From: Flavobacterium sp. 9R
GTDB lineage: Bacteria > Bacteroidota > Bacteroidia > Flavobacteriales > Flavobacteriaceae
Direction: 5' to 3'
DNA: 64,000 nucleotides
Assembly: GCF_902506345.1 (NCBI RefSeq)
Contig: NZ_LR733413.1
Coordinates: 3,235,198 to 3,299,197, forward strand
The notes under the pieces were generated by a model. That model was given only the letters and a program-made list of their open reading frames with translations, did not search any database and was not told the DNA's origin. How positions within the stretch are numbered: the stretch's first letter is position 1; each line of letters begins with the position of its first letter. Shown piece by piece: positions 1-64,000 of this stretch. The position numbers were made by a program, and so were the translations under genes.

Positions 1-144
1 GTTTTTTTAGAAGGGATTCAATATCCTTCTGCCAAAGAAATGAGTGCTTTGAGTTTTGAGAAATATCAAATAAGCGACACCGTAGATGTCGCTTATTTTG
101 AACCTTTTTACTTGAAAGATTTTATGATTACTACCAAAAAGTAG
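1..144 (+). CDS. tsaB: 3' end of probable tRNA threonylcarbamoyladenosine biosynthesis protein TsaB (partial)
   Basis: The window opens inside a plus-strand reading frame that ends at TAG 142-144. The 47 visible codons include the segment DVAYFEPFYLKDFM near the end. From memory this matches the C-terminus of flavobacterial TsaB, the inactive paralogue of TsaD needed for the t6A modification of tRNAs reading ANN codons. The gene is cut by the window edge, so the conserved N-terminal part cannot be checked. Its stop lies only 2 bp from the stop of the convergent MscS gene. The call rests on a short tail and is therefore moderate. Confidence 0.6.
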   Translation, partial: VFLEGIQYPSAKEMSALSFEKYQISDTVDVAYFEPFYLKDFMITTKK

Positions 145-146
145 TA

Positions 147-971
147 TTAGTTTTGAGTTGAAGATTCTCTAACATAAGGTTGGATTGTAATACCAGCAGC
201 ATCAAAAGCCAATTTGCAATTTTCTAATGTTTCCGAGAATACTGCGCCAAAATCCTCATTTTTAGCCCACGGACGCACCGCTAGCTGAATGGCATTATCG
301 GTTAAGTTTTTCACGCCCACTTCTGGTGCTGGGTTAGACAATACTTTTGGATTACTTCGCATAACTTCTGCAATAATCTCCTTAGCTTTTTTGATATCCG
401 TTTCATACGAAATAGCGATGGTCAAGTCGGCTCTGCGTTGCCCTTGTGTCGAATAATTGATAATAGTTCCGTTGGATAAAATTCCATTGGGAATAAAAAT
501 GGTTTGATTGTTTGCAGTAACCAGTTTGGTTACAAAAATTTGTATTTCTAAGACCGTGGCAATTTGACCTTGAGCTTCGATAGTATCTCCAACTTTGAAG
601 GGTTTAAAAAGAATAATCAGCATTCCTCCTGCAAAATTAGAAAGAGAGCCTTGAAGTGATAAACCAACGGCCAATCCCATAGCTCCTAAGATGGCAACAA
701 AAGAAGAGGTTTCTACGCCAAGCTTCGATATAAAAGCAATAAACAAAAGGATTCGCAATGCCCAAATCAGAATATCGGCTAAAAATTTTGTGAGTGTAGG
801 ATCTAATTCTCTTTTGATCATTATTTTTTTGATCAACCGAGTGATTAATCGGATAGCGTAAATACCGACAATTAGAATTACAAATGCCGATATGATTTTT
901 GGAGAATAATCAAGAACTGCATTCCAAAGTAGCGATGCGTAATTGGTTAATTGGTTTGGGTTTACTTCCAT
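147..971 (-). CDS. MscS-family small-conductance mechanosensitive channel
   Basis: This 274-aa inner-membrane protein has the size and layout of a minimal MscS channel, which opens under membrane tension to release solutes on hypo-osmotic shock. Hydrophobic helices lie at about residues 22-45 and 64-84. The pore helix at about 88-118 is rich in Gly and Ala (GAMGLAVGLSLQGSLSNFAGG region). The MscS beta domain follows, with KPFKVGDTIEAQG and an IPNG motif. No extra N-terminal sensor domain is present. It stands alone on its strand, converges on tsaB and lies downstream of the terminator at about 990-1014. The family call is secure; the ion preference is not visible. Confidence 0.93.
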   Translation of the reverse strand: MEVNPNQLTNYASLLWNAVLDYSPKIISAFVILIVGIYAIRLITRLIKKIMIKRELDPTLTKFLADILIWALRILLFIAFISKLGVETSSFVAILGAMGLAVGLSLQGSLSNFAGGMLIILFKPFKVGDTIEAQGQIATVLEIQIFVTKLVTANNQTIFIPNGILSNGTIINYSTQGQRRADLTIAISYETDIKKAKEIIAEVMRSNPKVLSNPAPEVGVKNLTDNAIQLAVRPWAKNEDFGAVFSETLENCKLAFDAAGITIQPYVRESSTQN

Positions 972-987
972 AATACCTGTTTTTAAT

Positions 988-1014
988 TAAAAAAACCTTC
1001 TCAATGAGAAGGTT
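988..1014 (-). terminator. Rho-independent terminator after the 147-aa helical protein gene
   Basis: The inverted repeat AACCTTCTCA / TGAGAAGGTT has a near-zero loop. On the minus strand it is followed by a run of T. It lies about 30 bp past the stop of the gene at 1046-1489 and just before the MscS start at 971. Confidence 0.75.
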
Positions 1015-1045
1015 TGGTGATATGCAAAAGTACAATTTTCAGAAA

Positions 1046-1489
1046 TTATTTTGTAGCATCATCTACGTCTTTTTTAATTTCCTCTGCTTTTTCGGTTACA
1101 TCTTCTGCGGCTTTCTCTGTTGCTGCTGAAGTTTTTTCTTTTACTTGATCCACCAAGTCTCCTATCGCTGTTTCAGCTTTGTCTGCATATTCACTGATGG
1201 TTTCTTTGGCTTGATTGGCATATTCTTCTGCTTTTTCTATAACTGGAGCAGCGGCCGTGCTGACTTTATCGATAGTTTCGTCAGCTAATTTTTCTGCTTT
1301 TTCAAGGTATGGTGCAGTGGTCTCTTTTACCTTTTCTAAGGATTCATCTGCAAACTTAATGGCACTATCGATATGAGGCGCTGCGGCTTCTTTTACTTCT
1401 TCAAAAGTTGATTCTGCTTCTTTTGCTAACTCTGATGCAGATTCTTTTGCTGATCCAAATAGATTTTTAAAAAATGATGTTACTCCCAT
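1046..1489 (-). CDS. Ala/Lys/Glu-rich amphipathic-helix protein (hypothetical)
   Basis: This 147-aa protein has no signal peptide and no recognisable catalytic motif. After a short N-terminus (MGVTSFFKNLFGSAKESASE) the whole chain consists of 11- and 22-residue-like amphipathic helical repeats such as DESLEKVKETTAPYLEKAEK and DETIDKVSTAAAPVIEKAEE. This composition resembles apolipoprotein-like, LEA-like or YtxH-type stress proteins. It is flanked by two clear terminators, so it is probably a single-gene transcript. Membrane-surface or stress binding is only an inference from composition. Confidence 0.75.
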   Translation of the reverse strand: MGVTSFFKNLFGSAKESASELAKEAESTFEEVKEAAAPHIDSAIKFADESLEKVKETTAPYLEKAEKLADETIDKVSTAAAPVIEKAEEYANQAKETISEYADKAETAIGDLVDQVKEKTSAATEKAAEDVTEKAEEIKKDVDDATK

Positions 1490-1597
1490 GGTATTTGATA
1501 GTTAAAATTAGTATTACAATGATAAACAATTTATTATGAAAAGTTTTCTTTTTTGGTTTTAAAATAACTGAAAATTAACTATTTAAATATTTTGGAA

Positions 1598-1624
1598 ATA
1601 AAAAAAGCGCCTCATTTGAGACGC
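1598..1624 (-). terminator. Rho-independent terminator after the Nfu gene
   Basis: On the minus strand GCGTCTCA pairs with TGAGGCGC (one G-T pair) and is followed by seven T residues. The hairpin begins about 20 bp past the stop of the gene at 1646-2539. Confidence 0.8.
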
Positions 1625-1645
1625 CTAATGTGATGTAGACTCAAA

Positions 1646-2539
1646 TTATACTGCTTCTACTTTTATATTGTCATTATTCAACATGCTTTTTAGCATATTT
1701 TCAATCCCACTTTTTAAAGTGAAAGTTGAAGAAGGACATCCATTGCAAGCTCCTTGCATCATTACTTTTACAGTATCAGTTTGGTCGTCATAAGAATCAA
1801 AAACAATATTACCGCCATCGGCTGCTACAGCAGGTTTTACATATTCTTCTAAAATGTTGATGATCTTTTGAGAAGTTTCGTCAAGGCTGTCAAAGTTTGC
1901 ATCTTTTACCTTTTCGTCTTTTAATGCAATATCCAAAAGCGATTCGTCGATAACCGTTCCTCCATTTTCGATGAATTGCTTGATAAACGTTCTGAGCTCT
2001 AATGTGATTTCTTGCCAGTCGTTGATTTCGTATTTGGTCACCGAAACATAGTTCTCGTCAATAAAAACCTCTTTAACATATGGGAATTTGAATAATTCTT
2101 GTGCCAAAGGGGAAGAGGAGGTTTGGTCAATGTTTTTGTATTCTACAGGAGTTTTGGTAAGCATTCTACTTACTACAAATTTTAATGCTGCAGGGTTTGG
2201 AGTCGTTTCCCCGTATACCGTGATAGGTTGTTTTTTACTTTTATTTTCGTCAACGGTTAGGATTGTTCCTCCATCATTTACAAATTTTTCAATTTGTTCT
2301 GCTACGGCATCTTTTACATCGTCCCATTCTACAATGCTAAAGCGTTCTATAGCAATAAAATTTCCAGAAATATACACTGTTTTTACAAATGGCAAATAGA
2401 ATAATTGTTGTGCCAAAGGAGAGTTTTTGGTCTCATCAATGTTCTTGAATTCATAGTTTTCATTTTGTGTAATGAAATCTGGAAATTCGAATTTCAATAT
2501 TGTTGGATTTTGGGTTTCCTTTATAGTTATTTTTGTCAT
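1646..2539 (-). CDS. Nfu/NifU-type iron-sulfur cluster scaffold protein with two Nfu_N repeats
   Basis: This 297-aa cytoplasmic protein probably carries Fe-S clusters to client proteins. It contains two tandem copies of the Nfu N-terminal domain, at about residues 5-90 and 105-195. Both contain an SPLAQ(Q/E)LF segment and an NPxxLKF segment, which shows an internal duplication. The C-terminal NifU domain (about 220-297) carries the cluster-binding CxxC in GACNGCPSS. Single Nfu_N domains are the rule in many bacteria; the doubled arrangement is, from memory, common in Bacteroidota. It is transcribed alone and ends at a strong terminator. Confidence 0.9.
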   Translation of the reverse strand: MTKITIKETQNPTILKFEFPDFITQNENYEFKNIDETKNSPLAQQLFYLPFVKTVYISGNFIAIERFSIVEWDDVKDAVAEQIEKFVNDGGTILTVDENKSKKQPITVYGETTPNPAALKFVVSRMLTKTPVEYKNIDQTSSSPLAQELFKFPYVKEVFIDENYVSVTKYEINDWQEITLELRTFIKQFIENGGTVIDESLLDIALKDEKVKDANFDSLDETSQKIINILEEYVKPAVAADGGNIVFDSYDDQTDTVKVMMQGACNGCPSSTFTLKSGIENMLKSMLNNDNIKVEAV

Positions 2540-2695
2540 GGCTTATTATTTTTTGCAAAATTACTAAAGTTATTTTCTACTAATACCTATATTTGGTTTT
2601 TTATAAGATTAATTGATAAAAACAAGAATAATAAGCTTGAACTCCACTCATTTGTCTTGTTTCTGGTCTATCGATTTCATTAATAGTATTTCTAA

Positions 2696-3694
2696 ATGTA
2701 TACAAAAATTAAGTTTTTAAGTCTTGTTCTTTTTGTAATAGGCTTTGCCAATGCACAAGAAGGTATTCCTGTTTATTCTGATTATTTATCTGATAATTAT
2801 TACTTGATACACCCTTCTATGGCTGGTGCTGCTAATTGTGCTAAGGTGCGTTTAACAGCGCGTAAGCAATGGTTTGGACAAGAAGATGCACCACAATTGC
2901 AAACTTTAAGTTTTAATGGTCGTGTATCGGATAGAGCAGGGGCTGGAATTATTGTTTTTAATGATAAAAATGGCTACCACTCTCAAAAAGGATTAAAGGT
3001 TTCTTATGCTTATCATTTGTTGTTTTCTCGCGATGAAATAGATTTGAATCAATTGTCTTTCGGATTGAGTGCAGGAGTAATTCAAAGTCAGTTGGATGAA
3101 ACCGAGTTTTTGAATTCTGGAGATTTTGACCCAAATATTAATGGAACAATTGTACAAAGTGATTCCTATCTGAATTTTGATTTTGGTGCTTCGTACAATT
3201 ATTTGAATTTCTACGCTCATGGAACAATTAAAAATGTAGTTGAGACTAGACGAGAAATTTACAGCGTCTATGAAAGTGATAATTTGAGAAAATACTTGTT
3301 GAGTGCAGGTTATGTTTTTGGTAGCAAAGAGCGAGTTTTATGGGAACCATCGGTTTTATTTCAATTGACTGAAAAAACTCAAGAAAAAACAATCGATATT
3401 AACTTGAAAGCTTACAAGAATTTAGATTTTGGAAGCTTATGGGGAGGATTGTCTTATCGTAGAACTTTGGATGGCGCTGAATATGTTAAGAATAATAGTG
3501 TTGCTACACAAAAACTACAATTTTTCAGCCCTATAGTTGGTTTAAATTATAACAACTTTATGATAGCTTATACTTATTCGCAAGTAGCAGGTGCCGTTCG
3601 TTTTGACAATGGTGGTTATCATCAAATTACGCTAGGGTTGAACCTATTTTGCAAACGAGAAAAATACGAGTGTAATTGTCCTGCAATTAATTAA
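2696..3694 (+). CDS. PorP/SprF family type IX secretion system membrane protein
   Basis: This 332-aa protein has a signal peptide ending at about residue 20 (FANAQ). The N-terminal segment IPVYSDYLSDNYYLIHPSMAG is typical of PorP/SprF proteins. The rest consists of alternating beta strands expected of an outer-membrane barrel, such as KGLKVSYAYHLLFSRDEID. PorP/SprF proteins help secrete or anchor proteins that leave through the type IX system. They are often paired with a large secreted adhesin; none is adjacent here, so this is an orphan copy. It ends 19 bp before the carbonic anhydrase gene. Confidence 0.88.
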   Translation: MYTKIKFLSLVLFVIGFANAQEGIPVYSDYLSDNYYLIHPSMAGAANCAKVRLTARKQWFGQEDAPQLQTLSFNGRVSDRAGAGIIVFNDKNGYHSQKGLKVSYAYHLLFSRDEIDLNQLSFGLSAGVIQSQLDETEFLNSGDFDPNINGTIVQSDSYLNFDFGASYNYLNFYAHGTIKNVVETRREIYSVYESDNLRKYLLSAGYVFGSKERVLWEPSVLFQLTEKTQEKTIDINLKAYKNLDFGSLWGGLSYRRTLDGAEYVKNNSVATQKLQFFSPIVGLNYNNFMIAYTYSQVAGAVRFDNGGYHQITLGLNLFCKREKYECNCPAIN

Positions 3695-3713
3695 TTTTTT
3701 CAAATTTCAAGTT

Positions 3714-4238
3714 ATGTTGATTAAAGCTGTAAATGGAAAATCACCGCAAATTCCAGACGATTGTTATGTTGCTGAAAATGCAACTATAGTTGGTGAAGTT
3801 TCTTTTGGTGAATCTTGTAGTGTATGGTTTAATGCAGTAATAAGAGGAGATGTTAATTCAATTTCGATTGGAAATAAAGTCAATATTCAAGATGGAGCAG
3901 TAATACATTGTACTTACCAAAAGCATCCAACAGTAATTGGGAACAATGTCTCAATTGGTCATAATGCAATTGTTCATGGATGTACGATTCATGACAATGT
4001 TTTAATTGGGATGGGAGCTATCGTAATGGATAATTGTGTTGTCGAGAGCAATGCAATTGTAGCAGCTGGTTCTGTAATTACTCAAAATACAGTAGTACCT
4101 TCGGGGACAATTTTTGCTGGAGTTCCTGCAAAAAAAGTAAAAGATATCGATCAATCTGATTTTGCTGGCGAAATTGAACGTATCTCTAATAATTACGTGA
4201 TGTACTCAAGCTGGTTTAAAGAGGAAAAAGAATTATAG
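3714..4238 (+). CDS. Gamma-type carbonic anhydrase family protein
   Basis: This 174-aa protein consists of left-handed parallel beta-helix hexapeptide repeats, as in the gamma carbonic anhydrase, PaaY and YrdA family. Candidate zinc ligands are the histidines in AVIHCT, SIGHNAIVHG and CTIHDN. Arg and Asp in IRGDVNSI match the conserved active-site segment. Enzymatic activity varies within the family, so CO2 hydration is plausible but not proven. The stop overlaps that of the convergent LytTR gene by 6 bp. It follows the PorP/SprF gene closely and may be co-transcribed with it. Confidence 0.9.
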   Translation: MLIKAVNGKSPQIPDDCYVAENATIVGEVSFGESCSVWFNAVIRGDVNSISIGNKVNIQDGAVIHCTYQKHPTVIGNNVSIGHNAIVHGCTIHDNVLIGMGAIVMDNCVVESNAIVAAGSVITQNTVVPSGTIFAGVPAKKVKDIDQSDFAGEIERISNNYVMYSSWFKEEKEL

Positions 4239-4955
4239 ATTGATACGCTGAAAGAACTCGTTTTTATAGCCTTCACTAATTGGAATTCGCTTGTCAGTAA
4301 TCATTACTTTATTTTTCTGGATGGATTTAATATGTTTGATATTTATGATGTAAGAACGATGAGTTCTCGCAAATCCTTTTGGAGAAAGCAACCCTTCTAA
4401 TTTTATTAAACTCGTTAGTGTCAACGTGAACTTTTTATCGGTAGTGTAAATTTTTACATAATCCTTTAATCCTTCGATGTATAAAATATCATCAAAGTTT
4501 AATTTCACATTCTCATATTCAGCTCTAACAAATATAAAATCGTGCTCTACTTCTGGTTGTGATAGAGGTGCTTGGTTTATGGGTGCTTGCGCTGGGAGGA
4601 ACAATTGTTGTGCTCGAGAAACAGATTTTAAAAAACGATGAAACGGAATGGGTTTTACTAAATAATCAACTGCGCCAAGATTAAAGCCTTCTACTGCATA
4701 ATTAGAATATGCGGTTGTGAAAATAATCATTGGTTTTTTTTCTAATGCGTTGATGAATTCAATTCCATTAAAATGAGGCATTTCTATATCCAAAAAAATC
4801 AAATCAATTGGTAGTGTATTGATTTTGGCCAAAGCATCAATGGCGTTTGAAAACGTGGTTACGAGTTCTAAATAATCAATTTTCGACACAAAGTCTTGAA
4901 GTAATTCTACTCCTAGAGGTTCGTCGTCAATAATTACGCATTTAATCTTTGTCAT
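4233..4955 (-). CDS. LytTR-family response regulator
   Basis: This 240-aa protein has an N-terminal receiver domain. The acidic pocket is in CVIIDDEP, the phosphorylatable Asp is in DLIFLDIEMP, and a Lys sits in DYLVKPI. The C-terminal LytTR DNA-binding domain (about 140-240) contains FARTHRSYIINIKHI. It starts 10 bp after the LytS-type kinase gene and is the last gene of the operon 8221-4233. It is therefore the likely output of a signal sensed by the kinase or by the surface proteins encoded upstream. The target promoters cannot be identified from the window. Confidence 0.93.
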   Translation of the reverse strand: MTKIKCVIIDDEPLGVELLQDFVSKIDYLELVTTFSNAIDALAKINTLPIDLIFLDIEMPHFNGIEFINALEKKPMIIFTTAYSNYAVEGFNLGAVDYLVKPIPFHRFLKSVSRAQQLFLPAQAPINQAPLSQPEVEHDFIFVRAEYENVKLNFDDILYIEGLKDYVKIYTTDKKFTLTLTSLIKLEGLLSPKGFARTHRSYIINIKHIKSIQKNKVMITDKRIPISEGYKNEFFQRINL

Positions 4956-4965
4956 TTTTCTTCAA

Positions 4966-6045
4966 TTAATTTTGGATTTTATCCAGATGTAAACTCAAAT
5001 GAACAGTGTATTTATTTCCCGTTTCACTAATAGTGAGCTTGTGGGAATTGGGATATAAAAGTTTTAATCTACTTTCGATATTAGACAAACCTATACCTGA
5101 ATTTTTAGGGTCGATAGTGATTTTTTCTACTTTGTTTTCTACGAAAAAATCCAAATCGTTGTCCACAATCGAAATTCTTATTTTGACATAAGCAGCCCCT
5201 TTGTAATCGGTTCCGTATTTAAAAGCATTTTCAATAAATGAAATCAATAACAAGGGTTCAATAAATTTGTTTTTGGTGTCTCCGTGAACATTTATTGTGA
5301 TGTTTTCGATATTATTTAGCCTCAGTTTCTGCAAATCTATATAATTCTTGATATAGTTGATTTCATTTTCCAGAAAAACATATTTATTGTCGGTTTCATA
5401 GAGCATATAGCGCATAAGCTCCGAAAGGGTGACAATAGCATCAGGTACTAAATCGGATTTTTTATGAGCCAACGAATAAATGCTATTAAGCGAGTTGAAT
5501 AAAAAATGGGGATTGGTTTGTTTGCGTAAATAAATTAAATCTGAAGCATTTTTTTGAGCTTCGGCAATGAGTTTATTCTGTTGATTGCTATAGTACTCCG
5601 ATAATATTTTGATGATAGTGCTAATTGCAGTTAATAAAATATAGAATAAAGAGGGAAAAAATTTAAAAAAAAGAGGACGGTTTCGAGGTCTTAATCTTGG
5701 ATTTATTGGTGGTAAATTTGAAGAACCATTATTCCTAATCGGAAAATCTGTTCTGAATTCGGGCATAAAATACAAGGAGCGAATAATCATAAAAAAACCT
5801 ATAAGGGCTATGAGATATAAAAAATAGGTACCATATTTTTTTTGAAGCAATAAATGAGGGACACAATAAAAATAGTTAAAATAAAAAACGATGATACCCG
5901 AAGCCCATTGCACAAAAAAATCACTCGAAATTTTATAAGGAGCTTCATAAAATTGGACGAGTGATGCTATAATGAAAAAACACCAAATCAAGCCTTGAGC
6001 TAGAAAGCTGTTTGAGGTGTTGTTTTTTAAAATATTGAGATTCAT
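4966..6045 (-). CDS. LytS-type sensor histidine kinase
   Basis: This 359-aa membrane kinase has four predicted N-terminal transmembrane helices (about residues 15-150). The His_kinase domain follows, with the phospho-acceptor His in KQTNPHFLFNSLNSIYSL, and then a HATPase domain with FIENAFKYGTD and GIGLSN. There is no extracytoplasmic sensor domain, so input probably comes through the membrane helices or a partner. Its ATG directly abuts the TAG of the DUF4907 gene, and the LytTR regulator starts 10 bp downstream. Translational coupling and one signalling unit are likely. Confidence 0.93.
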   Translation of the reverse strand: MNLNILKNNTSNSFLAQGLIWCFFIIASLVQFYEAPYKISSDFFVQWASGIIVFYFNYFYCVPHLLLQKKYGTYFLYLIALIGFFMIIRSLYFMPEFRTDFPIRNNGSSNLPPINPRLRPRNRPLFFKFFPSLFYILLTAISTIIKILSEYYSNQQNKLIAEAQKNASDLIYLRKQTNPHFLFNSLNSIYSLAHKKSDLVPDAIVTLSELMRYMLYETDNKYVFLENEINYIKNYIDLQKLRLNNIENITINVHGDTKNKFIEPLLLISFIENAFKYGTDYKGAAYVKIRISIVDNDLDFFVENKVEKITIDPKNSGIGLSNIESRLKLLYPNSHKLTISETGNKYTVHLSLHLDKIQN

Positions 6046-6405
6046 CTAGATTTTTATAGCTAATAAAATGATATCTTTTTTAGTGATTGTTGGCGATAGA
6101 TCGTGGTTTAATTTATCGACAACCAAAGTACCTAATTTTAAGGCATCTTTTTCGGTTTCAAAACTTTTTTCTTTACTAATCACCGGTATAATGGTTTGTT
6201 TTATGATGGTTTTGTCACCAAGTGTTATGGTGTAGCCCCAGCCATTATTGACTTTTATTGTTTCGAGTTGGTACTCTTTTTTTGGGCTACAAGCATACAG
6301 AAAAAATGCGAAGACTAAGGCTGGAAGGCCATTTTTATACTTTATTTTTAAAAACTGCTGACCATTTTGCCAGCAGTTTTTAGTTAAAACATTAATTATC
6401 ATCAT
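6046..6405 (-). CDS. DUF4907-type small lipoprotein
   Basis: This protein has up to 119 aa. A hydrophobic segment ending in the lipobox FFLYACS indicates lipid attachment at a Cys near residue 39. The remainder contains NGWGYTITLGDKTIIKQ and fits DUF4907, from memory a small family seen beside Kelch lipoproteins and LytS kinases in Flavobacteriia. The only in-frame ATG codons are at the extreme 5' end, inside the 3' end of the Kelch gene. This gives an unusually long leader that spans a terminator-like hairpin (6350-6381), so the true start is uncertain. Its stop abuts the kinase start. Confidence 0.7.
   Translation of the reverse strand: MMIINVLTKNCWQNGQQFLKIKYKNGLPALVFAFFLYACSPKKEYQLETIKVNNGWGYTITLGDKTIIKQTIIPVISKEKSFETEKDALKLGTLVVDKLNHDLSPTITKKDIILLAIKI
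6350..6381 (-). terminator. Terminator- or attenuator-like hairpin between the Kelch and DUF4907 genes
   Basis: A perfect 11-bp stem, AAAAACTGCTG / CAGCAGTTTTT with a 10-nt loop, begins 11 bp after the Kelch stop codon on the minus strand. The T residues belong to the stem, so termination may be partial. It lies inside the apparent 5' coding part of the DUF4907 gene. Confidence 0.55.
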
Positions 6406-7387
6406 CGTTTTGTTCTTCTAAGGGTTTGAATTCCCAAGTGTCGTCAAAATATGAAGTTCCTGATTTTCCTAATAATACAAAACCTCTTTGATTGATTGAA
6501 AAACCAATAGCATCCGTTCTACCTGAACCTTCAAGAGAAGTTCTTTCTTTCCAAATATCAGTGCTTGGATTGTATTCCCAAATTGATTTTGCATTTTCGC
6601 CAACCGCAATGTAGCCTAATCCATTCATAGAGAAACTCGAAGCATTACTTCTGGCAATGGTATAATCATCGTGATCGTCTTCGTCATCATCAAGGTTTCT
6701 TTTTCTTGTCCAAACTTCGGTTTTGGGGTCAAAAACCCAAAAATCTGTTTGATAAACGCCACTGTTGATTCCTGTCCCTAAATAAGCTTTATCGTCAATG
6801 ATAAAAACAGTGGCATTACGTCTTTTATTTCCGCTAAAGCCATTGGCTAAGGTCCAAGTATCTGTTGTAGCATTGTATTGATAAAAGTCCTTTAAATGGT
6901 TTCCATCATATCCAGTCCCAAAATAAGCTTTTCCGCCTACTTGAAATCCTACAGCACCGTATCTAGCGGTTCCTGCAAAATCAGCTTTCTGTGACCAAGT
7001 ATTGGTTTGCGGATTGTATTCGTAAAAGTCTTTTAAGCGATTCGTTCCATCGTAACCAAGACCAACATAGCCTTTATTATTCAAATCAAATGCTGATGCA
7101 GAACTTCTACCAACGCCAGGGAAATCTGCTTTTTGTTCCCAATAATCACCTTCGGAATTGTACGCCCAAAGGTCTTTTAAGTAATCATCGCCAGTGTAGC
7201 CTGTTGTGATGAAAGCATAAGTGTCGATGACAAAAAATGTAGCACTGGATCGAGCAGGACCATCAAATGCGGATCTTTTTATCCAGTTTCCCATCAAATC
7301 ATCATCATCATCGTCGTTCGAACATCCAATAAAAAATAAACTGCAAATCACAGTTACTAAAAGAGTTTTTGTTTTAAAGCTATTCAT
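6392..7387 (-). CDS. Kelch-repeat lipoprotein
   Basis: This 331-aa protein has a lipoprotein signal (SLFFIGCSND) with Cys near residue 22, followed by an Asp-rich linker. About six Kelch-type repeats follow, each with a GYxGxD / DFYEYNPQTNTWSQKADF pattern, predicting a beta-propeller on the cell surface or in the periplasm. An acidic insert (DDDEDDHDD) lies at about residue 230. Kelch propellers bind proteins or sugars; no catalytic residue is evident. It starts 15 bp after the DUF6268 barrel gene and overlaps DUF4907 by 14 bp. It is likely the ligand-binding part of this signalling operon. Confidence 0.9.
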   Translation of the reverse strand: MNSFKTKTLLVTVICSLFFIGCSNDDDDDDLMGNWIKRSAFDGPARSSATFFVIDTYAFITTGYTGDDYLKDLWAYNSEGDYWEQKADFPGVGRSSASAFDLNNKGYVGLGYDGTNRLKDFYEYNPQTNTWSQKADFAGTARYGAVGFQVGGKAYFGTGYDGNHLKDFYQYNATTDTWTLANGFSGNKRRNATVFIIDDKAYLGTGINSGVYQTDFWVFDPKTEVWTRKRNLDDDEDDHDDYTIARSNASSFSMNGLGYIAVGENAKSIWEYNPSTDIWKERTSLEGSGRTDAIGFSINQRGFVLLGKSGTSYFDDTWEFKPLEEQNDDDN

Positions 7388-7402
7388 AGAATTAAGTATT
7401 TA

Positions 7403-8221
7403 TTAAAGTTTGTATTGTAAACCAATAGCCAGTAAATAGCCATCTTTTATGGGTAGTGAAATTGAATTATCTAACGAAGAGGTAGATTTATAGTCTTTTT
7501 GAAAGGAATAACCACACTTGAAATTGGCTTTCCATCTCTCATCGATTTGACGTTCATAGTTGAGGCTCGAATTAATTTGTGAAAAAGTAAATGTTCCAGT
7601 TCCATTGTTGGTATTGAATTGATTTCCTTCATAGGAATGGTTCCAGAAGAATATATTTCGACTATTATTTGAATAAGATATTTGGCTTTCTGGAAAACCA
7701 ATTGCCGCTTTTAGTTTCTCATTCAATTGAAGATGATAGGTAAATGAAGGAAGGATTTTTGGGGTACCTAATGCTGTACTCCTTAGTATTCCTCCACTCA
7801 AACTGTGATGAACATTGATTTTATAATCTATCAGTATTTCTCCTAATAAAAGAAAGTCATTCCAGCTTGCTTTTTCGTCATAATTAAAGGCTGTGATGAC
7901 CTTAGCTCGTAGTTGAAAATGGTCATTCACTTTTCGGCTGTATGCTAATCGATTTTCAATACTTGAATACTCACTATCGTTTTTGAACGAATAGGCATTT
8001 GATTCTTGATTAATATTCGTTTTCGTATAGCTCATATTGTTTTCAATCTCGTTGTTCTTTGACCAATTTTTTTTTAATGTAATTCCAAATGCGTTAGTTG
8101 TAACCGTTGTTTTTTTGGTTGGCTCAGTTTTTAGATTTAAGTAAGGAGTGAGCAGTGTTTGTGCTGAATTTATTTGCGTACTTACCAAAAAAAGAACCGT
8201 GACAATTTTTAAAAATCTCAT
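7403..8221 (-). CDS. DUF6268-like outer-membrane beta-barrel protein
   Basis: The chosen start gives 272 aa beginning MRFLKIVTVLFLVSTQINSAQ, a clear signal peptide. A longer frame to 8359 exists but would put 46 unlikely residues before it and run into the divergent gene's promoter region. The mature chain consists of alternating amphipathic strands (HFQLRAKVITAF, LSGGILRSTALGT) and ends in LLAIGLQYKL, as outer-membrane barrels do. It matches the DUF6268 neighbourhood pattern with Kelch, DUF4907 and LytS/LytTR. It is the first gene of the operon. A transport function is not inferable. Confidence 0.8.
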   Translation of the reverse strand: MRFLKIVTVLFLVSTQINSAQTLLTPYLNLKTEPTKKTTVTTNAFGITLKKNWSKNNEIENNMSYTKTNINQESNAYSFKNDSEYSSIENRLAYSRKVNDHFQLRAKVITAFNYDEKASWNDFLLLGEILIDYKINVHHSLSGGILRSTALGTPKILPSFTYHLQLNEKLKAAIGFPESQISYSNNSRNIFFWNHSYEGNQFNTNNGTGTFTFSQINSSLNYERQIDERWKANFKCGYSFQKDYKSTSSLDNSISLPIKDGYLLAIGLQYKL

Positions 8222-8448
8222 ATCATTATCTATTGGGGCAAATCTAGTTTCGATTTGTGGTATTAAAAAAAGAGATAGATAAGTGACTTGTTTTGCTAGA
8301 TAGAATAGTGGATTTGTACGTTGAATGAAAAATAATTTATCAAAAGCGGTTGGTAGCAAAAAACATCCTTTTTGTCGTGTTGAAAAGCTTGTTGGTATAT
8401 GTTATACTCTTGCCTGTATGGGGGTTTTTATATTTGCGAAAAAAAAAG

Positions 8449-9783
8449 ATGTATCGATTTTTAGTTGTATTTTTTGTTTTGATAGTTGTGATTTCCTGTG
8501 ATTCTGATGTTGATGAAGGGAAGTTTATTGTTGGGTCAGATTATTTGTCGGTGACCAATAAAGTCTTATTGCTTGATACCTTAACGGTTGATTTGTCTAC
8601 GATTCAATTGGATTCTTTAATTACATCCAATACGAGTAGAATTTTGGTTGGTAATTATTTAGATCCCCTTTTTGGAAATGTTGTTTCAGAAAGTTATTTT
8701 CAATTGACGCCTACTGCTTATACTATTGAAGATGCCACATCAGACACGAATGCCCCTAATTACGTATTCGATTCAATAGCGATGATTTTAAAATATGATC
8801 GATATTATTATGGCGATACTACCAAAGTTCAAAATTTGTCAGTGCACCAATTGACCCAAAAAGTAAAACCAGTTTCTATAGATAATTCGGTAAAGGATTT
8901 TTATAATAAATCAAAATTAAAATATGAAAGCCAAAGTTTAGGAGGATTGACCTATAAACCTAGACCTATTGGACGAGATTCCTTGAATGTAAGATTGAGT
9001 GATAGTTTTGGAAGCGCTTTGTTCTTGAAGCTACAGAAAAAAGAGATTACAGATGTCAATGAATTGATTGATTATTTTAAAGGTATCGTCATCAAAAGTG
9101 GTTCTTCAAGTTCAAATTGTGTAGTTGGTTTTGGGACTTCAAGCGTGATACGAATGTATTATTCAGATTCTAAATCTAAGATCGAAGAAAAGTCTTTGTA
9201 CAGAGATTTTACCATTGCTGATTTAAGTAAGCAGTTCAATGCTATACAATCCGATCGGACGGGTACTTTGATTGAAAATTTGCCTACCTCTAGATTTAAT
9301 TTGCCCTCAACTAGTGTTTTTAATCAATCGTTTACTCAATCTGGAACTGGTGTTATGAGCCGAGTGAGTTTTCCTAATTTGAAGCAACTTCAGTACATAG
9401 CAGCGAAGGGCTCCATTATCAAAGCGGAGTTATTTATTCGACCGATTAAGAATTCGTATTCAAAGTCCTTTCCGTTGGCGGATTCCTTACAGGTCTATAC
9501 TAGTGATAATCTAAATCGAATAACCTCTAGATTATATGGAAATGATGGAAATCCTGTGTACGGAATTTTAAATACGAAAGAAGATGAGTTCAATGAATCC
9601 ATTGGTTACACAATACCCATCGGAGATTTTTTAAGAAAAGAAGTTTTGAAATTGACAGAAACCAAAGCGTCATTATTACTCGCGTTACCAAGCTTTGATA
9701 AAGGAGTAAATCGAGTGGTTTTTGGCGACCAAAGCAATAAAGAAAGTAAGCTTCAAGTAAAAATATATTACATTACGTATTAA
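8449..9783 (+). CDS. DUF4270 domain-containing lipoprotein
   Basis: The start at 8449 gives 444 aa with a lipoprotein signal MYRFLVVFFVLIVVISCDSD (lipobox VISC). A longer TTG-initiated frame would add a second hydrophobic stretch before it and is unlikely. The body (DTLTVDLSTIQLDSLITSNTSR early, LYRDFTIADLS and the segment SLLLALPS later) fits the DUF4270 family of Bacteroidota envelope lipoproteins, whose function is unknown. Its TAA overlaps the ATG of the next gene by one base (TAATG), so the two are translationally coupled. The gene is divergent from the DUF6268 operon. Confidence 0.85.
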   Translation: MYRFLVVFFVLIVVISCDSDVDEGKFIVGSDYLSVTNKVLLLDTLTVDLSTIQLDSLITSNTSRILVGNYLDPLFGNVVSESYFQLTPTAYTIEDATSDTNAPNYVFDSIAMILKYDRYYYGDTTKVQNLSVHQLTQKVKPVSIDNSVKDFYNKSKLKYESQSLGGLTYKPRPIGRDSLNVRLSDSFGSALFLKLQKKEITDVNELIDYFKGIVIKSGSSSSNCVVGFGTSSVIRMYYSDSKSKIEEKSLYRDFTIADLSKQFNAIQSDRTGTLIENLPTSRFNLPSTSVFNQSFTQSGTGVMSRVSFPNLKQLQYIAAKGSIIKAELFIRPIKNSYSKSFPLADSLQVYTSDNLNRITSRLYGNDGNPVYGILNTKEDEFNESIGYTIPIGDFLRKEVLKLTETKASLLLALPSFDKGVNRVVFGDQSNKESKLQVKIYYITY

Positions 9784-11018
9784 TGAAAAACAATAAAATT
9801 TTCGTTGCACTATTGCTATTGATTAGCTCTATGTCTTTTTCACAAAGTGTATCCACTTCCCCTTATTCTATCTACGGAATTGGAAATCTTTATCAATCCG
9901 ATTTTGGTCCCATTCCTTCCTTAGGCTCTTCAGGATTGGCATTGCCGTCATCCAAATTTATTAATAACTTGAACCCAGCTTCATTTGGTTTTCTAACGGC
10001 GAATCACTTTTTGTTTGATGTGGGAGGGAAAGCTATTCAAGCGGAGTATAAGAACAATGAAACTTCTGAGAGTAGAAATAATGTTCAATTTTCACATATT
10101 GGGTTCGCTTTTCCAGTAACTTCAAAATCAGGATTGAATATTGTATTAAAGCCGTATACTAGTTCTTCTTATAAGATTACTGGTTTAAAATTACCCATTG
10201 AGAATAGTATAGAAAGCTATTATTTGAGTGTTTTAGGTAGCGGTGGACTCAATAATTTTGATGTTTCTTATGGCTATCAATTGTCCAAAAAATGGGCTTT
10301 GGGTCTTACGACTTCGTTTTTATTTGGGAATACTAATGATACAAGAAATTACTATGTAGGAACTACAATTACTACAATTGACAAAGACATCCATTACAAC
10401 GGAATTCGGCCTGTTTTAGGACTGCAATACCAGTCAGAAGCACTTCTTAGTTTTGGTGGAGTGGTTAAATTTCCGGCTCAAGTAAATGCTTCTAAAGTAC
10501 AAACAGTAAGTACTGTCGATAACGAAGTTACAACTCCTTTGCAAACCGATGTTGCTTCCAATCAAGATGATTTTTATATTCCTCTTGAGTTGGGAGTAGG
10601 GGTGAGTGCTAAATTCAAAAACAACTTACAACTTACTTTAGATTATGAACGTAGTTTTTGGAGCTCTACAAATCAATCTGATTTGTATGGAAGTTTTGTT
10701 GATAGTAATCGATTTGCTGTGGGATTTTTATATAAAAAACCTAAAGAACGACTCAGTTATTTTGACCGCGTACAGTATTCGGGAGGATTTAATTTTGATA
10801 CTGGTTCGCTTGAGGTGAATAATAAAAAAATTGAAGATAAATCAATCTCTATTGGTTTGTCATTACCAATAGATTATACTTCTAGCGCTTTGAATATATC
10901 TTATTCGTACGGACAAAGAGCAAAAATTAGTGGAGGTTTAATCAAGGAAAATTACCATAAACTATCGTTGAATTTGTCACTTGATGGCATTTGGTTTGTA
11001 AAAAGAAAAATAAATTAA
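9783..11018 (+). CDS. Outer-membrane beta-barrel protein (FadL-like shape), partner of DUF4270
   Basis: This 411-aa protein has a signal peptide ending SMSFSQ. The N-terminus of the mature chain, SPYSIYGIGNLYQSDFG, is typical of Bacteroidota outer-membrane proteins. The chain shows regular transmembrane strands and a plug-like N-terminal segment rich in Gly and Ser, reminiscent of FadL/OMPP1 channels, but a specific substrate is not evident. It is translationally coupled to the DUF4270 lipoprotein, which suggests that the two act together at the outer membrane. Its stop overlaps that of the convergent murI by 3 bp. Confidence 0.75.
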   Translation: MKNNKIFVALLLLISSMSFSQSVSTSPYSIYGIGNLYQSDFGPIPSLGSSGLALPSSKFINNLNPASFGFLTANHFLFDVGGKAIQAEYKNNETSESRNNVQFSHIGFAFPVTSKSGLNIVLKPYTSSSYKITGLKLPIENSIESYYLSVLGSGGLNNFDVSYGYQLSKKWALGLTTSFLFGNTNDTRNYYVGTTITTIDKDIHYNGIRPVLGLQYQSEALLSFGGVVKFPAQVNASKVQTVSTVDNEVTTPLQTDVASNQDDFYIPLELGVGVSAKFKNNLQLTLDYERSFWSSTNQSDLYGSFVDSNRFAVGFLYKKPKERLSYFDRVQYSGGFNFDTGSLEVNNKKIEDKSISIGLSLPIDYTSSALNISYSYGQRAKISGGLIKENYHKLSLNLSLDGIWFVKRKIN

Positions 11019-11791
11019 AAGTCTTTATAAAGAACTTCATAGTTGTTTTCTAGTATATCCGAAAGGACTTTCGAATCTGTATTGGTATAAAAAATGGGGT
11101 GACTTTCAGTCAAATTAGAGAGTCCTACTTTTTCTTTCAAAACATTCTGTGTCTGTTTCGCAACTGCTTCTCCAGAATCAATTATTTGAATATGGGGAGG
11201 CAGTATTTTTTTTATTTGAGGTATAAGGTAAGGATAATGACTACATCCTAAAACAAGATAATCAATATTTGCCTCGATCATTGGTGTAAGATATTCAGTA
11301 AGCAATTGATTCATTTCTGTAGAGTCGATGTTACCGCTTTCAATTAGTTGAACCAATCCGTGACCAATTTGTTCAATGATTTTGGTGTTTTGATACATCT
11401 CGACTGTTTTGTTGAATAATTCACTGTTTAAAGTGCCTTGAGTGGCAAGAATCCCAATCGTTTGAGTCTTAGAATGTGTTGCCGCAGGTTTGATAGCTGG
11501 TTCAATCCCGATAAAAGGAATGTCGTATTTGGCTCTTAATTCTCTAATGGCATTGGTAGTGGCAGTATTACAAGCCACTACTATCAGTTTACATCCCATT
11601 TCTAGTAAAAGTTCTGTGTTTTTTATGCTCAATGCTATGATTTCCTGTTTGGACTTTTGTCCGTAAGGAGCATTCTTACTATCGGCCAAATAAATAGTTT
11701 GTTCGTTAGGAAGCAATTGATGGATGGCTTTCCAAATAGAAGTGCCACCGATACCAGAATCAAAAACGCCAATGGGTTGGTTATTATTCAT
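11015..11791 (-). CDS. murI: Glutamate racemase
   Basis: This 258-aa cytoplasmic enzyme converts L- to D-glutamate for peptidoglycan. The N-terminal motif GVFDSGIGG, NAPYG, the first catalytic Cys in VACNTATTNAI and the second in LGCSHYPYLIP are all present, so the enzyme looks complete and active. Length is normal for the family. It lies downstream of the ompH terminator at 11825-11862 and converges with the barrel gene on the plus strand, so it is probably transcribed from its own promoter in 11792-11830. Confidence 0.97.
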   Translation of the reverse strand: MNNNQPIGVFDSGIGGTSIWKAIHQLLPNEQTIYLADSKNAPYGQKSKQEIIALSIKNTELLLEMGCKLIVVACNTATTNAIRELRAKYDIPFIGIEPAIKPAATHSKTQTIGILATQGTLNSELFNKTVEMYQNTKIIEQIGHGLVQLIESGNIDSTEMNQLLTEYLTPMIEANIDYLVLGCSHYPYLIPQIKKILPPHIQIIDSGEAVAKQTQNVLKEKVGLSNLTESHPIFYTNTDSKVLSDILENNYEVLYKDF

Positions 11792-11824
11792 AGCAACAAA
11801 GTTACTTATTTATATAAATGGTTC

Positions 11825-11862
11825 AAAAAAAAAACTGCTCCAATCAAAAGAAAGGAGCAGTT
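11825..11862 (-). terminator. Rho-independent terminator ending the uppS-bamA-ompH operon
   Basis: On the minus strand AACTGCTCC / GGAGCAGTT form a 9-bp stem with a 12-nt loop followed by ten T residues. It lies about 20 bp past the stop of the second ompH gene. Confidence 0.88.
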
Positions 11863-11882
11863 AAAGTATAGGTAGTTATTTC

Positions 11883-12380
11883 TTAGAATCCTAAATCTTT
11901 TTTTACATCAGCAGTCAAGTCTGGACCGTCTGCTAATAAAAGTGAAGCAGCATCCAAAATGTATTGCATTCCTTTTGCTTTACCAATTTTTTGGATAGAT
12001 GTTCTTACTTTTTCGTATAATGGTTTAGTAATATCAGATTCTTTTTGTTGTAACTCTTTTTGAGCATTATCTCTGTAAGCTACTATACGTTGTTGCATGT
12101 CTTGTACTTCTTTACCACGAGTTTCATTCACGGCATCAGTAACAGTTTTTGCTTCAGCATCGTATTTTTTTAATAAATCTTGATACTCAGTTACCATTTT
12201 TTTATATTCTGCATCATAAGTAGTGCTCAATTTTTCTAGTTGTTTTTGAGCATCTAGCATAGCTGGCATTTTAGTCATAATTTCAGCAACATTTACATGT
12301 GCAACCTTTGCTTGAGCATTCATTGTATTTGCTCCCAATACTACCATTGCTGCAATTAATAAAGTTTTGATTTGTTTCAT
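11883..12380 (-). CDS. OmpH/Skp family periplasmic chaperone (short copy)
   Basis: This 165-aa protein has a signal peptide (MKQIKTLLIAAMVVLGANTMNAQ). The Skp/OmpH domain begins KVAHVNVAEIMTKMPAMLDAQ, contains a long coiled coil (about residues 50-120) and ends at DAASLLLADGPDLT. Skp trimers hold unfolded outer-membrane proteins on their way to the BAM complex. It is the last gene of the cluster after bamA and the longer ompH, and only 20 bp separate the two ompH genes. It has normal length for this family. Confidence 0.92.
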   Translation of the reverse strand: MKQIKTLLIAAMVVLGANTMNAQAKVAHVNVAEIMTKMPAMLDAQKQLEKLSTTYDAEYKKMVTEYQDLLKKYDAEAKTVTDAVNETRGKEVQDMQQRIVAYRDNAQKELQQKESDITKPLYEKVRTSIQKIGKAKGMQYILDAASLLLADGPDLTADVKKDLGF

Positions 12381-12400
12381 TGTTTTAAAAAATTTAGTAA

Positions 12401-13441
12401 TTAATTTCCGTTTGTTTTTTGTTTTAATTCTTCTTCTTTAGCTTTTCTCTGAGCTTCTCTTTCTTCTAATATCTTTTTTCTTTTTTCCTCTAATGCTTTT
12501 TTACGATCGGCTATTTCTTGTTTTTTAGCTTCAGCTGATTTGGCTCTTTCAGCAGCAACTCTTTCTCTTTCAATTTCAGCATCACTCTTTGTTGCTGGTG
12601 CAGTGCCGTCTTTTGCTGTTACAGCTGTTTTTTCTGTATTGGCCTTTTCTGTGGCTACTTTTTCAGTGGGTGCAGAAACTGTGCCATTTTTTTTAGCTTC
12701 TCTTTCTTCTTTTAATTTACGTCTATTTTCTTCGAATTCTTTTCTTTTCTGCTCTTGTAACTGAATACGTTCTGTTAGCGCTTTTTCTCTAGCAGCTTTT
12801 TTGGCTTCTATTTGTAATTGACGTTCATTTAACTCTGGATTTTCATCTAGAGCTTCTTGAATTTTTTCTTTAACCTGTTCAGCTTCTAGTTGTTTTTTAC
12901 TGAGTTGCTCTCGCTTTTCAGTATTGTTTAATTTTCGCAATACCTGATCACTAATGTCGAATCTTTTTGCTGCAAAAAGCATTGTCATATCCGAAGTCTT
13001 ATCAAAAATAAAATCAAATTTTAAACGTTCTGCAATATCTTGAACAATAGTGAAAACCTGATCTTGTACCGGTTTTGACAAGGAACTTTTTTGATATATA
13101 TAATCCCCATTAGCTCCAAACCTTTTTTGTTGATATTCTAATAATTCAGTGTCAAGAAATTTAATTTCGGTTTCTCTTTCCTCGATTAATTCTCTTGTAA
13201 GCAATGCTTTTTCAATGGTAAGAGCGTCTTTTAATTTTTTTATTTCATTTTTTTTAACTTCAATTTCTTGTTTCCAAGTTTGAGCTTTAGCTTCAAGTTG
13301 ATTGGTTGCGTCAATATAGCCATTTACATTTTGTAAAATGTACTCCATATCTATGTAACCAATTTTTGGGCCTTTAGATTGGGCATTACCAATTACAACT
13401 CCAAAAAGGGATAAAAATATAAATAAAATATGTTTTCTCAT
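12401..13441 (-). CDS. OmpH/Skp family chaperone with long charged C-terminal extension
   Basis: The start at 13441 gives 346 aa beginning MRKHILFIFLSLFGVVIGNAQ, a signal peptide. An upstream frame overlapping bamA is not needed. The Skp-like domain (KIGYIDMEYILQNVNGYID to about residue 165) is followed by a highly charged, Lys/Glu/Ala-rich coiled-coil tail. This roughly doubles the usual length and includes an Ala/Thr/Lys-rich linker (TVSAPTEKVATEKANTEK). Tails of this kind are, from memory, common in flavobacterial OmpH paralogues. It lies 37 bp after bamA, consistent with a role in outer-membrane protein assembly. Confidence 0.9.
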   Translation of the reverse strand: MRKHILFIFLSLFGVVIGNAQSKGPKIGYIDMEYILQNVNGYIDATNQLEAKAQTWKQEIEVKKNEIKKLKDALTIEKALLTRELIEERETEIKFLDTELLEYQQKRFGANGDYIYQKSSLSKPVQDQVFTIVQDIAERLKFDFIFDKTSDMTMLFAAKRFDISDQVLRKLNNTEKREQLSKKQLEAEQVKEKIQEALDENPELNERQLQIEAKKAAREKALTERIQLQEQKRKEFEENRRKLKEEREAKKNGTVSAPTEKVATEKANTEKTAVTAKDGTAPATKSDAEIERERVAAERAKSAEAKKQEIADRKKALEEKRKKILEEREAQRKAKEEELKQKTNGN

Positions 13442-13478
13442 AACTTTATAGCGTTGAATATGGTTAGTTTCAATTAGT

Positions 13479-16160
13479 TTAGAATTGCTGACCAATAATG
13501 AAGTGGGTTTCCCATCCATTAGCTTTAGTTTGTCCAGGAATTGGATCAAATCCATGACCAAAATCGATTCCTAAAAGACCAAATGCTGGCATGAAAACAC
13601 GTAAACCAAAACCAGCTGAACGACTCAAGTCGAAAGGGTTGTAGTTTTTGAAATTAACATAGGACGAACCTGCTTCCATAAAGGCTAAAGCATAAATAGA
13701 TGCTGATGCTTTTAGGGTAATTGGATAGCGTAATTCCATTGAGAATTTATTGTATACTGTTGCACCATCTTGTGTTCCATTTACTAATGGAGTTAATGAA
13801 TTGTTTGGATACCCTCTTAATTGAATGGTTTCTCTACCATCCATTGCAAAGTTTTGCATTCCGTCACCTCCCAAGAAAAAACGTTCAAATGGTACTAAAC
13901 CTCTATTTTGGTTGTATGCACCCATAAATCCAAATTCACCTAAAGTTCTTAAAACGAATTTACCATATAGTTTAGTATACCAGTCGGCTTTGAATTTGAT
14001 TTTGTAATATTCTAACCAGTTGAATTTCTTTTGATCTACTTTTGCAGGGTCAGCAACAGCATCTTTGTAATCGGTAACCGAATTTGGTCTAGTGTTTTGC
14101 GTTGGAATTGCCTCAACGTAATCTCCTTTGTTTACTATAATTCCGTTTTCACCCACATAAGAATCACCAATACTACCATCATAGATGTATTTGTTTTCCT
14201 TTAATTCGCCAAGGTTTTTGTAATCAACCCCATTGAATAATGAGTAAGGTGGTGTGAATTTTGCTGAAAAACTAAATTCAGATCCATAAGTTGGGAAAAT
14301 TGGGTTAAAACCTTTATTAGTGTGAGTAATCCCTATTGTATAGGCAAGGTTGTTAGAATAACCATTTCCAAAACTAAATAATCCTGTAAAATAATTATTC
14401 AAGTCATAGTTTTGAAAACTAACAGCGTGCGATAAATAGGTGAAATCATCCGGTTCACTAAGTCGTTTTGAGATTCCAACAGAAAGAGATAAAATATTAA
14501 AGCTTTTACTTTTGTCAACTCTAGCGTTTCCACTTGAGAAGTTTTGTAAAAATTGCTTACTGTAAGATAATGAAGAGCTAAAAGAAACAGGTTTTTTACC
14601 TCCAAACCAAGGTTCTGAAAACGATACACTATAGGTTTGGAAAAAAGTACTGGCTTGCAAACGAAGAGATACTTTTTGACCATCTCCCATGGGTAATGGT
14701 TTATAGGCTTCTTTTTTGAACATATTTCTTGCCGAGAAGTTGTTGAATGAAAGCCCTAAGGTTCCTATGAAACCACCACCACCATAACCTCCTTGCAATT
14801 CGATTTGGCTAGCTCCTTTTTCTACTAAATGGTATTCAATATCAACGGTTCCTGCACCAGCATCAACATTTTTGAATTTAGGATCAATGGCTTCAGGGTC
14901 GAAAAAGCCTAATTGCCCAATCTCACGAATAGTACGAACCAATTCTTCTTTGCTGTATTTTTCACCTGGTTTAGTTCTTAATTCACGATAAATAACACGA
15001 TCATTAGTTTTGTCATTTCCAACTACCGAAATTTTATTAAAATAAGCAATTGGACCTTCAGTAACTCGAATTTCAAAATCGATGGTGTCATTAACTGTTT
15101 TTACCTCCACAGCATTGATGTTGGAGAATAAATAACCATTGTTTTGGTATAAATTGGTAATGTCCTCACCATCTGGTTTTGTTTTGTCAGCTATACGTTT
15201 TTCTAGGAGTACTCCATTATATGTTTCTCCTTTTTTAATCCCTAAAACTTGAGATAGTCCTTGGTCTGAGTATACAGTATTTCCTAGGAATTTTATGTTT
15301 CCAAAGTAATATTTGTTTCCTTCTTCAACATTGACTTTAATTTTGATAGCGTTTAGCTCTTTGTCGAAGGCTACAGAGTCCGAAACAATTCTGGCGTCTC
15401 TATATCCTTTTTCTTTATAAACGGCAATTACCTTCTCTAAATCTTCCTTATATTTTGCTTTGATGAATTTAGATTTCTTTAAGATACGAGTTAACTTTTT
15501 TTGCTTCGTTTCTTTCATTGCAGCTCTTAAAGTCTTGTCGGATAGCTTTTCGTTTCCAACAAAATCAATGCTTGCTATTTTGATTTTAGTTCCAGTGTCA
15601 ACATTGATTAACATATTGACTTGGTTGCTGGTTGCAGAGTCAGCAGGAGTGTTTACAATCACTACTTTGGTATTGTAAAATCCATCTTTTTTATATTTAT
15701 TCTCGATGTAGTTTTTAGTGGTAGTGATCAAATTTTCGTTGACAATCTTACCTTTTGTCAAGTTGTTGTCTTTGATTAGTGCTTCTGTTTTGCTTTTCTT
15801 TACACCTACAAATTTTACCTCTTTTAATTTAGGTAATTCTTGGATGTTCAATTCAAGGAAAATGCTATCGTTTTCTATTTTATTTACATAAAATGAAATC
15901 TCATCAAATAAGCCTAGTTTGCCTAGTTTTTTAATAGCACTACTGATTTCTTCTCCTGGTACAGTGATTTGTTGTCCTTTTTCAAGGCCTGAGAAAGTTA
16001 CGACTGTTTGTTTGTTGAAGCTTATTTTTCCTGTAACGTCTACGTTAGCGAGGATATATTTTTTGCCTTGATCAAAAGGGACACGGTCTTGTGCTTTTAT
16101 TTGTGAAAAACTTCCAAAAAGGATTAAGGTAAGGGCTATTTTTATACTTTTTTGCAACAC
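13479..16160 (-). CDS. bamA: Outer membrane protein assembly factor BamA
   Basis: The protein has 893 aa from the GTG start at 16160, with TTG at 16157 as an alternative. Either places the signal peptide (IALTLILFGSFSQIKAQ) at the N-terminus and leaves 7-10 bp after the uppS stop. Longer frames overlap uppS. About five POTRA domains are seen (FVGVKKSKTEALI, IDFVGNEKLSDKTL, IKFLGNTVYSDQGL, ISVVGNDKTNDRVIYRELR). A C-terminal 16-strand barrel follows with RGYPNNS (the conserved lid-loop RGF/Y motif) and a terminal strand THFIIGQQF. BamA folds and inserts outer-membrane proteins. It sits with two OmpH/Skp genes in one cluster. The non-ATG start is the only oddity. Confidence 0.96.
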   Translation of the reverse strand: MLQKSIKIALTLILFGSFSQIKAQDRVPFDQGKKYILANVDVTGKISFNKQTVVTFSGLEKGQQITVPGEEISSAIKKLGKLGLFDEISFYVNKIENDSIFLELNIQELPKLKEVKFVGVKKSKTEALIKDNNLTKGKIVNENLITTTKNYIENKYKKDGFYNTKVVIVNTPADSATSNQVNMLINVDTGTKIKIASIDFVGNEKLSDKTLRAAMKETKQKKLTRILKKSKFIKAKYKEDLEKVIAVYKEKGYRDARIVSDSVAFDKELNAIKIKVNVEEGNKYYFGNIKFLGNTVYSDQGLSQVLGIKKGETYNGVLLEKRIADKTKPDGEDITNLYQNNGYLFSNINAVEVKTVNDTIDFEIRVTEGPIAYFNKISVVGNDKTNDRVIYRELRTKPGEKYSKEELVRTIREIGQLGFFDPEAIDPKFKNVDAGAGTVDIEYHLVEKGASQIELQGGYGGGGFIGTLGLSFNNFSARNMFKKEAYKPLPMGDGQKVSLRLQASTFFQTYSVSFSEPWFGGKKPVSFSSSLSYSKQFLQNFSSGNARVDKSKSFNILSLSVGISKRLSEPDDFTYLSHAVSFQNYDLNNYFTGLFSFGNGYSNNLAYTIGITHTNKGFNPIFPTYGSEFSFSAKFTPPYSLFNGVDYKNLGELKENKYIYDGSIGDSYVGENGIIVNKGDYVEAIPTQNTRPNSVTDYKDAVADPAKVDQKKFNWLEYYKIKFKADWYTKLYGKFVLRTLGEFGFMGAYNQNRGLVPFERFFLGGDGMQNFAMDGRETIQLRGYPNNSLTPLVNGTQDGATVYNKFSMELRYPITLKASASIYALAFMEAGSSYVNFKNYNPFDLSRSAGFGLRVFMPAFGLLGIDFGHGFDPIPGQTKANGWETHFIIGQQF

Positions 16161-16167
16161 TAAAATT

Positions 16168-16908
16168 TTATTTAATTTGTTCACTTGTTTTTCCAAATCT
16201 ACGTTCTCTCTTTTGATAACTAAGGATAGCCTCATATAAATCTTCTTCTTTAAAGTCCGGCCATAAAATATCCGTAAAGTAAAGTTCAGCATAAGCAATT
16301 TGCCAGAGCAGAAAATTGCTAATTCTATGTTCTCCACTTGTACGTATTACTAAATCAACATCCGGTAAATTGTGCGTGTAAAGATGCTCATTTATAATTG
16401 AATCGTCAATAGTGTCAATTGAAATTATATTATTTTTAACTTTCTCGCTAATTATTCTTACTGCATTTGTTAATTCTTCCCTAGATCCGTAACTTAAGGC
16501 TAGGGTTAGCGTCATTGTGTTATTGTTTTTGGTTAAATTAATAACTTCCAAAAGTTGGTTTTGCGCAGTCTTTGGTAGCATCTCTAGGTTGCCAATAGCG
16601 TTCAGTTTGATGTTGTGCTTTTGAAGTGTATCGACCTCTTTTTTTAGGGCATTGATGAGTACTTTCATCAAGGTGTCTACTTCTAGTTTAGGGCGATTCC
16701 AATTTTCAGTTGAAAAGGCATAGAGAGTTAAATTTTCAATACCTATTTCTACACTTGCTTTGATGATTTCTTTTACTGATTTTGTACCACTTTCGTGACC
16801 AAAGGCTCTTAGAAAGCCTTGTTTTTTTGCCCAACGTCCGTTGCCGTCCATAATTATTGCAACGTGCTTGGGGAGTCTTTCTTTATTTATTTGTTCTAGT
16901 AAGTCCAT
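16168..16908 (-). CDS. uppS: Isoprenyl transferase (undecaprenyl diphosphate synthase)
   Basis: The start at 16908 gives 246 aa beginning MDLLEQINKERLPKHVAIIM. It lies 1 bp after the stop of the DUF6089 gene, while the longer frame would overlap that gene. The catalytic motif MDGNGRWAKK (Asp21, Asn23, Arg25) and the C-terminal motifs DLVIRTSGEHRISNFLLWQ and ELYFTD are intact. The enzyme adds isoprene units to make the C55 lipid carrier for cell-wall and O-antigen synthesis. It is followed directly by bamA, so the cluster links carrier-lipid synthesis with outer-membrane assembly. Confidence 0.96.
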   Translation of the reverse strand: MDLLEQINKERLPKHVAIIMDGNGRWAKKQGFLRAFGHESGTKSVKEIIKASVEIGIENLTLYAFSTENWNRPKLEVDTLMKVLINALKKEVDTLQKHNIKLNAIGNLEMLPKTAQNQLLEVINLTKNNNTMTLTLALSYGSREELTNAVRIISEKVKNNIISIDTIDDSIINEHLYTHNLPDVDLVIRTSGEHRISNFLLWQIAYAELYFTDILWPDFKEEDLYEAILSYQKRERRFGKTSEQIK

Positions 16909-16909
16909 A

Positions 16910-17596
16910 TTAGTATGCACAATAGCATGGTTTTTCTCCAAAGGTATACGTTAATGTAACCCCAGAAAAAACATACCAGTCGGTGTTGTTAATGTTTCCA
17001 AATCGAAATTGTTGCAGATTAGCACTTGATGGATTACTTCCATCAAGGTTATCTGTAAAAGTATAGCGGGCGCCTACTTCTAGCCCAATTACAAAACTTC
17101 TTGAAATATTTGATTTTATACCAACGGTCATTGGTATTGCCAATGAGTTGCCATTTTTTTCTTTAAAAGTGTCTCCAGCGTTGTTTATGTATAATTCATC
17201 GTGGAAAAAATAATTAATTCCAGAAAACACGTATGGTGTAATTTTAAGTTTTGATTCATGCAAGTTGAAATCAAAAAAGTTAAATTCAAGTCCAGCAGAA
17301 AATTCTTTGATATTGTTTCTAAAGCGGAAACCTCTTTGTAATCTACTAGGTTCTTTTGAGTTTATGTCGTTTGCACTTATTAGTGATTGGGTGTATGAAA
17401 AACGATAAGCATGACGTGGACTTTTGTTCCATTTATATAAAACTCCAAAGGCAAGTTTATTTGGAGCAATGTAAGTGGTTGGGCCAACATCACCTATAAA
17501 GTTACTTCCTCCAGTAAAAACACCTATCTCGTGAATTTGAGAATAAGAAAATCCGCTGGAAAATAGTACTAGAAGTAAATAAAAATATTTATTCAT
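16910..17596 (-). CDS. DUF6089 family outer-membrane protein
   Basis: The start at 17596 gives 228 aa with a signal peptide MNKYFYLLLVLFSSGFSYSQ; a start 12 codons upstream only adds residues before it. The mature N-terminus IHEIGVFTGGSNFIGDVG and the strands KITPYVFSGINYFFHDE and FVIGLEVGARYTFTDNLDG mark a small beta-barrel of the DUF6089 family, found before uppS-bamA in Flavobacteriia. The C-terminus GEKPCYCAY contains two Cys. Its function is unknown, and its place suggests an envelope role. Confidence 0.85.
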   Translation of the reverse strand: MNKYFYLLLVLFSSGFSYSQIHEIGVFTGGSNFIGDVGPTTYIAPNKLAFGVLYKWNKSPRHAYRFSYTQSLISANDINSKEPSRLQRGFRFRNNIKEFSAGLEFNFFDFNLHESKLKITPYVFSGINYFFHDELYINNAGDTFKEKNGNSLAIPMTVGIKSNISRSFVIGLEVGARYTFTDNLDGSNPSSANLQQFRFGNINNTDWYVFSGVTLTYTFGEKPCYCAY

Positions 17597-17764
17597 ACTT
17601 ATAAAATTGCGTGCAAATATAACAATATTCAATACTAATCAATGCTCAATACAATAAATGTCTATTTTTTTGAAGAATAAACATTATTTTATTTGCTATC
17701 ATTCTTGGATAATCAAAACGGCAAATTCTATTGATATCGTATAGAGGTGTTTAAATAAAAAAAA

Positions 17765-18649
17765 TTAGTTTCTCCTATCTTCTCCCCAAAGTAGTTTATT
17801 GCGTAATGTCTTTAAAAAAGTTTCATCCTGAATTTCAATCATATTAATTTGGAACGGTGTTTTTTTGATGGTCAAAACGGATTCATTTTGTATGGAAGTA
17901 ATTCTCGAATCGAGTGAAACCAAATATTGATCCTCTCTACCTGTTACTCGAAGTACAATTTCTGTATCATCTGAGATTACAAGTGGTCTAGCATTAAGAT
18001 TATGAGGAGCTATTGGGGTTATTACTAAGCTTTTTACATCAGGGGTTAAAATAGGTCCGCCACAGCTTAATGAGTATCCAGTTGTTCCAGTTGGTGTTGC
18101 GATAATCAATCCGTCGGCCCAATACGAATTTAAAAACTCCCCGTTCAAATAAGTTTCTATAGTAATCATTGAAGTTGAGTCTTTGCGACTAACTGTAACT
18201 TCATTCAATGCAAAGTCTAATTCAAGAATAGACTCGTTTTCTGGCGAACAAGTTAAGCTGAGTAATGTTCTTTTTGATAAAGTGTATTTTTTATCCAAAA
18301 CTAATTGCATAAACGCAGCAATATTCTCTTTTTGGACATTGGCTAAAAATCCCAATCTTCCAGCATTAATTCCAAGTAAAGGAACACCAGAATTGCGAAC
18401 CAAGGTTACCGCTCTTAACATAGTACCGTCACCACCTATACTTATGAGCATATCAAAACTACTGTCTAGTTCTGCGTGAGAACTAAAAGTTTTATATTCT
18501 TTGCGTACAATTTTCTTTTCGTATAACATTTCTAAGAAAGTAGCTTCAATGGCCATTTCGATGTTGTTTTCATTGAAAAAAACAAAAATATCTTTAATAA
18601 TGGGCTCTGTACTAACTAAATAATATTGTCCGTATATGGCTACTTTCAT
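17765..18649 (-). CDS. nadK: NAD kinase
   Basis: This 294-aa cytoplasmic enzyme phosphorylates NAD to NADP. The catalytic and ATP-binding GGDGT motif lies at residues 72-76 and the second conserved block is ATPTGTTGYSLSCGGP. The C-terminal VITPIAPHNLNARPLVI matches the family, and the length is normal. It starts 34 bp after the CBS-domain gene, in line with the usual Flavobacterium order CBS - nadK - DUF6089 - uppS. About 170 bp with no feature separates it from DUF6089. Confidence 0.96.
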   Translation of the reverse strand: MKVAIYGQYYLVSTEPIIKDIFVFFNENNIEMAIEATFLEMLYEKKIVRKEYKTFSSHAELDSSFDMLISIGGDGTMLRAVTLVRNSGVPLLGINAGRLGFLANVQKENIAAFMQLVLDKKYTLSKRTLLSLTCSPENESILELDFALNEVTVSRKDSTSMITIETYLNGEFLNSYWADGLIIATPTGTTGYSLSCGGPILTPDVKSLVITPIAPHNLNARPLVISDDTEIVLRVTGREDQYLVSLDSRITSIQNESVLTIKKTPFQINMIEIQDETFLKTLRNKLLWGEDRRN

Positions 18650-18683
18650 AATTGTTTTTGGAGGATTGTCGGTATTTGATTAC

Positions 18684-19343
18684 CTATATATTAAGGTACT
18701 TGTCTAAATAATCGGAACGTTCTTTTAGATTATTGATATAATTGTCTTCTTGATGTTCAGAAATGATTTCATAATTATAACGTCTAAATGTTTGTATGAT
18801 ATCATTCATTCCACCTAAACTAATTTTTATTGTAATCTGGACGTTTTCTGTAGTTGCTTCAGAAACAAACAAACCTAAAAGTTTCCCATTATTGCTCTCT
18901 ACGATTTGAGCCACTTGGCTCATCGAATAATCCAAAACACCTTTTTGGACTATAATGATTCCGCCTTGTTCTTTTAAAAAAGGGGTTTCGTGAAAAAATT
19001 TGATGATGTCTTCAATTTCATAATAGCCCTTATAATGGTTGTTTTCATCCAAAACAGGAACTAAATTGGTATGATTTTTTGCAAAAACCTCCAAAACATC
19101 CAACCAAATCATCGTTGTTCTTGCATAAAAAGGTTCTAAAGTAAAGCGGTAATCAGCTACTTTTTTGTCTCCATCAAAGGTCTCAAGGTCATCCTTGATA
19201 ATGCATCCAATATAAACGCCTTCCTCTACGACAGGGAAATGAGAAAAAGAAATTTCATCTAAGCGGTCTTGTGCATCAAAAATAGTTTCTTGGCTGTCAA
19301 GGGCTTTGTAGTCGTTGGTTATGTAGTTTAAAATTTCTGTCAT
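18684..19343 (-). CDS. CBS-domain protein
   Basis: This 219-aa protein has two CBS motifs in the N-terminal half (about residues 5-60 and 72-125), seen in SHFPVVEEGVYIGCI and LVPVLDENNHYKGYYEIED. The C-terminal 90 residues resemble an ACT-like ligand-binding fold (GGIIIVQKGVLDYSMSQVAQIVE). CBS pairs usually sense adenine nucleotides. Its position directly upstream of nadK suggests an energy- or NAD(P)-related regulatory role, but this is inference. No catalytic domain is attached. Confidence 0.85.
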   Translation of the reverse strand: MTEILNYITNDYKALDSQETIFDAQDRLDEISFSHFPVVEEGVYIGCIIKDDLETFDGDKKVADYRFTLEPFYARTTMIWLDVLEVFAKNHTNLVPVLDENNHYKGYYEIEDIIKFFHETPFLKEQGGIIIVQKGVLDYSMSQVAQIVESNNGKLLGLFVSEATTENVQITIKISLGGMNDIIQTFRRYNYEIISEHQEDNYINNLKERSDYLDKYLNI

Positions 19344-19457
19344 CTTTCTATCCGAAATATTTTATGCAAAATAATCAAAAAAAGGCAAAAAGTCCTAGGT
19401 TTTACTTTGTATTTTTGTTCTCTCAACAAGATATTTGTATCAATTATTTAATTTAAT

Positions 19458-20171
19458 ATGACAAAGTTAAGCGTAAACATCAATAAAATAGCTACGTTGC
19501 GTAATGCCAGAGGAGGGAATGTCCCAAATTTACTGCAAGTGGCCACTGATATTCAGAAATTTGGAGCTCAAGGAATTACAATACATCCACGTCCAGATGA
19601 ACGTCATATTCGCTATCAAGATGCTCGCGATTTAAAATCAATTGTGTATACAGAATACAACATCGAAGGCAATCCACAACACAATTTTATCGATTTGGTG
19701 TTAGAATGCAAACCGACTCAAGTGACTTTGGTTCCAGACGCCATTGGAGCCATTACTTCTTCTGCTGGTTGGGATACGATTGCCAATGAATCTTATTTGA
19801 CAGAGGTGATTCAAGAATTTCAACGCAATGGTATTCGAACTTCAATTTTTGTTGACCCTTTGCTCGATATGATTGAAGGTGCAAAAAAAACAGGAACAGA
19901 CAGAATTGAATTGTATACAGAAGCTTTTGCTCACGAGTACGGACTTGGAAATGTTAAAGGAATTGATTCTTATGTCCAAGCAGCACAGTTGGCTAACGAG
20001 TTGGGACTAGGTATTAATGCTGGACACGATTTGAGTTTGGATAATATTCAGTTTTTCAAACAAAATATTCCTGGTTTGTTAGAGGTTTCTATTGGTCACG
20101 CGCTAATTTCTGAGGCTATTTATCTAGGATTGGATAATGTAGTTAATATGTATTTGCAAAAGTTGAAGTAA
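19458..20171 (+). CDS. pdxJ: Pyridoxine 5'-phosphate synthase
   Basis: This 237-aa TIM-barrel enzyme makes pyridoxine 5'-phosphate from 1-deoxyxylulose 5-phosphate and 3-amino-2-oxopropyl phosphate, the last ring-forming step of DXP-dependent vitamin B6 synthesis. The family motifs are present: SVNINKIATLRNARGG, ITIHPRPDERHI, ELYTEAFA, GINAGHDLSLDN and SIGHALISEAI. It is followed 11 bp later by the hydrolase gene. It is divergent from the CBS-nadK operon. Confidence 0.97.
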   Translation: MTKLSVNINKIATLRNARGGNVPNLLQVATDIQKFGAQGITIHPRPDERHIRYQDARDLKSIVYTEYNIEGNPQHNFIDLVLECKPTQVTLVPDAIGAITSSAGWDTIANESYLTEVIQEFQRNGIRTSIFVDPLLDMIEGAKKTGTDRIELYTEAFAHEYGLGNVKGIDSYVQAAQLANELGLGINAGHDLSLDNIQFFKQNIPGLLEVSIGHALISEAIYLGLDNVVNMYLQKLK

Positions 20172-20182
20172 ACAAAGTCTAT

Positions 20183-20947
20183 ATGCTATACTCAAAAATA
20201 GAAGGTTCGGGTCAGCCTTTAGTTATTATGCACGGCTTTCTTGGAATGTCAGATAATTGGAAAACCCTAGGGGTTCAATTCGCGGCAGAAGGGTTTGAAG
20301 TACATCTTTTGGATTTGCGAAATCACGGACGCAGTTTTCACTCGGATGATTTTAGTTATGAGTTGATGGTGCAAGATGTGTACGACTATTGTAAAGCGAA
20401 TAGTTTAGCAAACATCGATATCATTGGACATTCTATGGGAGGTAAAGTGGCAATGCTTTTGGCTGCGACTTATCCAGAATTGATTTGTAAGCTAGTCGTT
20501 GCCGATATTGGTCCTAAGTATTATGCACCGCATCATCAAGATATTCTTAGTGGCTTAAATTCAGTTGATTTTTCAATAAAGCCAAGTCGGAATGAAGTAG
20601 ATGCTTTACTTTCAGTTGCTATTCCTGACTTTGGAACGCGACAATTTTTATTGAAAAGTTTGTATTGGAAGGAACCTGGACAATTGGCTTTTCGATTCAA
20701 TTTAAATGTCTTTAATCAAAAAATTGAGCAAATTGGCAGACCACTTCCAGAAGATAGTTATGTTGATTTGCCGACACTTTTTATTCGAGGAGGTAATTCA
20801 AAGTATATCGAAGACAATGATATCCCAGAAATAAAACGTCAATTTCCTAATTCAGAGATAAAAACTATTTTAGGTGCTGGACATTGGCTTCATGCAGAGA
20901 ACCCAGCTTTGTTTTTTGAATTCTGTATGGATTTTTTCAAAAAGTAA
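20183..20947 (+). CDS. Alpha/beta hydrolase (YbfF-like esterase)
   Basis: This 254-aa protein has an alpha/beta hydrolase fold. The oxyanion region is HGFLGMSDNW, the nucleophile elbow is GHSMGGKVA (Ser of the triad), and the probable catalytic His is in GAGHWLHAENP near the C-terminus. Overall similarity is to the YbfF/ABHD11-like esterases; the substrate is unknown. No signal peptide is present, so it is cytoplasmic. It is 11 bp downstream of pdxJ and probably co-transcribed. Confidence 0.9.
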   Translation: MLYSKIEGSGQPLVIMHGFLGMSDNWKTLGVQFAAEGFEVHLLDLRNHGRSFHSDDFSYELMVQDVYDYCKANSLANIDIIGHSMGGKVAMLLAATYPELICKLVVADIGPKYYAPHHQDILSGLNSVDFSIKPSRNEVDALLSVAIPDFGTRQFLLKSLYWKEPGQLAFRFNLNVFNQKIEQIGRPLPEDSYVDLPTLFIRGGNSKYIEDNDIPEIKRQFPNSEIKTILGAGHWLHAENPALFFEFCMDFFKK

Positions 20948-21112
20948 GCACACATCATTTCTTTTTAATATTTTTATTCAAAATCAAATAATTATGAAAT
21001 CGCCATTAAACAGGTTTGTTGCAAACAAACATCGATAAAGAAAAGGCGACCCGAGGGAAGCGAATTGGCGAAGCATACCCTATATAATCACTAACAAATA
21101 ACTTTTACATAT

Positions 21113-21454
21113 ATGAAAATAATACTCCGTCTTGTAATCACTGCTGTATTGGTTTTACTCATCGCCAACTTTATGTCTGGAGTTCATGTGGCTAGTTTTG
21201 TCACCTCTCTTATTGTCGCTTTCGTTTTGGGGATAATTAATATTTTTATCAAACCCATAATGATTTTATTCACTTTGCCGTTTACTATTTTTACTTTAGG
21301 ATTGTTTCTACTCGTAATCAATGCAATCGTAATTATTATGTGTACCAAAATTGTAGGAGGATTTACAGTAGATTCTTTTTGGACAGCTTTAGTTTTTAGT
21401 GTTGTACTTTCAATATTACAATCGATATCCTATAAGATTTTTATAAAAGAGTAG
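21113..21454 (+). CDS. Phage-holin-family IV-like small membrane protein
   Basis: This 113-aa protein is almost entirely hydrophobic, with four predicted transmembrane helices. It fits the 'mycobacterial 4 TMS phage holin' superfamily (YvlD-like). In most bacteria these are chromosomal membrane proteins, not phage lysis genes, and no other phage gene is near. It is preceded by a 165-bp gap with an unexplained GC-richer stretch (about 21050-21082). Function unknown. Confidence 0.85.
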   Translation: MKIILRLVITAVLVLLIANFMSGVHVASFVTSLIVAFVLGIINIFIKPIMILFTLPFTIFTLGLFLLVINAIVIIMCTKIVGGFTVDSFWTALVFSVVLSILQSISYKIFIKE

Positions 21455-21498
21455 GAAGCTTTTTAGGAGCACCACTATTGTTTATATAAGAACGATTT

Positions 21499-21568
21499 GT
21501 CCCGTCATCCGCTATATCTTTGTCTTTTTGAAAAAAAAAGACAAAGGATGCCGCTCCTACCGGGGCTA
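21499..21568. repeat. Palindromic intergenic repeat, copy 1 (variable core)
   Basis: The element runs from GTCCCG to CGGGGCTA. Inside it CTTTGTCTTTTT pairs with AAAAAGACAAAG. The same outer blocks (GTCCCG, a TCC block, AAAGGAT, CTCC and CGGGGCTA) recur around a different core at 63783-63882. It lies between the holin-like and MOSC genes. Confidence 0.7.
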
Positions 21569-21689
21569 GTGAATAAAATTCTTCTTTATCAACCCAAAAG
21601 AGAATTGTAAAAGGATGATTATTTGTGATTCCGATTACAAATAAAAGATAGAAAAAGGAAAGAGTATAGTTGTTACAATAAGCAGAATT

Positions 21690-22502
21690 ATGTTGCTATT
21701 ATCAGAAATTTGGATTTATCCAGTGAAATCTCTTGGCGGGATTTCTTTGTCGCAAGCACGGCTAACAGATCGTGGTTTGGAGCACGACAGGCGCTGGTTG
21801 TTAGTAGACGAAAACGGAATGTTTTTATCACAGCGAGAGCACGCAGTTTTGGCACTTTTTCAGCCTGAAATGCGTACAAGCGGAATGGTTATAACCTATC
21901 GGAAAACGGGTTCTTTTATCGAAGTGCCTCTTTGTTATACCAAAGACCAAGCTTTGTTTACAGTAACAGTTTGGGAGGATGCTATAGAAGCTTTCGAAGT
22001 TGATGCAGCAATTTCAGCGTGGTTTTCTGCTATTTTAGGATTCTCTGCTCGTTTGGTTTATATGCCCGATGATAGTCACAGAAAAGTAGATACGGACTAT
22101 GCAATTTCGTCCTCGGATGTTACTTCTTTTTCCGATGCCTATCCTTTTTTAATAATCGGTCAGTCCTCATTGGACGATTTGAATAATCGATTAAAAAGCC
22201 CAATCAATATGAGTCGTTTTCGACCCAATTTCGTGTTTACTGGTGGGGAGCCCTATGAAGAAGACACTTGGAGGGAATTCAATATTGGTACCTTGCTTTT
22301 TTATGGAGTAAAACCTTGCGGGCGTTGCGTAATGACTACAATCGATCAAGAAAGAGGCGTTATTGCTGGCAAAGAGCCACTTAAAACTTTGGCTAAATAT
22401 CGAATGAAAGGGAATAATGTGCTCTTTGGTCAAAACTTGATTGGACCAACTATAGGTCTAGTAGCGGTAGGTGATGTTTTGTCAATTAAAAAACGGGTTT
22501 AA
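21690..22502 (+). CDS. MOSC domain-containing protein
   Basis: This 270-aa protein has an N-terminal MOSC_N beta-barrel (SEIWIYPVKSLGGISL, GLEHDRRWLLVD) and a C-terminal MOSC domain. The likely molybdenum-cofactor-binding Cys is in GVKPCGRCVMTTID. Relatives are YcbX and the mARC amidoxime reductases, which use Moco to reduce N-hydroxylated compounds. The ferredoxin domain seen in YcbX is absent, so a separate electron donor would be needed. It is transcribed alone. Confidence 0.92.
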   Translation: MLLLSEIWIYPVKSLGGISLSQARLTDRGLEHDRRWLLVDENGMFLSQREHAVLALFQPEMRTSGMVITYRKTGSFIEVPLCYTKDQALFTVTVWEDAIEAFEVDAAISAWFSAILGFSARLVYMPDDSHRKVDTDYAISSSDVTSFSDAYPFLIIGQSSLDDLNNRLKSPINMSRFRPNFVFTGGEPYEEDTWREFNIGTLLFYGVKPCGRCVMTTIDQERGVIAGKEPLKTLAKYRMKGNNVLFGQNLIGPTIGLVAVGDVLSIKKRV

Positions 22503-22674
22503 AACTGTTGCTGAAATTTTTAACATTCCAAAATCAAAACTGTTTTTTGTTTTCAATTTTAACTTTCGTTCAACTGGCTTAAAGTCAGCTTGGTAGTTGT
22601 TTGTTTTTGGCGAATGCTTTATCTTCAATTAGAATAGAAATGAAGAGAGTATAAATACCAAAAACAAAAACAAG

Positions 22675-23391
22675 ATGTTACTAGATAAGACAAACGTGCA
22701 GGAGAAGTTACTACAAGACCGTCAAAAAGTAATCGATGTCGACACTTTATTACATCAAGTGGAGCAAATTTTATCTCAGAATACGCAAGAAAGAAATAGG
22801 ATTGAGTCTACCATTCGGGAGAAAAGTTCAACAAACCAAAATGAATTTATAATCGATTTACTCGAAACGGATAAGATTTTTCATATTGACCAAATCAAAG
22901 CAATTTGCATAGCGTATCGTTTACGTTTTTTAGACAGCCATTATTTTAAAGATAATCTTCCTGTTGAAGCTATTTCTGAGATTCGAAGACTCGAAAATTT
23001 GCATCAAACCACCTTGCAAGGATTTAAAATAATGGCTACTTCCAAAACCTTTCAGTTGCTTAGCTATGATGATCCGCTTTTGTTTGCTCCATTGGGAAAT
23101 GGGTATTACTATTTAATTCATAAATGGGGTGAGGATTTGCATCCTGCCCGAAAGTTGTTGGTGACTCCTTTTAAAAACATCCTAAATTTTGTGATTTTCA
23201 CAGCCTTACTTAGTTTGCTTTTTAGCGCTTTTGTTCCAGAAAGCAATTTGAGTAAAACAGTTGCAATGGCGCCAATCATTATCTATTTATTTATGTTTAA
23301 ATCCGTTTTTGCGGTTGGTATGTATGCGTTTTTTATGAAAGGGAAAAATTTTAATGAAGTCATTTGGAATCGAGTATACTTCAATAATTAA
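22675..23391 (+). CDS. Hypothetical protein with C-terminal transmembrane helices
   Basis: I do not recognise a named family for this 238-aa protein. The N-terminal ~60 residues are charged and probably coiled coil (NVQEKLLQDRQKVIDVDTLL). A globular middle has FHIDQIKAICIAYRLRFLDS and ends before a conserved-looking GNGYYYLIHKWGEDLHPARK. Two hydrophobic helices lie at about 172-190 and 200-222. A soluble N-terminal domain anchored by a C-terminal hairpin is likely. The A-rich leader before ATG 22675 supports the start. Confidence 0.75.
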   Translation: MLLDKTNVQEKLLQDRQKVIDVDTLLHQVEQILSQNTQERNRIESTIREKSSTNQNEFIIDLLETDKIFHIDQIKAICIAYRLRFLDSHYFKDNLPVEAISEIRRLENLHQTTLQGFKIMATSKTFQLLSYDDPLLFAPLGNGYYYLIHKWGEDLHPARKLLVTPFKNILNFVIFTALLSLLFSAFVPESNLSKTVAMAPIIIYLFMFKSVFAVGMYAFFMKGKNFNEVIWNRVYFNN

Positions 23392-23543
23392 ACTGGCAGA
23401 ATTTTGGGTATTGATTTGATATTCTTTTTGAAAAGCCAACTTTAGTGGAGGTCAGTTAAGCTTTATAATTGCATCTCAAAATGGGTCAATTATCAATTAA
23501 ATAATTACTTGTTTTTCAATTCAAAAGGTTGGAAATAAAAAGC

Positions 23544-23574
23544 TTGTTTGCCAGTTGAAAATTTTATAATTTTG
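23544..23574 (+). promoter_or_regulatory. Bacteroidota-type promoter of tig
   Basis: A -33 element TTG (23544-23546) and a -7 element TAATTTTG (23567-23574) are separated by 20 bp, as expected for the Bacteroidota housekeeping sigma factor. Transcription would begin near 23580, about 29 bp before the ATG. Confidence 0.6.
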
Positions 23575-23608
23575 CCACCCAATTTTATAATGTAAATAAA
23601 AGAAGAAG

Positions 23609-24934
23609 ATGGATATTAAAAGAGTAGCTATAGATGCTGTGACTGAAACAATTGTGATGAATGTGGTACACATGGATTACAAAGGTCAAGTAGCCAAAAG
23701 AATCAATGAAAAAATGCCATTGGCGCAAGTTAAAGGTTTTAGAAAAGGTGCTGTGCCAAAAGATTTGGTTGAAAAACAATACGGAAAAGCAATCAAAATA
23801 GAAGAAGTTAAAAAAGTAATTGATTTAGCTTTGGAGCGTTACATTCAGTCTGAAAGATTGAATCTTTTAGGTACTCCTCTTGCAAAAGAAGATGAAAATA
23901 GAGATTGGTCAGCAGAAGAATTGACTTTTGAGTTCGAAATTGGTTTAGTGCCTAACTTTGAATTGGATTTAGAAGCTAAAAACGACATCGTAAAATACAT
24001 CGTTACTGCTGATGATAAATTAATTGACGGGCAAGTAGCGCGTATTCAAAAACAATTTGGAAAAGCAATTCCTCAAGAAGTGGTTGCTGAAGGATGTGAT
24101 TTAACTGGAATTTTCTCTAGCGAAGCAAATGGAATCAACAATCCAACAACAATTGCATTAGATACTTTCAAAGACAAAGCGACTCAAGATTTATTTATTG
24201 GTAAAAAAGTAGGTGATGTTGTAACGGTAAACACTAAAGGTTTATTTGAAGACGATCACCAATTGATGGACTACCTAAAAGTAGGACACGATAATGTACA
24301 CGACTTAGCAGTTGATGTTGATTTTACTATCGAAGCAATCAATGCTTCTGAGCCAGCAGAATTGAACCAAGAATTGTTTGATAAATTATTTGGTGAAGGA
24401 AATGTAGCTACATTAGAAGAATTGAAAGCAAAAATCAAAGAAGATGCTGAGGCGCAATTCGCTCAACAAGCAGATCAAAAATTATTGGCTGATGTTCAAA
24501 ACTTTTTGATTGACAACACTAAATTTGATTTGCCAGCTGAATTCTTGAAAAAATGGTTGCAAACTGTTGGTGAGAAAAAATTATCTCCTGCTGAAGCTGA
24601 AGTTGAATATGCACGTTCAGAAAAAGGATTGCGTTTTCAATTAATCGAAGGAAGAGCAATGGCACAAAGTAACATTCAAATCACTTTTGAGGATTTGAAA
24701 ACCTTTACTACCAATGCCATCAAACAACAAATGGCACAATTCGGACAAACAAATCCATCGGATGAGGAAGTACAAGGAATTGTTGCTAGAGTATTGTCTA
24801 ATCAAGAAGAAGTAAGAAGACTTTCTGACCAAGTAGTTGCTGCTAAATTATTGGAATTGTTTAAAGAAAAAGCGAATCCAACGACTAAAGAAGTTACTTA
24901 CGAAGAATTTATTGCCGCTTCTTACGGAGAATAA
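23609..24934 (+). CDS. tig: Trigger factor (ribosome-associated chaperone)
   Basis: This 441-aa protein has the three trigger-factor parts. The N-terminal ribosome-binding domain contains the conserved VKGFRKGAVPKDLVEKQYGK. A middle domain has only weak FKBP-like features (GDVVTVNTKGLFEDDHQ), so PPIase activity may be reduced. A long alpha-helical C-terminal cradle follows. It binds nascent chains at the ribosome exit. The order tig - clpP - clpX links nascent-chain folding with ATP-dependent proteolysis, as in many bacteria. Confidence 0.95.
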   Translation: MDIKRVAIDAVTETIVMNVVHMDYKGQVAKRINEKMPLAQVKGFRKGAVPKDLVEKQYGKAIKIEEVKKVIDLALERYIQSERLNLLGTPLAKEDENRDWSAEELTFEFEIGLVPNFELDLEAKNDIVKYIVTADDKLIDGQVARIQKQFGKAIPQEVVAEGCDLTGIFSSEANGINNPTTIALDTFKDKATQDLFIGKKVGDVVTVNTKGLFEDDHQLMDYLKVGHDNVHDLAVDVDFTIEAINASEPAELNQELFDKLFGEGNVATLEELKAKIKEDAEAQFAQQADQKLLADVQNFLIDNTKFDLPAEFLKKWLQTVGEKKLSPAEAEVEYARSEKGLRFQLIEGRAMAQSNIQITFEDLKTFTTNAIKQQMAQFGQTNPSDEEVQGIVARVLSNQEEVRRLSDQVVAAKLLELFKEKANPTTKEVTYEEFIAASYGE

Positions 24935-25041
24935 ATTATAGTAGAGGTAGAGGATTGAAGTTGAAAGTTTGATTTCAGAAAATGAGAGCTAAACTTTATG
25001 ATTTCATTAGAAAACTGAAACCGTAAAAAATAGTTATATTT

Positions 25042-25072
25042 GAGCGTCAAAAGATTTTTTTTGACGCTCTTT
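25042..25072 (+). terminator. Rho-independent terminator between tig and clpP
   Basis: GAGCGTCAAAA pairs with TTTTTGACGCTC around a short loop, followed by TTTTGTTT on the plus strand. A TATATTTG sequence (a possible -7 element) immediately precedes the hairpin. Confidence 0.75.
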
Positions 25073-25106
25073 TGTTTAAATAGTAAGGATTTATAGATTA
25101 CACCTT

Positions 25107-25136
25107 AAACTTTTAAACTTTAAACTTTTAAACTTT
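25107..25136 (+). repeat. Perfect 15-bp tandem duplication just upstream of clpP
   Basis: The unit AAACTTTTAAACTTT occurs twice in direct succession and ends 7 bp before the clpP ATG. It occupies the place of the leader and ribosome-binding region. Confidence 0.85.
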
Positions 25137-25143
25137 AAAAAAA

Positions 25144-25815
25144 ATGAACTACGGTAAAGAATTTAAAAAATTTGCTACAAAGCACCAAGGAGTAAATGCT
25201 ATGTATTACGATAAAATCGTTGCAGCAATGAATCCAACGAATATGACTCCATACATTATTGAAGAACGTCAATTGAACGTATCTCAATTGGATGTTTTTT
25301 CAAGATTAATGATGGATAGAATCATTTTCTTAGGAACAGGAATCGATGACCAAATTGCCAATATTGTTCAAGCACAGTTGTTATTCTTAGAAAGTGCCGA
25401 TGCATCCAAAGATATCCAGATTTACTTGAATTCACCAGGCGGAAGCGTATATGCAGGTTTAGGAATTTATGATACGATGCAATACATCAAACCTGATGTA
25501 GCGACTATTTGTACTGGTATGGCCGCTTCTATGGGAGCTGTTTTATTATGTGCTGGTGCAGCAGGAAAACGCTCGGCTTTGCCTCATTCACGTGTAATGA
25601 TTCACCAGCCATCAGGAGGAGCACAAGGTGTAGCTTCGGATATGGAAATCAACTTACGCGAGATGTTGAAATTGAAAGACGAATTGTATAGAATCATTTC
25701 TCATCATTCAGGTCAATCTTTTGATAAAGTATATGCGGATAGCGAGCGCGATTATTGGATGATTTCTGATGAAGCAAAGGAATACGGAATGATAGATGAA
25801 GTTTTAAGAAGATAA
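25144..25815 (+). CDS. clpP: ATP-dependent Clp protease proteolytic subunit
   Basis: This 223-aa serine peptidase forms the barrel chamber of ClpXP/ClpAP. The catalytic triad is visible: Ser in GMAASMGAVLL, His in VMIHQPSGGAQG, and an Asp further on (EINLREMLKLKDELY region). The oxyanion segment NSPGGSVYAGLGIYDT is intact. An alternative ATG 20 codons in (25201) would also leave a complete enzyme. It is directly upstream of clpX with an 87-bp spacer full of heptamer-like repeats. Confidence 0.97.
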   Translation: MNYGKEFKKFATKHQGVNAMYYDKIVAAMNPTNMTPYIIEERQLNVSQLDVFSRLMMDRIIFLGTGIDDQIANIVQAQLLFLESADASKDIQIYLNSPGGSVYAGLGIYDTMQYIKPDVATICTGMAASMGAVLLCAGAAGKRSALPHSRVMIHQPSGGAQGVASDMEINLREMLKLKDELYRIISHHSGQSFDKVYADSERDYWMISDEAKEYGMIDEVLRR

Positions 25816-25820
25816 AATAA

Positions 25821-25895
25821 AGTTAGAAATTAGAAATTAGAAGTTAGAGGTGGAATACCCAACAACTTCTAACTTCTAACCTCTGACTTCTAACC
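25821..25895. repeat. Inverted array of TTAGAAG-type heptamers between clpP and clpX
   Basis: The left arm (25821-25851) consists of AGTTAGAAATTAGAAATTAG-type units. The right arm (25864-25895) consists of their complement (ACTTCTAACTTCTAACCTC type). The two arms are about 80% complementary and could form a 31-bp hairpin with a 12-nt loop in the clpP-clpX transcript. Confidence 0.8.
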
Positions 25896-25902
25896 TCAAA
25901 AG

Positions 25903-27135
25903 ATGGCAAAACAACAGTTACAATGTTCTTTCTGTGGAAGGAAAAAATCAGAGACCAATTTATTGATTGCGGGTATAGATGCACATATTTGTGACAAATG
26001 TATCGAGCAAGCACACGGAATTGTTCTCGAAGAATTAAAATCAAACGGTAACTCTAAGTTAGTGGGTGATTTGATTTTGAAAAAACCAAAAGAAATTAGA
26101 GCATTTTTGGACCAATACGTTATTGGTCAAGAGCAAACCAAAAAAGTGATGTCTGTAGCGGTGTACAACCACTACAAGCGTTTGATGCAACAACAATTAG
26201 ATGACGATGTAGAAATCGAGAAAAGCAACATCATTATGGTGGGGCAAACAGGTACTGGGAAAACATTGGTAGCCAAAAGTATTGCTAAAATGCTGGATGT
26301 TCCTTTAGCGATTGTTGATGCTACGGTTTTGACAGAAGCTGGTTATGTTGGAGAAGATGTGGAGAGTATCTTGACTCGTTTGTTGCAAGCGGCAGATTAT
26401 GATGTAGCCAAAGCAGAGCGAGGAATTGTATTTATAGATGAGATTGATAAAATTGCTCGTAAAAGCGATAATCCTTCTATTACTCGTGACGTTTCTGGAG
26501 AAGGAGTGCAACAAGCGTTATTGAAATTGTTAGAAGGAACCGTGGTAAATGTTCCGCCAAAAGGTGGACGTAAACACCCGGACCAAAAGTTTGTTGAAGT
26601 GAATACTCAAAATATTTTGTTTATTGCTGGTGGTGCCTTTGACGGTGTTGAACGTATTATTTCTAAACGTTTGAATCGCCAAGCGGTTGGTTATTCAACT
26701 TCTAAAAATGAGGATAATATCGACAAAGACAATTTATTGCAGTACATTATTCCAAAAGACATTAAGGATTTTGGTCTGATTCCTGAAATCATTGGTCGTT
26801 TGCCTGTTTTAACGCATATGGACCCTCTAGATAGAGCTACTTTGAGAGCAATTTTGACGCAGCCTAAGAATGCTTTAATCAAACAATATGAAAAGTTATT
26901 CTTGATGGATGACGTTGTGTTTAGTATTACGGATGAAGCATTAGATTTTATTGTAGATAAAGCTTTAGAATACAAATTAGGAGCCCGTGGTTTACGTTCT
27001 TTATGCGAAGCCGTCTTAACCGATGCTATGTATGAATTACCAAGTTCAGACGATAAAGTATTAGCAATCGATAAAGATTACGCTCAAGAAACCTTAAATA
27101 AAAACTTATTGAAACGTTTGGAGATTGCTTCTTAA
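25903..27135 (+). CDS. clpX: ATP-dependent Clp protease ATP-binding subunit ClpX
   Basis: This 410-aa AAA+ unfoldase feeds substrates into ClpP. An N-terminal zinc-binding domain (Cys8, Cys11, Cys30, Cys33) is followed by Walker [15 protein letters not shown], Walker [12 protein letters not shown], the GYVGEDVES pore region and the sensor-2 [12 protein letters not shown]. The IGF-loop equivalent for ClpP docking is not clearly seen by eye. Full length, ATG start, and a strong terminator follows at 27161-27196. Confidence 0.97.
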
Positions 27136-27160
27136 GTAATTTCTAGTACAATAAAAGCAA

Positions 27161-27196
27161 AAGAAAGCTCAAAAACGAATGTTTTTGAGCTTTCTT
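27161..27196 (+). terminator. Rho-independent terminator after clpX
   Basis: A perfect 16-bp stem, AAGAAAGCTCAAAAAC / GTTTTTGAGCTTTCTT with a GAAT loop, starts 25 bp after the clpX stop. A second small hairpin (TGACCTT / AAGGTCA, 27208-27225) follows. Confidence 0.85.
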
Positions 27197-27353
27197 CGTT
27201 AATGATTTGACCTTAAATAAGGTCATTTGTTTCGAATTTACTCATAAAATGAGATGGTTTAAAACATTATTTTCACTTTCGATAAAAACATCAAAGTCCT
27301 TTTTTTTAATCAATAGAATCCCGATTTTTGGCACTCATTAAATCGTTCGCAAA

Positions 27354-28589
27354 ATGGCAATAGAAGATAAAGAAATAATTTTGTTAAAAGTTTCTGGGCA
27401 GGATAAATTAGGAGTAACCGCTGGTTTAACTTCTATTTTGGCGACTTATGGTGCCACTATTTTGGATATAGGCCAAGCCGATATACACGATACTTTATCT
27501 TTAGGTATTTTATTCGAAATTGAAAAAGGCTCAAATTCTGGTCCTGTTTTAAAAGATTTATTGTTTAAAGCCTATGAATTGGGGATTAAAGTAAAGTTTA
27601 CTCCAGTAACAATCGAAGACTATGAAAATTGGGTGAAAGCCCAACGCAAACAGCGCTATATCATCAATGTATTGGGTGAAGAATTAACTGCGGTTCAGTT
27701 ATCCGCAGTGACTCAAATTTTATCGAATAATAAATTAAATATCGATTCAATTATACGATTGACAGGAAGAGCTTCTGTAGTCGAAAAAGAAGAATATCCT
27801 CGTTCTTGTATTCAATTATCCGTAACAGGAAGTTTATTGGACAAAATCGCAATGACCTCAAGTTTTATGGATGTATCTCGTGATTTGAATGTAGATATTT
27901 CTTTTCAAGAAGATAATATGTACCGTCGTAATCGTCGTTTGGTTTGTTTTGATATGGACTCGACATTAATCCAAACCGAAGTAATTGATGAATTGGCTGA
28001 GTTGGCCGGAGTAGGAGATGAAGTAAGAGCGATTACTGAGTCGGCTATGAATGGAGAAATTGATTTTAGTGAAAGTTTCAAAAAACGTATGGCGCTTCTA
28101 GAAGGCTTGAGCGAAGAAGTATTGCAAAATGTAGCCATCAATCTTCCAATAACCAAAGGGGCTCATCGCTTGATGAAGGCCTTGAAGTATTATGGCTATA
28201 AAACAGCTATTCTTTCTGGAGGCTTTACTTATTTTGGAGAATATTTGCAAAAAGAATTGGGTATCGATTATGTGTATGCCAATCAGTTAGAAATTAAAGA
28301 TGGTAAGTTAACGGGTAATTATTTAGGAGAAATCGTAGACGGTCAAAAGAAAGCCGAATACTTAAAGGCTATTGCTGAAAAAGAAGGCATTCATATTAAC
28401 CAAACCATAGCTGTAGGAGATGGTGCCAATGATTTGCCTATGTTGAATTTAGCCGGACTAGGAATAGCTTTTCACGCTAAACCAAAAGTAAAAGAAAGTG
28501 CTTCGACTTCCATTTCGAGTTTAGGATTAGATGGAGTATTATATTTATTAGGTTATCATGACCGACACATCGATATGATGCAAGAGTAG
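27354..28589 (+). CDS. serB: Phosphoserine phosphatase with N-terminal ACT domains
   Basis: This 411-aa enzyme catalyses the last step of serine synthesis. Two ACT-type regulatory domains (about residues 8-90 and 100-180) precede the HAD phosphatase domain. That domain has motif I FDMDSTLIQTEVIDE (nucleophile Asp near residue 200), motif II ILSGGF and motif III AVGDGANDLPML. The ACT pair probably senses serine or another amino acid. Transcribed alone; the last chromosomal gene before the island. Confidence 0.95.
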   Translation: MAIEDKEIILLKVSGQDKLGVTAGLTSILATYGATILDIGQADIHDTLSLGILFEIEKGSNSGPVLKDLLFKAYELGIKVKFTPVTIEDYENWVKAQRKQRYIINVLGEELTAVQLSAVTQILSNNKLNIDSIIRLTGRASVVEKEEYPRSCIQLSVTGSLLDKIAMTSSFMDVSRDLNVDISFQEDNMYRRNRRLVCFDMDSTLIQTEVIDELAELAGVGDEVRAITESAMNGEIDFSESFKKRMALLEGLSEEVLQNVAINLPITKGAHRLMKALKYYGYKTAILSGGFTYFGEYLQKELGIDYVYANQLEIKDGKLTGNYLGEIVDGQKKAEYLKAIAEKEGIHINQTIAVGDGANDLPMLNLAGLGIAFHAKPKVKESASTSISSLGLDGVLYLLGYHDRHIDMMQE

Positions 28590-28608
28590 TGTTTGCAAAA
28601 CAATCTTA

Positions 28609-28670
28609 TTTTTGTCAGTTCGAGCGCAGTCGAGGACAATCAATCTCAACTACGCTCGATTTGACAAAAA
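28609..28670. repeat. Imperfect 26-bp inverted repeat of the TTCGAGCGCAGTCGAG type
   Basis: Arms 28609-28634 and 28645-28670 match at about 22 of 26 positions around a 10-nt loop. The GC-rich core (TCGAGCGCAGTCGAG) is unlike the surrounding AT-rich DNA. From memory, similar palindromes occur between genes in many Flavobacterium genomes. It may also terminate serB transcripts. Confidence 0.7.
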
Positions 28671-28716
28671 TGATAAAACTAGGTTACAGTAAGTTTTAAG
28701 TTATTTGTAGAAAAAC

Positions 28717-28750
28717 AAAATCCCATTTACACTTGGTAAGTGGGATTTTT
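28717..28750. terminator. Bidirectional hairpin, probably the original tRNA-Pro/serB terminator
   Basis: AAAATCCCATTTAC / GTAAGTGGGATTTT with a 5-nt loop and T-rich flanks on both strands. It ends 10 bp before the left attachment repeat. Before integration it would have lain just downstream of the tRNA-Pro gene on the minus strand. Confidence 0.7.
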
Positions 28751-28760
28751 GATTTAAAGA

Positions 28761-28774
28761 AGTCGGGATGACTG
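28761..28774. other. Left attachment site (attL core) of the island
   Basis: AGTCGGGATGACTG is identical to 57484-57497, where it forms the 3' end of tRNA-Pro(GGG). Here it is a stranded fragment with no tRNA body next to it. It marks the left edge of the integrated element. Confidence 0.88.
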
Positions 28775-28881
28775 TCCTCTATCATAATTTTCTCTAAAAT
28801 TTAGTTTTGTTTAAAAAGTATTGATTTTAAAGGGATTTTGATAAAAATATCAATTAAATTTTCTCTATTGATTTTCTGTAT

Positions 28882-28920
28882 TTTCACTATTTTCATATAT
28901 TTGTGTTCCTAATGTGTTCC
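28882..28920 (+). repeat. Left-end integrase arm-type sites, overlapping the int promoter
   Basis: TTTCACTATTTTCA (28882-28895) and a 22-bp block with two GTGTTCC units (28899-28920) recur exactly at the right end (57342-57355 and 57416-57437). A TATATTTG sequence (28896-28903), a likely -7 promoter element, overlaps the block. Integrase binding could therefore repress its own gene. Confidence 0.75.
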
Positions 28921-28930
28921 TGATAAAAAT

Positions 28931-30190
28931 ATGGCATTTTCAAATGTGACCTTGTATAGACAAAATTCTGAAAAAGAAAAATTTATTGTAATTTACTATA
29001 GACATAATGGAAATCCTGTTAGGTATCGGACTGGTGTTGTGGTTAAGCCAAAAGATTTTGACAAAAAATCTTCAACTGTAAAATCATCAGATTGTGAGTC
29101 TTCAAGCAAGAACGAAATTGTTAAAAAAGCACATAAGCTCGTAGAACAAATTATTGAAGATTTTATCAATGTAAATGGTATAAAACCAAATAGTTCAATA
29201 GTGAGTCAACAACTTGATTCAGGTATTCAACTCAAAAGGTCAAAAGTTGAAGCTAATCTATTAGAATGTTTTTCTGATTTTTTACTTTACAAGAGCATTG
29301 AATTTAATTCTCCTGAAAAAAGTATTCAATCTCTAAAGGATTATAAATCCACGTATAATGCACTGAAAGATTATAGTAAAGTTTTAAATAACACCATTTA
29401 TCCAACTGACTTGACTACTAAAATTTGGTTAGATAAATTTAATACGTTTCTGGCTTCTCCAAGACCTCAAGTTAAAGGTTATGAATTTCTAACGAAAAAG
29501 CAAAATGACAAAACCAGAAATAAACGATTTGGTGTACTGAAAAATTTTTGTACTTGGCTCAAAGAGAATGCTTTTCTTCATGATATCGAAGCAATACTAA
29601 AATACAAAGTTACAATTGAAGAAAAGGATTATTATACACCACTACTTAGTGAAATTAAGTTAATACAGGAAAATGATTTTAAAATTGTGCCTCAGCAAAA
29701 AGCGATTGATATGTGGATTTTTGCTTGTCATACAGGTTTGCGTTATGGTGATATTGGATTTGTAAAAAAATCAAAGATTAAAGATAAAAACGGTGTGCAA
29801 ATCCTAAAACTTAATAATCAAAAAACAAAAGTTAATATTGAAGTACCCTTAACAAAAAAATGCATTGAAATACTTGAGAAGTATGATTTTAATATAGGTT
29901 TAATGACTGACCAAAATGCAAATAAATATTTGCATGAAGCTTTAGCAACTATTGATGTTTTTAAAGAAGAATATGAATATGGAGTAGATGGTGATACTAA
30001 ACCTAAATTTGATTTAATTACTTTTCATACAGCAAGGAGGGTGTTTATCACCCATTTAATAAATAACAATGTGAGTGTAAATGCTATAATGAAAATGACT
30101 GGGCACAGAAAAATATCTACTTTACAAAAGTATATTAATCCTGATTATGAATTAATCTCAGAAAACGTAAAAATATTTAACGAATTGTAA
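28931..30190 (+). CDS. Tyrosine recombinase (island integrase)
   Basis: This 419-aa site-specific integrase has an N-terminal arm-binding domain (about 1-95), a SAM-like core-binding domain (about 110-215) and a catalytic domain. The catalytic residues are visible: Arg271 in HTGLRYGD, a Lys near 298-300, His366-Arg369 in FHTARRVF, His392 in TGHRK and the nucleophile Tyr401. All are present, so the enzyme looks active. It starts 157 bp inside the left attachment site and reads inward. Its stop is 1 bp before the ATG of the next gene, so the two are coupled. Confidence 0.95.
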   Translation: MAFSNVTLYRQNSEKEKFIVIYYRHNGNPVRYRTGVVVKPKDFDKKSSTVKSSDCESSSKNEIVKKAHKLVEQIIEDFINVNGIKPNSSIVSQQLDSGIQLKRSKVEANLLECFSDFLLYKSIEFNSPEKSIQSLKDYKSTYNALKDYSKVLNNTIYPTDLTTKIWLDKFNTFLASPRPQVKGYEFLTKKQNDKTRNKRFGVLKNFCTWLKENAFLHDIEAILKYKVTIEEKDYYTPLLSEIKLIQENDFKIVPQQKAIDMWIFACHTGLRYGDIGFVKKSKIKDKNGVQILKLNNQKTKVNIEVPLTKKCIEILEKYDFNIGLMTDQNANKYLHEALATIDVFKEEYEYGVDGDTKPKFDLITFHTARRVFITHLINNNVSVNAIMKMTGHRKISTLQKYINPDYELISENVKIFNEL

Positions 30191-30191
30191 T

Positions 30192-30641
30192 ATGACTAAA
30201 CAAGAAGCAAATCAAATAGTTAATGAAATTAATAAATTAGAATTGACAGGAGTTGTAGGGTGTAATAGTGTTATTCAGTCCGCAGTGAATACATTTGTTG
30301 CAGATTATATAATGCATAATCCAAATAAAAGTTTAAGGGATATTGAGTGGGAATTTGAAAGAAAATCATCTAATTTTATAAGGGCTTTTCAATTTGCTAT
30401 GAAATCTAAATTAAGGGAGTTAAGAAATAATAGTTTGAAAGAGCAAAAAAATAAACCAATAGTGGCTAGTAATGAGAGAGAGTATTTAATAAAAGAAGTT
30501 TGTGAAAAATTAGGTCTTACGTCACAAAATATAAACCATCTTGTCAGAATACATAATTTGCCAGTGAGAGAAGAATCTGCAAGGAAAAGATATTTATCTG
30601 AATCAACAGTAGAACTTTTGAGAACAGGTAAGTACAAATAA
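30192..30641 (+). CDS. Hypothetical protein with C-terminal HTH-like region, coupled to integrase
   Basis: This 149-aa protein is not recognised as a named family. The N-terminal 100 residues are helical (VNTFVADYIMHNPNKSLRDI). The last 45 residues (VCEKLGLTSQNINHLVRIHN, then RYLSESTVELLRTGKYK) resemble a MerR/excisionase-type winged helix that would read DNA. Its position 1 bp after the integrase suggests a recombination directionality factor or a regulator of excision. This is inference from place and shape only. Confidence 0.75.
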   Translation: MTKQEANQIVNEINKLELTGVVGCNSVIQSAVNTFVADYIMHNPNKSLRDIEWEFERKSSNFIRAFQFAMKSKLRELRNNSLKEQKNKPIVASNEREYLIKEVCEKLGLTSQNINHLVRIHNLPVREESARKRYLSESTVELLRTGKYK

Positions 30642-30933
30642 TAATGACCGTCAATTCAATTTTTTGAGGTAGTTTCTCACTAACTGCTTAAGCTGAAAGG
30701 TTATTCTGAAAATTTAGATTACTAAAACCAATTCAAGATTAATCCCCCTTCATAAGTAGATATAATTCTATGCGATTATTTTTTTGACGTATCCTTGTCT
30801 ATTCAACTTTACCTTATTTAAGATTAGGGATTTTTGAAGGATTCTAACTTTACACCTTTGCGATAACCTCAATTAAACCTACGTTTACTAATTCAATCTT
30901 AGGAATTAACTTAAATATTTTTACATTTATAAA

Positions 30934-31689
30934 ATGATTAAGACCATTATAATAGATGACGAATACAACGCTAGGGAGTTTTTAGAAAAACTTTTGACAC
31001 GCTATTTTCCTGATAAATTTTTAATTCTTGACAAATGTGAAAGTGTCGACCAAGCAATTTTATCAATAGAAAAATATAATCCAGAATTAGTTTTTCTGGA
31101 TATACAAATGCCTAATAAAAATGGTTTTCAGCTTTTTAAAGAGTTGGACAAAGTGAAATTTGAAGTTATTTTCACAACGGCACATTCAGAATTTGCTATT
31201 GATGCCATAAAGTGTAGTGCTTTGGATTATTTGCTAAAACCGATAAATTATATCGATTTGTTGGAAACCATCAAGAAATATGATAGTAAGCAAAATAAAG
31301 CATCACAAGAAGAAAAATTAAGATTACTACTAGAGAATGTTGATACTGGTGGCTCAGAGTTTAACAGAATTGCACTACCAACTGAAAATGGATTTGAATT
31401 GCTTAAAACGAATGCAATCTTGTATTGTGAAGCTGATAGTAATTACTGTAAAATTGTTTGCTTAGATGGCAAAAATATTATCTTATCCAAGACTTTAAAA
31501 TATATTGAAGAACTACTTCCAAGTTCCATTTTTCAAAGAATTCATAAATCCTATTTAGTAAATCTAAACTATGTTAACCGTTTCAGTAAGGCTAACGAAT
31601 TAGTGGTAGAATTAGCAAATGGAGAAACACTTCCCGTTTCTGTTAGACAAAAAGAAAATTTCATCAATGCTATCATCCAAAAAAAATAA
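30934..31689 (+). CDS. LytTR-family response regulator (island copy)
   Basis: This 251-aa protein has a receiver domain (IIIDDEYNAREF; phospho-Asp in LVFLDIQMPNKNG; Lys in YLLKPI) and a C-terminal LytTR DNA-binding domain (IFQRIHKSYLVNLNYVNRF). The large propeller kinase begins inside its 3' end (23-bp overlap), so the pair is translationally coupled. It is much more AT-rich in codon use than the chromosomal LytTR gene at 4233-4955, in line with transfer. Confidence 0.92.
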   Translation: MIKTIIIDDEYNAREFLEKLLTRYFPDKFLILDKCESVDQAILSIEKYNPELVFLDIQMPNKNGFQLFKELDKVKFEVIFTTAHSEFAIDAIKCSALDYLLKPINYIDLLETIKKYDSKQNKASQEEKLRLLLENVDTGGSEFNRIALPTENGFELLKTNAILYCEADSNYCKIVCLDGKNIILSKTLKYIEELLPSSIFQRIHKSYLVNLNYVNRFSKANELVVELANGETLPVSVRQKENFINAIIQKK

Positions 31690-34678
31690 ACTCATATTTA
31701 TACTATTTTTTTTTATTGAAATAGTTGTTGCTCAAATTAGTCCCAGTGTAAATATCACAATCAATGATGGTTTACCTAGTAATGATATCAAATGTTTTTA
31801 TAAAGACAGTAGAGGGTTACTTTGGATTGGCACTGAAGCTGGATTATGTTGTTATGACGGTTCAGTTTTAAAAATATTTAACGAAACAAGTGGATTGAAA
31901 TACGACAGTGTTTGGTCTATTGTAGAAGATGAAAAGAAAAATCTGTGGTTGTCATTATATGGACATGGATTGGCAAAATACGATGGTAAAAAGTTTGTAT
32001 ATTATAACGAAAAAGACGGATTGGTAAATAATGCTATTCGCAAAATTCATTATTCAAAAAAATATAGATGTTTGATTCTTGCTACTGAAAAAGGACTTGG
32101 ATTATTTGATGGTAAGCATTTTAAATCACTCTTTCAAAATACCTCTTGGGGAAGTTTTCAAGTTGTAGGAATAGAAGAAACTAGTGAGAAAATTTATATT
32201 ACGGCTTCTTATAGTAACGTATTTAATCTAATCATTGATAAAGATATTCATAATTCTAGGCTAGAAAAAGTATTTACACCAATAATATCTTATTCTTCTT
32301 TTGTTAGCGACAATACCTACTTAAGCGGTGGAGCCAACAGATTTTTGTTTGTGAGAAATCTAAAAACCAATAAAGAAAATACAATTCCAACTCCAATTAT
32401 TTGGGATTTTGCAAAAGATGATGATAACAATATTTATTGTGCGTCATGGAATGTGACTGACCCAAAAGGAGGATTATTCAAATACCATAACGGTAAGTTA
32501 ACAGATATTACAAAACAAGCAAATATTACATCCACTATGCTATGGTGCTTGCTTTATGACAAAGAAACCAAACAACTTTGGGTCGGTTCTGGTGATAAAG
32601 GAATTTATCGAGTTGATTTAAGTAAGCAGATTAATTTTCTGAAACCTTCTTTTTTTGGATTAAAAGAACTGGAAATTCAAGAATTGTATAATGATGCCAA
32701 CAATACTACTTGGATTGGAGCAAAAGACAATATTTTACTTCTTCACAAAGATTTAAAATATACTCTATTCGACAAAGCATCTATTTGGAAAAAGATTTTA
32801 AATTATCTCCAACAAAAAGGTGTAAATACTAAAACTGATAAGGATTATAAAAAGTTCTACACAAGAAATAATTTTACTTCTTTCAATATTATGCCAGATA
32901 ACGAAGGTAACATTTGGGTAAATACAACTATAGGAACATTTTGTTTTGATAAAAATTATAAAATCCTATTTCATAAATTTCTTGATGGTGGTCATTTAGT
33001 TTTTGATGAAAAAGACCATGCCTATTATGGACTTATGTATTTTAATATTTATTTTATGTCTAATAAATATGATTGGAATTATTTTAGAGAATTTTCAGTT
33101 AAAGACTCATCCGTTCCAAAAGATATAACAAAAATAGTAAAAGAAGGGAATAGGATTTGGATTGCATCTCATCAAAAAGGAATGTATTTACTTCAAAATA
33201 ATAAATTTCATTCTTTAAAATTCAAAGAAAATTTCATCAAAGATTTAATAATTAACGAATATGGTCAATTAGTAATTGGAACAAACAGCGGAAAGGTTTA
33301 CATCGCAAGATGGAACGGAACTGCACTCGATATTTTACACATTTACAAACCTTATAGAGAGCTTTATGGAACTTCTATTTCGTTTGTAGAGCATTCAAAA
33401 AACACTTATTTTATTGGAACAAATAAAGGAATCAATATTGTCCAAAACAATAAATTTATCAAGCTCATTAATAAATCTGAAGGTTTAACAGATATTCAAT
33501 TTAACGATTGTATAAAAGACAAAAAAGGTAATTTACTAATTGCAACTAATGATGGATTAATTCAACTGAATGTTACAGAAGTTCTAAAAAGCAACGAAAG
33601 CAACAAAAAACCAATCAATATTTCCACAATCAAAGTAAATGGAAAATTATTTACAAATAGCAATATTACTTGGAATACTTATAATCATAATGAATTAAAA
33701 CTCGATTACAATCACAATGATGTAGAGATTGTCTTTTCCGCAAATACTATTTTCAATGCTGATAAAAATGTTTACCGTTATAAAGTTATTGGCTTATCAA
33801 ATAATTGGAACAATTTTGAATCGAATAATAAAATTCAATTGCTTGGAATCCCGAATGGAAAATATAAATTAGTTATAGAAGGTAAAAATACAGGAACAGG
33901 TGATTTCTTTCAAACGAAGATACTCCATATAACTGTAACTCCCCCATTCTGGAAAACATGGTGGTTTTTATTAAGTTGTTTTATCCTTCTCTTAATTTTT
34001 GCTTATCTAATTTATTTAAATAGAGTTCGATTAATCAAAAAAGAAGAAAAAGCGAAATATGAAATTCAAAAGCGTTTAGCGGAAACCAAAATGGAAGCCC
34101 TACAAAGCCAAATGAACCCTCACTTTATTTTCAACGCTATGAATTCTATACAGAATTATATCATCGATAACAACACAGATGATGCTCTAATGTATATGGG
34201 GGAATTTTCAAAAATAATTCGTCAAACACTTAATAATTCATCAGTGCAACGAATTGCATTAGCAGACGAAATTGAATATTTAAAATCCTACATAACGCTA
34301 GAGAATATGCGTTTTAAAAATCAAGTTGTTTTTGAACTTTTAGTTGACGAAGAACTGGATTTGTTTGAGATTGAAATCCCTCCAATGTTACTTCAACCTT
34401 TCATAGAAAATGTATTTGTCCATGCTTTTGATAATAAATCCGTACACCCAAAATTAACATTATCATTTAAGCAAAAGGATAATTATCTATTATGTAAGAT
34501 AATCGATAATGGAAAAGGAATGCTATCGGGAAATCTAAGTAAACTTCACACCTCAAAAGGGATAACTTTGGTAAAAGAACGTATAGCGTTATTTCAAGAA
34601 AATAATGAACATTCAATTGACATTTCCTCAAAACCTAATGAAGGGACTACAGTAGTTTTGAAACTACAAATTGAGTAA
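31667..34678 (+). CDS. Sensor histidine kinase with two-component-regulator propeller
   Basis: The start at 31667 gives 1003 aa beginning with a signal peptide (LIFILFFFIEIVVAQ). Regular WIGT-type repeats (LLWIGTEAGLCCYDG, NLWLSLYGHGLAKYDG, QLWVGSGDKGIYRVD) form periplasmic beta-propellers, followed by a Y_Y_Y domain (about 690-760) and one transmembrane helix (WWFLLSCFILLLIFAYLIYL). A LytS-type kinase domain carries the His in QMNPHFIFNAMNSIQNYI, and the HATPase contains LLQPFIENVFVHAF. It differs from hybrid HTCS kinases by passing phosphate to a separate LytTR protein. The ligand is unknown. Confidence 0.92.
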   Translation: MLSSKKNKLIFILFFFIEIVVAQISPSVNITINDGLPSNDIKCFYKDSRGLLWIGTEAGLCCYDGSVLKIFNETSGLKYDSVWSIVEDEKKNLWLSLYGHGLAKYDGKKFVYYNEKDGLVNNAIRKIHYSKKYRCLILATEKGLGLFDGKHFKSLFQNTSWGSFQVVGIEETSEKIYITASYSNVFNLIIDKDIHNSRLEKVFTPIISYSSFVSDNTYLSGGANRFLFVRNLKTNKENTIPTPIIWDFAKDDDNNIYCASWNVTDPKGGLFKYHNGKLTDITKQANITSTMLWCLLYDKETKQLWVGSGDKGIYRVDLSKQINFLKPSFFGLKELEIQELYNDANNTTWIGAKDNILLLHKDLKYTLFDKASIWKKILNYLQQKGVNTKTDKDYKKFYTRNNFTSFNIMPDNEGNIWVNTTIGTFCFDKNYKILFHKFLDGGHLVFDEKDHAYYGLMYFNIYFMSNKYDWNYFREFSVKDSSVPKDITKIVKEGNRIWIASHQKGMYLLQNNKFHSLKFKENFIKDLIINEYGQLVIGTNSGKVYIARWNGTALDILHIYKPYRELYGTSISFVEHSKNTYFIGTNKGINIVQNNKFIKLINKSEGLTDIQFNDCIKDKKGNLLIATNDGLIQLNVTEVLKSNESNKKPINISTIKVNGKLFTNSNITWNTYNHNELKLDYNHNDVEIVFSANTIFNADKNVYRYKVIGLSNNWNNFESNNKIQLLGIPNGKYKLVIEGKNTGTGDFFQTKILHITVTPPFWKTWWFLLSCFILLLIFAYLIYLNRVRLIKKEEKAKYEIQKRLAETKMEALQSQMNPHFIFNAMNSIQNYIIDNNTDDALMYMGEFSKIIRQTLNNSSVQRIALADEIEYLKSYITLENMRFKNQVVFELLVDEELDLFEIEIPPMLLQPFIENVFVHAFDNKSVHPKLTLSFKQKDNYLLCKIIDNGKGMLSGNLSKLHTSKGITLVKERIALFQENNEHSIDISSKPNEGTTVVLKLQIE

Positions 34679-34781
34679 TCTTCAACGTTTAATTACTAAA
34701 CCATAACGGAAACTAATTCCAATCCTTTTCTAATTTCCCTTATTATAATTTTGATTGTATTAATCAAATAACAATAATAAA

Positions 34782-35360
34782 ATGGATAGATTTAAATTTT
34801 TAAAAAGTGTTTGTCTCGTAATTATAACAGTGTCATCTTTTACCAGTTGTAGTAAAGAGATTGAGGAATGGAACGACACTATTAATGCTGATGGCATTGA
34901 TAAAGACTCAAGGGTTTCTTTAAAAATAAATGATTCTAATTATCAAGAACATTTTGAATATACTAATAATAAAAAAATTAATACATTTACTTGGATGAGG
35001 TTGAAAAATAGTGATGGCACAAATCGTTTTTCAATTAGTGGTGATATAGAATATATCCCATCTTCACCTACAGAAATTTCTTTGCAAGGAATAGGAAGAG
35101 TTGATTTTGATATAAATGGTAGTATAAAACAAGGACAGATTTATGATGTAAAAACTTCTTTTTTTCAATTTGACATTATTTTTGGTGGGCTTTCAAGTGT
35201 TGAATATCGTCTACAAGAATCTACTGTCGGACAATTAAAAATAACGTTTTTTGATGGAGTAACTATGAGTGGTGAGTTTAGCTTTGATAAAATACAATAT
35301 TACCGTGGTGATTCTAAAATAACGGGGACTTTTTCAAAAATAGAAGAATATAAACTTTGA
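34782..35360 (+). CDS. Hypothetical lipoprotein
   Basis: This 192-aa protein has a lipoprotein signal (VIITVSSFTSCSKEIEEW, Cys at about 23). The mature part is beta-rich with no recognised motif (FSISGDIEYIPSSPTEISLQ). It is 103 bp downstream of the propeller kinase, reads in the same direction and ends at a strong hairpin. It may be a surface partner or target of that two-component pair, but nothing in the sequence proves it. Confidence 0.75.
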   Translation: MDRFKFLKSVCLVIITVSSFTSCSKEIEEWNDTINADGIDKDSRVSLKINDSNYQEHFEYTNNKKINTFTWMRLKNSDGTNRFSISGDIEYIPSSPTEISLQGIGRVDFDINGSIKQGQIYDVKTSFFQFDIIFGGLSSVEYRLQESTVGQLKITFFDGVTMSGEFSFDKIQYYRGDSKITGTFSKIEEYKL

Positions 35361-35366
35361 GAGGAT

Positions 35367-35398
35367 GCAAAAACTATTCAAAATGAATAGTTTTTTGC
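35367..35398 (+). terminator. Rho-independent terminator after the lipoprotein gene
   Basis: GCAAAAACTATTCA pairs with TGAATAGTTTTTTGC around an AAA loop, starting 6 bp after the stop codon. Confidence 0.82.
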
Positions 35399-35433
35399 TA
35401 TGAACTTAATCAACAACTAAAGTCCAGGTGTTA

Positions 35434-35648
35434 TTAAATACCTTGTAATTTACTTACAGTTACTTCAGTGCTTTAGATATTGCAAGAAGATAAAGATAGG
35501 CAGGGTTTAATTTCCCTGCTTCAACTTTATATATAGATTGTTAGTCTTTTAAAATACTCAAACCTAGTTTTGCTTGCAACAATCCACGAGTTGTCCTCAA
35601 TTGCTTAATAAGCAATCCCAAACGCTTCAATTCACTAGTATTATCCAT
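35434..35648 (-). pseudogene. Degraded XRE-family HTH regulator gene
   Basis: Reading the minus strand from ATG 35648 gives MDNTSELKRLGLLIKQLRTT and further residues, a normal start of an XRE HTH protein. After LGLSILKD an in-frame TAA interrupts it. The same frame resumes QSIYKVEAGKLNPAYLYLLA, which matches helices 3-5 of the HTH fold. A one-base shift then restores VTVSKLQGI and a stop at 35434. A premature stop, a small deletion and a frameshift make this a relic. It shows that the island has carried more regulatory genes in the past. Confidence 0.7.
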
Positions 35649-36069
35649 AACTTCTATTTCACGCCAATTTGGGTATAATGCTTAATTTTCTTTACATTTT
35701 ATACTATCATATACTCGTTGGGTGAAATTTTTTACCACAAGTCTATACCTCAGTGCATGCTAGAATCATAGAATTTGTAGTTTTTTTATAGAAATAAATT
35801 GACGTTCTACTATTCACATAGCTCATCTATACTAGAAATAGTTCTATTTCTGTTTTTCTATGTTGATTTGCTATTAATCTATGATTCTATGTGGTTTAGT
35901 TTTTATTTTATTTAAATATCACTCAACAGGTTATAATATGTTAATTGAAATTTTAAAATATGCTCGTGAAACTTAAAAAGTAAACGTTAAATCACAGAAT
36001 TTGTACGGTAACTAACTGTAAATTCTTGAGTAGTTTTTTTAATGTAGGTTTGATTTGAAATTTTTGAAT
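35649..36069. other. 421-bp intergenic region with nested palindromes, no gene seen
   Basis: No convincing coding frame is visible. It contains AGAAATAG-TT-CTATTTCT, a perfect palindrome (35834-35851), bracketed by the inverted pair AGAATCATAG (35762-35771) and CTATGATTCT (35879-35888). These could be operator sites for the SPFH operon downstream or for the lost XRE regulator upstream. Confidence 0.45.
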
Positions 36070-37161
36070 ATGGCAATAATAGATGTAGTAAATTATCAAG
36101 CAGAAGATAATCAATTTATATGGAAATTCCCTTCTGATGATTTACGAATAGGTACACAAATAGTTGTTAACCCAGCACAATATGCTTTTTTCATTAAAGG
36201 AGGGGTAATATTTGATGAATTTACAAATGGTACACACACCATTAAAACAGAGAATATACCTCTACTCAATAAAATAATTAATCTCCCATTTGGCGAAAAA
36301 TCTCCTTTTCAAGCAGAAGTTTGGTTTGTTAATTTACTAACAAAATTGGATAATAAATGGGGAACAACATCACCTATATTATTGGAAGACCCTAAATATG
36401 CAATCATTATTCCTGTACGGGCTTTTGGACAATATGGCTTTAAAATTGGTAATCCAAGGATGTTTTTAGAAAATTTAGCAGGAAATTTAACTTCATATTC
36501 AGCAGATAAAATTCAAGAGTATTTTAAAGGTAAAATCATTTCATCTCTCACTAGTTTAATTTCAAAAAAATTAGTTCTGGACAGTATCTCGATTTTAGAA
36601 ATTAATGTTTACTTGGAAGAGTTGTCATTATACTGCCAAGACAAAATTTCAGAAGAATTTAAGCGATTTGGGTTAGAATTAGTAAATTTTTATTTTCTAT
36701 CTATCAATGTCCCCGAAAATGACAAGAGCATTGAAAAACTAAAAGAAGCTAAAGACCTTGTTGCAAAGATTAAAATTGCAGGAAAAGACCTTTATCAAAT
36801 GGATAGAAGTTTTGATGTTTTAGATAAAGTAGCTCAAAATGAAGGTGGAGTTGCTGGAAATTTAATCGGTGCTGGATTAGGACTAGGGCTTGGTTCAGGA
36901 CTAGGAAGCCAGATGAACTCCATATCTAGTAACTTAAATACTAATTCCTCTCCACCTCCACCTCCAATTCAATTTCATTTTTTAATTGATAATCAGTCAA
37001 CTCCAATAAATGATATTAATCTAATAAAAACTATGATTAGTCATGGTGAAATCACTAGACAAACTATGGTTTGGAGGCAAGGTATCGACAATTGGAAATT
37101 AATAACTGATTTTGATGAATTAAAAATTCTTTTTAGTCAAACACCTCCACCCATCTTATAA
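36070..37161 (+). CDS. SPFH-domain protein with C-terminal GYF_2 domain
   Basis: The start at 36070 gives 363 aa beginning MAIIDVVNYQAEDNQFIWKF. The N-terminal ~230 residues match the bacterial SPFH ('virion core protein'/YdjI-like) family. A Gly-rich segment (NLIGAGLGLGLGSGLGSQMN) and a Pro run lead to a C-terminal GYF_2 domain (FHFLIDNQSTPINDINLIKT, VWRQGIDNWK). SPFH proteins form ring-shaped scaffolds on membranes, and GYF_2 binds proline-rich partners. The next gene starts 3 bp later. The role here is unknown. Confidence 0.82.
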   Translation: MAIIDVVNYQAEDNQFIWKFPSDDLRIGTQIVVNPAQYAFFIKGGVIFDEFTNGTHTIKTENIPLLNKIINLPFGEKSPFQAEVWFVNLLTKLDNKWGTTSPILLEDPKYAIIIPVRAFGQYGFKIGNPRMFLENLAGNLTSYSADKIQEYFKGKIISSLTSLISKKLVLDSISILEINVYLEELSLYCQDKISEEFKRFGLELVNFYFLSINVPENDKSIEKLKEAKDLVAKIKIAGKDLYQMDRSFDVLDKVAQNEGGVAGNLIGAGLGLGLGSGLGSQMNSISSNLNTNSSPPPPPIQFHFLIDNQSTPINDINLIKTMISHGEITRQTMVWRQGIDNWKLITDFDELKILFSQTPPPIL

Positions 37162-37164
37162 ATT

Positions 37165-37518
37165 ATGAATAAACTAATACTCTATTTCGGATTTCTTCTA
37201 ATTGTCGTTAACTCATTGGTTGGTTTTGTTTTATCATATTATCCTCTTTTAAATTGTATGTCTTCTGATGTTGTAATACTGATTAATACATTGCTGATTT
37301 ACAATCTAGCAAATAGTCAACTAAGTAGTGGATTCAAGGTAAGCTTATCTATTATTTTTCCCGTTTTAGGTTTTGCATCTTATGTTTTAGCCGTTTTAAG
37401 TCCACTTGAAATAGAAGATAACCTATATTTTATCGGTTTTATTTTAATCCTTTTTATTGAAATAGCATTTTTAATGATATCGAAAAATACATCCACAATT
37501 AATCAAAAAAAATCATGA
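37165..37518 (+). CDS. Small integral membrane protein (hypothetical)
   Basis: This 117-aa protein has four predicted transmembrane helices (LILYFGFLLIVVNSLVGFVL; DVVILINTLLIYNLA; KVSLSIIFPVLGFASYVLAV; LYFIGFILILFIEIAFLMI). It has no family match known to me. It lies 3 bp after the SPFH-GYF_2 gene, so it is almost certainly co-translated and may be the membrane anchor of that protein. Its TGA overlaps the ATG of a short broken frame downstream. Confidence 0.75.
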   Translation: MNKLILYFGFLLIVVNSLVGFVLSYYPLLNCMSSDVVILINTLLIYNLANSQLSSGFKVSLSIIFPVLGFASYVLAVLSPLEIEDNLYFIGFILILFIEIAFLMISKNTSTINQKKS

Positions 37519-37672
37519 AAGCAGTATTAGAAAGAATTCAAGAAAGTTTATTAAACTAAATAAAAATCAATGAATTAATATAATTCAAGAATGTGACTCT
37601 AAAATTATAACGGCAAAATGGAATGAAGAACATAAAGAGTTAATAAGAAGAATGAAAGAGTTTAATCGTTAA
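37515..37672 (+). pseudogene. Possible remnant of a small (~50-aa) gene
   Basis: An ATGA overlap with the preceding gene opens a 14-codon frame, MKAVLERIQESLLN, ending at TAA 37557-37559. After two further frame changes a second segment, SKIITAKWNEEHKELIRRMK, runs to the stop at 37670-37672. The amino-acid composition of both parts looks protein-like. This suggests a small helical gene broken by indels, but it is too short to be sure. Confidence 0.25.
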
Positions 37673-37690
37673 ATACATATTTCTAAAATT

Positions 37691-39517
37691 ATGAGTGAAA
37701 TAATTAACTGCCCTTCCTGTGGGGCTTCAAATCAATTGCCTGAGGGAAAAAACACTATGTTTTGTGCTTTTTGTGGGAACTTAATACAAAAAATGACAAA
37801 AGCTGACACTAGAATTAAGGAAAGTAGTATTAAAACAAAACCTCAAATATCAACACAAAAAACAGAAAAGAAAGATGTACTTCATCTTACGAAGTCAGGT
37901 AAGTTTAAATATAAAAAAGAAGAAAATATAATTGATTATGGAGGAGAACTTTCTTTGGTAAATAGAGGGATAGAATCTTTGGAAGAAATTACTTCTTGGT
38001 TCTCAGATAATGAATTAGTAGAAATAGTATCACTTTGCTTAAATGATAATAATATTAATTCCCTTAGTGGAATTGAAAGGTATACGAAATTGGAAAATTT
38101 GTATATATCTAACAATAAATTAACAAATTTAGAAGATTTTGCTAAAATCAATAACGGGCATCTATTAGGAAGTCTCGACTTAAAGAATAACAAATTATGT
38201 AGCACTAAGTATTTATCAAAATTTAGTACAATAGAATTAGATATATCAGAAAATGAAATAGTTGTTTTAGATGATATTCCTCAATTTAGACCAAACTTTT
38301 TTTTTAAAAAAATCAATTCAATTTCTCTTTCAAACAATACAAAACTAAAGAAATTTAGTCAAGATGTAGTTACAAGTTTAAGTGCAAATGTTAACAGAAT
38401 AGATTCATTAACCATTAACTTAATCGGTTGTTTAGAATTTGACCAAAATTGTTTAAATTCATTGAAAGTAAACGAATATATTAGATTTTTTTTAATATTA
38501 GATAAAAAAACACAACTAAGTGGTGAATTAATGGCTAAAGGTTTTGAACTTTTGGAGGATGAAAATACCAATAAAGAAGGTATGACTTATTGCTTTACCA
38601 ACAAAAGTAGATTAAAAACAAACACAGAAAAAAAAGATAATATAGGGGGGTTCATTGCAAATGCCACAATGAAACTTAGTTTTTGGAATTGGGTTCATTT
38701 AACGGCGCCTTATCTTTTTGCAATAATATATTGCAATTATACTGGTGAGACTTTTTTGAAAGGATTAGGAGTCTGCCTCTTTTTTGTTTTTATAATTTGT
38801 GCAATTCCTCATTCGGAACGTGATGTTAAAACAGGAAAATCTTTTATATCTAAATACGGTAAGTTCGATGAGTATAAAACTCTGCGTGGGGAACGGATGG
38901 GTGATGCTAAAGCGAATATTTCGATACTGCATTTAGTAACGCTTATAGTGTTGATTATTTACGGATTTTCAATAAGTAAGAATTCAGATTACAGTAATAA
39001 TAAAGAAGATGATGTTATAACAACAGTTGCGCCAAAATACAGTAAAGAAAATAACTCAAATATAAATACTTATCAAACAGCATCAGAAAGTAACGATTCA
39101 ACATATAATAACTATGATACCGTTTCTGAAGAAAACATTGAATCGAATACAAATCCTAATTTTGTATTGGGAAAAAATTATGATGGTGGGACAATTATCT
39201 ATCTAGATGATACGAATGAACATGGAATAATATGTTCCGAAGTTATTATTACTGATAGAGTTAATACACTTGAAATATCGAAACAAAAAAGTATGGAATA
39301 CTCAAATGAAAATAATGGAAATTGGAGGTTACCTTCAGAATCTGATTTTAAATTAATTGCAAAACAAAAAAACATTATCGATTTAAAAGGCGAAACATTT
39401 TGGACTAGTAATGAGAATTCTGACCTTGGATTGGTATATGAATCTTTTAACAATTCATTTGGCTTTTCAAGAAAGAACTGGGAGTCATCTGCTTTGGTCT
39501 TTGTAAAAGATTTTTAA
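37691..39517 (+). CDS. Zinc-ribbon / leucine-rich-repeat / membrane protein with C-terminal DUF1566-like domain
   Basis: This 608-aa protein has an unusual layout. An N-terminal zinc ribbon (Cys7, Cys10, Cys25, Cys28) is followed by leucine-rich repeats at about 75-290 (YTKLENLYISNNKLTNLEDF). Three transmembrane helices lie at about 335-425 (WVHLTAPYLFAIIYC, CLFFVFIICAIP, VTLIVLIIYGFSI). After a Ser/Asn-rich linker there is a C-terminal DUF1566/FGE-like fold (GTIIYLDDTNEHGIICSE, NGNWRLPSESDF, FWTSNEN). The topology puts the LRR and zinc ribbon on one side and DUF1566 on the other or a looped-back side. It probably works with the SPFH-GYF_2 protein upstream. Confidence 0.75.
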   Translation: MSEIINCPSCGASNQLPEGKNTMFCAFCGNLIQKMTKADTRIKESSIKTKPQISTQKTEKKDVLHLTKSGKFKYKKEENIIDYGGELSLVNRGIESLEEITSWFSDNELVEIVSLCLNDNNINSLSGIERYTKLENLYISNNKLTNLEDFAKINNGHLLGSLDLKNNKLCSTKYLSKFSTIELDISENEIVVLDDIPQFRPNFFFKKINSISLSNNTKLKKFSQDVVTSLSANVNRIDSLTINLIGCLEFDQNCLNSLKVNEYIRFFLILDKKTQLSGELMAKGFELLEDENTNKEGMTYCFTNKSRLKTNTEKKDNIGGFIANATMKLSFWNWVHLTAPYLFAIIYCNYTGETFLKGLGVCLFFVFIICAIPHSERDVKTGKSFISKYGKFDEYKTLRGERMGDAKANISILHLVTLIVLIIYGFSISKNSDYSNNKEDDVITTVAPKYSKENNSNINTYQTASESNDSTYNNYDTVSEENIESNTNPNFVLGKNYDGGTIIYLDDTNEHGIICSEVIITDRVNTLEISKQKSMEYSNENNGNWRLPSESDFKLIAKQKNIIDLKGETFWTSNENSDLGLVYESFNNSFGFSRKNWESSALVFVKDF

Positions 39518-39875
39518 TATTTGTAACTATTCTAGATTAACCTAAATAGTTCAGGACATAATTTATCTTTTTCATTATCTCTGTAATTAGGTAACATTCA
39601 TTCATTTAAGCTGAATCTTTTGATTGTGATATTGAATATGGCTTTGTTCAAGATAGACTAGATTGAAGGCCGTTAGAGCTTCTCTTCCAAATTGTTTTTT
39701 TTAGTAAAGACACCAATTGTATGACCTGTATCTCCTTCTCTGTTATTAGTAAACTCTTTTTGCTTTTTTTTGTTTAAAAAAAATCTGGAAAAAATTTTGC
39801 GAACGCAATCGAGCACCAATCTATCCAAGATACGCTCCCCTGTAGGGAGGGGAGGTAACGAGAGGGAGGGGGTAC
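39518..39875. other. 358-bp intergenic region, no gene supported
   Basis: No convincing gene is visible. The right part (39830-39875) is G/C-rich for this genome (CTCCCCTGTAGGGAGGGGAG), like short intergenic repeats known from Bacteroidota. A frame through it on the minus strand has the low-complexity composition of such a repeat, not of a protein. Confidence 0.5.
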
Positions 39876-40511
39876 TCAAATGATTGAAAGTTTCAACATC
39901 AAATCTTTTACCTTTTTTACAGTATTTGGCGAGATGTCGTAACCTTTGCTTTTATCGCTTGCCAGTTTTGCCAAATCCCTAAGCGACATAGTAGGATTTG
40001 ATTTTATTACCTTAACCGCTCTATTGTGTTTTGCCAGAATTTCTTCTGGAGAGTCTTTTGTTGCTTTCATTCGCCCTTTATAGGCTCCACGTAAGCGTGC
40101 TTGAATTATTCCTTCAGCTTGTCTTTCAAGAAGGGAGGCTTTTTCGAGCGAACTCAGTTCACTTAGAATGGTAGTTATAAGATTAAATACTGGATTGGCT
40201 TTTCCATTTATCATCGATTCAAGACCCAAATTATCTATCTTAACAATCACTCCTTTATCGAAAAAATATTTTAGTGACTGTAATACGTTTATGGTAGACC
40301 TTCCAGCTCTATCTATGGCATGGAATGAAACATAATTCACTTCTCCAGCTTCAACGGCTTCAGTTAGTTTTTTTCCAGCAGGTCTTTCGGCAAAAGGAAT
40401 TGAACCGCTGATTGTATCAATAAATAATATTTCATCTGGATGGGATTTTGCCAGTTGGCGCAGGTTAGATTGTTGAGCCGTACTTTGGCGAATGTATCTC
40501 GCTTTTTTCAT
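39876..40511 (-). CDS. Small serine recombinase (resolvase/invertase family)
   Basis: The start at 40511 gives 211 aa beginning MKKARYIRQSTAQQSNLRQL. The nucleophile Ser is in RQST, and the conserved arginines are in FHAIDRAGRST. The long E helix (NLITTILSELSSLEKASLLE, RQAEGIIQARLRGAYKGR) and a C-terminal HTH (NPTMSLRDLAKLA) complete a normal small resolvase. Such enzymes invert or resolve short DNA segments or accompany transposons. No transposase is adjacent. It may act within the island or be the trace of an earlier nested insertion. Confidence 0.88.
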   Translation of the reverse strand: MKKARYIRQSTAQQSNLRQLAKSHPDEILFIDTISGSIPFAERPAGKKLTEAVEAGEVNYVSFHAIDRAGRSTINVLQSLKYFFDKGVIVKIDNLGLESMINGKANPVFNLITTILSELSSLEKASLLERQAEGIIQARLRGAYKGRMKATKDSPEEILAKHNRAVKVIKSNPTMSLRDLAKLASDKSKGYDISPNTVKKVKDLMLKLSII

Positions 40512-40659
40512 AACTAGATTATTTAGGTGAAACTTGGAAAAAGTGTGCATTTTTAGGATGGTGTATTTTGCACACTTTTAATTGGTTGATATTGTTGAGT
40601 AATGATTTTTTATAATGTGAACTGTATGGCTATAACCTAATTTTGCACAGGACTGAAGG

Positions 40660-40950
40660 TTACTTACCTTCAATCCAGTCCAGAATATCTACAAGCATAT
40701 CGCAATACACATCATTTACTTCTTTTATCGTTTCTCCTTTTTTACTGATGAATGATATTGTGTAAGTGTCAATCCATTTTAATTGGATTCTAACAGTTCC
40801 TTTGTGTCTGAAACCTGAACATTGGAATTGTAGCCCTCCTTGGTATTCTTTTGATTCTGGTAATGCCATAAAGTTTTTAGAACCATAAGCCATTAAAGCC
40901 CACTTGTCAGTATATATAATTTGTTCAATGATTGTTTTAGCGATTTCCAT
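40660..40950 (-). CDS. Hypothetical protein, element-associated
   Basis: The start at 40950 gives 96 aa beginning MEIAKTIIEQIIYTDKWALM; a longer frame adds an unlikely N-terminus. It has a compact alpha/beta composition (GGLQFQCSGFRHKGTVRIQL) and ends DILDWIEGK. I have an impression of similar small proteins in mobile elements of Bacteroidota, but no function is known to me. It is 148 bp upstream of the serine recombinase on the same strand. Confidence 0.65.
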   Translation of the reverse strand: MEIAKTIIEQIIYTDKWALMAYGSKNFMALPESKEYQGGLQFQCSGFRHKGTVRIQLKWIDTYTISFISKKGETIKEVNDVYCDMLVDILDWIEGK

Positions 40951-41093
40951 AATATTGCAGTTGTAAAGTGATACTTGATTAATATGCCACAAAGTTAAGT
41001 TATATTTGATTATAAAGCAAATGATGTTTAATTTTTAATCAGATAAATTAAGCCTTACTTGATTTATTTCTTATATTTGTAAAAAATATTAGA

Positions 41094-41372
41094 ATGGCTA
41101 TATTAAGACTAAAGGAAATAATGACATTAAAGGGGATATCAAGGGATGAACTATCTTTAAGAGTTGAAGTGTCACCAACCACAATATCAAATATCTCAAG
41201 TGAAAATAATTTACCAACGATTAAACTTTTGTTGAAGATTGCTGAAGCTCTTGATGTGGATGTGAGAGAATTATTTGTTTCAACTAAAGGGACTTCTGTA
41301 ACTCAATTGGAAGTAGATGAAGCTAAGGAATTAATTGCCAAAGGACTTGGTATTTTAAGTGGAAATATTTAA
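41094..41372 (+). CDS. XRE-family HTH transcriptional regulator
   Basis: This 92-aa protein has an N-terminal Cro/C1-type HTH (RLKEIMTLKGISRDELSLRV with SPTTISNISSENNLPTIKLL), followed by EALDVDVRELF and a short helical tail. Unlike the relic at 35434-35648 it is intact. It is divergent from the 96-aa gene and may control it and the recombinase. The binding site cannot be named from sequence alone. Confidence 0.88.
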   Translation: MAILRLKEIMTLKGISRDELSLRVEVSPTTISNISSENNLPTIKLLLKIAEALDVDVRELFVSTKGTSVTQLEVDEAKELIAKGLGILSGNI

Positions 41373-41411
41373 TTATTGAAAATTATCAGATATTTATAAT
41401 TAAAGCACTTT

Positions 41412-41804
41412 ATGAAAAATATTAAAATTGCTAAAAGAGAAATAACAATTGAAAAATTTCAATTTGAATACACCTATAGAGGCCTAATAATTGGGTCACC
41501 AAACCAAGTCATTAATGATAAAATCATATCTGATTACCAAAATTCATTAAAAAAGGGAAATCGTAAATCCATTTTTCATTTCACTAATAATGACTATGTT
41601 TCAAAAGACACATTAAAACCAGTCATTTATTCTGCTTTTTTGGAATCGGAACCAATTAATGACATCGAAAATCAATATGATGGTAGCTGGCTAGTTGTAA
41701 GTTGGTTTGGAGATGAACAAATTGAGAAGTCAATTTCAGAAATTATCACTAAAGGGTTAGCAGGTTTAAAATATGACAAACTCGCTGAAAATTTCACCTT
41801 TTAA
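41412..41804 (+). CDS. Hypothetical protein
   Basis: This 130-aa protein of unknown family has no signal peptide or transmembrane segment. The chain is mixed alpha/beta (FEYTYRGLIIGSPNQVINDK, DGSWLVVSWFGDEQIEKSIS). The composition and the A-rich leader before ATG 41412 support a real gene. It lies 39 bp after the XRE gene and converges with the next gene. The WLVVSWFGDE segment recalls DUF-type immunity proteins, but this is only an impression. Confidence 0.65.
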   Translation: MKNIKIAKREITIEKFQFEYTYRGLIIGSPNQVINDKIISDYQNSLKKGNRKSIFHFTNNDYVSKDTLKPVIYSAFLESEPINDIENQYDGSWLVVSWFGDEQIEKSISEIITKGLAGLKYDKLAENFTF

Positions 41805-41846
41805 AGAAATAAATGTACACAGTTGTGTCCGTGATAACAACGTTTT

Positions 41847-42278
41847 CTATTCAAAAATTTTACCACTGGTTAATACTGAAAGTTTATTAAGGAATGATTT
41901 GAAATTAGGTGGATATTCTTCTAGTCCATTTGATTTTAATCGAAAATCATCTATCCAAATATCGCATTCCCAAGAAGTGCCATCACAAATAAAATTATTT
42001 TGATATTCCTTTTCCCATGATTTGCAGTAACGAGAAATGTACTTGAAAAAGTTTAGTTTTCTTTCCTCTGAAATTACTAAATCGTAATCAATAGAATCGG
42101 ATTGGAAAATCGCAATATGTTCATATTGATAATCATTTATGAATAAAGGGTTTATATTTGAAATAGTTGCAATATCTCCTGTTTTTGCTCGATAGAGGAA
42201 CAGTCCTTTTTTATATTGTAAAGAGTAACTTGACCCAAAGTAAGCACCTATACTAAATTCAAATTTTTTAATTTTCAT
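41847..42278 (-). CDS. Hypothetical protein
   Basis: This 143-aa protein has no recognised family, no signal peptide and no membrane helix. It is rich in aromatic residues (GAYFGSSYSLQYKKGLFLYR, WEKEYQNNFICDGTSWECDI, WIDDFR). It converges with the 130-aa gene (42-bp gap) and is 27 bp downstream of the DUF2130 gene on the same strand, so it might be the last gene of the defence block. Function unknown. Confidence 0.65.
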   Translation of the reverse strand: MKIKKFEFSIGAYFGSSYSLQYKKGLFLYRAKTGDIATISNINPLFINDYQYEHIAIFQSDSIDYDLVISEERKLNFFKYISRYCKSWEKEYQNNFICDGTSWECDIWIDDFRLKSNGLEEYPPNFKSFLNKLSVLTSGKIFE

Positions 42279-42305
42279 AAAACTAACTATTTTTAATGAG
42301 TTAAT

Positions 42306-43568
42306 TTACAGCTCATCAAACTTTGCTTTCATTGTAGGATTGCCGTGCGTTAATTTTTTTATGGTTAAATCTTCTGCCTTGTTATTGGCTAAGCGGAGGT
42401 TATTTTCAGAAGATAAAAGTGCTTCTTTGGTTTTATACAAATGGTCAATTGTTTTGTCTATTTCATCTATAGCTGTTTTGAATTTTCGACTGGCTAAATC
42501 ATAATTTTTGGCAAAACCTTCTTTAAATTTATTGATATTATCCTCAAAATTTGTGATGTCAATATTCTGATTTCGAATCAAATTAAGTTCTGCTTTATAT
42601 TGCATAGAATTCATAGATGCATTTCGAAGAAGCGTAATAATTGGAATAAAAAACTGTGGACGAACGACATACATTTTGTTGTATTTATGAGATACATCAA
42701 CAATACCTGTATTATAATATTCACTTTCGGATTCTAACAATGTTACTAAAACTGCAAATTCACATTTTTTCTCGGTTCGGTCTTTGTCTAGTTCTTTAAA
42801 AAAATCTTCATTCCTTTTTTTTGTTGCTGTTTGGTCTGATTCATTTTTCATCTCAAACATTATGGATATGATTTCATTTCCTTGGTCATCATTTTCTCTG
42901 TAAATGAAATCACCTTTGCTACCTGAACGTGAATCGTTGTCTTTCTCAAAATATGCATTTTGAAAAGCGGTGGCTCTTAGTTTATTAAACTCGGTTTCAC
43001 AATGTTGTTCTAGAGTTTCACCAACCATCTTGGTAGATAGTTTCAGCTTCATATCTTTTCTCAAAGCAATTTCCTCATCTTTCATTTTGATGATTTCATC
43101 TTTGGTTTTGAGTTCAGCATCAAACTTCTCTTTTAATGATTTTTCAAGTAGTTGCTTTTCAGTTTCTTTATTACTCAAGCTGTTTACCAAATCATCACGT
43201 TCCTTTTCTATCTTATGGATAGCTTCAGTAACAGAAAGTTTTTTCTCCAATTCGGCATTGTCTAATTTGGCTTTAATTTGCGAAATCTCACTTTCCTTGG
43301 TAGCTAGCTTTTCCGAAAGTTCTCTTTCGCTTTTCGCTTTTAATTCTAATATTTCTTTATCTTTTTTGGTTAAATCTTCTTGAAGAGAATTTTTAATATT
43401 TGCCTCGGCTAGTTTAATTGCACTATCTTTCTCTTTTTCTGCAAGAGTAAGTCGTTTTTCCAATTCTTCTTCAAATTGGTGGTCACGAACTTGTTTCAAA
43501 ATATCAGCAAAACCAGCTTCATCAACTTTAAATGCTTTATGGCAATTTGGGCAAATAATTTCGTTCAT
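42306..43568 (-). CDS. DUF2130 domain-containing protein (PD-(D/E)xK-like nuclease fold, coiled coil)
   Basis: This 420-aa protein begins with a short zinc-knuckle-like segment (ICPNCHKAF, Cys6/Cys9; no second Cys pair is obvious). A ~150-residue coiled coil follows (about 35-180), then the DUF2130 domain. That domain has [18 protein letters not shown] and [20 protein letters not shown], whose D...ExK pattern fits a PD-(D/E)xK nuclease core. DUF2130 proteins are common in defence islands and mobile elements. It lies 52 bp after the SIR2-like gene on the same strand. Confidence 0.88.
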
Positions 43569-43620
43569 ATTATTTAAATGTTACTTGATTTAATACTATT
43601 CCTTTTGAAGTGAAACAAAT

Positions 43621-44502
43621 TTAGTTATTCTTTAATTTATTTATTACATTTTGATAATATTCAAGTTTTTCTCCTTTTAGATAAATAGTTTCAATGTTAT
43701 TAGCTTGCATAAGCTGCTCTTTAAATTCGTTTTTATATATTTCTGGAGAGTAGTAAAATATTTTATTTTTAATTAAACCTGAATTTTCCATTTGAAATCT
43801 TGCTCTATTTGTTAATAGATACCATAAATCAGTTTCAATGTAATCAAGCGACAATCCAATTATGTGAACATCATGTGTAAATAAATAATCTATCCATGAA
43901 TAATATCTTGTAGAAGGGCTTTTTTTTAGTTGTTTATGTAATGTAGTTTTACTTATTTCATCGTTTTTATAGTTTGTTCCAGAAACAACATAATTTCTTA
44001 TTTGTTGCAGTTGACCACCATAATGTTCATAGCCTAAAGTAATAGAATTTGGATAGTTTATTTCACCATGAATATGCCAAAATTTTTTATTTTCAGTGAC
44101 ATTATGTCTAAATATACTGTACTTTAATTCTTGTATAATTCCGTGGTTTTGTATTGATTCAATAGTTTTACTTCTTAAAATTACTTGCTCAAGTGAATAG
44201 TCATAATTAGTAGTTATATAATTTTCACAATCTAACTTGATTAATTCTTCGTGAATTATATTAGGTTCAATTCCTTTGATTAAAGTTGCAATTCTCTTTT
44301 TAAGCTCACTTTCTTTTAAACCTATTGCATTGAGAGTTTTAAGATAGATTTCTTCATAAAGTAAGGGAAATGGTTTCTTATTAGTTATGATTATTTTTTC
44401 ATTGCTCAAATTTGCAATTTTTGATAAAATATTTTCCCAACTGTGAGAATCTTTTTCATTGATATTGTTTATTCCATTTCCAATTAAAAGTACTTTTTTC
44501 AT
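43621..44502 (-). CDS. SIR2-like domain protein
   Basis: This 293-aa protein shows the SIR2-like Rossmann signatures: VLLIGNGIN at the N-terminus, YITTNYDYSLE, FWHIHGEINYPNSITLGYEH and HIIGLSLDYIETDLWYLL. Such domains in antiphage proteins (ThsA, DSR) hydrolyse NAD+ and kill or stall the infected cell. There is no second domain. It begins 3 bp after the type III Res gene, so it is made with the restriction enzyme and may be a backup effector. NADase activity is inferred from the fold only. Confidence 0.82.
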   Translation of the reverse strand: MKKVLLIGNGINNINEKDSHSWENILSKIANLSNEKIIITNKKPFPLLYEEIYLKTLNAIGLKESELKKRIATLIKGIEPNIIHEELIKLDCENYITTNYDYSLEQVILRSKTIESIQNHGIIQELKYSIFRHNVTENKKFWHIHGEINYPNSITLGYEHYGGQLQQIRNYVVSGTNYKNDEISKTTLHKQLKKSPSTRYYSWIDYLFTHDVHIIGLSLDYIETDLWYLLTNRARFQMENSGLIKNKIFYYSPEIYKNEFKEQLMQANNIETIYLKGEKLEYYQNVINKLKNN

Positions 44503-44505
44503 TTA

Positions 44506-47500
44506 TTATTTATTTAAAGCATAATCTTCAACATCAGCCAATTCAGTAGCTACAATCATTTTACTACCAATAGCACTAAAATGTCGTTTACCACATTTAA
44601 TTTTTCCAGCTTCTTTTGGTCTTAAATCAAATAAACCAGTACTACCTTTAGATTCTACTACAAAATACAATTTTTCATCATCTTGGTCTTTCCACATAAT
44701 AGCCCAGTCGGGGTTGTATGTACCAAGTGGGGTGTCGATTTTGAACCAATCTGGTAGCTTAGCATAAACTGATATGTTTTCACTATTTTCAAATTGTTTT
44801 GCCAAATTCGATTCTACATTAGAATCGTAAACCACATAATTATAAGGTGATTTTGAACTCTCTTTTAAATTGCTTTTCAAATAACCAAATAACTCTTTGT
44901 TTTCAAAAAGTTCTTGACTGTAATATTCTGCATCACCAATTTTCTTATAACTGATTCCATCGATAATGTGTAAATTCATTTGCTCATTGATAATATCAAT
45001 ACAACCCTCAATGAATTTTTGAGGATTGATTTTGAAGTAATCTAGTTTGTTGATTCCAGTTAAAATTTTTACAATAGATTTTCTGGTCAGCTGGGTCTCA
45101 TTTTGAAGATAGCTTACAATATCTGGCAATCTTTCTACTTCATCTTTGATACTTGTTGTTTCACTATTAGGACTTATTGTAGCATCAACTCCTCCAGCAT
45201 TAATTGAGATAGAAGCTTTTGTATAAATAAGTTTTCCTCTAGTGATTTTTAATCGGTCATTGATTGCATTGATACATTCTTTAACCAGTGAATCCGAATC
45301 AAAGTTGACTGAGAAAGTTGTTTTGAATTTTACTTTTTCCCATAGTTCTCTAAACTCTGGACTGTCTAAAATTCTTTTATTTACAGTGACTAATTTTTTG
45401 TCTGCTTGGTTTTTTATTTCGAGCCTTCCAGCTGTTTCTTTTAATGTGTTGATGATTTGATTTAGTACGTGTTCCTGTTCTTTAAACTCTTCAGGAATAA
45501 CAACCGTTTCATCCTTTAAATCAATTTTCAGCTTGTCTTGTACTTTTCCTTTTGCATCAATATAACCTTGGCTTATAAGATGTTTGAAGAGTTCTTCTGA
45601 TTTTTCTTGACCTAGATAAACTGTGTCCTCGTCATTGATTTCAACTACAATATTTCCAAAACTATGTTTCTCAAGAATACCAAATTTGATTCCTGTTTCT
45701 TTTTCAATCTCTTTCTGGAAATTTTCCACAAATTCAGCATAGGTTTCTGTAGCCATGACCGTTAAAGTATTCACTTCATGTCCATAAATACGTTCTCCTG
45801 CTTGATTTACGCATAAACGTAATCCACGTCCTATTTCTTGTCTTCTTCTAATTTCGGAACCACCAGCATCTTTTAGAGTGCAAATCTGAAATACATTTGG
45901 ATTATCCCATCCTTCTTTTAAAGCGGAGTGAGAAAATATGAAGCGTAATTTTGAATCGAAACTTAAAAGCATTTCTTTGTCACGCATGATTAGATTATAG
46001 GTGTCCTCATCTGCATTGGTGTTTCCTTTGGTATCCTTGAAGTATTCGTATTTATCCTTAGAATTGCTTTTTTTAGCTTTTTTATCAATGGAGAAATAAC
46101 CGTTGTGAACTTGATTTACTTCAACTTCTGCACCATTTAATTCTCCAAATAAACTAACATATTTTGGTTTAGCTATTAGCTTTAAATATTCTTTTTCGAA
46201 GATTTCAGCGTACTCACCATTAGCTATATTACCATCTTCATCATATTGGCGGTATTTACTAACCGTGTCGATAAAGAACAATGAAAGAACTTTAATTCCT
46301 TGAGGATTCAATACTAATTCTTTATTTAAATGCTCTTCAATAGTTTTGCGAATTAAAGCAGTTTTAATTTGGGTATCATCTATATTTCCAATCGCTTCTC
46401 CAAGCTTAATTATTTCATCTTTACTGGTAAAATCGATGTATTCATTTCCAGCCACTGCATAAATATCTTTTATGATGTAACCTTCATATTCAGCTCTATC
46501 AGTAATTTGTTCTAAATCTTCATTTTGCTTTACAAGAATCGTTTTTCTTGATATACTTCCGTTTTTGAAAATATCCAGTTCCAATTTTGCTACAGGAAAA
46601 CCTTTTGAGACTTTTACCTCGACCAATCTAATATAAGCATTGTTGTTGATTCCTTCTGTTTGAACAGAACCCACTTCAATTTGTTTCACCAACTTCTTTT
46701 CATAAGCATCAACCGCATCCAGCTTGTACATCATATTTATTTTCTCATCCTTTCGGTGAGTTGCCGAGTATTTGACTATTGCCAGAGGATTTAAGCTCTG
46801 TATGGCTTTCTTTCGGATTGGTGTACTTATCGTTGTTTGAGGTTCATCAATAAAAACTACTGGATTTGTTTTCTGAATTAAATCTAATGGTTTGTATCCT
46901 AATGAATCATTATATCTGTGGATAATATTAGCTGTTTTCTTTTCATCATCTGGATTATCAAAACTTTTTGCAAATGCATCAATGTTTATTACCATTATTT
47001 CCAATCGGTCATTAGTGGCAAAATCTCTAACTTCATTTAACTTGCTAGAATCATAAACAAAGAAATTGTAGTTGATGTTATCATACAATTCTCTTAAATG
47101 TTCCTTAGTAATTTGTAGTGATTTATAAACTCCTTCTTTTATAGGGATAGAGGGCACTACAATAATGTGTTTTGAAAAACCATACTTTTTATACAGTTCA
47201 ACAATGGTTCTTAAGTAAACATAAGTTTTCCCTGTACCCGTTTCCATTTCAACAGTAAAATCAAGATGTTTTCTTTCTATTTCGCCTCTTGTTGAAGGTT
47301 TTAATCCATTTGATAATTGAATTTTTTGCGTGTTTTCAAGTAATTGTCCGTCAGTCAATAACAACCTATTACCATAACCACTTTCTGTAAATTCTAGATT
47401 TTGTTGTTTTGCTAGAAATTCTGGCGAATAAACTGTAAAATTAGAGTCACATTTCTCTTGACCACTAAAAATATTTACAATGGCTTCAATGGCTTCTTGC

Positions 47501-47535
47501 TGGTAATTTAACGTACTATCAAATTGTATTTTCAT
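44506..47535 (-). CDS. Type III restriction-modification endonuclease/helicase subunit (Res)
   Basis: This 1009-aa protein has an SF2 helicase core. Walker A METGTGKTYVYLRT lies at about 97-110, the Walker B-type box is VVFIDEPQTT, motif III is SATHRKDE and motif VI is RRRQEIGRGLRL. The C-terminal nuclease motif is D...ExK, in NPDWAIMWKDQDDEKLYF and VVESKGSTG. With a matching Mod subunit it would cut unmodified DNA between inversely oriented sites. Length is typical. The Mod gene is not adjacent; the AlbA_2 gene lies between them. Confidence 0.94.
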   Translation of the reverse strand: MKIQFDSTLNYQQEAIEAIVNIFSGQEKCDSNFTVYSPEFLAKQQNLEFTESGYGNRLLLTDGQLLENTQKIQLSNGLKPSTRGEIERKHLDFTVEMETGTGKTYVYLRTIVELYKKYGFSKHIIVVPSIPIKEGVYKSLQITKEHLRELYDNINYNFFVYDSSKLNEVRDFATNDRLEIMVINIDAFAKSFDNPDDEKKTANIIHRYNDSLGYKPLDLIQKTNPVVFIDEPQTTISTPIRKKAIQSLNPLAIVKYSATHRKDEKINMMYKLDAVDAYEKKLVKQIEVGSVQTEGINNNAYIRLVEVKVSKGFPVAKLELDIFKNGSISRKTILVKQNEDLEQITDRAEYEGYIIKDIYAVAGNEYIDFTSKDEIIKLGEAIGNIDDTQIKTALIRKTIEEHLNKELVLNPQGIKVLSLFFIDTVSKYRQYDEDGNIANGEYAEIFEKEYLKLIAKPKYVSLFGELNGAEVEVNQVHNGYFSIDKKAKKSNSKDKYEYFKDTKGNTNADEDTYNLIMRDKEMLLSFDSKLRFIFSHSALKEGWDNPNVFQICTLKDAGGSEIRRRQEIGRGLRLCVNQAGERIYGHEVNTLTVMATETYAEFVENFQKEIEKETGIKFGILEKHSFGNIVVEINDEDTVYLGQEKSEELFKHLISQGYIDAKGKVQDKLKIDLKDETVVIPEEFKEQEHVLNQIINTLKETAGRLEIKNQADKKLVTVNKRILDSPEFRELWEKVKFKTTFSVNFDSDSLVKECINAINDRLKITRGKLIYTKASISINAGGVDATISPNSETTSIKDEVERLPDIVSYLQNETQLTRKSIVKILTGINKLDYFKINPQKFIEGCIDIINEQMNLHIIDGISYKKIGDAEYYSQELFENKELFGYLKSNLKESSKSPYNYVVYDSNVESNLAKQFENSENISVYAKLPDWFKIDTPLGTYNPDWAIMWKDQDDEKLYFVVESKGSTGLFDLRPKEAGKIKCGKRHFSAIGSKMIVATELADVEDYALNK

Positions 47536-47699
47536 GACTAACTTTATTTCAAAAACAAGAAACCTTAATATTTTATTTTCTTGCTTAATTTTATTGAAAT
47601 CTAACTTAAATAAGCTAAACTATTATTTATGAGTACTTTGTTTCTGGATTGTTTACTTGCTTAAATTGATTACCAATATAGTCTAAGCTCATAATTCTA
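47536..47699. repeat. Diverged direct repeat 5' of res, bounded by CTTGCTTA
   Basis: CTTGCTTA occurs at 47580-47587 and 47656-47663 (76 bp apart). The segment between aligns by eye with the gap at 49161-49269, where the same octamer occurs at 49161, 49238 and 49259. The pair brackets the AlbA_2 gene. This gap may hold the promoter of res-SIR2-DUF2130. Confidence 0.55.
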
Positions 47700-49160
47700 T
47701 TACTGTTTTTTAAACATATAAAGAGCATTTATGTCTCTTTGTTTAGTACTTAATTTGTCTAGTAATCCGTCATCAATAAACTTATTTAGATACCCCCTAA
47801 CAGTATTCTCATTTATTGCTACATAATTGACTATTTCGCTTAATGTTGCTTTATGATGAGTAAATAGATATACAAATATTTTTTTCTGAGTCTCATTACA
47901 TTCAGGCCAGTTTTTCTCGATTTTTTCCATTACTTCATCATGAATAGTTTTTGAATGACCACTGATTTTATTTCTCAAAATCAAATACACTGTACCGTTT
48001 TCTTCTTTGTATTCAGGAGTAGATAACATTGATTTTTCCATCGATTCGTAAATCCTTGAGACTCCTTCATTGAGTTGTCTTACATATCCCATATCTTCTA
48101 GTACTCTTGCTACACGAGGGTTTCTAGCAAATCTTTCATTTTTGATATTTTCTATAGTTACTTGCGCTGGTAGAGGACCGCTATTACTGATTTCTAAACG
48201 ATTATCAAAGTGCTTAATATATATCGAATTTCCTTGTACGTTGTAAGAACGATGACAAAGTGCATTTACAATTCCTTCTAACCAAGCTTCTTCGGGATAT
48301 TCAGGAACCTTTTTAAATTTTCCAGTTTCAATATCTAAAAAGTAGTAATCTTTGAAAGAAGCTCTTAAAAAAGCTTTTAGTATATCTATTAATTGTGGAA
48401 TGTTGGTTTCAAATCTTTCGTCTTTTACAACGTTGTGGTTCGTTCCTGTCAATGCTTCAGTTCCTTCGTATCTTATATAACGTACTGAAGCAGAAGAAAT
48501 ATATTTCTCAGGGTCTTGTGCAAAAAGGAGTACTGAAGCATTTTTTAATTCATAAACTCCATCTTTCTTTTTGGCTAAATGTCGTTTTACTAATAAATCG
48601 AGTACTTCGCCTTTATAATTTAGCTTTTCTTTATATTCATTAAGTAAATCTTGGTCTAAATCTTCAAAATCAAAATCTTTGACTATTTCTTCTTCAAAAC
48701 GTCTTATTCCTTTATCGTATTCTAGTTTTTTTATTCTGTCTCGGTCTAATTGTCTATTGGTATCTAATACTCTCAAATAAACATTATCATTGTCTTTTCT
48801 TGAAAAAATGCGCTCAAGGTCTTGTTCAACATGATATAAGAATATCAAATTGCCCTCTATCTCCATTTCCTCTAGTTCTACATTACAAGCAGGATGAATA
48901 AAATCAAATACTAAAGTTCTGTATGCGTTTAGTTTGTCTCCAAAAGCTCTAACATCTTGTACTTCTCCATTATCAGCAACACCAAATGCTAAAACTCCGC
49001 CATCAGCATTAAGCATTCCTATTAATTCCTCTGCAATTTTAGTTGGTTTTATATCTTTTTCTCCCAATCCTTTTCTCTCAAAATATTGGTTCTCTTTTTG
49101 TGTACGCAAATACACGTCTGTAATTAAAGGGTTAATAGTTGAAATTATCATAGTACTCAT
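47700..49160 (-). CDS. AlbA_2/Schlafen-like DNA-binding protein with GHKL-type ATPase domain
   Basis: This 486-aa protein has an N-terminal AlbA_2 (Schlafen-like) domain at about 15-135 (ENQYFERKGLGEKDIKPTKI, LNADGGVLAFGVADNGE). A HATPase_c_4-type domain follows (EAWLEGIVNALCHRSYNVQG, RLEISNSGPLPAQVT, NEGVSRIYESM), and a winged-helix C-terminus (LSEIVNYVAINENTVRGYLN) ends the chain. Such proteins are often called putative transcriptional regulators and recur inside restriction loci. The start is at 49160 or 49151. It sits between mod and res, flanked by similar ~90-bp sequences, as if inserted as a cassette. Confidence 0.88.
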   Translation of the reverse strand: MSTMIISTINPLITDVYLRTQKENQYFERKGLGEKDIKPTKIAEELIGMLNADGGVLAFGVADNGEVQDVRAFGDKLNAYRTLVFDFIHPACNVELEEMEIEGNLIFLYHVEQDLERIFSRKDNDNVYLRVLDTNRQLDRDRIKKLEYDKGIRRFEEEIVKDFDFEDLDQDLLNEYKEKLNYKGEVLDLLVKRHLAKKKDGVYELKNASVLLFAQDPEKYISSASVRYIRYEGTEALTGTNHNVVKDERFETNIPQLIDILKAFLRASFKDYYFLDIETGKFKKVPEYPEEAWLEGIVNALCHRSYNVQGNSIYIKHFDNRLEISNSGPLPAQVTIENIKNERFARNPRVARVLEDMGYVRQLNEGVSRIYESMEKSMLSTPEYKEENGTVYLILRNKISGHSKTIHDEVMEKIEKNWPECNETQKKIFVYLFTHHKATLSEIVNYVAINENTVRGYLNKFIDDGLLDKLSTKQRDINALYMFKKQ

Positions 49161-49269
49161 CTTGCTTATTTATTATAATACCTTACTTAAACAATACTAT
49201 CTATTGTTGTTGTTGGTTTTATGTGTAGTGTTCTCTGCTTGCTTAATCTGTGTAGAAACTTGCTTAGTT
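49161..49269. repeat. Diverged direct repeat 5' of the AlbA_2 gene, bounded by CTTGCTTA
   Basis: The octamer CTTGCTTA is found at 49161-49168, 49238-49245 and 49259-49266. The stretch 49161-49250 resembles 47580-47668 (shared ACTTAAA, CTATT and TTTGT/TTTTAT blocks at similar spacing, 77 against 76 bp between octamers). Confidence 0.55.
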
Positions 49270-51135
49270 TTAAATACTCTTAATTTCATTAATACCAAAA
49301 CGCTTCAAAGTTTGCACTGAGTTTGTTTTCTCCACATCGCCAAATCCTGAATCTTTGAAGATAACTCTACATACTTCTGGGTTTAAAGCCTCTTTCCAAG
49401 CACCAATCCCTTCAGCAACTTTATTAGTAATTCCATCTGCAAGGCAAACGAATAATGCTCCAAAACCAACACTAAATACTTTTTTACCTTCAATGATTTT
49501 TTCCTCAATTGGTAAGGTTAAGTCTAAACCGTATTTTAATAATATTTCAAACAATACATCTTCTTCTGTACGACCTTCTTTAATATTATCTTGAGAATCA
49601 AACAAATTATCTACTAAATTATCTGGATTGCCATCCCAACCTTTTATGTTAGAACTGTCTAATTTGAAAACTTTAAAACCTAAGTCTAATTCTTTTGCTT
49701 TTTCTGGATTGTCATTTGCTAATTTTTTTGAAGCCTGACGAATTCGCTCTTTTGCTATATCTGCAATATTTTTAAAACCCTTGCTAAATGCATTACTTTT
49801 AATATCAGTCGGTTCAGGTAATTGAACCATGATAAATTTACGAGTTCCTGAATCTTCAAGATTTCTCAAAATCACAGCATGAGCGGTTGTTGAAGAACCA
49901 CTAAAAAAATCTAATATCAAATCGTTATCATTACAACTAATTTGAATTAATCTTTCGATTAAAGCTGTTGGTTTTGGATAATCGAACTCAACATCACCTA
50001 TTAAATCTTTAATGATTTTCGAGGCAGATTGTGAACTTTGAAGATTTTCAAAAAGTGAGGATTGAATTGAATCAACAGATTCATTTTGAAAAATTTTTTT
50101 TCTAGGAACACCTTTTCCATTATCAGCAAAATATATTCTATTGTCTTCAAGTAGTATTTTGAATTCTTCTTCACTTACTGACCAGTCTCTATAAAATTCA
50201 ATACCTTCTGGATTTATGATTGTGAAAGATTTACTTCCTCCACTTCCTTCTCCACTTCCTCTAGATATATTGGCAGACATCCAATTGCCTCTTGGGTCAT
50301 TGTCTGAATTCGTCCAGCCTTTTAAGTCTCTGTATTTAAAAGAATTATATTTAGTAAATCTTTTGTTATTAATGTTTTTAAAAGCAACTAAAATATATTC
50401 ATGTTCTTTTCTAACTGTATTTTTAGCAGTTTTAGGCATAGAACCATCCTCTCTTACGTCCCATATATATTGTTCTACACATGATTCTCCGAAAATTTCA
50501 TCACAAATCTTTTTTAAATTCACTACTTCATTATCATCAATACTCATAAAAATAACACCATCTTCTTTTAATAAGTTTCTCGCTAGTTTTAAACGAGGAT
50601 ACATCAGGTTTAGCCAATTGGAATGAAAACGCCCATCACTTTCTGAATTAGTGGTCAATCTATTACCCTCATCGTCAATCTGTCCAGAAATTTGTTGATA
50701 ATTTTTTAGATTATCTTTATAATTATCTTTGTAAACAAAATCTTTTCCTGTGTTATAAGGTGGGTCAATGTAAATCATCTTTACCTTGTTGGCATAGCTT
50801 TTTTGCAACAACTTAAGAACCTCAAGATTATCACCCTCAATGTATAAGTTTTCGGTAGTATCCCAGTTTACACTTTCGTCTTTTGCAGGTCTTAGCGTTC
50901 CTGTGCTTGGTTTGTGTGCTTCTCTACGAGCCTGCGCTTTACCAGCCCATGTAAAACGGTAATATTCCTCTTCCTCTTCAATTTCTTTCCCTAAAATATC
51001 CTGTAAAACTTTAAAATCAATTTTACCTTCAGTCAGCACTTCAGGAAAAAGTTCTTTCAATCGTGCAATATTATCATTTACTATATCTAAACTTTGAGTA
51101 AGTTCGTCTCCTTTTGTAATTTTATCTAAGCTCAT
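49270..51135 (-). CDS. Type III site-specific DNA-methyltransferase (Mod)
   Basis: This 621-aa methyltransferase is of the beta class, with the catalytic motif IYIDPPYNTG (DPPY at 124-127) before the SAM-binding motif DLILDFFSGSSTTAHAV. The N-terminal extension (SLDIVNDNIARLKELFPEVL) is typical of Mod proteins of type III systems. The central part (about 220-400) should be the target-recognition domain. The DPPY order implies N6-adenine methylation. Its ATG overlaps the TGA of the DUF4391 gene by 4 bp. No simple-sequence repeat for phase variation is visible in it. Confidence 0.94.
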   Translation of the reverse strand: MSLDKITKGDELTQSLDIVNDNIARLKELFPEVLTEGKIDFKVLQDILGKEIEEEEEYYRFTWAGKAQARREAHKPSTGTLRPAKDESVNWDTTENLYIEGDNLEVLKLLQKSYANKVKMIYIDPPYNTGKDFVYKDNYKDNLKNYQQISGQIDDEGNRLTTNSESDGRFHSNWLNLMYPRLKLARNLLKEDGVIFMSIDDNEVVNLKKICDEIFGESCVEQYIWDVREDGSMPKTAKNTVRKEHEYILVAFKNINNKRFTKYNSFKYRDLKGWTNSDNDPRGNWMSANISRGSGEGSGGSKSFTIINPEGIEFYRDWSVSEEEFKILLEDNRIYFADNGKGVPRKKIFQNESVDSIQSSLFENLQSSQSASKIIKDLIGDVEFDYPKPTALIERLIQISCNDNDLILDFFSGSSTTAHAVILRNLEDSGTRKFIMVQLPEPTDIKSNAFSKGFKNIADIAKERIRQASKKLANDNPEKAKELDLGFKVFKLDSSNIKGWDGNPDNLVDNLFDSQDNIKEGRTEEDVLFEILLKYGLDLTLPIEEKIIEGKKVFSVGFGALFVCLADGITNKVAEGIGAWKEALNPEVCRVIFKDSGFGDVEKTNSVQTLKRFGINEIKSI

Positions 51136-51899
51136 AGTGTGTTTAATAATGTTTTAAGATGCTCAATTTCGTTTTTTTTCTTCTGTATTTCAATGTTCAA
51201 AGAAACTTTAGTGTTGAGTTGAGATTCTTTCTTTATTTGGTTTGACAAAGTAAGGATTTCTTTTTCTATTTTTTGTATCGTTTCCAAATGTTTTAGGTCT
51301 TCTTCGGTTCTTATAGTACTCCGTTTATTGAAGTTTCCCGTTACCATTGCTGTTTGAAATTGTACTATAGCACTGGTGTAACTTTTATAGGTTGTTTCTA
51401 AGTTGGTTTTGTCTAAAACGGCAAAATCCAAGCCTTCAAAGAAAGCACCTACTAATTCGCTTTTATATAATTTTGACACATTGGGTGAGTTGATAAAAGC
51501 TTCAATGGTTCGTTTTGATTTATCGTTTTGATTGATTTTTTTGTCACAAACGTTTACCACAAACTCATCAGCATTTTCAATCACCAAAACAATGGGGTAC
51601 GGAATGTGTTTCTGGAATAAATTAGTCACTTTATCAATTGTACCTTTTATAAGATTGCCTGATAGTGTACAAGTCATTACTTGAATTTCTTCAAAAATAT
51701 GAGTTTCATTTTGGAATAAAGCAATGTTAGTGTTGGATGGTTTGATACTCGCTAACCAATCCATTGCGACAATTTCATTCAATATTTTTTTGTCAGCAGT
51801 GCTCAATTCAAAGTTTCTACTAAAGAAAGCCTTGCTTATTTTCTTACTGATAATCGCCCTTTCAGGTATGTTTAATATTTTGTTGTAGTTAAAACTCAT
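51132..51899 (-). CDS. DUF4391 domain-containing protein
   Basis: This 255-aa protein matches DUF4391 (ILNIPERAIISKKISKAFFS, MDWLASIKPSNTNIALF) and has a C-terminal coiled coil (KEILTLSNQIKKESQLNTKV). I know of no established biochemical role; the family is found between SNF2-like helicases and type III Mod genes. Spacing is tight: it starts 3 bp after the helicase stop and overlaps mod by 4 bp (ATGA). A structural or targeting link between the two enzymes is likely. Confidence 0.87.
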   Translation of the reverse strand: MSFNYNKILNIPERAIISKKISKAFFSRNFELSTADKKILNEIVAMDWLASIKPSNTNIALFQNETHIFEEIQVMTCTLSGNLIKGTIDKVTNLFQKHIPYPIVLVIENADEFVVNVCDKKINQNDKSKRTIEAFINSPNVSKLYKSELVGAFFEGLDFAVLDKTNLETTYKSYTSAIVQFQTAMVTGNFNKRSTIRTEEDLKHLETIQKIEKEILTLSNQIKKESQLNTKVSLNIEIQKKKNEIEHLKTLLNTL

Positions 51900-51902
51900 C
51901 CT

Positions 51903-54900
51903 TTATTTAATAATCAAATAACTGATTAATTCTAAATTTTCTTCTTGATTGATAATTGAACTCAATAGGCTAGTTCCACCAGCAGTAGCCAATGAATCTA
52001 GTCCAACTTCTTCTTGCACACCAATTACTTCTTGAATGGCAGTTTTTAGCAAATTAGCATACTCCTCCATCTTTTTATTTGCTTTGGTTTCTTTGTCAAA
52101 TTCAGCAATTAATTCTGGAACAATTCTATCATTACCCATAGCTATTTTTCTAAAATAGTCTAAAGCCGTTTTGGTTTGAGAAGCTTTGATGATTTCGGCA
52201 CCATCTATACTAATATAAACTAAAAAGAAGGGATATAAGATGTTGTTTTTAAGTTTAGATGCATAGTCTTCACTGTTGCCTTTTAAACAAAAAATAACGC
52301 CTTGTTTTACATGCTCAAGATTTGATTTAGCTATTGCGAAAGAAGCTTTGGGTATATGTTTCAATTCTTCCAATTCAGAGTCGGTACTTTTCTCCAAATC
52401 AATTTTAAAATCATTGAATGTCAAATCGGTAATTGATATATTTCCGTGAACGTCTTCAAGGTCAATAACCTGATTTTGTAATTGTTTCAGTTGTTGTCTG
52501 CGATAATCCAAGTCTTGCATTTCACGACTGTTTTGAGAAATAATATTATCTTCTCCCGTAGCCGAAACGTCTAGCATCACCATTCTACCTTGAACACGTG
52601 CTACCAAATCAATAAAACTATCCAACTCCATACTAGGAAAAAAGTTCACCAATTGGATATTATCATTTTTAGACCCAATGCGGTCAATGCGTCCAAAACG
52701 TTGAATAATACGTACGGGATTCCAGTGTATATCGTAATTGACTAAATAATCACAATCCTGAAGGTTTTGACCTTCCGAAATACAATCGGTACAAAATAAA
52801 ATGTCGATTTCATTTTTCTCATCAGGATAAATTTCAGCTCTCTTTTTTGAAAGGGGAGAAAAATTAGTTAAAATAGTATTCAAATCAGTTTTGCACTTTG
52901 GCATGTTGGTTTTATTATTACCCGAACCAGTAACTAAAGCTGAAGTTAAACGATGCTCTTTTTTTAGCCAATCCTGCAATTCGTTATACAAGTAGATAGC
53001 AGTATCAGCAAATGCTGTAAATACAATTACCTTCTTATTGCCATCATTTATAGGCTTGTGTAGTTTTTCTTCGATGATATTTTTTAGCTCTAATAATTTG
53101 GCATCACGTTCCACATCAATCAACTTGATGCTTCCCATTAATCTCACCAGTACCGCTTTATCTTGCTTTAGGTCTTGTTTCCAAGCAATGTTATCTAAAT
53201 CTTGAATTAATACTTTGGTTTTTCCTCCAACCAATAAGTCTTCTAATTCAGTATCGTCAATGTCTATATCGTTGATGTCTATATCCAAATCTAAAGTTCC
53301 AGACTGATGATTTTCAATTTGTTTTAAGTTTTCATCGATAAAACTAATTAATTTTTCAACCGTCAATTTGAAAGAATGGATGGAGCTTTCTAAACGTTTT
53401 AATAAGTTAACCCGCATCAAATAAATTAAACTTTGTTCACGGTCGACTTGTTTAAAAACGCTTCCTGTTCCCGTTTCCATATCGTACTTAGCTTCGTATT
53501 CAGCTCTTTTGTCTGCTCTTACATAAGCTAGAGGCGTATAAGATGCTAAAGTAAGGGTGCTAATCTCATCATAGATTTGACCTATATCGCTAAATTGATT
53601 TTTAGTATCTATTTCGGGTGTTCTTGTTATTGGTGTTAATCTATTTGGAAAGTTACCAATATCAGACATATCATAGTATTTCTCAATATGTTTACGAGAC
53701 CTCGCAATGGTTAACATATCTAATATTCTAAAATAAGAACCGTCCAAACTTTCCATTAATCCATTTACATCAAGATTATTTGGGTCACCGTTTTTATACC
53801 ATAAAGTAAACTTCCTTTGTGCATCTTTCATTACTTGACTGATACTATCTATACCATATTGACTAAAATATCTGTCTTCTCCTTCTGTTATAAAAGCAAC
53901 TTGATTTTTCAAATCATTCATTTTGTTGTTTACAGGAGTTGCCGATAACATTAACACTTTTGTTCTGATATTGGCTTTTATAACGTGATTCATCAATCGT
54001 TTATAACGAGTCATTCCGTCTCTCTTGTTGGGATTATTTCTGAAATTATGAGACTCATCTATAACAACTAAATCATAATTCCCCCAATGTATGGTTTCTA
54101 AATCAATATCGCCTGATTTACCTCTTTCTCTGGTTAAATCGGTATGATTCAAAACATCAAAATTTAATCGGTCTTCAGCAAGTATATTCCTTTTATCGTT
54201 TAAAGTATAAACTGTCCAGTTTTCTCTTAGTTTTTTTGGAGCTAATAGCAATACCCTTTGGTCATTCCTCAAAAGATAATATTTTATTACTGCTAAAGCT
54301 TCAAATGTTTTTCCTAAACCAACTGAATCTGCAATAATACAGCCACCATAAGTTTCTATTTTATCAATGGCACCAATTACTGCATCTTTTTGGAAATTGT
54401 AGAGCAAACTCCAAATTTTAGAGTTTTTAAATCCTGTTTTTTCTAACTTCTCATCGGCTCTTTCATTAACTGTTGAATAATGAAATATTTCACGAATACT
54501 GTATTTGTAAATTGCTTCAGCTGAAATAGTATTGGTTCCTTTCTCTAATAATGCTTTGACTGCATCATTCAAAACTATCTTGCTACTGTTCCAAGCTCCA
54601 TTAAAATAATTCAGATATTGATTTTGGGTATCTTCAATATTATTTATAAAAATTAAATTCTCATCATTTATTGTTCCCAAACATACTGAATCAAGGTCTA
54701 ATGGTGTTAAGAAGAAACAATTAGAAATTCCATCATTTTCTATAATTAGTATATTTTGGTTTCCAATTCCACCTTTTCTGATTTGAATTTTATCATCAAT
54801 AAGACCAATTACTTGGTTGATTCGGTGTTTTCGGTCTAATAAAAGATTTAATTTACTTTCTTTTTCATTTTGAATAAATCGAAAATCATCATCTTGTCCA

Positions 54901-55073
54901 AAATTATAGCTCAATAGCAAATGGATTTGTTTAGATATTGAAAATATGCTAACTAATTCAAATAAAGCAAATGCTGTAAAATGGTTGCAACTTATGTAAA
55001 TATTTGAACTGGGAGTGATTAAAGTCTGAAGTTCTTCAAGTAGTAATCTACTTTTGTTGTCTATAATATTCAT
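51903..55073 (-). CDS. SNF2-like DEAD/DEAH helicase with N-terminal PLD-like region
   Basis: The ATG at 55073 gives 1056 aa; a TTG two codons earlier (55079) is also open. The N-terminal ~180 residues resemble the phospholipase-D-like domain of helicase-associated proteins (NIYISCNHFTAFALFELVS), but a full HxK motif is not evident. The SF2 motor follows: I ADSVGLGKTFEALAV, II VVIDESHNFRNN, III LSATPVNNK, V/VI CTDCISEGQNLQDCD and RIIQRFGRIDRIGS. It is the first gene of the defence block, reads away from the HTH gene and has an inverted repeat (55119-55186) in its promoter region. Confidence 0.9.
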   Translation of the reverse strand: MNIIDNKSRLLLEELQTLITPSSNIYISCNHFTAFALFELVSIFSISKQIHLLLSYNFGQDDDFRFIQNEKESKLNLLLDRKHRINQVIGLIDDKIQIRKGGIGNQNILIIENDGISNCFFLTPLDLDSVCLGTINDENLIFINNIEDTQNQYLNYFNGAWNSSKIVLNDAVKALLEKGTNTISAEAIYKYSIREIFHYSTVNERADEKLEKTGFKNSKIWSLLYNFQKDAVIGAIDKIETYGGCIIADSVGLGKTFEALAVIKYYLLRNDQRVLLLAPKKLRENWTVYTLNDKRNILAEDRLNFDVLNHTDLTRERGKSGDIDLETIHWGNYDLVVIDESHNFRNNPNKRDGMTRYKRLMNHVIKANIRTKVLMLSATPVNNKMNDLKNQVAFITEGEDRYFSQYGIDSISQVMKDAQRKFTLWYKNGDPNNLDVNGLMESLDGSYFRILDMLTIARSRKHIEKYYDMSDIGNFPNRLTPITRTPEIDTKNQFSDIGQIYDEISTLTLASYTPLAYVRADKRAEYEAKYDMETGTGSVFKQVDREQSLIYLMRVNLLKRLESSIHSFKLTVEKLISFIDENLKQIENHQSGTLDLDIDINDIDIDDTELEDLLVGGKTKVLIQDLDNIAWKQDLKQDKAVLVRLMGSIKLIDVERDAKLLELKNIIEEKLHKPINDGNKKVIVFTAFADTAIYLYNELQDWLKKEHRLTSALVTGSGNNKTNMPKCKTDLNTILTNFSPLSKKRAEIYPDEKNEIDILFCTDCISEGQNLQDCDYLVNYDIHWNPVRIIQRFGRIDRIGSKNDNIQLVNFFPSMELDSFIDLVARVQGRMVMLDVSATGEDNIISQNSREMQDLDYRRQQLKQLQNQVIDLEDVHGNISITDLTFNDFKIDLEKSTDSELEELKHIPKASFAIAKSNLEHVKQGVIFCLKGNSEDYASKLKNNILYPFFLVYISIDGAEIIKASQTKTALDYFRKIAMGNDRIVPELIAEFDKETKANKKMEEYANLLKTAIQEVIGVQEEVGLDSLATAGGTSLLSSIINQEENLELISYLIIK

Positions 55074-55118
55074 TATCAATATTTAAATGGAGAATAACTT
55101 TTGTTGTGTAAGAACATA

Positions 55119-55186
55119 AATGTAGTAGATTTTGTCTTTTTTACACAATTGTTTTGTCTTTTTTTTTGGACAGAATCCACTACATT
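55119..55186. promoter_or_regulatory. Long inverted repeat in the divergent promoter region
   Basis: AATGTAGTAGATTTTGTC (55119-55136) and GACAGAATCCACTACATT (55169-55186) are complementary at 16 of 18 positions around a 32-nt spacer containing a second TTTTGTCTTTTTT. It lies between the helicase start and the HTH gene. A shared operator for a dimeric regulator is the simplest reading. Confidence 0.6.
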
Positions 55187-55237
55187 ATTAATATTCAGTA
55201 TTTTAGTTAAATAGTATCTTTATTAAAATATGTACAA

Positions 55238-55516
55238 ATGGAAAATGCAATAATGTTACACAATATAACTCCTCAGGACTTGGAGGAGTTAATCACAAAA
55301 GTGATAAAAGACCAATTACAAGAATTTGTAAAAAATGTACCTACCGATAATCCAGATGAGTTATTAACTAGAGAGGAAGCTTGTGATTTGTTGAAAATTA
55401 GTACGACAAGCCTATGGAATTGGACGAAAAAAGGCAAAATAATTGCTTATGGTATAGGTAATCGGGTATTATATAAAAAATCGGAGTTAATGGAAAGTTT
55501 GGTTCGAATTAATTAA
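55238..55516 (+). CDS. Excisionase/HTH_17-family DNA-binding protein
   Basis: This 92-aa protein has an N-terminal helix (ITPQDLEELITKVIKDQLQE) and a C-terminal HTH_17/MerR-like winged helix: ELLTREEACDLLKISTTSLW, then GIGNRVLYKKSEL. Such proteins act as AlpA/Xis-type recombination directionality factors or element regulators. It is divergent from the helicase and upstream of the putative replication protein, the usual place for an island regulator. Confidence 0.85.
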   Translation: MENAIMLHNITPQDLEELITKVIKDQLQEFVKNVPTDNPDELLTREEACDLLKISTTSLWNWTKKGKIIAYGIGNRVLYKKSELMESLVRIN

Positions 55517-55883
55517 TTTTTTCAGATGTTTTTAGCTTATTTTTTTTAATATCAAGATTTTGAACGTATTATCGTTTTCATTGCTTGAATTTTTGATAAA
55601 ATGTCCTTTCAAAGCATTTAATCAACGATATGAGCTTATTGAATATCCTATTTAGCAGGAGAATATGACGGAATAAGGTACCCAATAAATGGTTAAAAAT
55701 TACAAATTTATTGTAAAAAGTAATGTTTTTTTTCGGGCTGGTATTGACAATTTTTTAATGTTTATTATATTTATTTTTAATGGTACTAACACCGTTAGCT
55801 GGGTTCCAGATATTAGCTATATCTGGTTCTCTCCCCAGCCTAAAAAATGAGAGAAAAAAATAACAAAGAGAGAATATCATTTT
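55517..55883. other. Structured 367-bp intergenic region, candidate replication origin or leader
   Basis: The right part contains three palindromes in series: CTAAC-ACC-GTTAG (55785-55797), an outer GCTGGG / CCCAGC pair (55798-55803 and 55834-55839) and, inside it, CCAGATAT-TAGCT-ATATCTGG (55806-55826). The left part is AT-rich, with no gene seen. Its position before the putative replication protein suggests an origin or an RNA leader. Confidence 0.5.
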
Positions 55884-57287
55884 ATGACCAAATACACCAA
55901 GTACAGAAGTTTTTTGCTCCCTAAAGAAATTGTTGAAGTTCTATTTCTAACTGCCCACCACATTCCATTACAAGACAATAAACAATCAGAAATTATTGTT
56001 GGATTATCAATCATCAATGATATTCTATCAAAGTCGAATCAAAAACATAATTCGGAAGATTATCCATATCATTTTAATCCAATGTATTCTAAGTATTTAC
56101 AATTGAAATATGGGAATTACTATAATACATATATAGAATGGTTAATTATCCATAATATTATTTGGAAGGACTTTTATTATGGTGGAAAATCAACATATTT
56201 TTACTTTCAATCTAATGAGAATTATTTGTCTAAAATCAATTTTCTATGTAAAGAAAATGAGATTCCAGTAGAGTCTATAGGTGAGATTATAGATACCTAT
56301 TGTTTACGTGACAGCATCAAAATATCATTGATAAGTCACGCTATTAAAGAGATTAACTACATTCAAAAAAATAGGATTTTCAACAAGTGGTACCGAATTA
56401 AAGTGCCGATTACGAAAACAAATAAGAAGTTTTTGACTAAGGATTATGAGCAGGACTCGACCTATATAAATAATGCTCCGAAGCATATAAAAAAAATGGG
56501 GAGCCATTATCGAAAAGGATTGAAAATACAATATGAAGAAGCAATTGAACATAGTGAAAATCGTTATTTAAAAGAGCTATCTGAAGCTAAAAACAGTAAA
56601 GAAGAAGTTTCTGCATTCAAACGCTATTCTTCCCGTATTTCAAGCATAAATGCAATTCATAATGGGAGTCTAAATAAAACACTCCGTTTCAAACGTAATG
56701 ATACCAACAAGAGATTGGATACCAATCTAACCAACATGGCTTCAGATTTGAGACCGTTTATTGTTGGCTACGAGAACATGAGCTATTTAGACCTTTCTAA
56801 TTCGCAACCTGTACTTTTTAATATTCTGCTCCAATCGTATCGTAAAAATGCTTCAGAAGCCTTATTGAACGAAATTGACAATTATTTCATAATCACCACA
56901 TCTGGAAAGTGGTATGAATGGTTACAAGGTCTTTATGGTCTAAATAGAAATGAATGTAAAGAGATTTGGATGAAAATTGCCTATTCTAAAAATCATCACA
57001 ACCCAGAGGTTAAACAAATATTTAAAAAAGGATTCCCTCTTATTTATGGTATCATAGAAGAGATAAAAAAAGAAAAGCACGAAGATTTTGCGGTAGAACT
57101 TCAGAAAATAGAAAGCAAAATTTTTATCGATGAAATTTGTAAAGAGTTGGTTAATCATGGCATTATACCGTATACAATGCATGATGGTTTATTGGTTCCT
57201 AAGGAACACAAGGAAAAAACATTGGAAATTATGCAAACAATTCTAAAAGAAAAACTTGGAGTAATTCCACTTATAAAAGTTGAATAA
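55884..57287 (+). CDS. Putative element replication protein, family-A-polymerase-like palm suspected
   Basis: This 467-aa protein has no confident family. The C-terminal half holds a suggestive motif series: a lead-in KRLDTNLTNMASDLRPF (276-292), then YLDLSNSQPVLF (301-312; Asp303), helix ECKEIWMKIAYSKN (357-370), and TMHDGLLVP (431-439; His433, Asp434). This order resembles motifs A, B and C of family-A polymerases (DxSQ, K...YG, HDE). The N-terminal half is basic and may bind DNA. It is the last gene before the right end. In the excised circle it would sit directly upstream of attP and the integrase. The polymerase reading is a hypothesis. Confidence 0.6.
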   Translation: MTKYTKYRSFLLPKEIVEVLFLTAHHIPLQDNKQSEIIVGLSIINDILSKSNQKHNSEDYPYHFNPMYSKYLQLKYGNYYNTYIEWLIIHNIIWKDFYYGGKSTYFYFQSNENYLSKINFLCKENEIPVESIGEIIDTYCLRDSIKISLISHAIKEINYIQKNRIFNKWYRIKVPITKTNKKFLTKDYEQDSTYINNAPKHIKKMGSHYRKGLKIQYEEAIEHSENRYLKELSEAKNSKEEVSAFKRYSSRISSINAIHNGSLNKTLRFKRNDTNKRLDTNLTNMASDLRPFIVGYENMSYLDLSNSQPVLFNILLQSYRKNASEALLNEIDNYFIITTSGKWYEWLQGLYGLNRNECKEIWMKIAYSKNHHNPEVKQIFKKGFPLIYGIIEEIKKEKHEDFAVELQKIESKIFIDEICKELVNHGIIPYTMHDGLLVPKEHKEKTLEIMQTILKEKLGVIPLIKVE

Positions 57288-57341
57288 GTTAAGTGAAACT
57301 TTTCTTTGCTTCAATTTTCAATTAAGAAAGCTTTTTTTCAA

Positions 57342-57437
57342 TTTCACTATTTTCACTGTTTTCTTTAATTGTAAAAATAGGAACAAGAAGGTCTTAAAAA
57401 TTAGAAAAAAGCTCCATTTGTGTTCCTAATGTGTTCC
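57342..57437 (+). repeat. Right-end integrase arm-type sites
   Basis: TTTCACTATTTTCA (57342-57355) and the 22-bp block with two GTGTTCC units (57416-57437) are exact copies of the left-end sequences at 28882-28895 and 28899-28920, in the same orientation. Confidence 0.75.
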
Positions 57438-57449
57438 CGTGAAAACGCA

Positions 57450-57478
57450 AAAGCCTGATTTTTATACAATCAGGCTTT
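57450..57478 (-). terminator. Terminator for tRNA-Pro, supplied by the island
   Basis: AAAGCCTGATT / AATCAGGCTTT with a 7-nt loop lies 7 bp beyond the tRNA 3' end. It is inside the right attachment site, so it belongs to the element and replaces the chromosomal hairpin now stranded at 28717-28750. Confidence 0.7.
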
Positions 57479-57483
57479 GTTAT

Positions 57484-57497
57484 AGTCGGGATGACTG
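57484..57497. other. Right attachment site (attR core)
   Basis: AGTCGGGATGACTG covers the tRNA-Pro 3' acceptor strand, the discriminator base and two bases beyond. It is identical to 28761-28774. Integration here leaves the tRNA gene intact. Confidence 0.88.
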
Positions 57498-57559
57498 GAT
57501 TCGAACCAGCGACCCCTAGCACCCCATGCTAGTACGCTACCAGGCTGCGCTACATCCCG
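57486..57559 (-). tRNA. tRNA-Pro (anticodon GGG)
   Basis: This 74-nt gene folds into a full cloverleaf. The acceptor is CGGGATG/CATCCCG with discriminator A, the D stem GCGC/GCGT, the anticodon stem CTAGC/GCTAG with loop ATGGGGT (anticodon GGG), the T stem GCTGG/CCAGT and the loop TTCGAAT. CCA is not encoded. It reads CCC and CCU codons. It is the integration target of the island. Confidence 0.95.
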
Positions 57560-57567
57560 AGAGGAGC

Positions 57568-57598
57568 CGAAATTACTATCTATTGTAAAAAAAACAAA
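57568..57598 (-). promoter_or_regulatory. Promoter of tRNA-Pro
   Basis: On the minus strand TTTG (57598-57595) and TAATTTCG (57575-57568) are separated by 19 bp. They match the Bacteroidota -33/-7 pattern with one mismatch in the -7 box, 9 bp before the tRNA 5' end. Confidence 0.55.
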
Positions 57599-57682
57599 GG
57601 AAAAGTTCTGTTTTTTTAAAAGAGAGTCAATTAAAAAAGGTAACTTTAATTCTGCCAATCGATTAAGGTAAAGTATACTAGA

Positions 57683-58123
57683 ATGGAAACATTACATTTT
57701 TCAATTTTGATACAGGCTCCAAAAGAAAAAATTTGGGCTGTTTTATGGGATGATGCAACTTATAGACAATGGACATCTGCTTTTTGTGAAGGGACTTATG
57801 CTGTTAGTGATTGGAAAGAGGGAAGTAAAATTCATTTTTTATCTCCTACTGGCGAAGGAATGAATAGCCTTATCCAAACAAAACTAGAATATGAGTATAT
57901 GGCTTTTAAGCATTTGGGAGAATTGAAAAACTTTCAAGAAATGCCAATAGATGAAGCAACGCAAGTATGGACAGGGGCTATGGAAACCTATCGATTAACA
58001 ACAACACCCGATGGAGTTTTGCTCGAAACTACGATGGACTGTTTAGCCCAATATCAGCAGTATTTTGAAGATACTTTTCCTAAAGGTTTAGCCCTTATAA
58101 AACAACTTTCAGAAACTAAATAA
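57683..58123 (+). CDS. SRPBCC/AHSA1-type protein
   Basis: This 146-aa protein has the START-like SRPBCC fold: FSILIQAPKEKIWAVLWDDA, YRQWTSAF and a C-terminal long helix YFEDTFPKGLALIKQLSETK. Members bind hydrophobic ligands or act as Hsp90-activator-like proteins; the ligand is unknown. It is followed 8 bp later by a VOC protein, a pairing often seen in stress or detoxification contexts. Confidence 0.9.
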   Translation: METLHFSILIQAPKEKIWAVLWDDATYRQWTSAFCEGTYAVSDWKEGSKIHFLSPTGEGMNSLIQTKLEYEYMAFKHLGELKNFQEMPIDEATQVWTGAMETYRLTTTPDGVLLETTMDCLAQYQQYFEDTFPKGLALIKQLSETK

Positions 58124-58131
58124 CATATTAT

Positions 58132-58569
58132 ATGACAGCAATCAATCCTTATTTAATATTTAATGGCAATTGTGAAGAAGCCTTTTTGTTGTACCAATCC
58201 GTGTTTGGTGGTGAGTTTCCTTATGTAGGAAGATTTGGCGAGATGCCTTCAGGAGATGGAATTCCATCGTTGTCTGAGGAAGATAGTAACAAAATTATGC
58301 ACATTTCTTTGCCTATAGGAGCTCATTCGGTTTTAATGGGAAGCGATAGTAATAGTGCTTCGGGTGCAGTTACTTTTGGGCAAAATATGTCGGTTTCTAT
58401 CAATACGGTAAGCCGTGAAGAAGCCGATAGTTTTTTCAATGGTTTATCAGCAAACGGAAATATAGTGATGCCTATGACCGATACTTTTTGGGGAGCGTAT
58501 TTCGGAATGTGTACTGATAAATTTGGCGTGAATTGGATGGTGAATTATGACGAAGTCAAAGAAGAATAG
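58132..58569 (+). CDS. VOC family protein (PhnB-like)
   Basis: This 145-aa protein is a glyoxalase/bleomycin-resistance-fold protein of the PhnB-like subfamily. It has INPYLIFNGNCEEAFLLYQS at the N-terminus, GEFPYVGRFGEMP, HISLPIGAHSVLMGSD, and a C-terminal WGAYFGMCTDKFGVNWMVNY. The function of this subfamily is unclear; metal and substrate cannot be predicted. It forms a two-gene operon with the SRPBCC gene and ends at a bidirectional terminator. Confidence 0.92.
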   Translation: MTAINPYLIFNGNCEEAFLLYQSVFGGEFPYVGRFGEMPSGDGIPSLSEEDSNKIMHISLPIGAHSVLMGSDSNSASGAVTFGQNMSVSINTVSREEADSFFNGLSANGNIVMPMTDTFWGAYFGMCTDKFGVNWMVNYDEVKEE

Positions 58570-58598
58570 ATAAAAAACCAGCACTAAGTTAAAATAGT

Positions 58599-58633
58599 AA
58601 AGCCCTGAGATTAGGAGGTAGTCTCAGGGCTTT
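58599..58633. terminator. Bidirectional terminator between VOC and outer-membrane receptor genes
   Basis: A 12-bp stem, AAAGCCCTGAGA / TCTCAGGGCTTT with an 11-nt loop, lies between two convergent genes and can serve both. Confidence 0.85.
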
Positions 58634-58654
58634 GTTACTAAATCAAAACAAAAA

Positions 58655-60877
58655 TTATTTTATAATTCCTCCTCCTTGTTTTACTTTCTCCGTATCGATA
58701 TTGATATTTTCTTGTTCTAGTTTTAGGTTTCCAAAATTATAGGTCAACGATACACGGAAAGTTCTTGAATCTTGTTTTTGGTAAAAACGAGTGTCCAAAT
58801 TTTCTCCTACAATCAAAGCGTTAACTTCATTTTTGTTGAAAACATCAAAGCAATGCAATCCTACTTTTAATTTTTTATTCATAAAATCTTTGTTGAAAGA
58901 AATATCAAATTGCTGAATAGGCTTTTCGATTTGGTAAATCTCCCAGGTTCCTTTTGGTAAAATAAAATAAGAAAGTGTATTGGTGATTTGCCAAGGCAAT
59001 ATAATTTGTGCTTGTGCACCATAGTTTACAATCGCTTTGTTATCAAATGGAAAACTATAGCCATCAATAGTAGATTTTACATAATTGATGTTGAGGTAGA
59101 TGTAATTCATCTTGTCAATAGTATTCATACGTTTTTGAAACTCTGCTTTGCCTTTGAAGAAATAATCTAAAGGAATTGGAAAGGAAGCAAAAGCACTAAA
59201 TGTTTTGATTTTATCAAATTGTTGAAAGGTTTGATTGCTGACTAATTCCCCAGGTTTTGCACTAAAGATAAATCGGTTGTCGTCTTTTGCAATGGTGTAG
59301 TTTGCTCCCAATTGAACAAATTGTAAAGCGGTTAACTTCACTTCAAAATTATCGTAAAACACAGGTTGCAAACCTAAATTTCCTGTTGTGGTATTGTACT
59401 GATTAAAGTTGGAACTATTGTTAGGGTCAATAGTATTGTAATTAGGTTGCGCAATTTTTCTTGAATATGAACTGCTAAAATTTACTTGAGGGCTTATTTC
59501 GTATAGCGCGCTTATGTTTGGAAAAAGGTTAGTGTTTCTGTACTCAATTTTGTCTGCAATGGTACTGGCTTCTCTTTTTACATCAAAATCTTCCAAACGA
59601 AGACCAACAGTAAAGTTGAATTTTTTTATCTTTTTTCTGGCTTCAACGTAGAACGCTAAATTCGATTCGTTGTAATTAAAGTCGATGCTTTCTGCATAGT
59701 TATTCGAATCAAAAATAGTATTCGTGCTACTGTTGATATTGTATTGTCCAAAGTTATTAACTTTAATGGAATTGTATTTTCCACCAGTATTGATTGTAAA
59801 GTCAAGTTTGTTGAAAGGAATGGCAAAATCGTATTTCAAATAGTAATTGGTCAAATTAAAATCGATGATTCCGTTATTGTAGGAAGGAATGTTGCCCGAA
59901 TTCAATCCGCTTGATTGATTGATAGGTGTTTTGTCAAAAGTGTTCAAAAAAGCAGTTACATCAAGGGTTCTTCCAAGAGTATCGAGCTTCGTTTTGTATT
60001 GAAGACTCAGTTCATTGTTATAGTTTTTATTTTTAGAAAAGCCTTCGTCATTATAATCTATGTTTTCACCAAAAGCACTAGAGTTGAAAACAGAACGGTC
60101 ATTGGCAAAGTTTCCATTGTAATTGAAAAGCAAATTAGATTTTGAACTCAATTTGTAATTTGTTCCCAGTCTGAAGTACAGGTTTCTATTGGTGTTTACC
60201 GTAAAATTCTCTTGAAATAAGTTTTTATCAGGAGCGAAAGAGGTAAATGTTTGGCTGTTTTTAGAACGGTTTTCGCTATCAATATAGTTGTAGCCTAACA
60301 TAGTCTGCCAACTGAAATTTTTCTCTTTTCCGTTCAATAAAATTTGAGGACTTGGTTTTTGATATTTATTAAAATTATAATTGATGTTAAAGTTTGCATT
60401 GACACCTTTAAGCCTTTTGGAACTTGTGATGATGTTTATGATAGAGCCACTAGCATTGGCATCATATGCGGCTCCGGGATTATAGATGAGTTCTACCTTT
60501 TCGATGGCATTTGCCGGAAGGCTCGAAAGATAATTTTGTAAATCGGTTCCATTTAATGTACTGGGTGAACCATCAATGTAAACGGTAACTCCTTTGCCAT
60601 TAAGCGTTAATCCACCCGTTGGAGATGTAATCACACCGGGCAGTCTTTTGATAGCTTCAAGACTGTTACCGCTATTTAGCATTCCGTTATCTTTTACGCT
60701 AACAATCGTCTTGTCGGATTCCACTTTTAGAAATTGCTTTTTGTTGCCAAAAACGGTTACTTCTTTTAATTCTTCTGCTTTTTTTGCGCTAGCGATGGAG
60801 TCTTGTTGGGTTTTGACGTCCTGAGCCAAGGCAACTGAGGCAACAAATAGACTCAGAAAAGATAAAATTATTTTCAT
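58655..60877 (-). CDS. Outer-membrane beta-barrel/TonB-dependent-receptor-like protein
   Basis: This 740-aa protein has a signal peptide (LSFLSLFVASVALAQ). A plug domain follows (LEAIKRLPGVITSPTGGLTL, GVTVYIDGSPSTLNGTDLQN, IEKVELIYNPGAAYDANASG, IINIITS) and then a ~22-strand barrel of the OMP_b-brl_3 type. A TonB box is not obvious, and the usual N-terminal carboxypeptidase-like domain is missing. It has no SusD partner, so a small-molecule or metal uptake role is likelier than polysaccharide uptake. The ligand is unknown. Confidence 0.9.
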   Translation of the reverse strand: MKIILSFLSLFVASVALAQDVKTQQDSIASAKKAEELKEVTVFGNKKQFLKVESDKTIVSVKDNGMLNSGNSLEAIKRLPGVITSPTGGLTLNGKGVTVYIDGSPSTLNGTDLQNYLSSLPANAIEKVELIYNPGAAYDANASGSIINIITSSKRLKGVNANFNINYNFNKYQKPSPQILLNGKEKNFSWQTMLGYNYIDSENRSKNSQTFTSFAPDKNLFQENFTVNTNRNLYFRLGTNYKLSSKSNLLFNYNGNFANDRSVFNSSAFGENIDYNDEGFSKNKNYNNELSLQYKTKLDTLGRTLDVTAFLNTFDKTPINQSSGLNSGNIPSYNNGIIDFNLTNYYLKYDFAIPFNKLDFTINTGGKYNSIKVNNFGQYNINSSTNTIFDSNNYAESIDFNYNESNLAFYVEARKKIKKFNFTVGLRLEDFDVKREASTIADKIEYRNTNLFPNISALYEISPQVNFSSSYSRKIAQPNYNTIDPNNSSNFNQYNTTTGNLGLQPVFYDNFEVKLTALQFVQLGANYTIAKDDNRFIFSAKPGELVSNQTFQQFDKIKTFSAFASFPIPLDYFFKGKAEFQKRMNTIDKMNYIYLNINYVKSTIDGYSFPFDNKAIVNYGAQAQIILPWQITNTLSYFILPKGTWEIYQIEKPIQQFDISFNKDFMNKKLKVGLHCFDVFNKNEVNALIVGENLDTRFYQKQDSRTFRVSLTYNFGNLKLEQENINIDTEKVKQGGGIIK

Positions 60878-61085
60878 AATAATTGAATTTGATGAAAAAA
60901 TACAGTCACAACAATTCCCTTCAAAAAGAAATTTTGAATAGCATAAAAAAAATTAAAGGGAAGATAAATTCAGCCTAAAAAAGGGCTTTGAATTTGTGGA
61001 AGGTACTGCGGGTTTTCATATTGATTAGTGATTAGATTGATGATTGATTACACATAAGACGGCAATCATTATCAATTGTTACAAT

Positions 61086-61235
61086 TCAACATAAAATTTT
61101 AGAAAAAAAAGAGTGTTGTGGATAGGATTGAAAAAGTTGTACACAGCGTTTACTGCCACTACCACCACAAACGCGACCAGGAGTAGCGCAAGAAGTGAAG
61201 CAAATAATGAGCCCAAAGAGTAATAGTTTTTTCAT
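61086..61235 (-). CDS. Small lipoprotein-like peptide (49 aa)
   Basis: A short frame begins MKKLLLFGLIICFTSCATPG, with a perfect lipoprotein signal (lipobox FTSC, Cys16). The segment RVCGGSGSKRCV, with two Cys, follows, then a less conserved tail to TGA 61086-61088. It starts 13 bp after the GH3 gene stop, on the same strand, so it is likely in the same operon. From memory, similar tiny lipoproteins follow GH3 genes in Flavobacterium. Function unknown; it might be a small envelope factor. Confidence 0.65.
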   Translation of the reverse strand: MKKLLLFGLIICFTSCATPGRVCGGSGSKRCVQLFQSYPQHSFFSKILC

Positions 61236-61248
61236 TTATTAAGCAGCG

Positions 61249-62763
61249 TTAAGATTGTAGCGCTTTCAATTGTTCCAAATAGTCTCTTTGGTTTGAAAGA
61301 CGTGGGATTTTGTTTTGCCCGCCCACTTTATTTCTTTGTTTAAGCCAATCATAAAACAGATTTTCTCTTGCTACATTGATGACTAAAGGATTTAGTGTCA
61401 TATTATTGTAGCGTTTGGCTTCGTAATCAGAATTTAAGGATTGTAGCGTAGTGTCTAATATTTTATGAAAAAGGGTTAGGTCTTTTGGCGGTGTTTTAAA
61501 CTCAATCATCCATTCGTGAGCCCCTTTTTGCTTGCCTTCCATAAAAATAGGGGCTACAGTATAATCTACAATTTCAGATTGTGTCTCTTGGCAGGCTTTC
61601 GCCAAAGCTTGGTCTGTGTTTTCGACCATTAGTTCTTCACCAAAAACATTGATATGATGTTTTGTTCTTCCCGTAACTCGGATTCGATAAGGGCTCAGTG
61701 AGGTGAATCGAACGGTATCGCCTATCAAATAGCGCCATAAACCACCGTTAGTAGTGATAACCATCGCATAATTTTTAAATAATTCTACTTGCGATAAGCG
61801 CACTACTTTTTGATTCGGTGCACCAAAAGTGTCCATTGGGATAAACTCATAAAAAATCCCGTAATCGAGCATCAATAATAAATCACTTGAATAATTCAAA
61901 TCTTGAATGGCAAAAAATCCCTCAGAAGCATTGTATATCTCGTAATATTTGAAGTTGTTCTTCGGTAAAATTTTTTGGTATTGTTCTCGGTAAGGGTCAA
62001 AACTTACGCCTCCGTGAAAATATACTTCAAGGTCTGGCCAAACTTCCATTAGGTGATTTTTTCCAGTTTGTTCTAAAACTTTGTTCATTAACACTAACAT
62101 CCAAGAAGGGACACCAGCAAAACTGGTAACATTCTCAGTGATTGTTTCGTTAATGATGGCACTCATTTTTGTTTCCCATTCACTCATCAAAGAAACTTTG
62201 TTACTTGGAGTGCTACTAAATTCAGCCCAAATAGGCATATTTTCTATCAATATGGCGGATAAATCACCAAAGAAGGTATTGTTGTTCTCGTAAATTTGTG
62301 AGCTTCCTCCAAGTCGAAGGCTTTTCCCTAAAAACATTTCTGAATCTTCATTGTTGTTTAGGTACAAACAAAGCAAATCTTTACTGCCTTTGTAGTGGCA
62401 ATCTTCTAAGGCTTCATTACTTACTGGGATAAACTTACTCTTAGCATTGGTAGTACCGCTGGATTTTGCAAACCATTTTATAGGAGTTTCCCAAAGTACA
62501 TTCTGTTCTCCTTGACGTGTTCGTTCTATTAGTGGTTCTAGGTCTTCATAACTCGAAATAGGAACGCGTTCTACAAATTGAGCATACGATTTTATGGAGC
62601 CATAATCATATTGTTTTCCGACTGTTGTGTTTTCTGCAGAGCGGAGTAAATTCATTAACAATTCTTCTTGAACTTCATTAGGGTATTTTAAAAACAATTC
62701 AATTTGATGGATGCGTTGTTTTAAAAACCAAGAAGCAATAGAGTTGATGATAGATAATGGCAT
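61249..62763 (-). CDS. GH3 auxin-responsive promoter family protein (acyl-adenylate synthetase fold)
   Basis: This 504-aa protein belongs to the GH3 family of ATP-dependent acyl-acid-amido synthetases (ANL superfamily), well known from plants and widespread but uncharacterised in Bacteroidota. The ATP/AMP-binding motifs are FAKSSGTTNAKSKFIPVSNE, YEIYNASEGFFAIQD (second motif) and RVTGRTKHHINVFGEELM (third). The substrate acid and amine are unknown. A 49-aa lipoprotein gene follows 13 bp later. Confidence 0.92.
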   Translation of the reverse strand: MPLSIINSIASWFLKQRIHQIELFLKYPNEVQEELLMNLLRSAENTTVGKQYDYGSIKSYAQFVERVPISSYEDLEPLIERTRQGEQNVLWETPIKWFAKSSGTTNAKSKFIPVSNEALEDCHYKGSKDLLCLYLNNNEDSEMFLGKSLRLGGSSQIYENNNTFFGDLSAILIENMPIWAEFSSTPSNKVSLMSEWETKMSAIINETITENVTSFAGVPSWMLVLMNKVLEQTGKNHLMEVWPDLEVYFHGGVSFDPYREQYQKILPKNNFKYYEIYNASEGFFAIQDLNYSSDLLLMLDYGIFYEFIPMDTFGAPNQKVVRLSQVELFKNYAMVITTNGGLWRYLIGDTVRFTSLSPYRIRVTGRTKHHINVFGEELMVENTDQALAKACQETQSEIVDYTVAPIFMEGKQKGAHEWMIEFKTPPKDLTLFHKILDTTLQSLNSDYEAKRYNNMTLNPLVINVARENLFYDWLKQRNKVGGQNKIPRLSNQRDYLEQLKALQS

Positions 62764-62938
62764 GAAAGAGTAGGATTAGCTCCCTAATTCTTTAAGCAAA
62801 TTAGGGGATGAAATAATATTTATAAAAATTGGATTCCAATTTCTAATTTGTAATTTTATCAAAAATAACATTTTTTTTAATAATCTTAATATTTCCGCAA
62901 ATCTAATTCTGTCTTTAGGAGTTAGGGAACCAATTTAT

Positions 62939-63736
62939 ATGACTTACGAAGGTGTACTCTCCAAAATGCCAACCGAAATAGGCAATCCTATTCAATATTA
63001 TTTAGTTTTTGAATCCAGTTTTTTAAATATCAATCAACTTTTGAATAAAGAAATAAGCATTCAATTTCTAGGATATCAATGTTTGAATTGCGGGAAAAAG
63101 AAAAAAATATTTCGTCAAGGATTTTGTTACGACTGTTTTTATTCAAGCCCCGCAGTGGGAGATTGGATTATGAAACCGGAGTTGAGTACCGCACATTTAG
63201 GCATAGAAGATAGAGATTTGGCCTACGAACAAAAAGTGCAATTACAACCACATATTGTTTATTTGGCTTTGTCGAGCGAGGTCAAAGTGGGAGTCACACG
63301 CAAAACTCAAATGCCCACGCGCTGGATTGACCAAGGCGCCGAAGAAGCGATAGTGATTGTTGAAGTTCCCAATCGATATTTAGCAGGAATTACAGAGGTC
63401 GCGCTAAAAAATCATTTTGCAGACAAAACCAATTGGCGAAAAATGTTGACCAATACTTATGACGCCGTAGATTTGGTTCAAGAAAAGGCAAAAGTACAGG
63501 CTTGGCTTCCAGATGAAGTTCGCGAATTTTATAGTTTAGATAAAAATGAAATTATTGCTATGCATTATCCAGTAGCAGCTTATCCTGCCAAAGTGAATAG
63601 CTTGAATTTAGATAAAACGCCTTTTTATCAAGGGCAACTCATTGGAGTGAAAGGCCAATATTTGTTGTTTGCCGACGGAACCGTTTTTAATGTTCGCAGT
63701 TACGAAGGCTATGTGGTAAAAATAGAAGTGCAATAA
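62939..63736 (+). CDS. DUF2797 domain-containing protein
   Basis: This 265-aa protein matches DUF2797. It has a four-Cys zinc-binding cluster near residues 51-70 (QCLNCGKKKK, GFCYDCFYSS) and a middle segment VYLALSSEVKVGVTRKTQMP with TRWIDQGAEEAIVIVE, which recalls a GIY-YIG-like fold. The biochemical role is unknown. It is divergent from GH3 with a 175-bp gap and followed by the second intergenic repeat copy. Confidence 0.9.
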   Translation: MTYEGVLSKMPTEIGNPIQYYLVFESSFLNINQLLNKEISIQFLGYQCLNCGKKKKIFRQGFCYDCFYSSPAVGDWIMKPELSTAHLGIEDRDLAYEQKVQLQPHIVYLALSSEVKVGVTRKTQMPTRWIDQGAEEAIVIVEVPNRYLAGITEVALKNHFADKTNWRKMLTNTYDAVDLVQEKAKVQAWLPDEVREFYSLDKNEIIAMHYPVAAYPAKVNSLNLDKTPFYQGQLIGVKGQYLLFADGTVFNVRSYEGYVVKIEVQ

Positions 63737-63782
63737 TCTTGAATTTTAGAAGCGGAATGATTTGGGGTTTTTTGGATGCAAA

Positions 63783-63882
63783 GTCCCGCTGTCCTTCCAA
63801 TCTTTTTTTAAAACATCCCCAACATAAATACTAATTGAGAAGGGATGTTTTAAAAAAAGGATTTTCCCTCCCATCGGGGCTA
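63783..63882. repeat. Palindromic intergenic repeat, copy 2 (variable core)
   Basis: It runs from GTCCCG to CGGGGCTA like copy 1 (21499-21568), but the core is longer and different: CTTTTTTTAAAACATCCC pairs with GGGATGTTTTAAAAAAAG. Confidence 0.7.
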
Positions 63883-63927
63883 AAAGGACACATAGTGTCG
63901 TTTAGCAAACAAACTGTTTAAAAAAAG

Positions 63928-63962
63928 AAAACCGTTTAAGTAAATGCTTAAACGGTTTTTTT
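63928..63962. terminator. Strong terminator hairpin near the right window edge
   Basis: AAAACCGTTTAAG / CTTAAACGGTTTT with a 6-nt loop has T runs on both strands. On the minus strand it follows the stop of the partial gene at 63961. Confidence 0.8.
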
Positions 63963-64000
63963 AGTAGTTGAATCTTAATCTATTTTTAATTCCATCGGAA
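63961..64000 (-). CDS. Probable 3' end of an outer-membrane protein gene (partial)
   Basis: The last bases of the window read on the minus strand as SDGIKNRLRFNY followed by TAA (63961-63963), directly before a terminator. A C-terminal aromatic residue after alternating residues is typical of outer-membrane barrels. Only 12 codons are visible, so this is tentative. Confidence 0.35.
   Translation of the reverse strand, partial: SDGIKNRLRFNY

Follow-up and report, generated by a model that had tools for sequence, protein, structure and literature searches.

A conserved SNF2 helicase-DUF4391 pair accompanies a type III restriction-modification system with exchangeable neighboring genes in Flavobacterium sp. 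9R

The locus described in the present study lies in a stretch of 64,000 nucleotides from Flavobacterium sp. 9R, hereafter called the window, and comprises seven genes, four of which, encoding an SNF2 helicase, a DUF4391 protein, and the Mod and Res subunits of a type III restriction-modification (R-M) system, form a conserved unit. The other three, encoding AlbA_2, SIR2-like, and DUF2130 proteins, are exchangeable cargo and look like swappable passengers; the seven genes are not one seven-gene system.

All seven genes are on the minus strand in the transcription order helicase, DUF4391, Mod, AlbA_2, Res, SIR2-like, and DUF2130. An earlier note on this DNA had described seven co-directional genes with tight junctions, and this description was upheld by the ORF coordinates and by Pfam and PADLOC matches. 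The first core gene (51903..55073) encodes an SNF2/RapA-like helicase of 1056 aa from its ATG (Pfam SNF2-rel_dom/Helicase_C), and its ORF is extendable to 55079, where a TTG lies two codons 5' of the ATG. It is followed after 3 bp by the DUF4391 gene (51132..51899; PF14335, E 3.9e-46), which overlaps the Mod methyltransferase gene (49270..51135; PF01555) by 4 bp. The fourth core gene, Res (44506..47535), encodes a helicase-nuclease with RE_endonuc and ResIII domains. Regarding the cargo, an AlbA_2/HATPase_c_4 gene assigned by Pfam (47700..49160) occupies the slot between Mod and Res, with gaps of 109 bp to Mod and 164 bp to Res, while the SIR2-like gene (43621..44502) starts 3 bp after Res, and the DUF2130 gene (42306..43568; PF09903, E 7.3e-88, 295 bits) follows after another 52 bp; the earlier note had passed over these three wider gaps. 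The SIR2-like protein matches SIR2_2 (PF13289) weakly (E 1.8e-6; 28.5 bits, cut-off 24.5). The PADLOC check that had been proposed agreed with a type III system for the two subunits, MTase_III (PDLC03634, 716 bits) for Mod and REase_III (PDLC03647, 1060 bits) for Res; the helicase was matched to C3a139 'HKD+Snf2' (396 bits).

Judging from their sequences, Mod and Res belong to type III and have intact motifs. Mod is a beta-class amino-methyltransferase homologous to EcoP15I Mod (4zcf_A, E 1.9e-66), and Res, which matches EcoP15I Res (4zcf_C, E 2.8e-55), combines an SF2 ATPase with a C-terminal PD-(D/E)XK nuclease. The catalytic motifs, also called intact in the earlier note, were read by eye from the translations as DPPYNTG and DFFSGSSTT in Mod and as GTGKT, IDEP, GRGLR, and YNPDWA...VVESKG in Res, and these stretches of Res align to EcoP15I Res. 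The locus thus resembles the EcoP15I system (Mod2Res1) in having homologous Mod and Res with intact motifs encoded by neighboring genes, whereas it differs by two additional core genes, the SNF2 helicase and DUF4391, and by its insertion slots. The central part of Mod (49690..50484, minus strand), the presumed target recognition region, is exchangeable: it has no DNA match by blastn in the siblings L191 and L055 and a single 270-bp piece at 67% in L056, and the flanking breakpoints are identical on both sides in all three.

The order helicase-DUF4391-Mod-Res was found in 63 of 63 named-species loci in which 6 kb or more follow the helicase, from both Bacteria and Archaea. Sixty-one of these loci passed the automatic order filter, and L110 and L131, which failed the overlap filter only, were confirmed separately; the 17 of 80 named loci with less than 6 kb downstream were excluded. 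These counts hold for the nearer relatives, the named loci being the best 80 of 580 that the helicase query confirmed. The retention of this order across phyla argues that the arrangement is not due to chance, and the occurrence of a second order, Mod-Res-helicase-DUF4391, favors a functional unit. The four genes also diverged together, with Mantel correlations of 0.73-0.90 among them in a set of 44 of the 80 named loci (those in which all four proteins were within set length limits) plus the window, including 0.90 for helicase-DUF4391, 0.88 for Mod core-Res, and 0.86 for helicase-Res; the correlation of the Mod recognition region with the other parts was just 0.14-0.23. For distant pairs alone, the correlations dropped to 0.13-0.67, and were the lowest for helicase-Mod core. 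Defense genes cluster in general, and unrelated defense genes are present in the slots around helicase-DUF4391 in other loci, both of which would suit a free-standing defense module that shares a defense island with a type III system by chance; however, the invariant order with Mod and Res, the helicase-DUF4391 gap, which did not exceed 50 bp in 55 of the 62 loci measured, and the divergence correlated with that of Mod-Res make this reading very unlikely.

By these sequence comparisons, the SNF2 helicase and DUF4391 are a tightly coupled pair that sits with Mod-Res in the loci examined and has diverged alongside them. The helicase motifs SVGLGKT, DESH, SATP, and QRFGRIDRIG are conserved across an alignment of 92 rows, whereas HxKx4D, sought in the first 330 helicase residues, was found in none of them. 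DUF4391 is a fast-evolving companion of the helicase: 23 of 25 distinct near-full matches in the phylum and family searches adjoin a helicase, and the two that do not both have an in-frame stop in DUF4391. Despite a confident AF2 model (pLDDT 92.9), fold comparison returned no clear match of DUF4391 to any solved structure, so that its role as an adaptor, discussed below, is one that we infer.

The association of the helicase with Mod-Res is one-way because related Mod-Res pairs exist without it or with a DrmD-like helicase. No helicase was found near the related Mod-Res in the 8-20 kb of fetched DNA of L165, L167, L168, L172, L175, L178, and L182, and a helicase match of 28 residues remains in L171, while L179-L181 have a DrmD-like helicase immediately 5' of Mod and L176 has one upstream. 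In a Res tree with 83 rows (rows shorter than 840 aa and L052, L169-L171, L173, L177, L183, and L191 omitted), the helicase label required 3 changes compared with 13.1 in shuffles, and none of 500 shuffles was as low; some helicase-less rows are nested among helicase-bearing ones, and for L166, L174, and L184, of which little upstream DNA was fetched, the labeling as helicase-less is uncertain. Together with the order in the 63 loci and the co-divergence, this tree supports the earlier proposal of a second helicase module joined to restriction. Since Mod-Res pairs exist without the helicase, the R-M reaction itself apparently does not require the motor.

The locus is carried by a putative integrative element (28761..57497) inserted at the 3' end of a tRNA-Pro gene, with a 14-bp direct repeat at the tRNA end (28761-28774 and 57484-57497), 18-bp inner repeats (28903-28920 and 57420-57437; 0.02 expected), an internal tyrosine integrase gene (28931-30190), and a lower G+C content over most of its length. 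Four plasmids examined and a single phage record also carry the four genes together as a unit.

A report of 2021 placed a gene for a helicase-like ATPase 5' of mod, close to Mod and Res, in more than 500 genomes, and Eco86II and BspHIV are type III systems of this kind; in the three-gene Eco86II system, the additional ATPase was dispensable for methylation and was undetected in the cleaving fraction, as far as the accessible part of that report goes (PMC8259958), which tells against the motor reading favored below. The window helicase is likewise 5' of mod, with DUF4391 in between, whereas BspHIV has approximately 140 bp of non-coding DNA between the ATPase gene and mod, and the accessible descriptions of both systems mention no DUF4391 (PMC8259958); their ATPase may belong to the family of the window helicase or to the DrmD-like one. 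The proposal that the locus is undescribed thus went too far: the ATPase gene 5' of mod had been reported, according to the accessible text (PMC8259958), whereas neither DUF4391 as a partner nor the cargo arrangement of helicase-type III loci was found in the open-access literature. These data also bear on a regulatory role, in which helicase-DUF4391 would not be an effector and would instead control transcription in a RapA-like manner or restrain Res until Mod protects the host, e.g., when a mobile element enters a new cell. Among PDB sequences, the helicase is matched best by RapA, the two genes come first in the gene order, copies are carried on mobile elements, where delayed restriction would be of help, and the Eco86II ATPase is, from the accessible text, apparently dispensable for cutting as well (PMC8259958). 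However, the RapA match is limited to helicase residues 746-807, and Mod-Res survives without the helicase in several lineages, such that restraint is not essential; we regard this role as unlikely.

Regarding the cargo, the sibling L191 is of the same genus (helicase 95%) and retains the four core genes, with a DNA identity of 87-90% when the Mod recognition region is set aside. AlbA_2, SIR2-like, and DUF2130 are read as cargo because, by blastn, L191 has no AlbA_2 gene, its Mod and Res matches being 1 bp apart in an exact junction, and a different gene stands where the window has SIR2 and DUF2130. The AlbA_2 gene is present in L055, and is the commonest family among slot proteins (9 of the 81 of 103 slot ORFs that were scanned by Pfam, minus-strand and short ORFs being dropped). 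The SIR2-like protein, which is probably an NAD-consuming abortive effector, was matched at 27% identity in 1 of 248 other genomes of the family searched (E <= 1e-10), and the DUF2130 protein carries GD...EMK, which is PD-(D/E)XK-like by eye. The claim that SIR2 serves as an NAD-depleting backup and that DUF2130 takes part was borne out only insofar as both are variable cargo, being replaced in L191 and recurring as families elsewhere. That all seven genes form one composite system, as the earlier note had it, would fit their common strand and small gaps and the recurrence of six of the seven families in one operon at L207 (helicase-DUF4391-SIR2-HerA-DUF2130-Mod-Res); nevertheless, it is contradicted by L191, in which the core is kept without the three cargo genes, and AlbA_2 was found in only 8 of the 80 named loci (the best 80 of 580), SIR2_2 and DUF2130 were each at one query locus in 49 species genomes, and all seven genes recurred together in no locus examined, which render a composite extremely improbable. 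SIR2-like and DUF2130 may instead constitute an abortive module of two genes that is separate from the restriction unit, since both are present in the window, both are missing at the same place in L191, and both are close in L207. The SIR2 of L207 is, however, of another type and is paired with HerA, and of the 13 DUF2130 matches in the 49 genomes, that of L207 alone has a listed SIR2_2 match on the same contig no more than 10 kb away; such a module appears quite unlikely.

Comparisons with other defense systems gave partial likenesses. DISARM class 1 is defined by DrmD and DrmMI. The window similarly has an SNF2 helicase beside an amino-methyltransferase, and DrmD models match the helicase core, whereas the score of 155 bits is far below the NCBIfam cut-off of 610. 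DrmB (DUF1998) was not found among the 8 proteins scanned, limited for the helicase and Mod to the best 25 PADLOC matches listed; the DrmA model matches the shared helicase core only, leaving no DrmA among those matches. A SIR2-like gene is shared with the SIR2-HerA system, which we take to be Nezha and which is itself cargo in L058, where it comes after Res, and in L207; the SIR2 of the window has no HerA, and its neighbors are Res and DUF2130. Thoeris is defined by ThsA and a TIR-domain ThsB, and the ThsA score was just 19.8 bits, with no TIR among the 8 proteins. The absence of PglZ (BREX) and DUF1998 (DISARM) that had been claimed held for the 8 scanned proteins. BREX and BREX-related systems share a methyltransferase and an SNF2-type helicase, as described in the accessible part of the source, whereas the 8 proteins include no PglZ, DUF499/BrxC ATPase, or DUF1156 methyltransferase (PMC12839542).

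We consider the chances to be about even that the locus is an EcoP15I-type R-M system with a dedicated motor module, helicase-DUF4391, and exchangeable second-line effectors or regulators; the motor function in restriction is one that we infer. Type III systems recognize asymmetric sites, methylate one strand, and cleave in an ATP-dependent manner that requires two sites. Mod would methylate an asymmetric site, thereby marking self DNA, and unmethylated invading DNA would activate Mod-Res as in EcoP15I. Helicase-DUF4391 would be loaded onto the same invading DNA, with DUF4391 as a non-enzymatic adaptor that joins the motor to Mod or Mod-Res, and this motor may travel along the DNA, clearing roadblocks or stopping phage DNA uncut by Res alone. 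The slots between DUF4391 and Mod, between Mod and Res, and after Res would hold the exchangeable second-line effectors or regulators, here AlbA_2, SIR2-like, and DUF2130. A more speculative proposal, which we put forward tentatively and consider rather doubtful, is a four-subunit type III branch in which Mod-Res, the reader of methylation, is linked through DUF4391 to a translocating SNF2 motor and a failed or stalled cut triggers the slot effector (a SIR2 or SIR2-HerA NADase, DUF2130, AlbA_2, DarT, GmrSD, or YhcG), forming a modular chassis that leads from DNA sensing to abortive infection.

Surveys keyed solely on Mod and Res would record this locus as a plain type III R-M system and miss helicase-DUF4391, a module that occurs in Bacteria, Archaea, plasmids, and one phage record. 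The report of 2021 did not settle what the additional type III ATPase does, as stated in its accessible part (PMC8259958), and ready-made genetic tests are provided by DUF4391 as a partner, by the lineages in which the motor was naturally lost or swapped, and by a sibling with exchanged cargo.

The seven co-directional genes proposed in the earlier note were confirmed on the minus strand of the window (42306-55073), and sequence matches to the EcoP15I subunits identify the Mod and Res proteins as type III subunits. EcoP15I Res was matched by the window Res across residues 57-616 and 884-1003, while the window Mod matched the solved Mod 6k0w (residues 26-493) and, in two stretches, EcoP15I Mod. 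The first gene encodes a SNF2-type helicase, the nearest solved relative of which by sequence is RapA; its ATPase motifs were conserved in a 92-row alignment, and an HxKx4D motif was found in the first 330 helicase residues of 0/92 rows. The locus is carried by a putative integrative element of 28.7 kb (28761-57497) at tRNA-Pro, which has 14-bp repeats at both ends and 18-bp inner repeats. Within it lie genes for a tyrosine integrase (28931-30190) and a protein of the serine resolvase type (39876-40550), and the element also encodes a histidine-kinase protein with two-component-regulator propeller repeats (31619-34678) and, at 37691-39517, a protein with a match to leucine-rich repeats.

The view that these seven genes form one composite system was not borne out, as the conserved unit comprises four genes (helicase, DUF4391, Mod, and Res) and AlbA_2, SIR2, and DUF2130 are missing in L191, a sibling locus from a congeneric genome, the helicase of which is 95% identical to that of the window. 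L191 and the window share 87-90% DNA identity in the flanking segment 39773-42278, in Res, and in both the end of Mod and the stretch running from the Mod start through DUF4391 to the helicase; they differ in three stretches. In place of SIR2 and DUF2130 (42279-44504), L191 has a single gene (L191:3921-5888) for a 655-aa protein, in which PIN-like motifs and a membrane segment at the C-terminus were recognized by eye and which had no significant match in Pfam or PADLOC; AlbA_2 (47536-49269) is replaced by 1 bp; and the third stretch (49690-50484) is the presumed Mod recognition region, the breakpoints of which were the same in loci L055 and L056. AlbA_2 is common to L055 and the window.

Regarding the spread of the four-gene unit, the helicase query yielded 80 named-species loci, the best 80 of 580 confirmed, among which Flavobacterium frigidarium was the closest named relative. 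Gene order was counted in the 63 of these 80 in which 6 kb or more followed the helicase; Mod and Res were present in 63/63, and DUF4391 passed a scripted test in 61/63, the two failures (L110 and L131) reflecting the overlap filter only, with DUF4391 located between the helicase and Mod. Hosts include Bacteroidota, Bacillota, Pseudomonadota, Myxococcota, Nitrospirota, and methanogenic archaea. Among 62 loci measured, the helicase-DUF4391 gap was at most 50 bp in 55, the DUF4391-Mod gap at most 50 bp in 32, and the Mod-Res gap at most 200 bp in 34, which indicates that insertions mostly occupy the latter two slots. The alternative order Mod-Res-helicase-DUF4391 was found in L037, L038, and L194, and L067 and L121 each had two Mod matches. 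The plasmid collection contained 445 records matching the helicase, 94 of them over at least 80% of its length; neighbors were read in four fully annotated plasmids (Lactococcus, E. faecium, L. plantarum, and Methanomethylovorans), and all four carried the unit, annotated as helicase-related, DUF4391, site-specific methyltransferase, and DEAD/DEAH helicase. The Lactococcus copy (L196) has two further methyltransferase genes, giving three annotated between DUF4391 and Res, and the Methanomethylovorans copy has one extra gene. The unit is also present, under other gene names, in the record of Erysipelothrix phage phi1605 (L201), where the annotation calls the DUF4391 product a chemotaxis protein and places two macrolide-resistance genes nearby.

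DUF4391 was searched in 395 phylum and 199 family genomes, which partly overlap, and the helicase adjoined 23 of 25 distinct near-full matches (covering 200 or more of the 232 profile positions). In the two exceptions, L004 and L005, DUF4391 is interrupted by an in-frame stop and lacks an adjacent helicase. The L005 contig ends approximately 1 kb upstream, and L041/L004 (G386:C114), where 20 kb next to Mod yielded no match to the helicase, appears to be a copy in decay. For the window together with 44 loci (45 rows), distances correlated at 0.90 for helicase-DUF4391, 0.88 for DUF4391-Res, 0.86 for helicase-Res, 0.88 for Mod core-Res, and 0.73 for helicase-Mod core, versus only 0.14-0.23 for the Mod recognition region against any other part. 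The permutation p was 0.001 for every correlation, and, thus, shared ancestry alone contributes to these values, which were 0.13-0.67 for distant pairs only. DUF4391 was the most divergent part (mean p-distance 0.72).

The association is one-way. A Res-model match (E <= 0.001; many partial or weak) occurred in 125/395 phylum genomes and DUF4391 in 27/395. Among 20 fetched Res places lacking a DUF4391 match nearby, four carried a DrmD-like helicase on the upstream side of Mod (L176, 703 bits and L179, 729 bits to a DrmD model; L180 and L181, 96% like L179), seven (L165, L167, L168, L172, L175, L178, and L182) had no helicase, core or DrmD-like, in the fetched DNA (at least 7 kb upstream of Mod), and the rest offered little context or were fragments. 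The same arrangement, in which a DrmD-like SNF2 helicase precedes Mod and Res and DUF4391 is absent, was also noted in L230, by annotation, and on an E. coli conjugative plasmid. In a quick Res tree with several long branches (83 rows: 69 with the helicase, 10 labelled without, and 4 DrmD-like), the helicase label changed 3 times versus 13.1 in shuffles. L165-L168 branched among rows that carry the helicase, a placement suggesting helicase loss, and the DrmD-like rows grouped with helicase-less rows in a separate clade. Taken together, Mod-Res can dispense with the motor, and the motor pair was seen accompanied by Mod-Res wherever enough DNA was visible.

The slots of 43 named loci held 103 ORFs, 81 of which were scanned, yielding AlbA_2 (9), GmrSD_N (7), DUF1016 (6), RhuM (3), and DarT, Abi_2, and DUF2130 once each (59 families). 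Across 49 genomes, 2/13 DUF2130 matches (L108 and L207) and 2/27 SIR2_2 matches (L058 and L207) lay inside helicase-type III loci, and, therefore, both families recur as cargo and do not define the system. In L058, SIR2-HerA starts 30 bp past Res, and L207 (G772:C52:64000-82000), which shares its Hydrogenophaga MAG with another such locus, L133, has the order helicase-DUF4391-SIR2-HerA-DUF2130-Mod-Res. A relaxase gene lies upstream of L207, the SIR2-HerA pair of which is nested within the type III locus. At 10 scanned of 11 other DUF2130 places, neither the core helicase nor Res was found, and L213 alone had a Mod-like gene. Among the 11 of 25 other SIR2_2 places scanned, only L225 had distant helicase, Mod, and Res matches; the remaining 14 were judged solely by coordinates relative to the query locus. 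L225 (G730:C3:133000-151532) has a more distant Res-Mod pair with a match to an SNF2-type helicase and, between the two, a SIR2_2 match.

The AlphaFold2 model of DUF4391 (pLDDT 92.9; core, 93.1) predicts an alpha/beta core with a C-terminal helical hairpin, for which a PDB search gave no clear match. Only P12, K23, P100, R121, and G188 were at least 90% conserved, a pattern not suggestive of an active site, and we infer that DUF4391 may be an adaptor. One study describes two m4C type III systems in which mod is flanked on its 5' side by an extra helicase-like ATPase gene, and reports such an ATPase in the vicinity of Mod and Res in over 500 genomes; the ATPase was dispensable for methylation and went undetected in the fraction that cleaved DNA (PMC8259958). 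Type III Res, Mod, and an SNF2 helicase are listed together in a Cronobacter integrative element (PMC12757443), and BREX-related systems are described with components other than those of the window locus (PMC12839542). In the literature searched, which was open-access, DUF4391 itself appeared in a single paper, as a table row (PMC7784981). The window locus is a type III restriction-modification system with an accessory motor module, the motor function of which is predicted, and its novelty, as far as the literature was searched, lies in the DUF4391 partner and the cargo slots.
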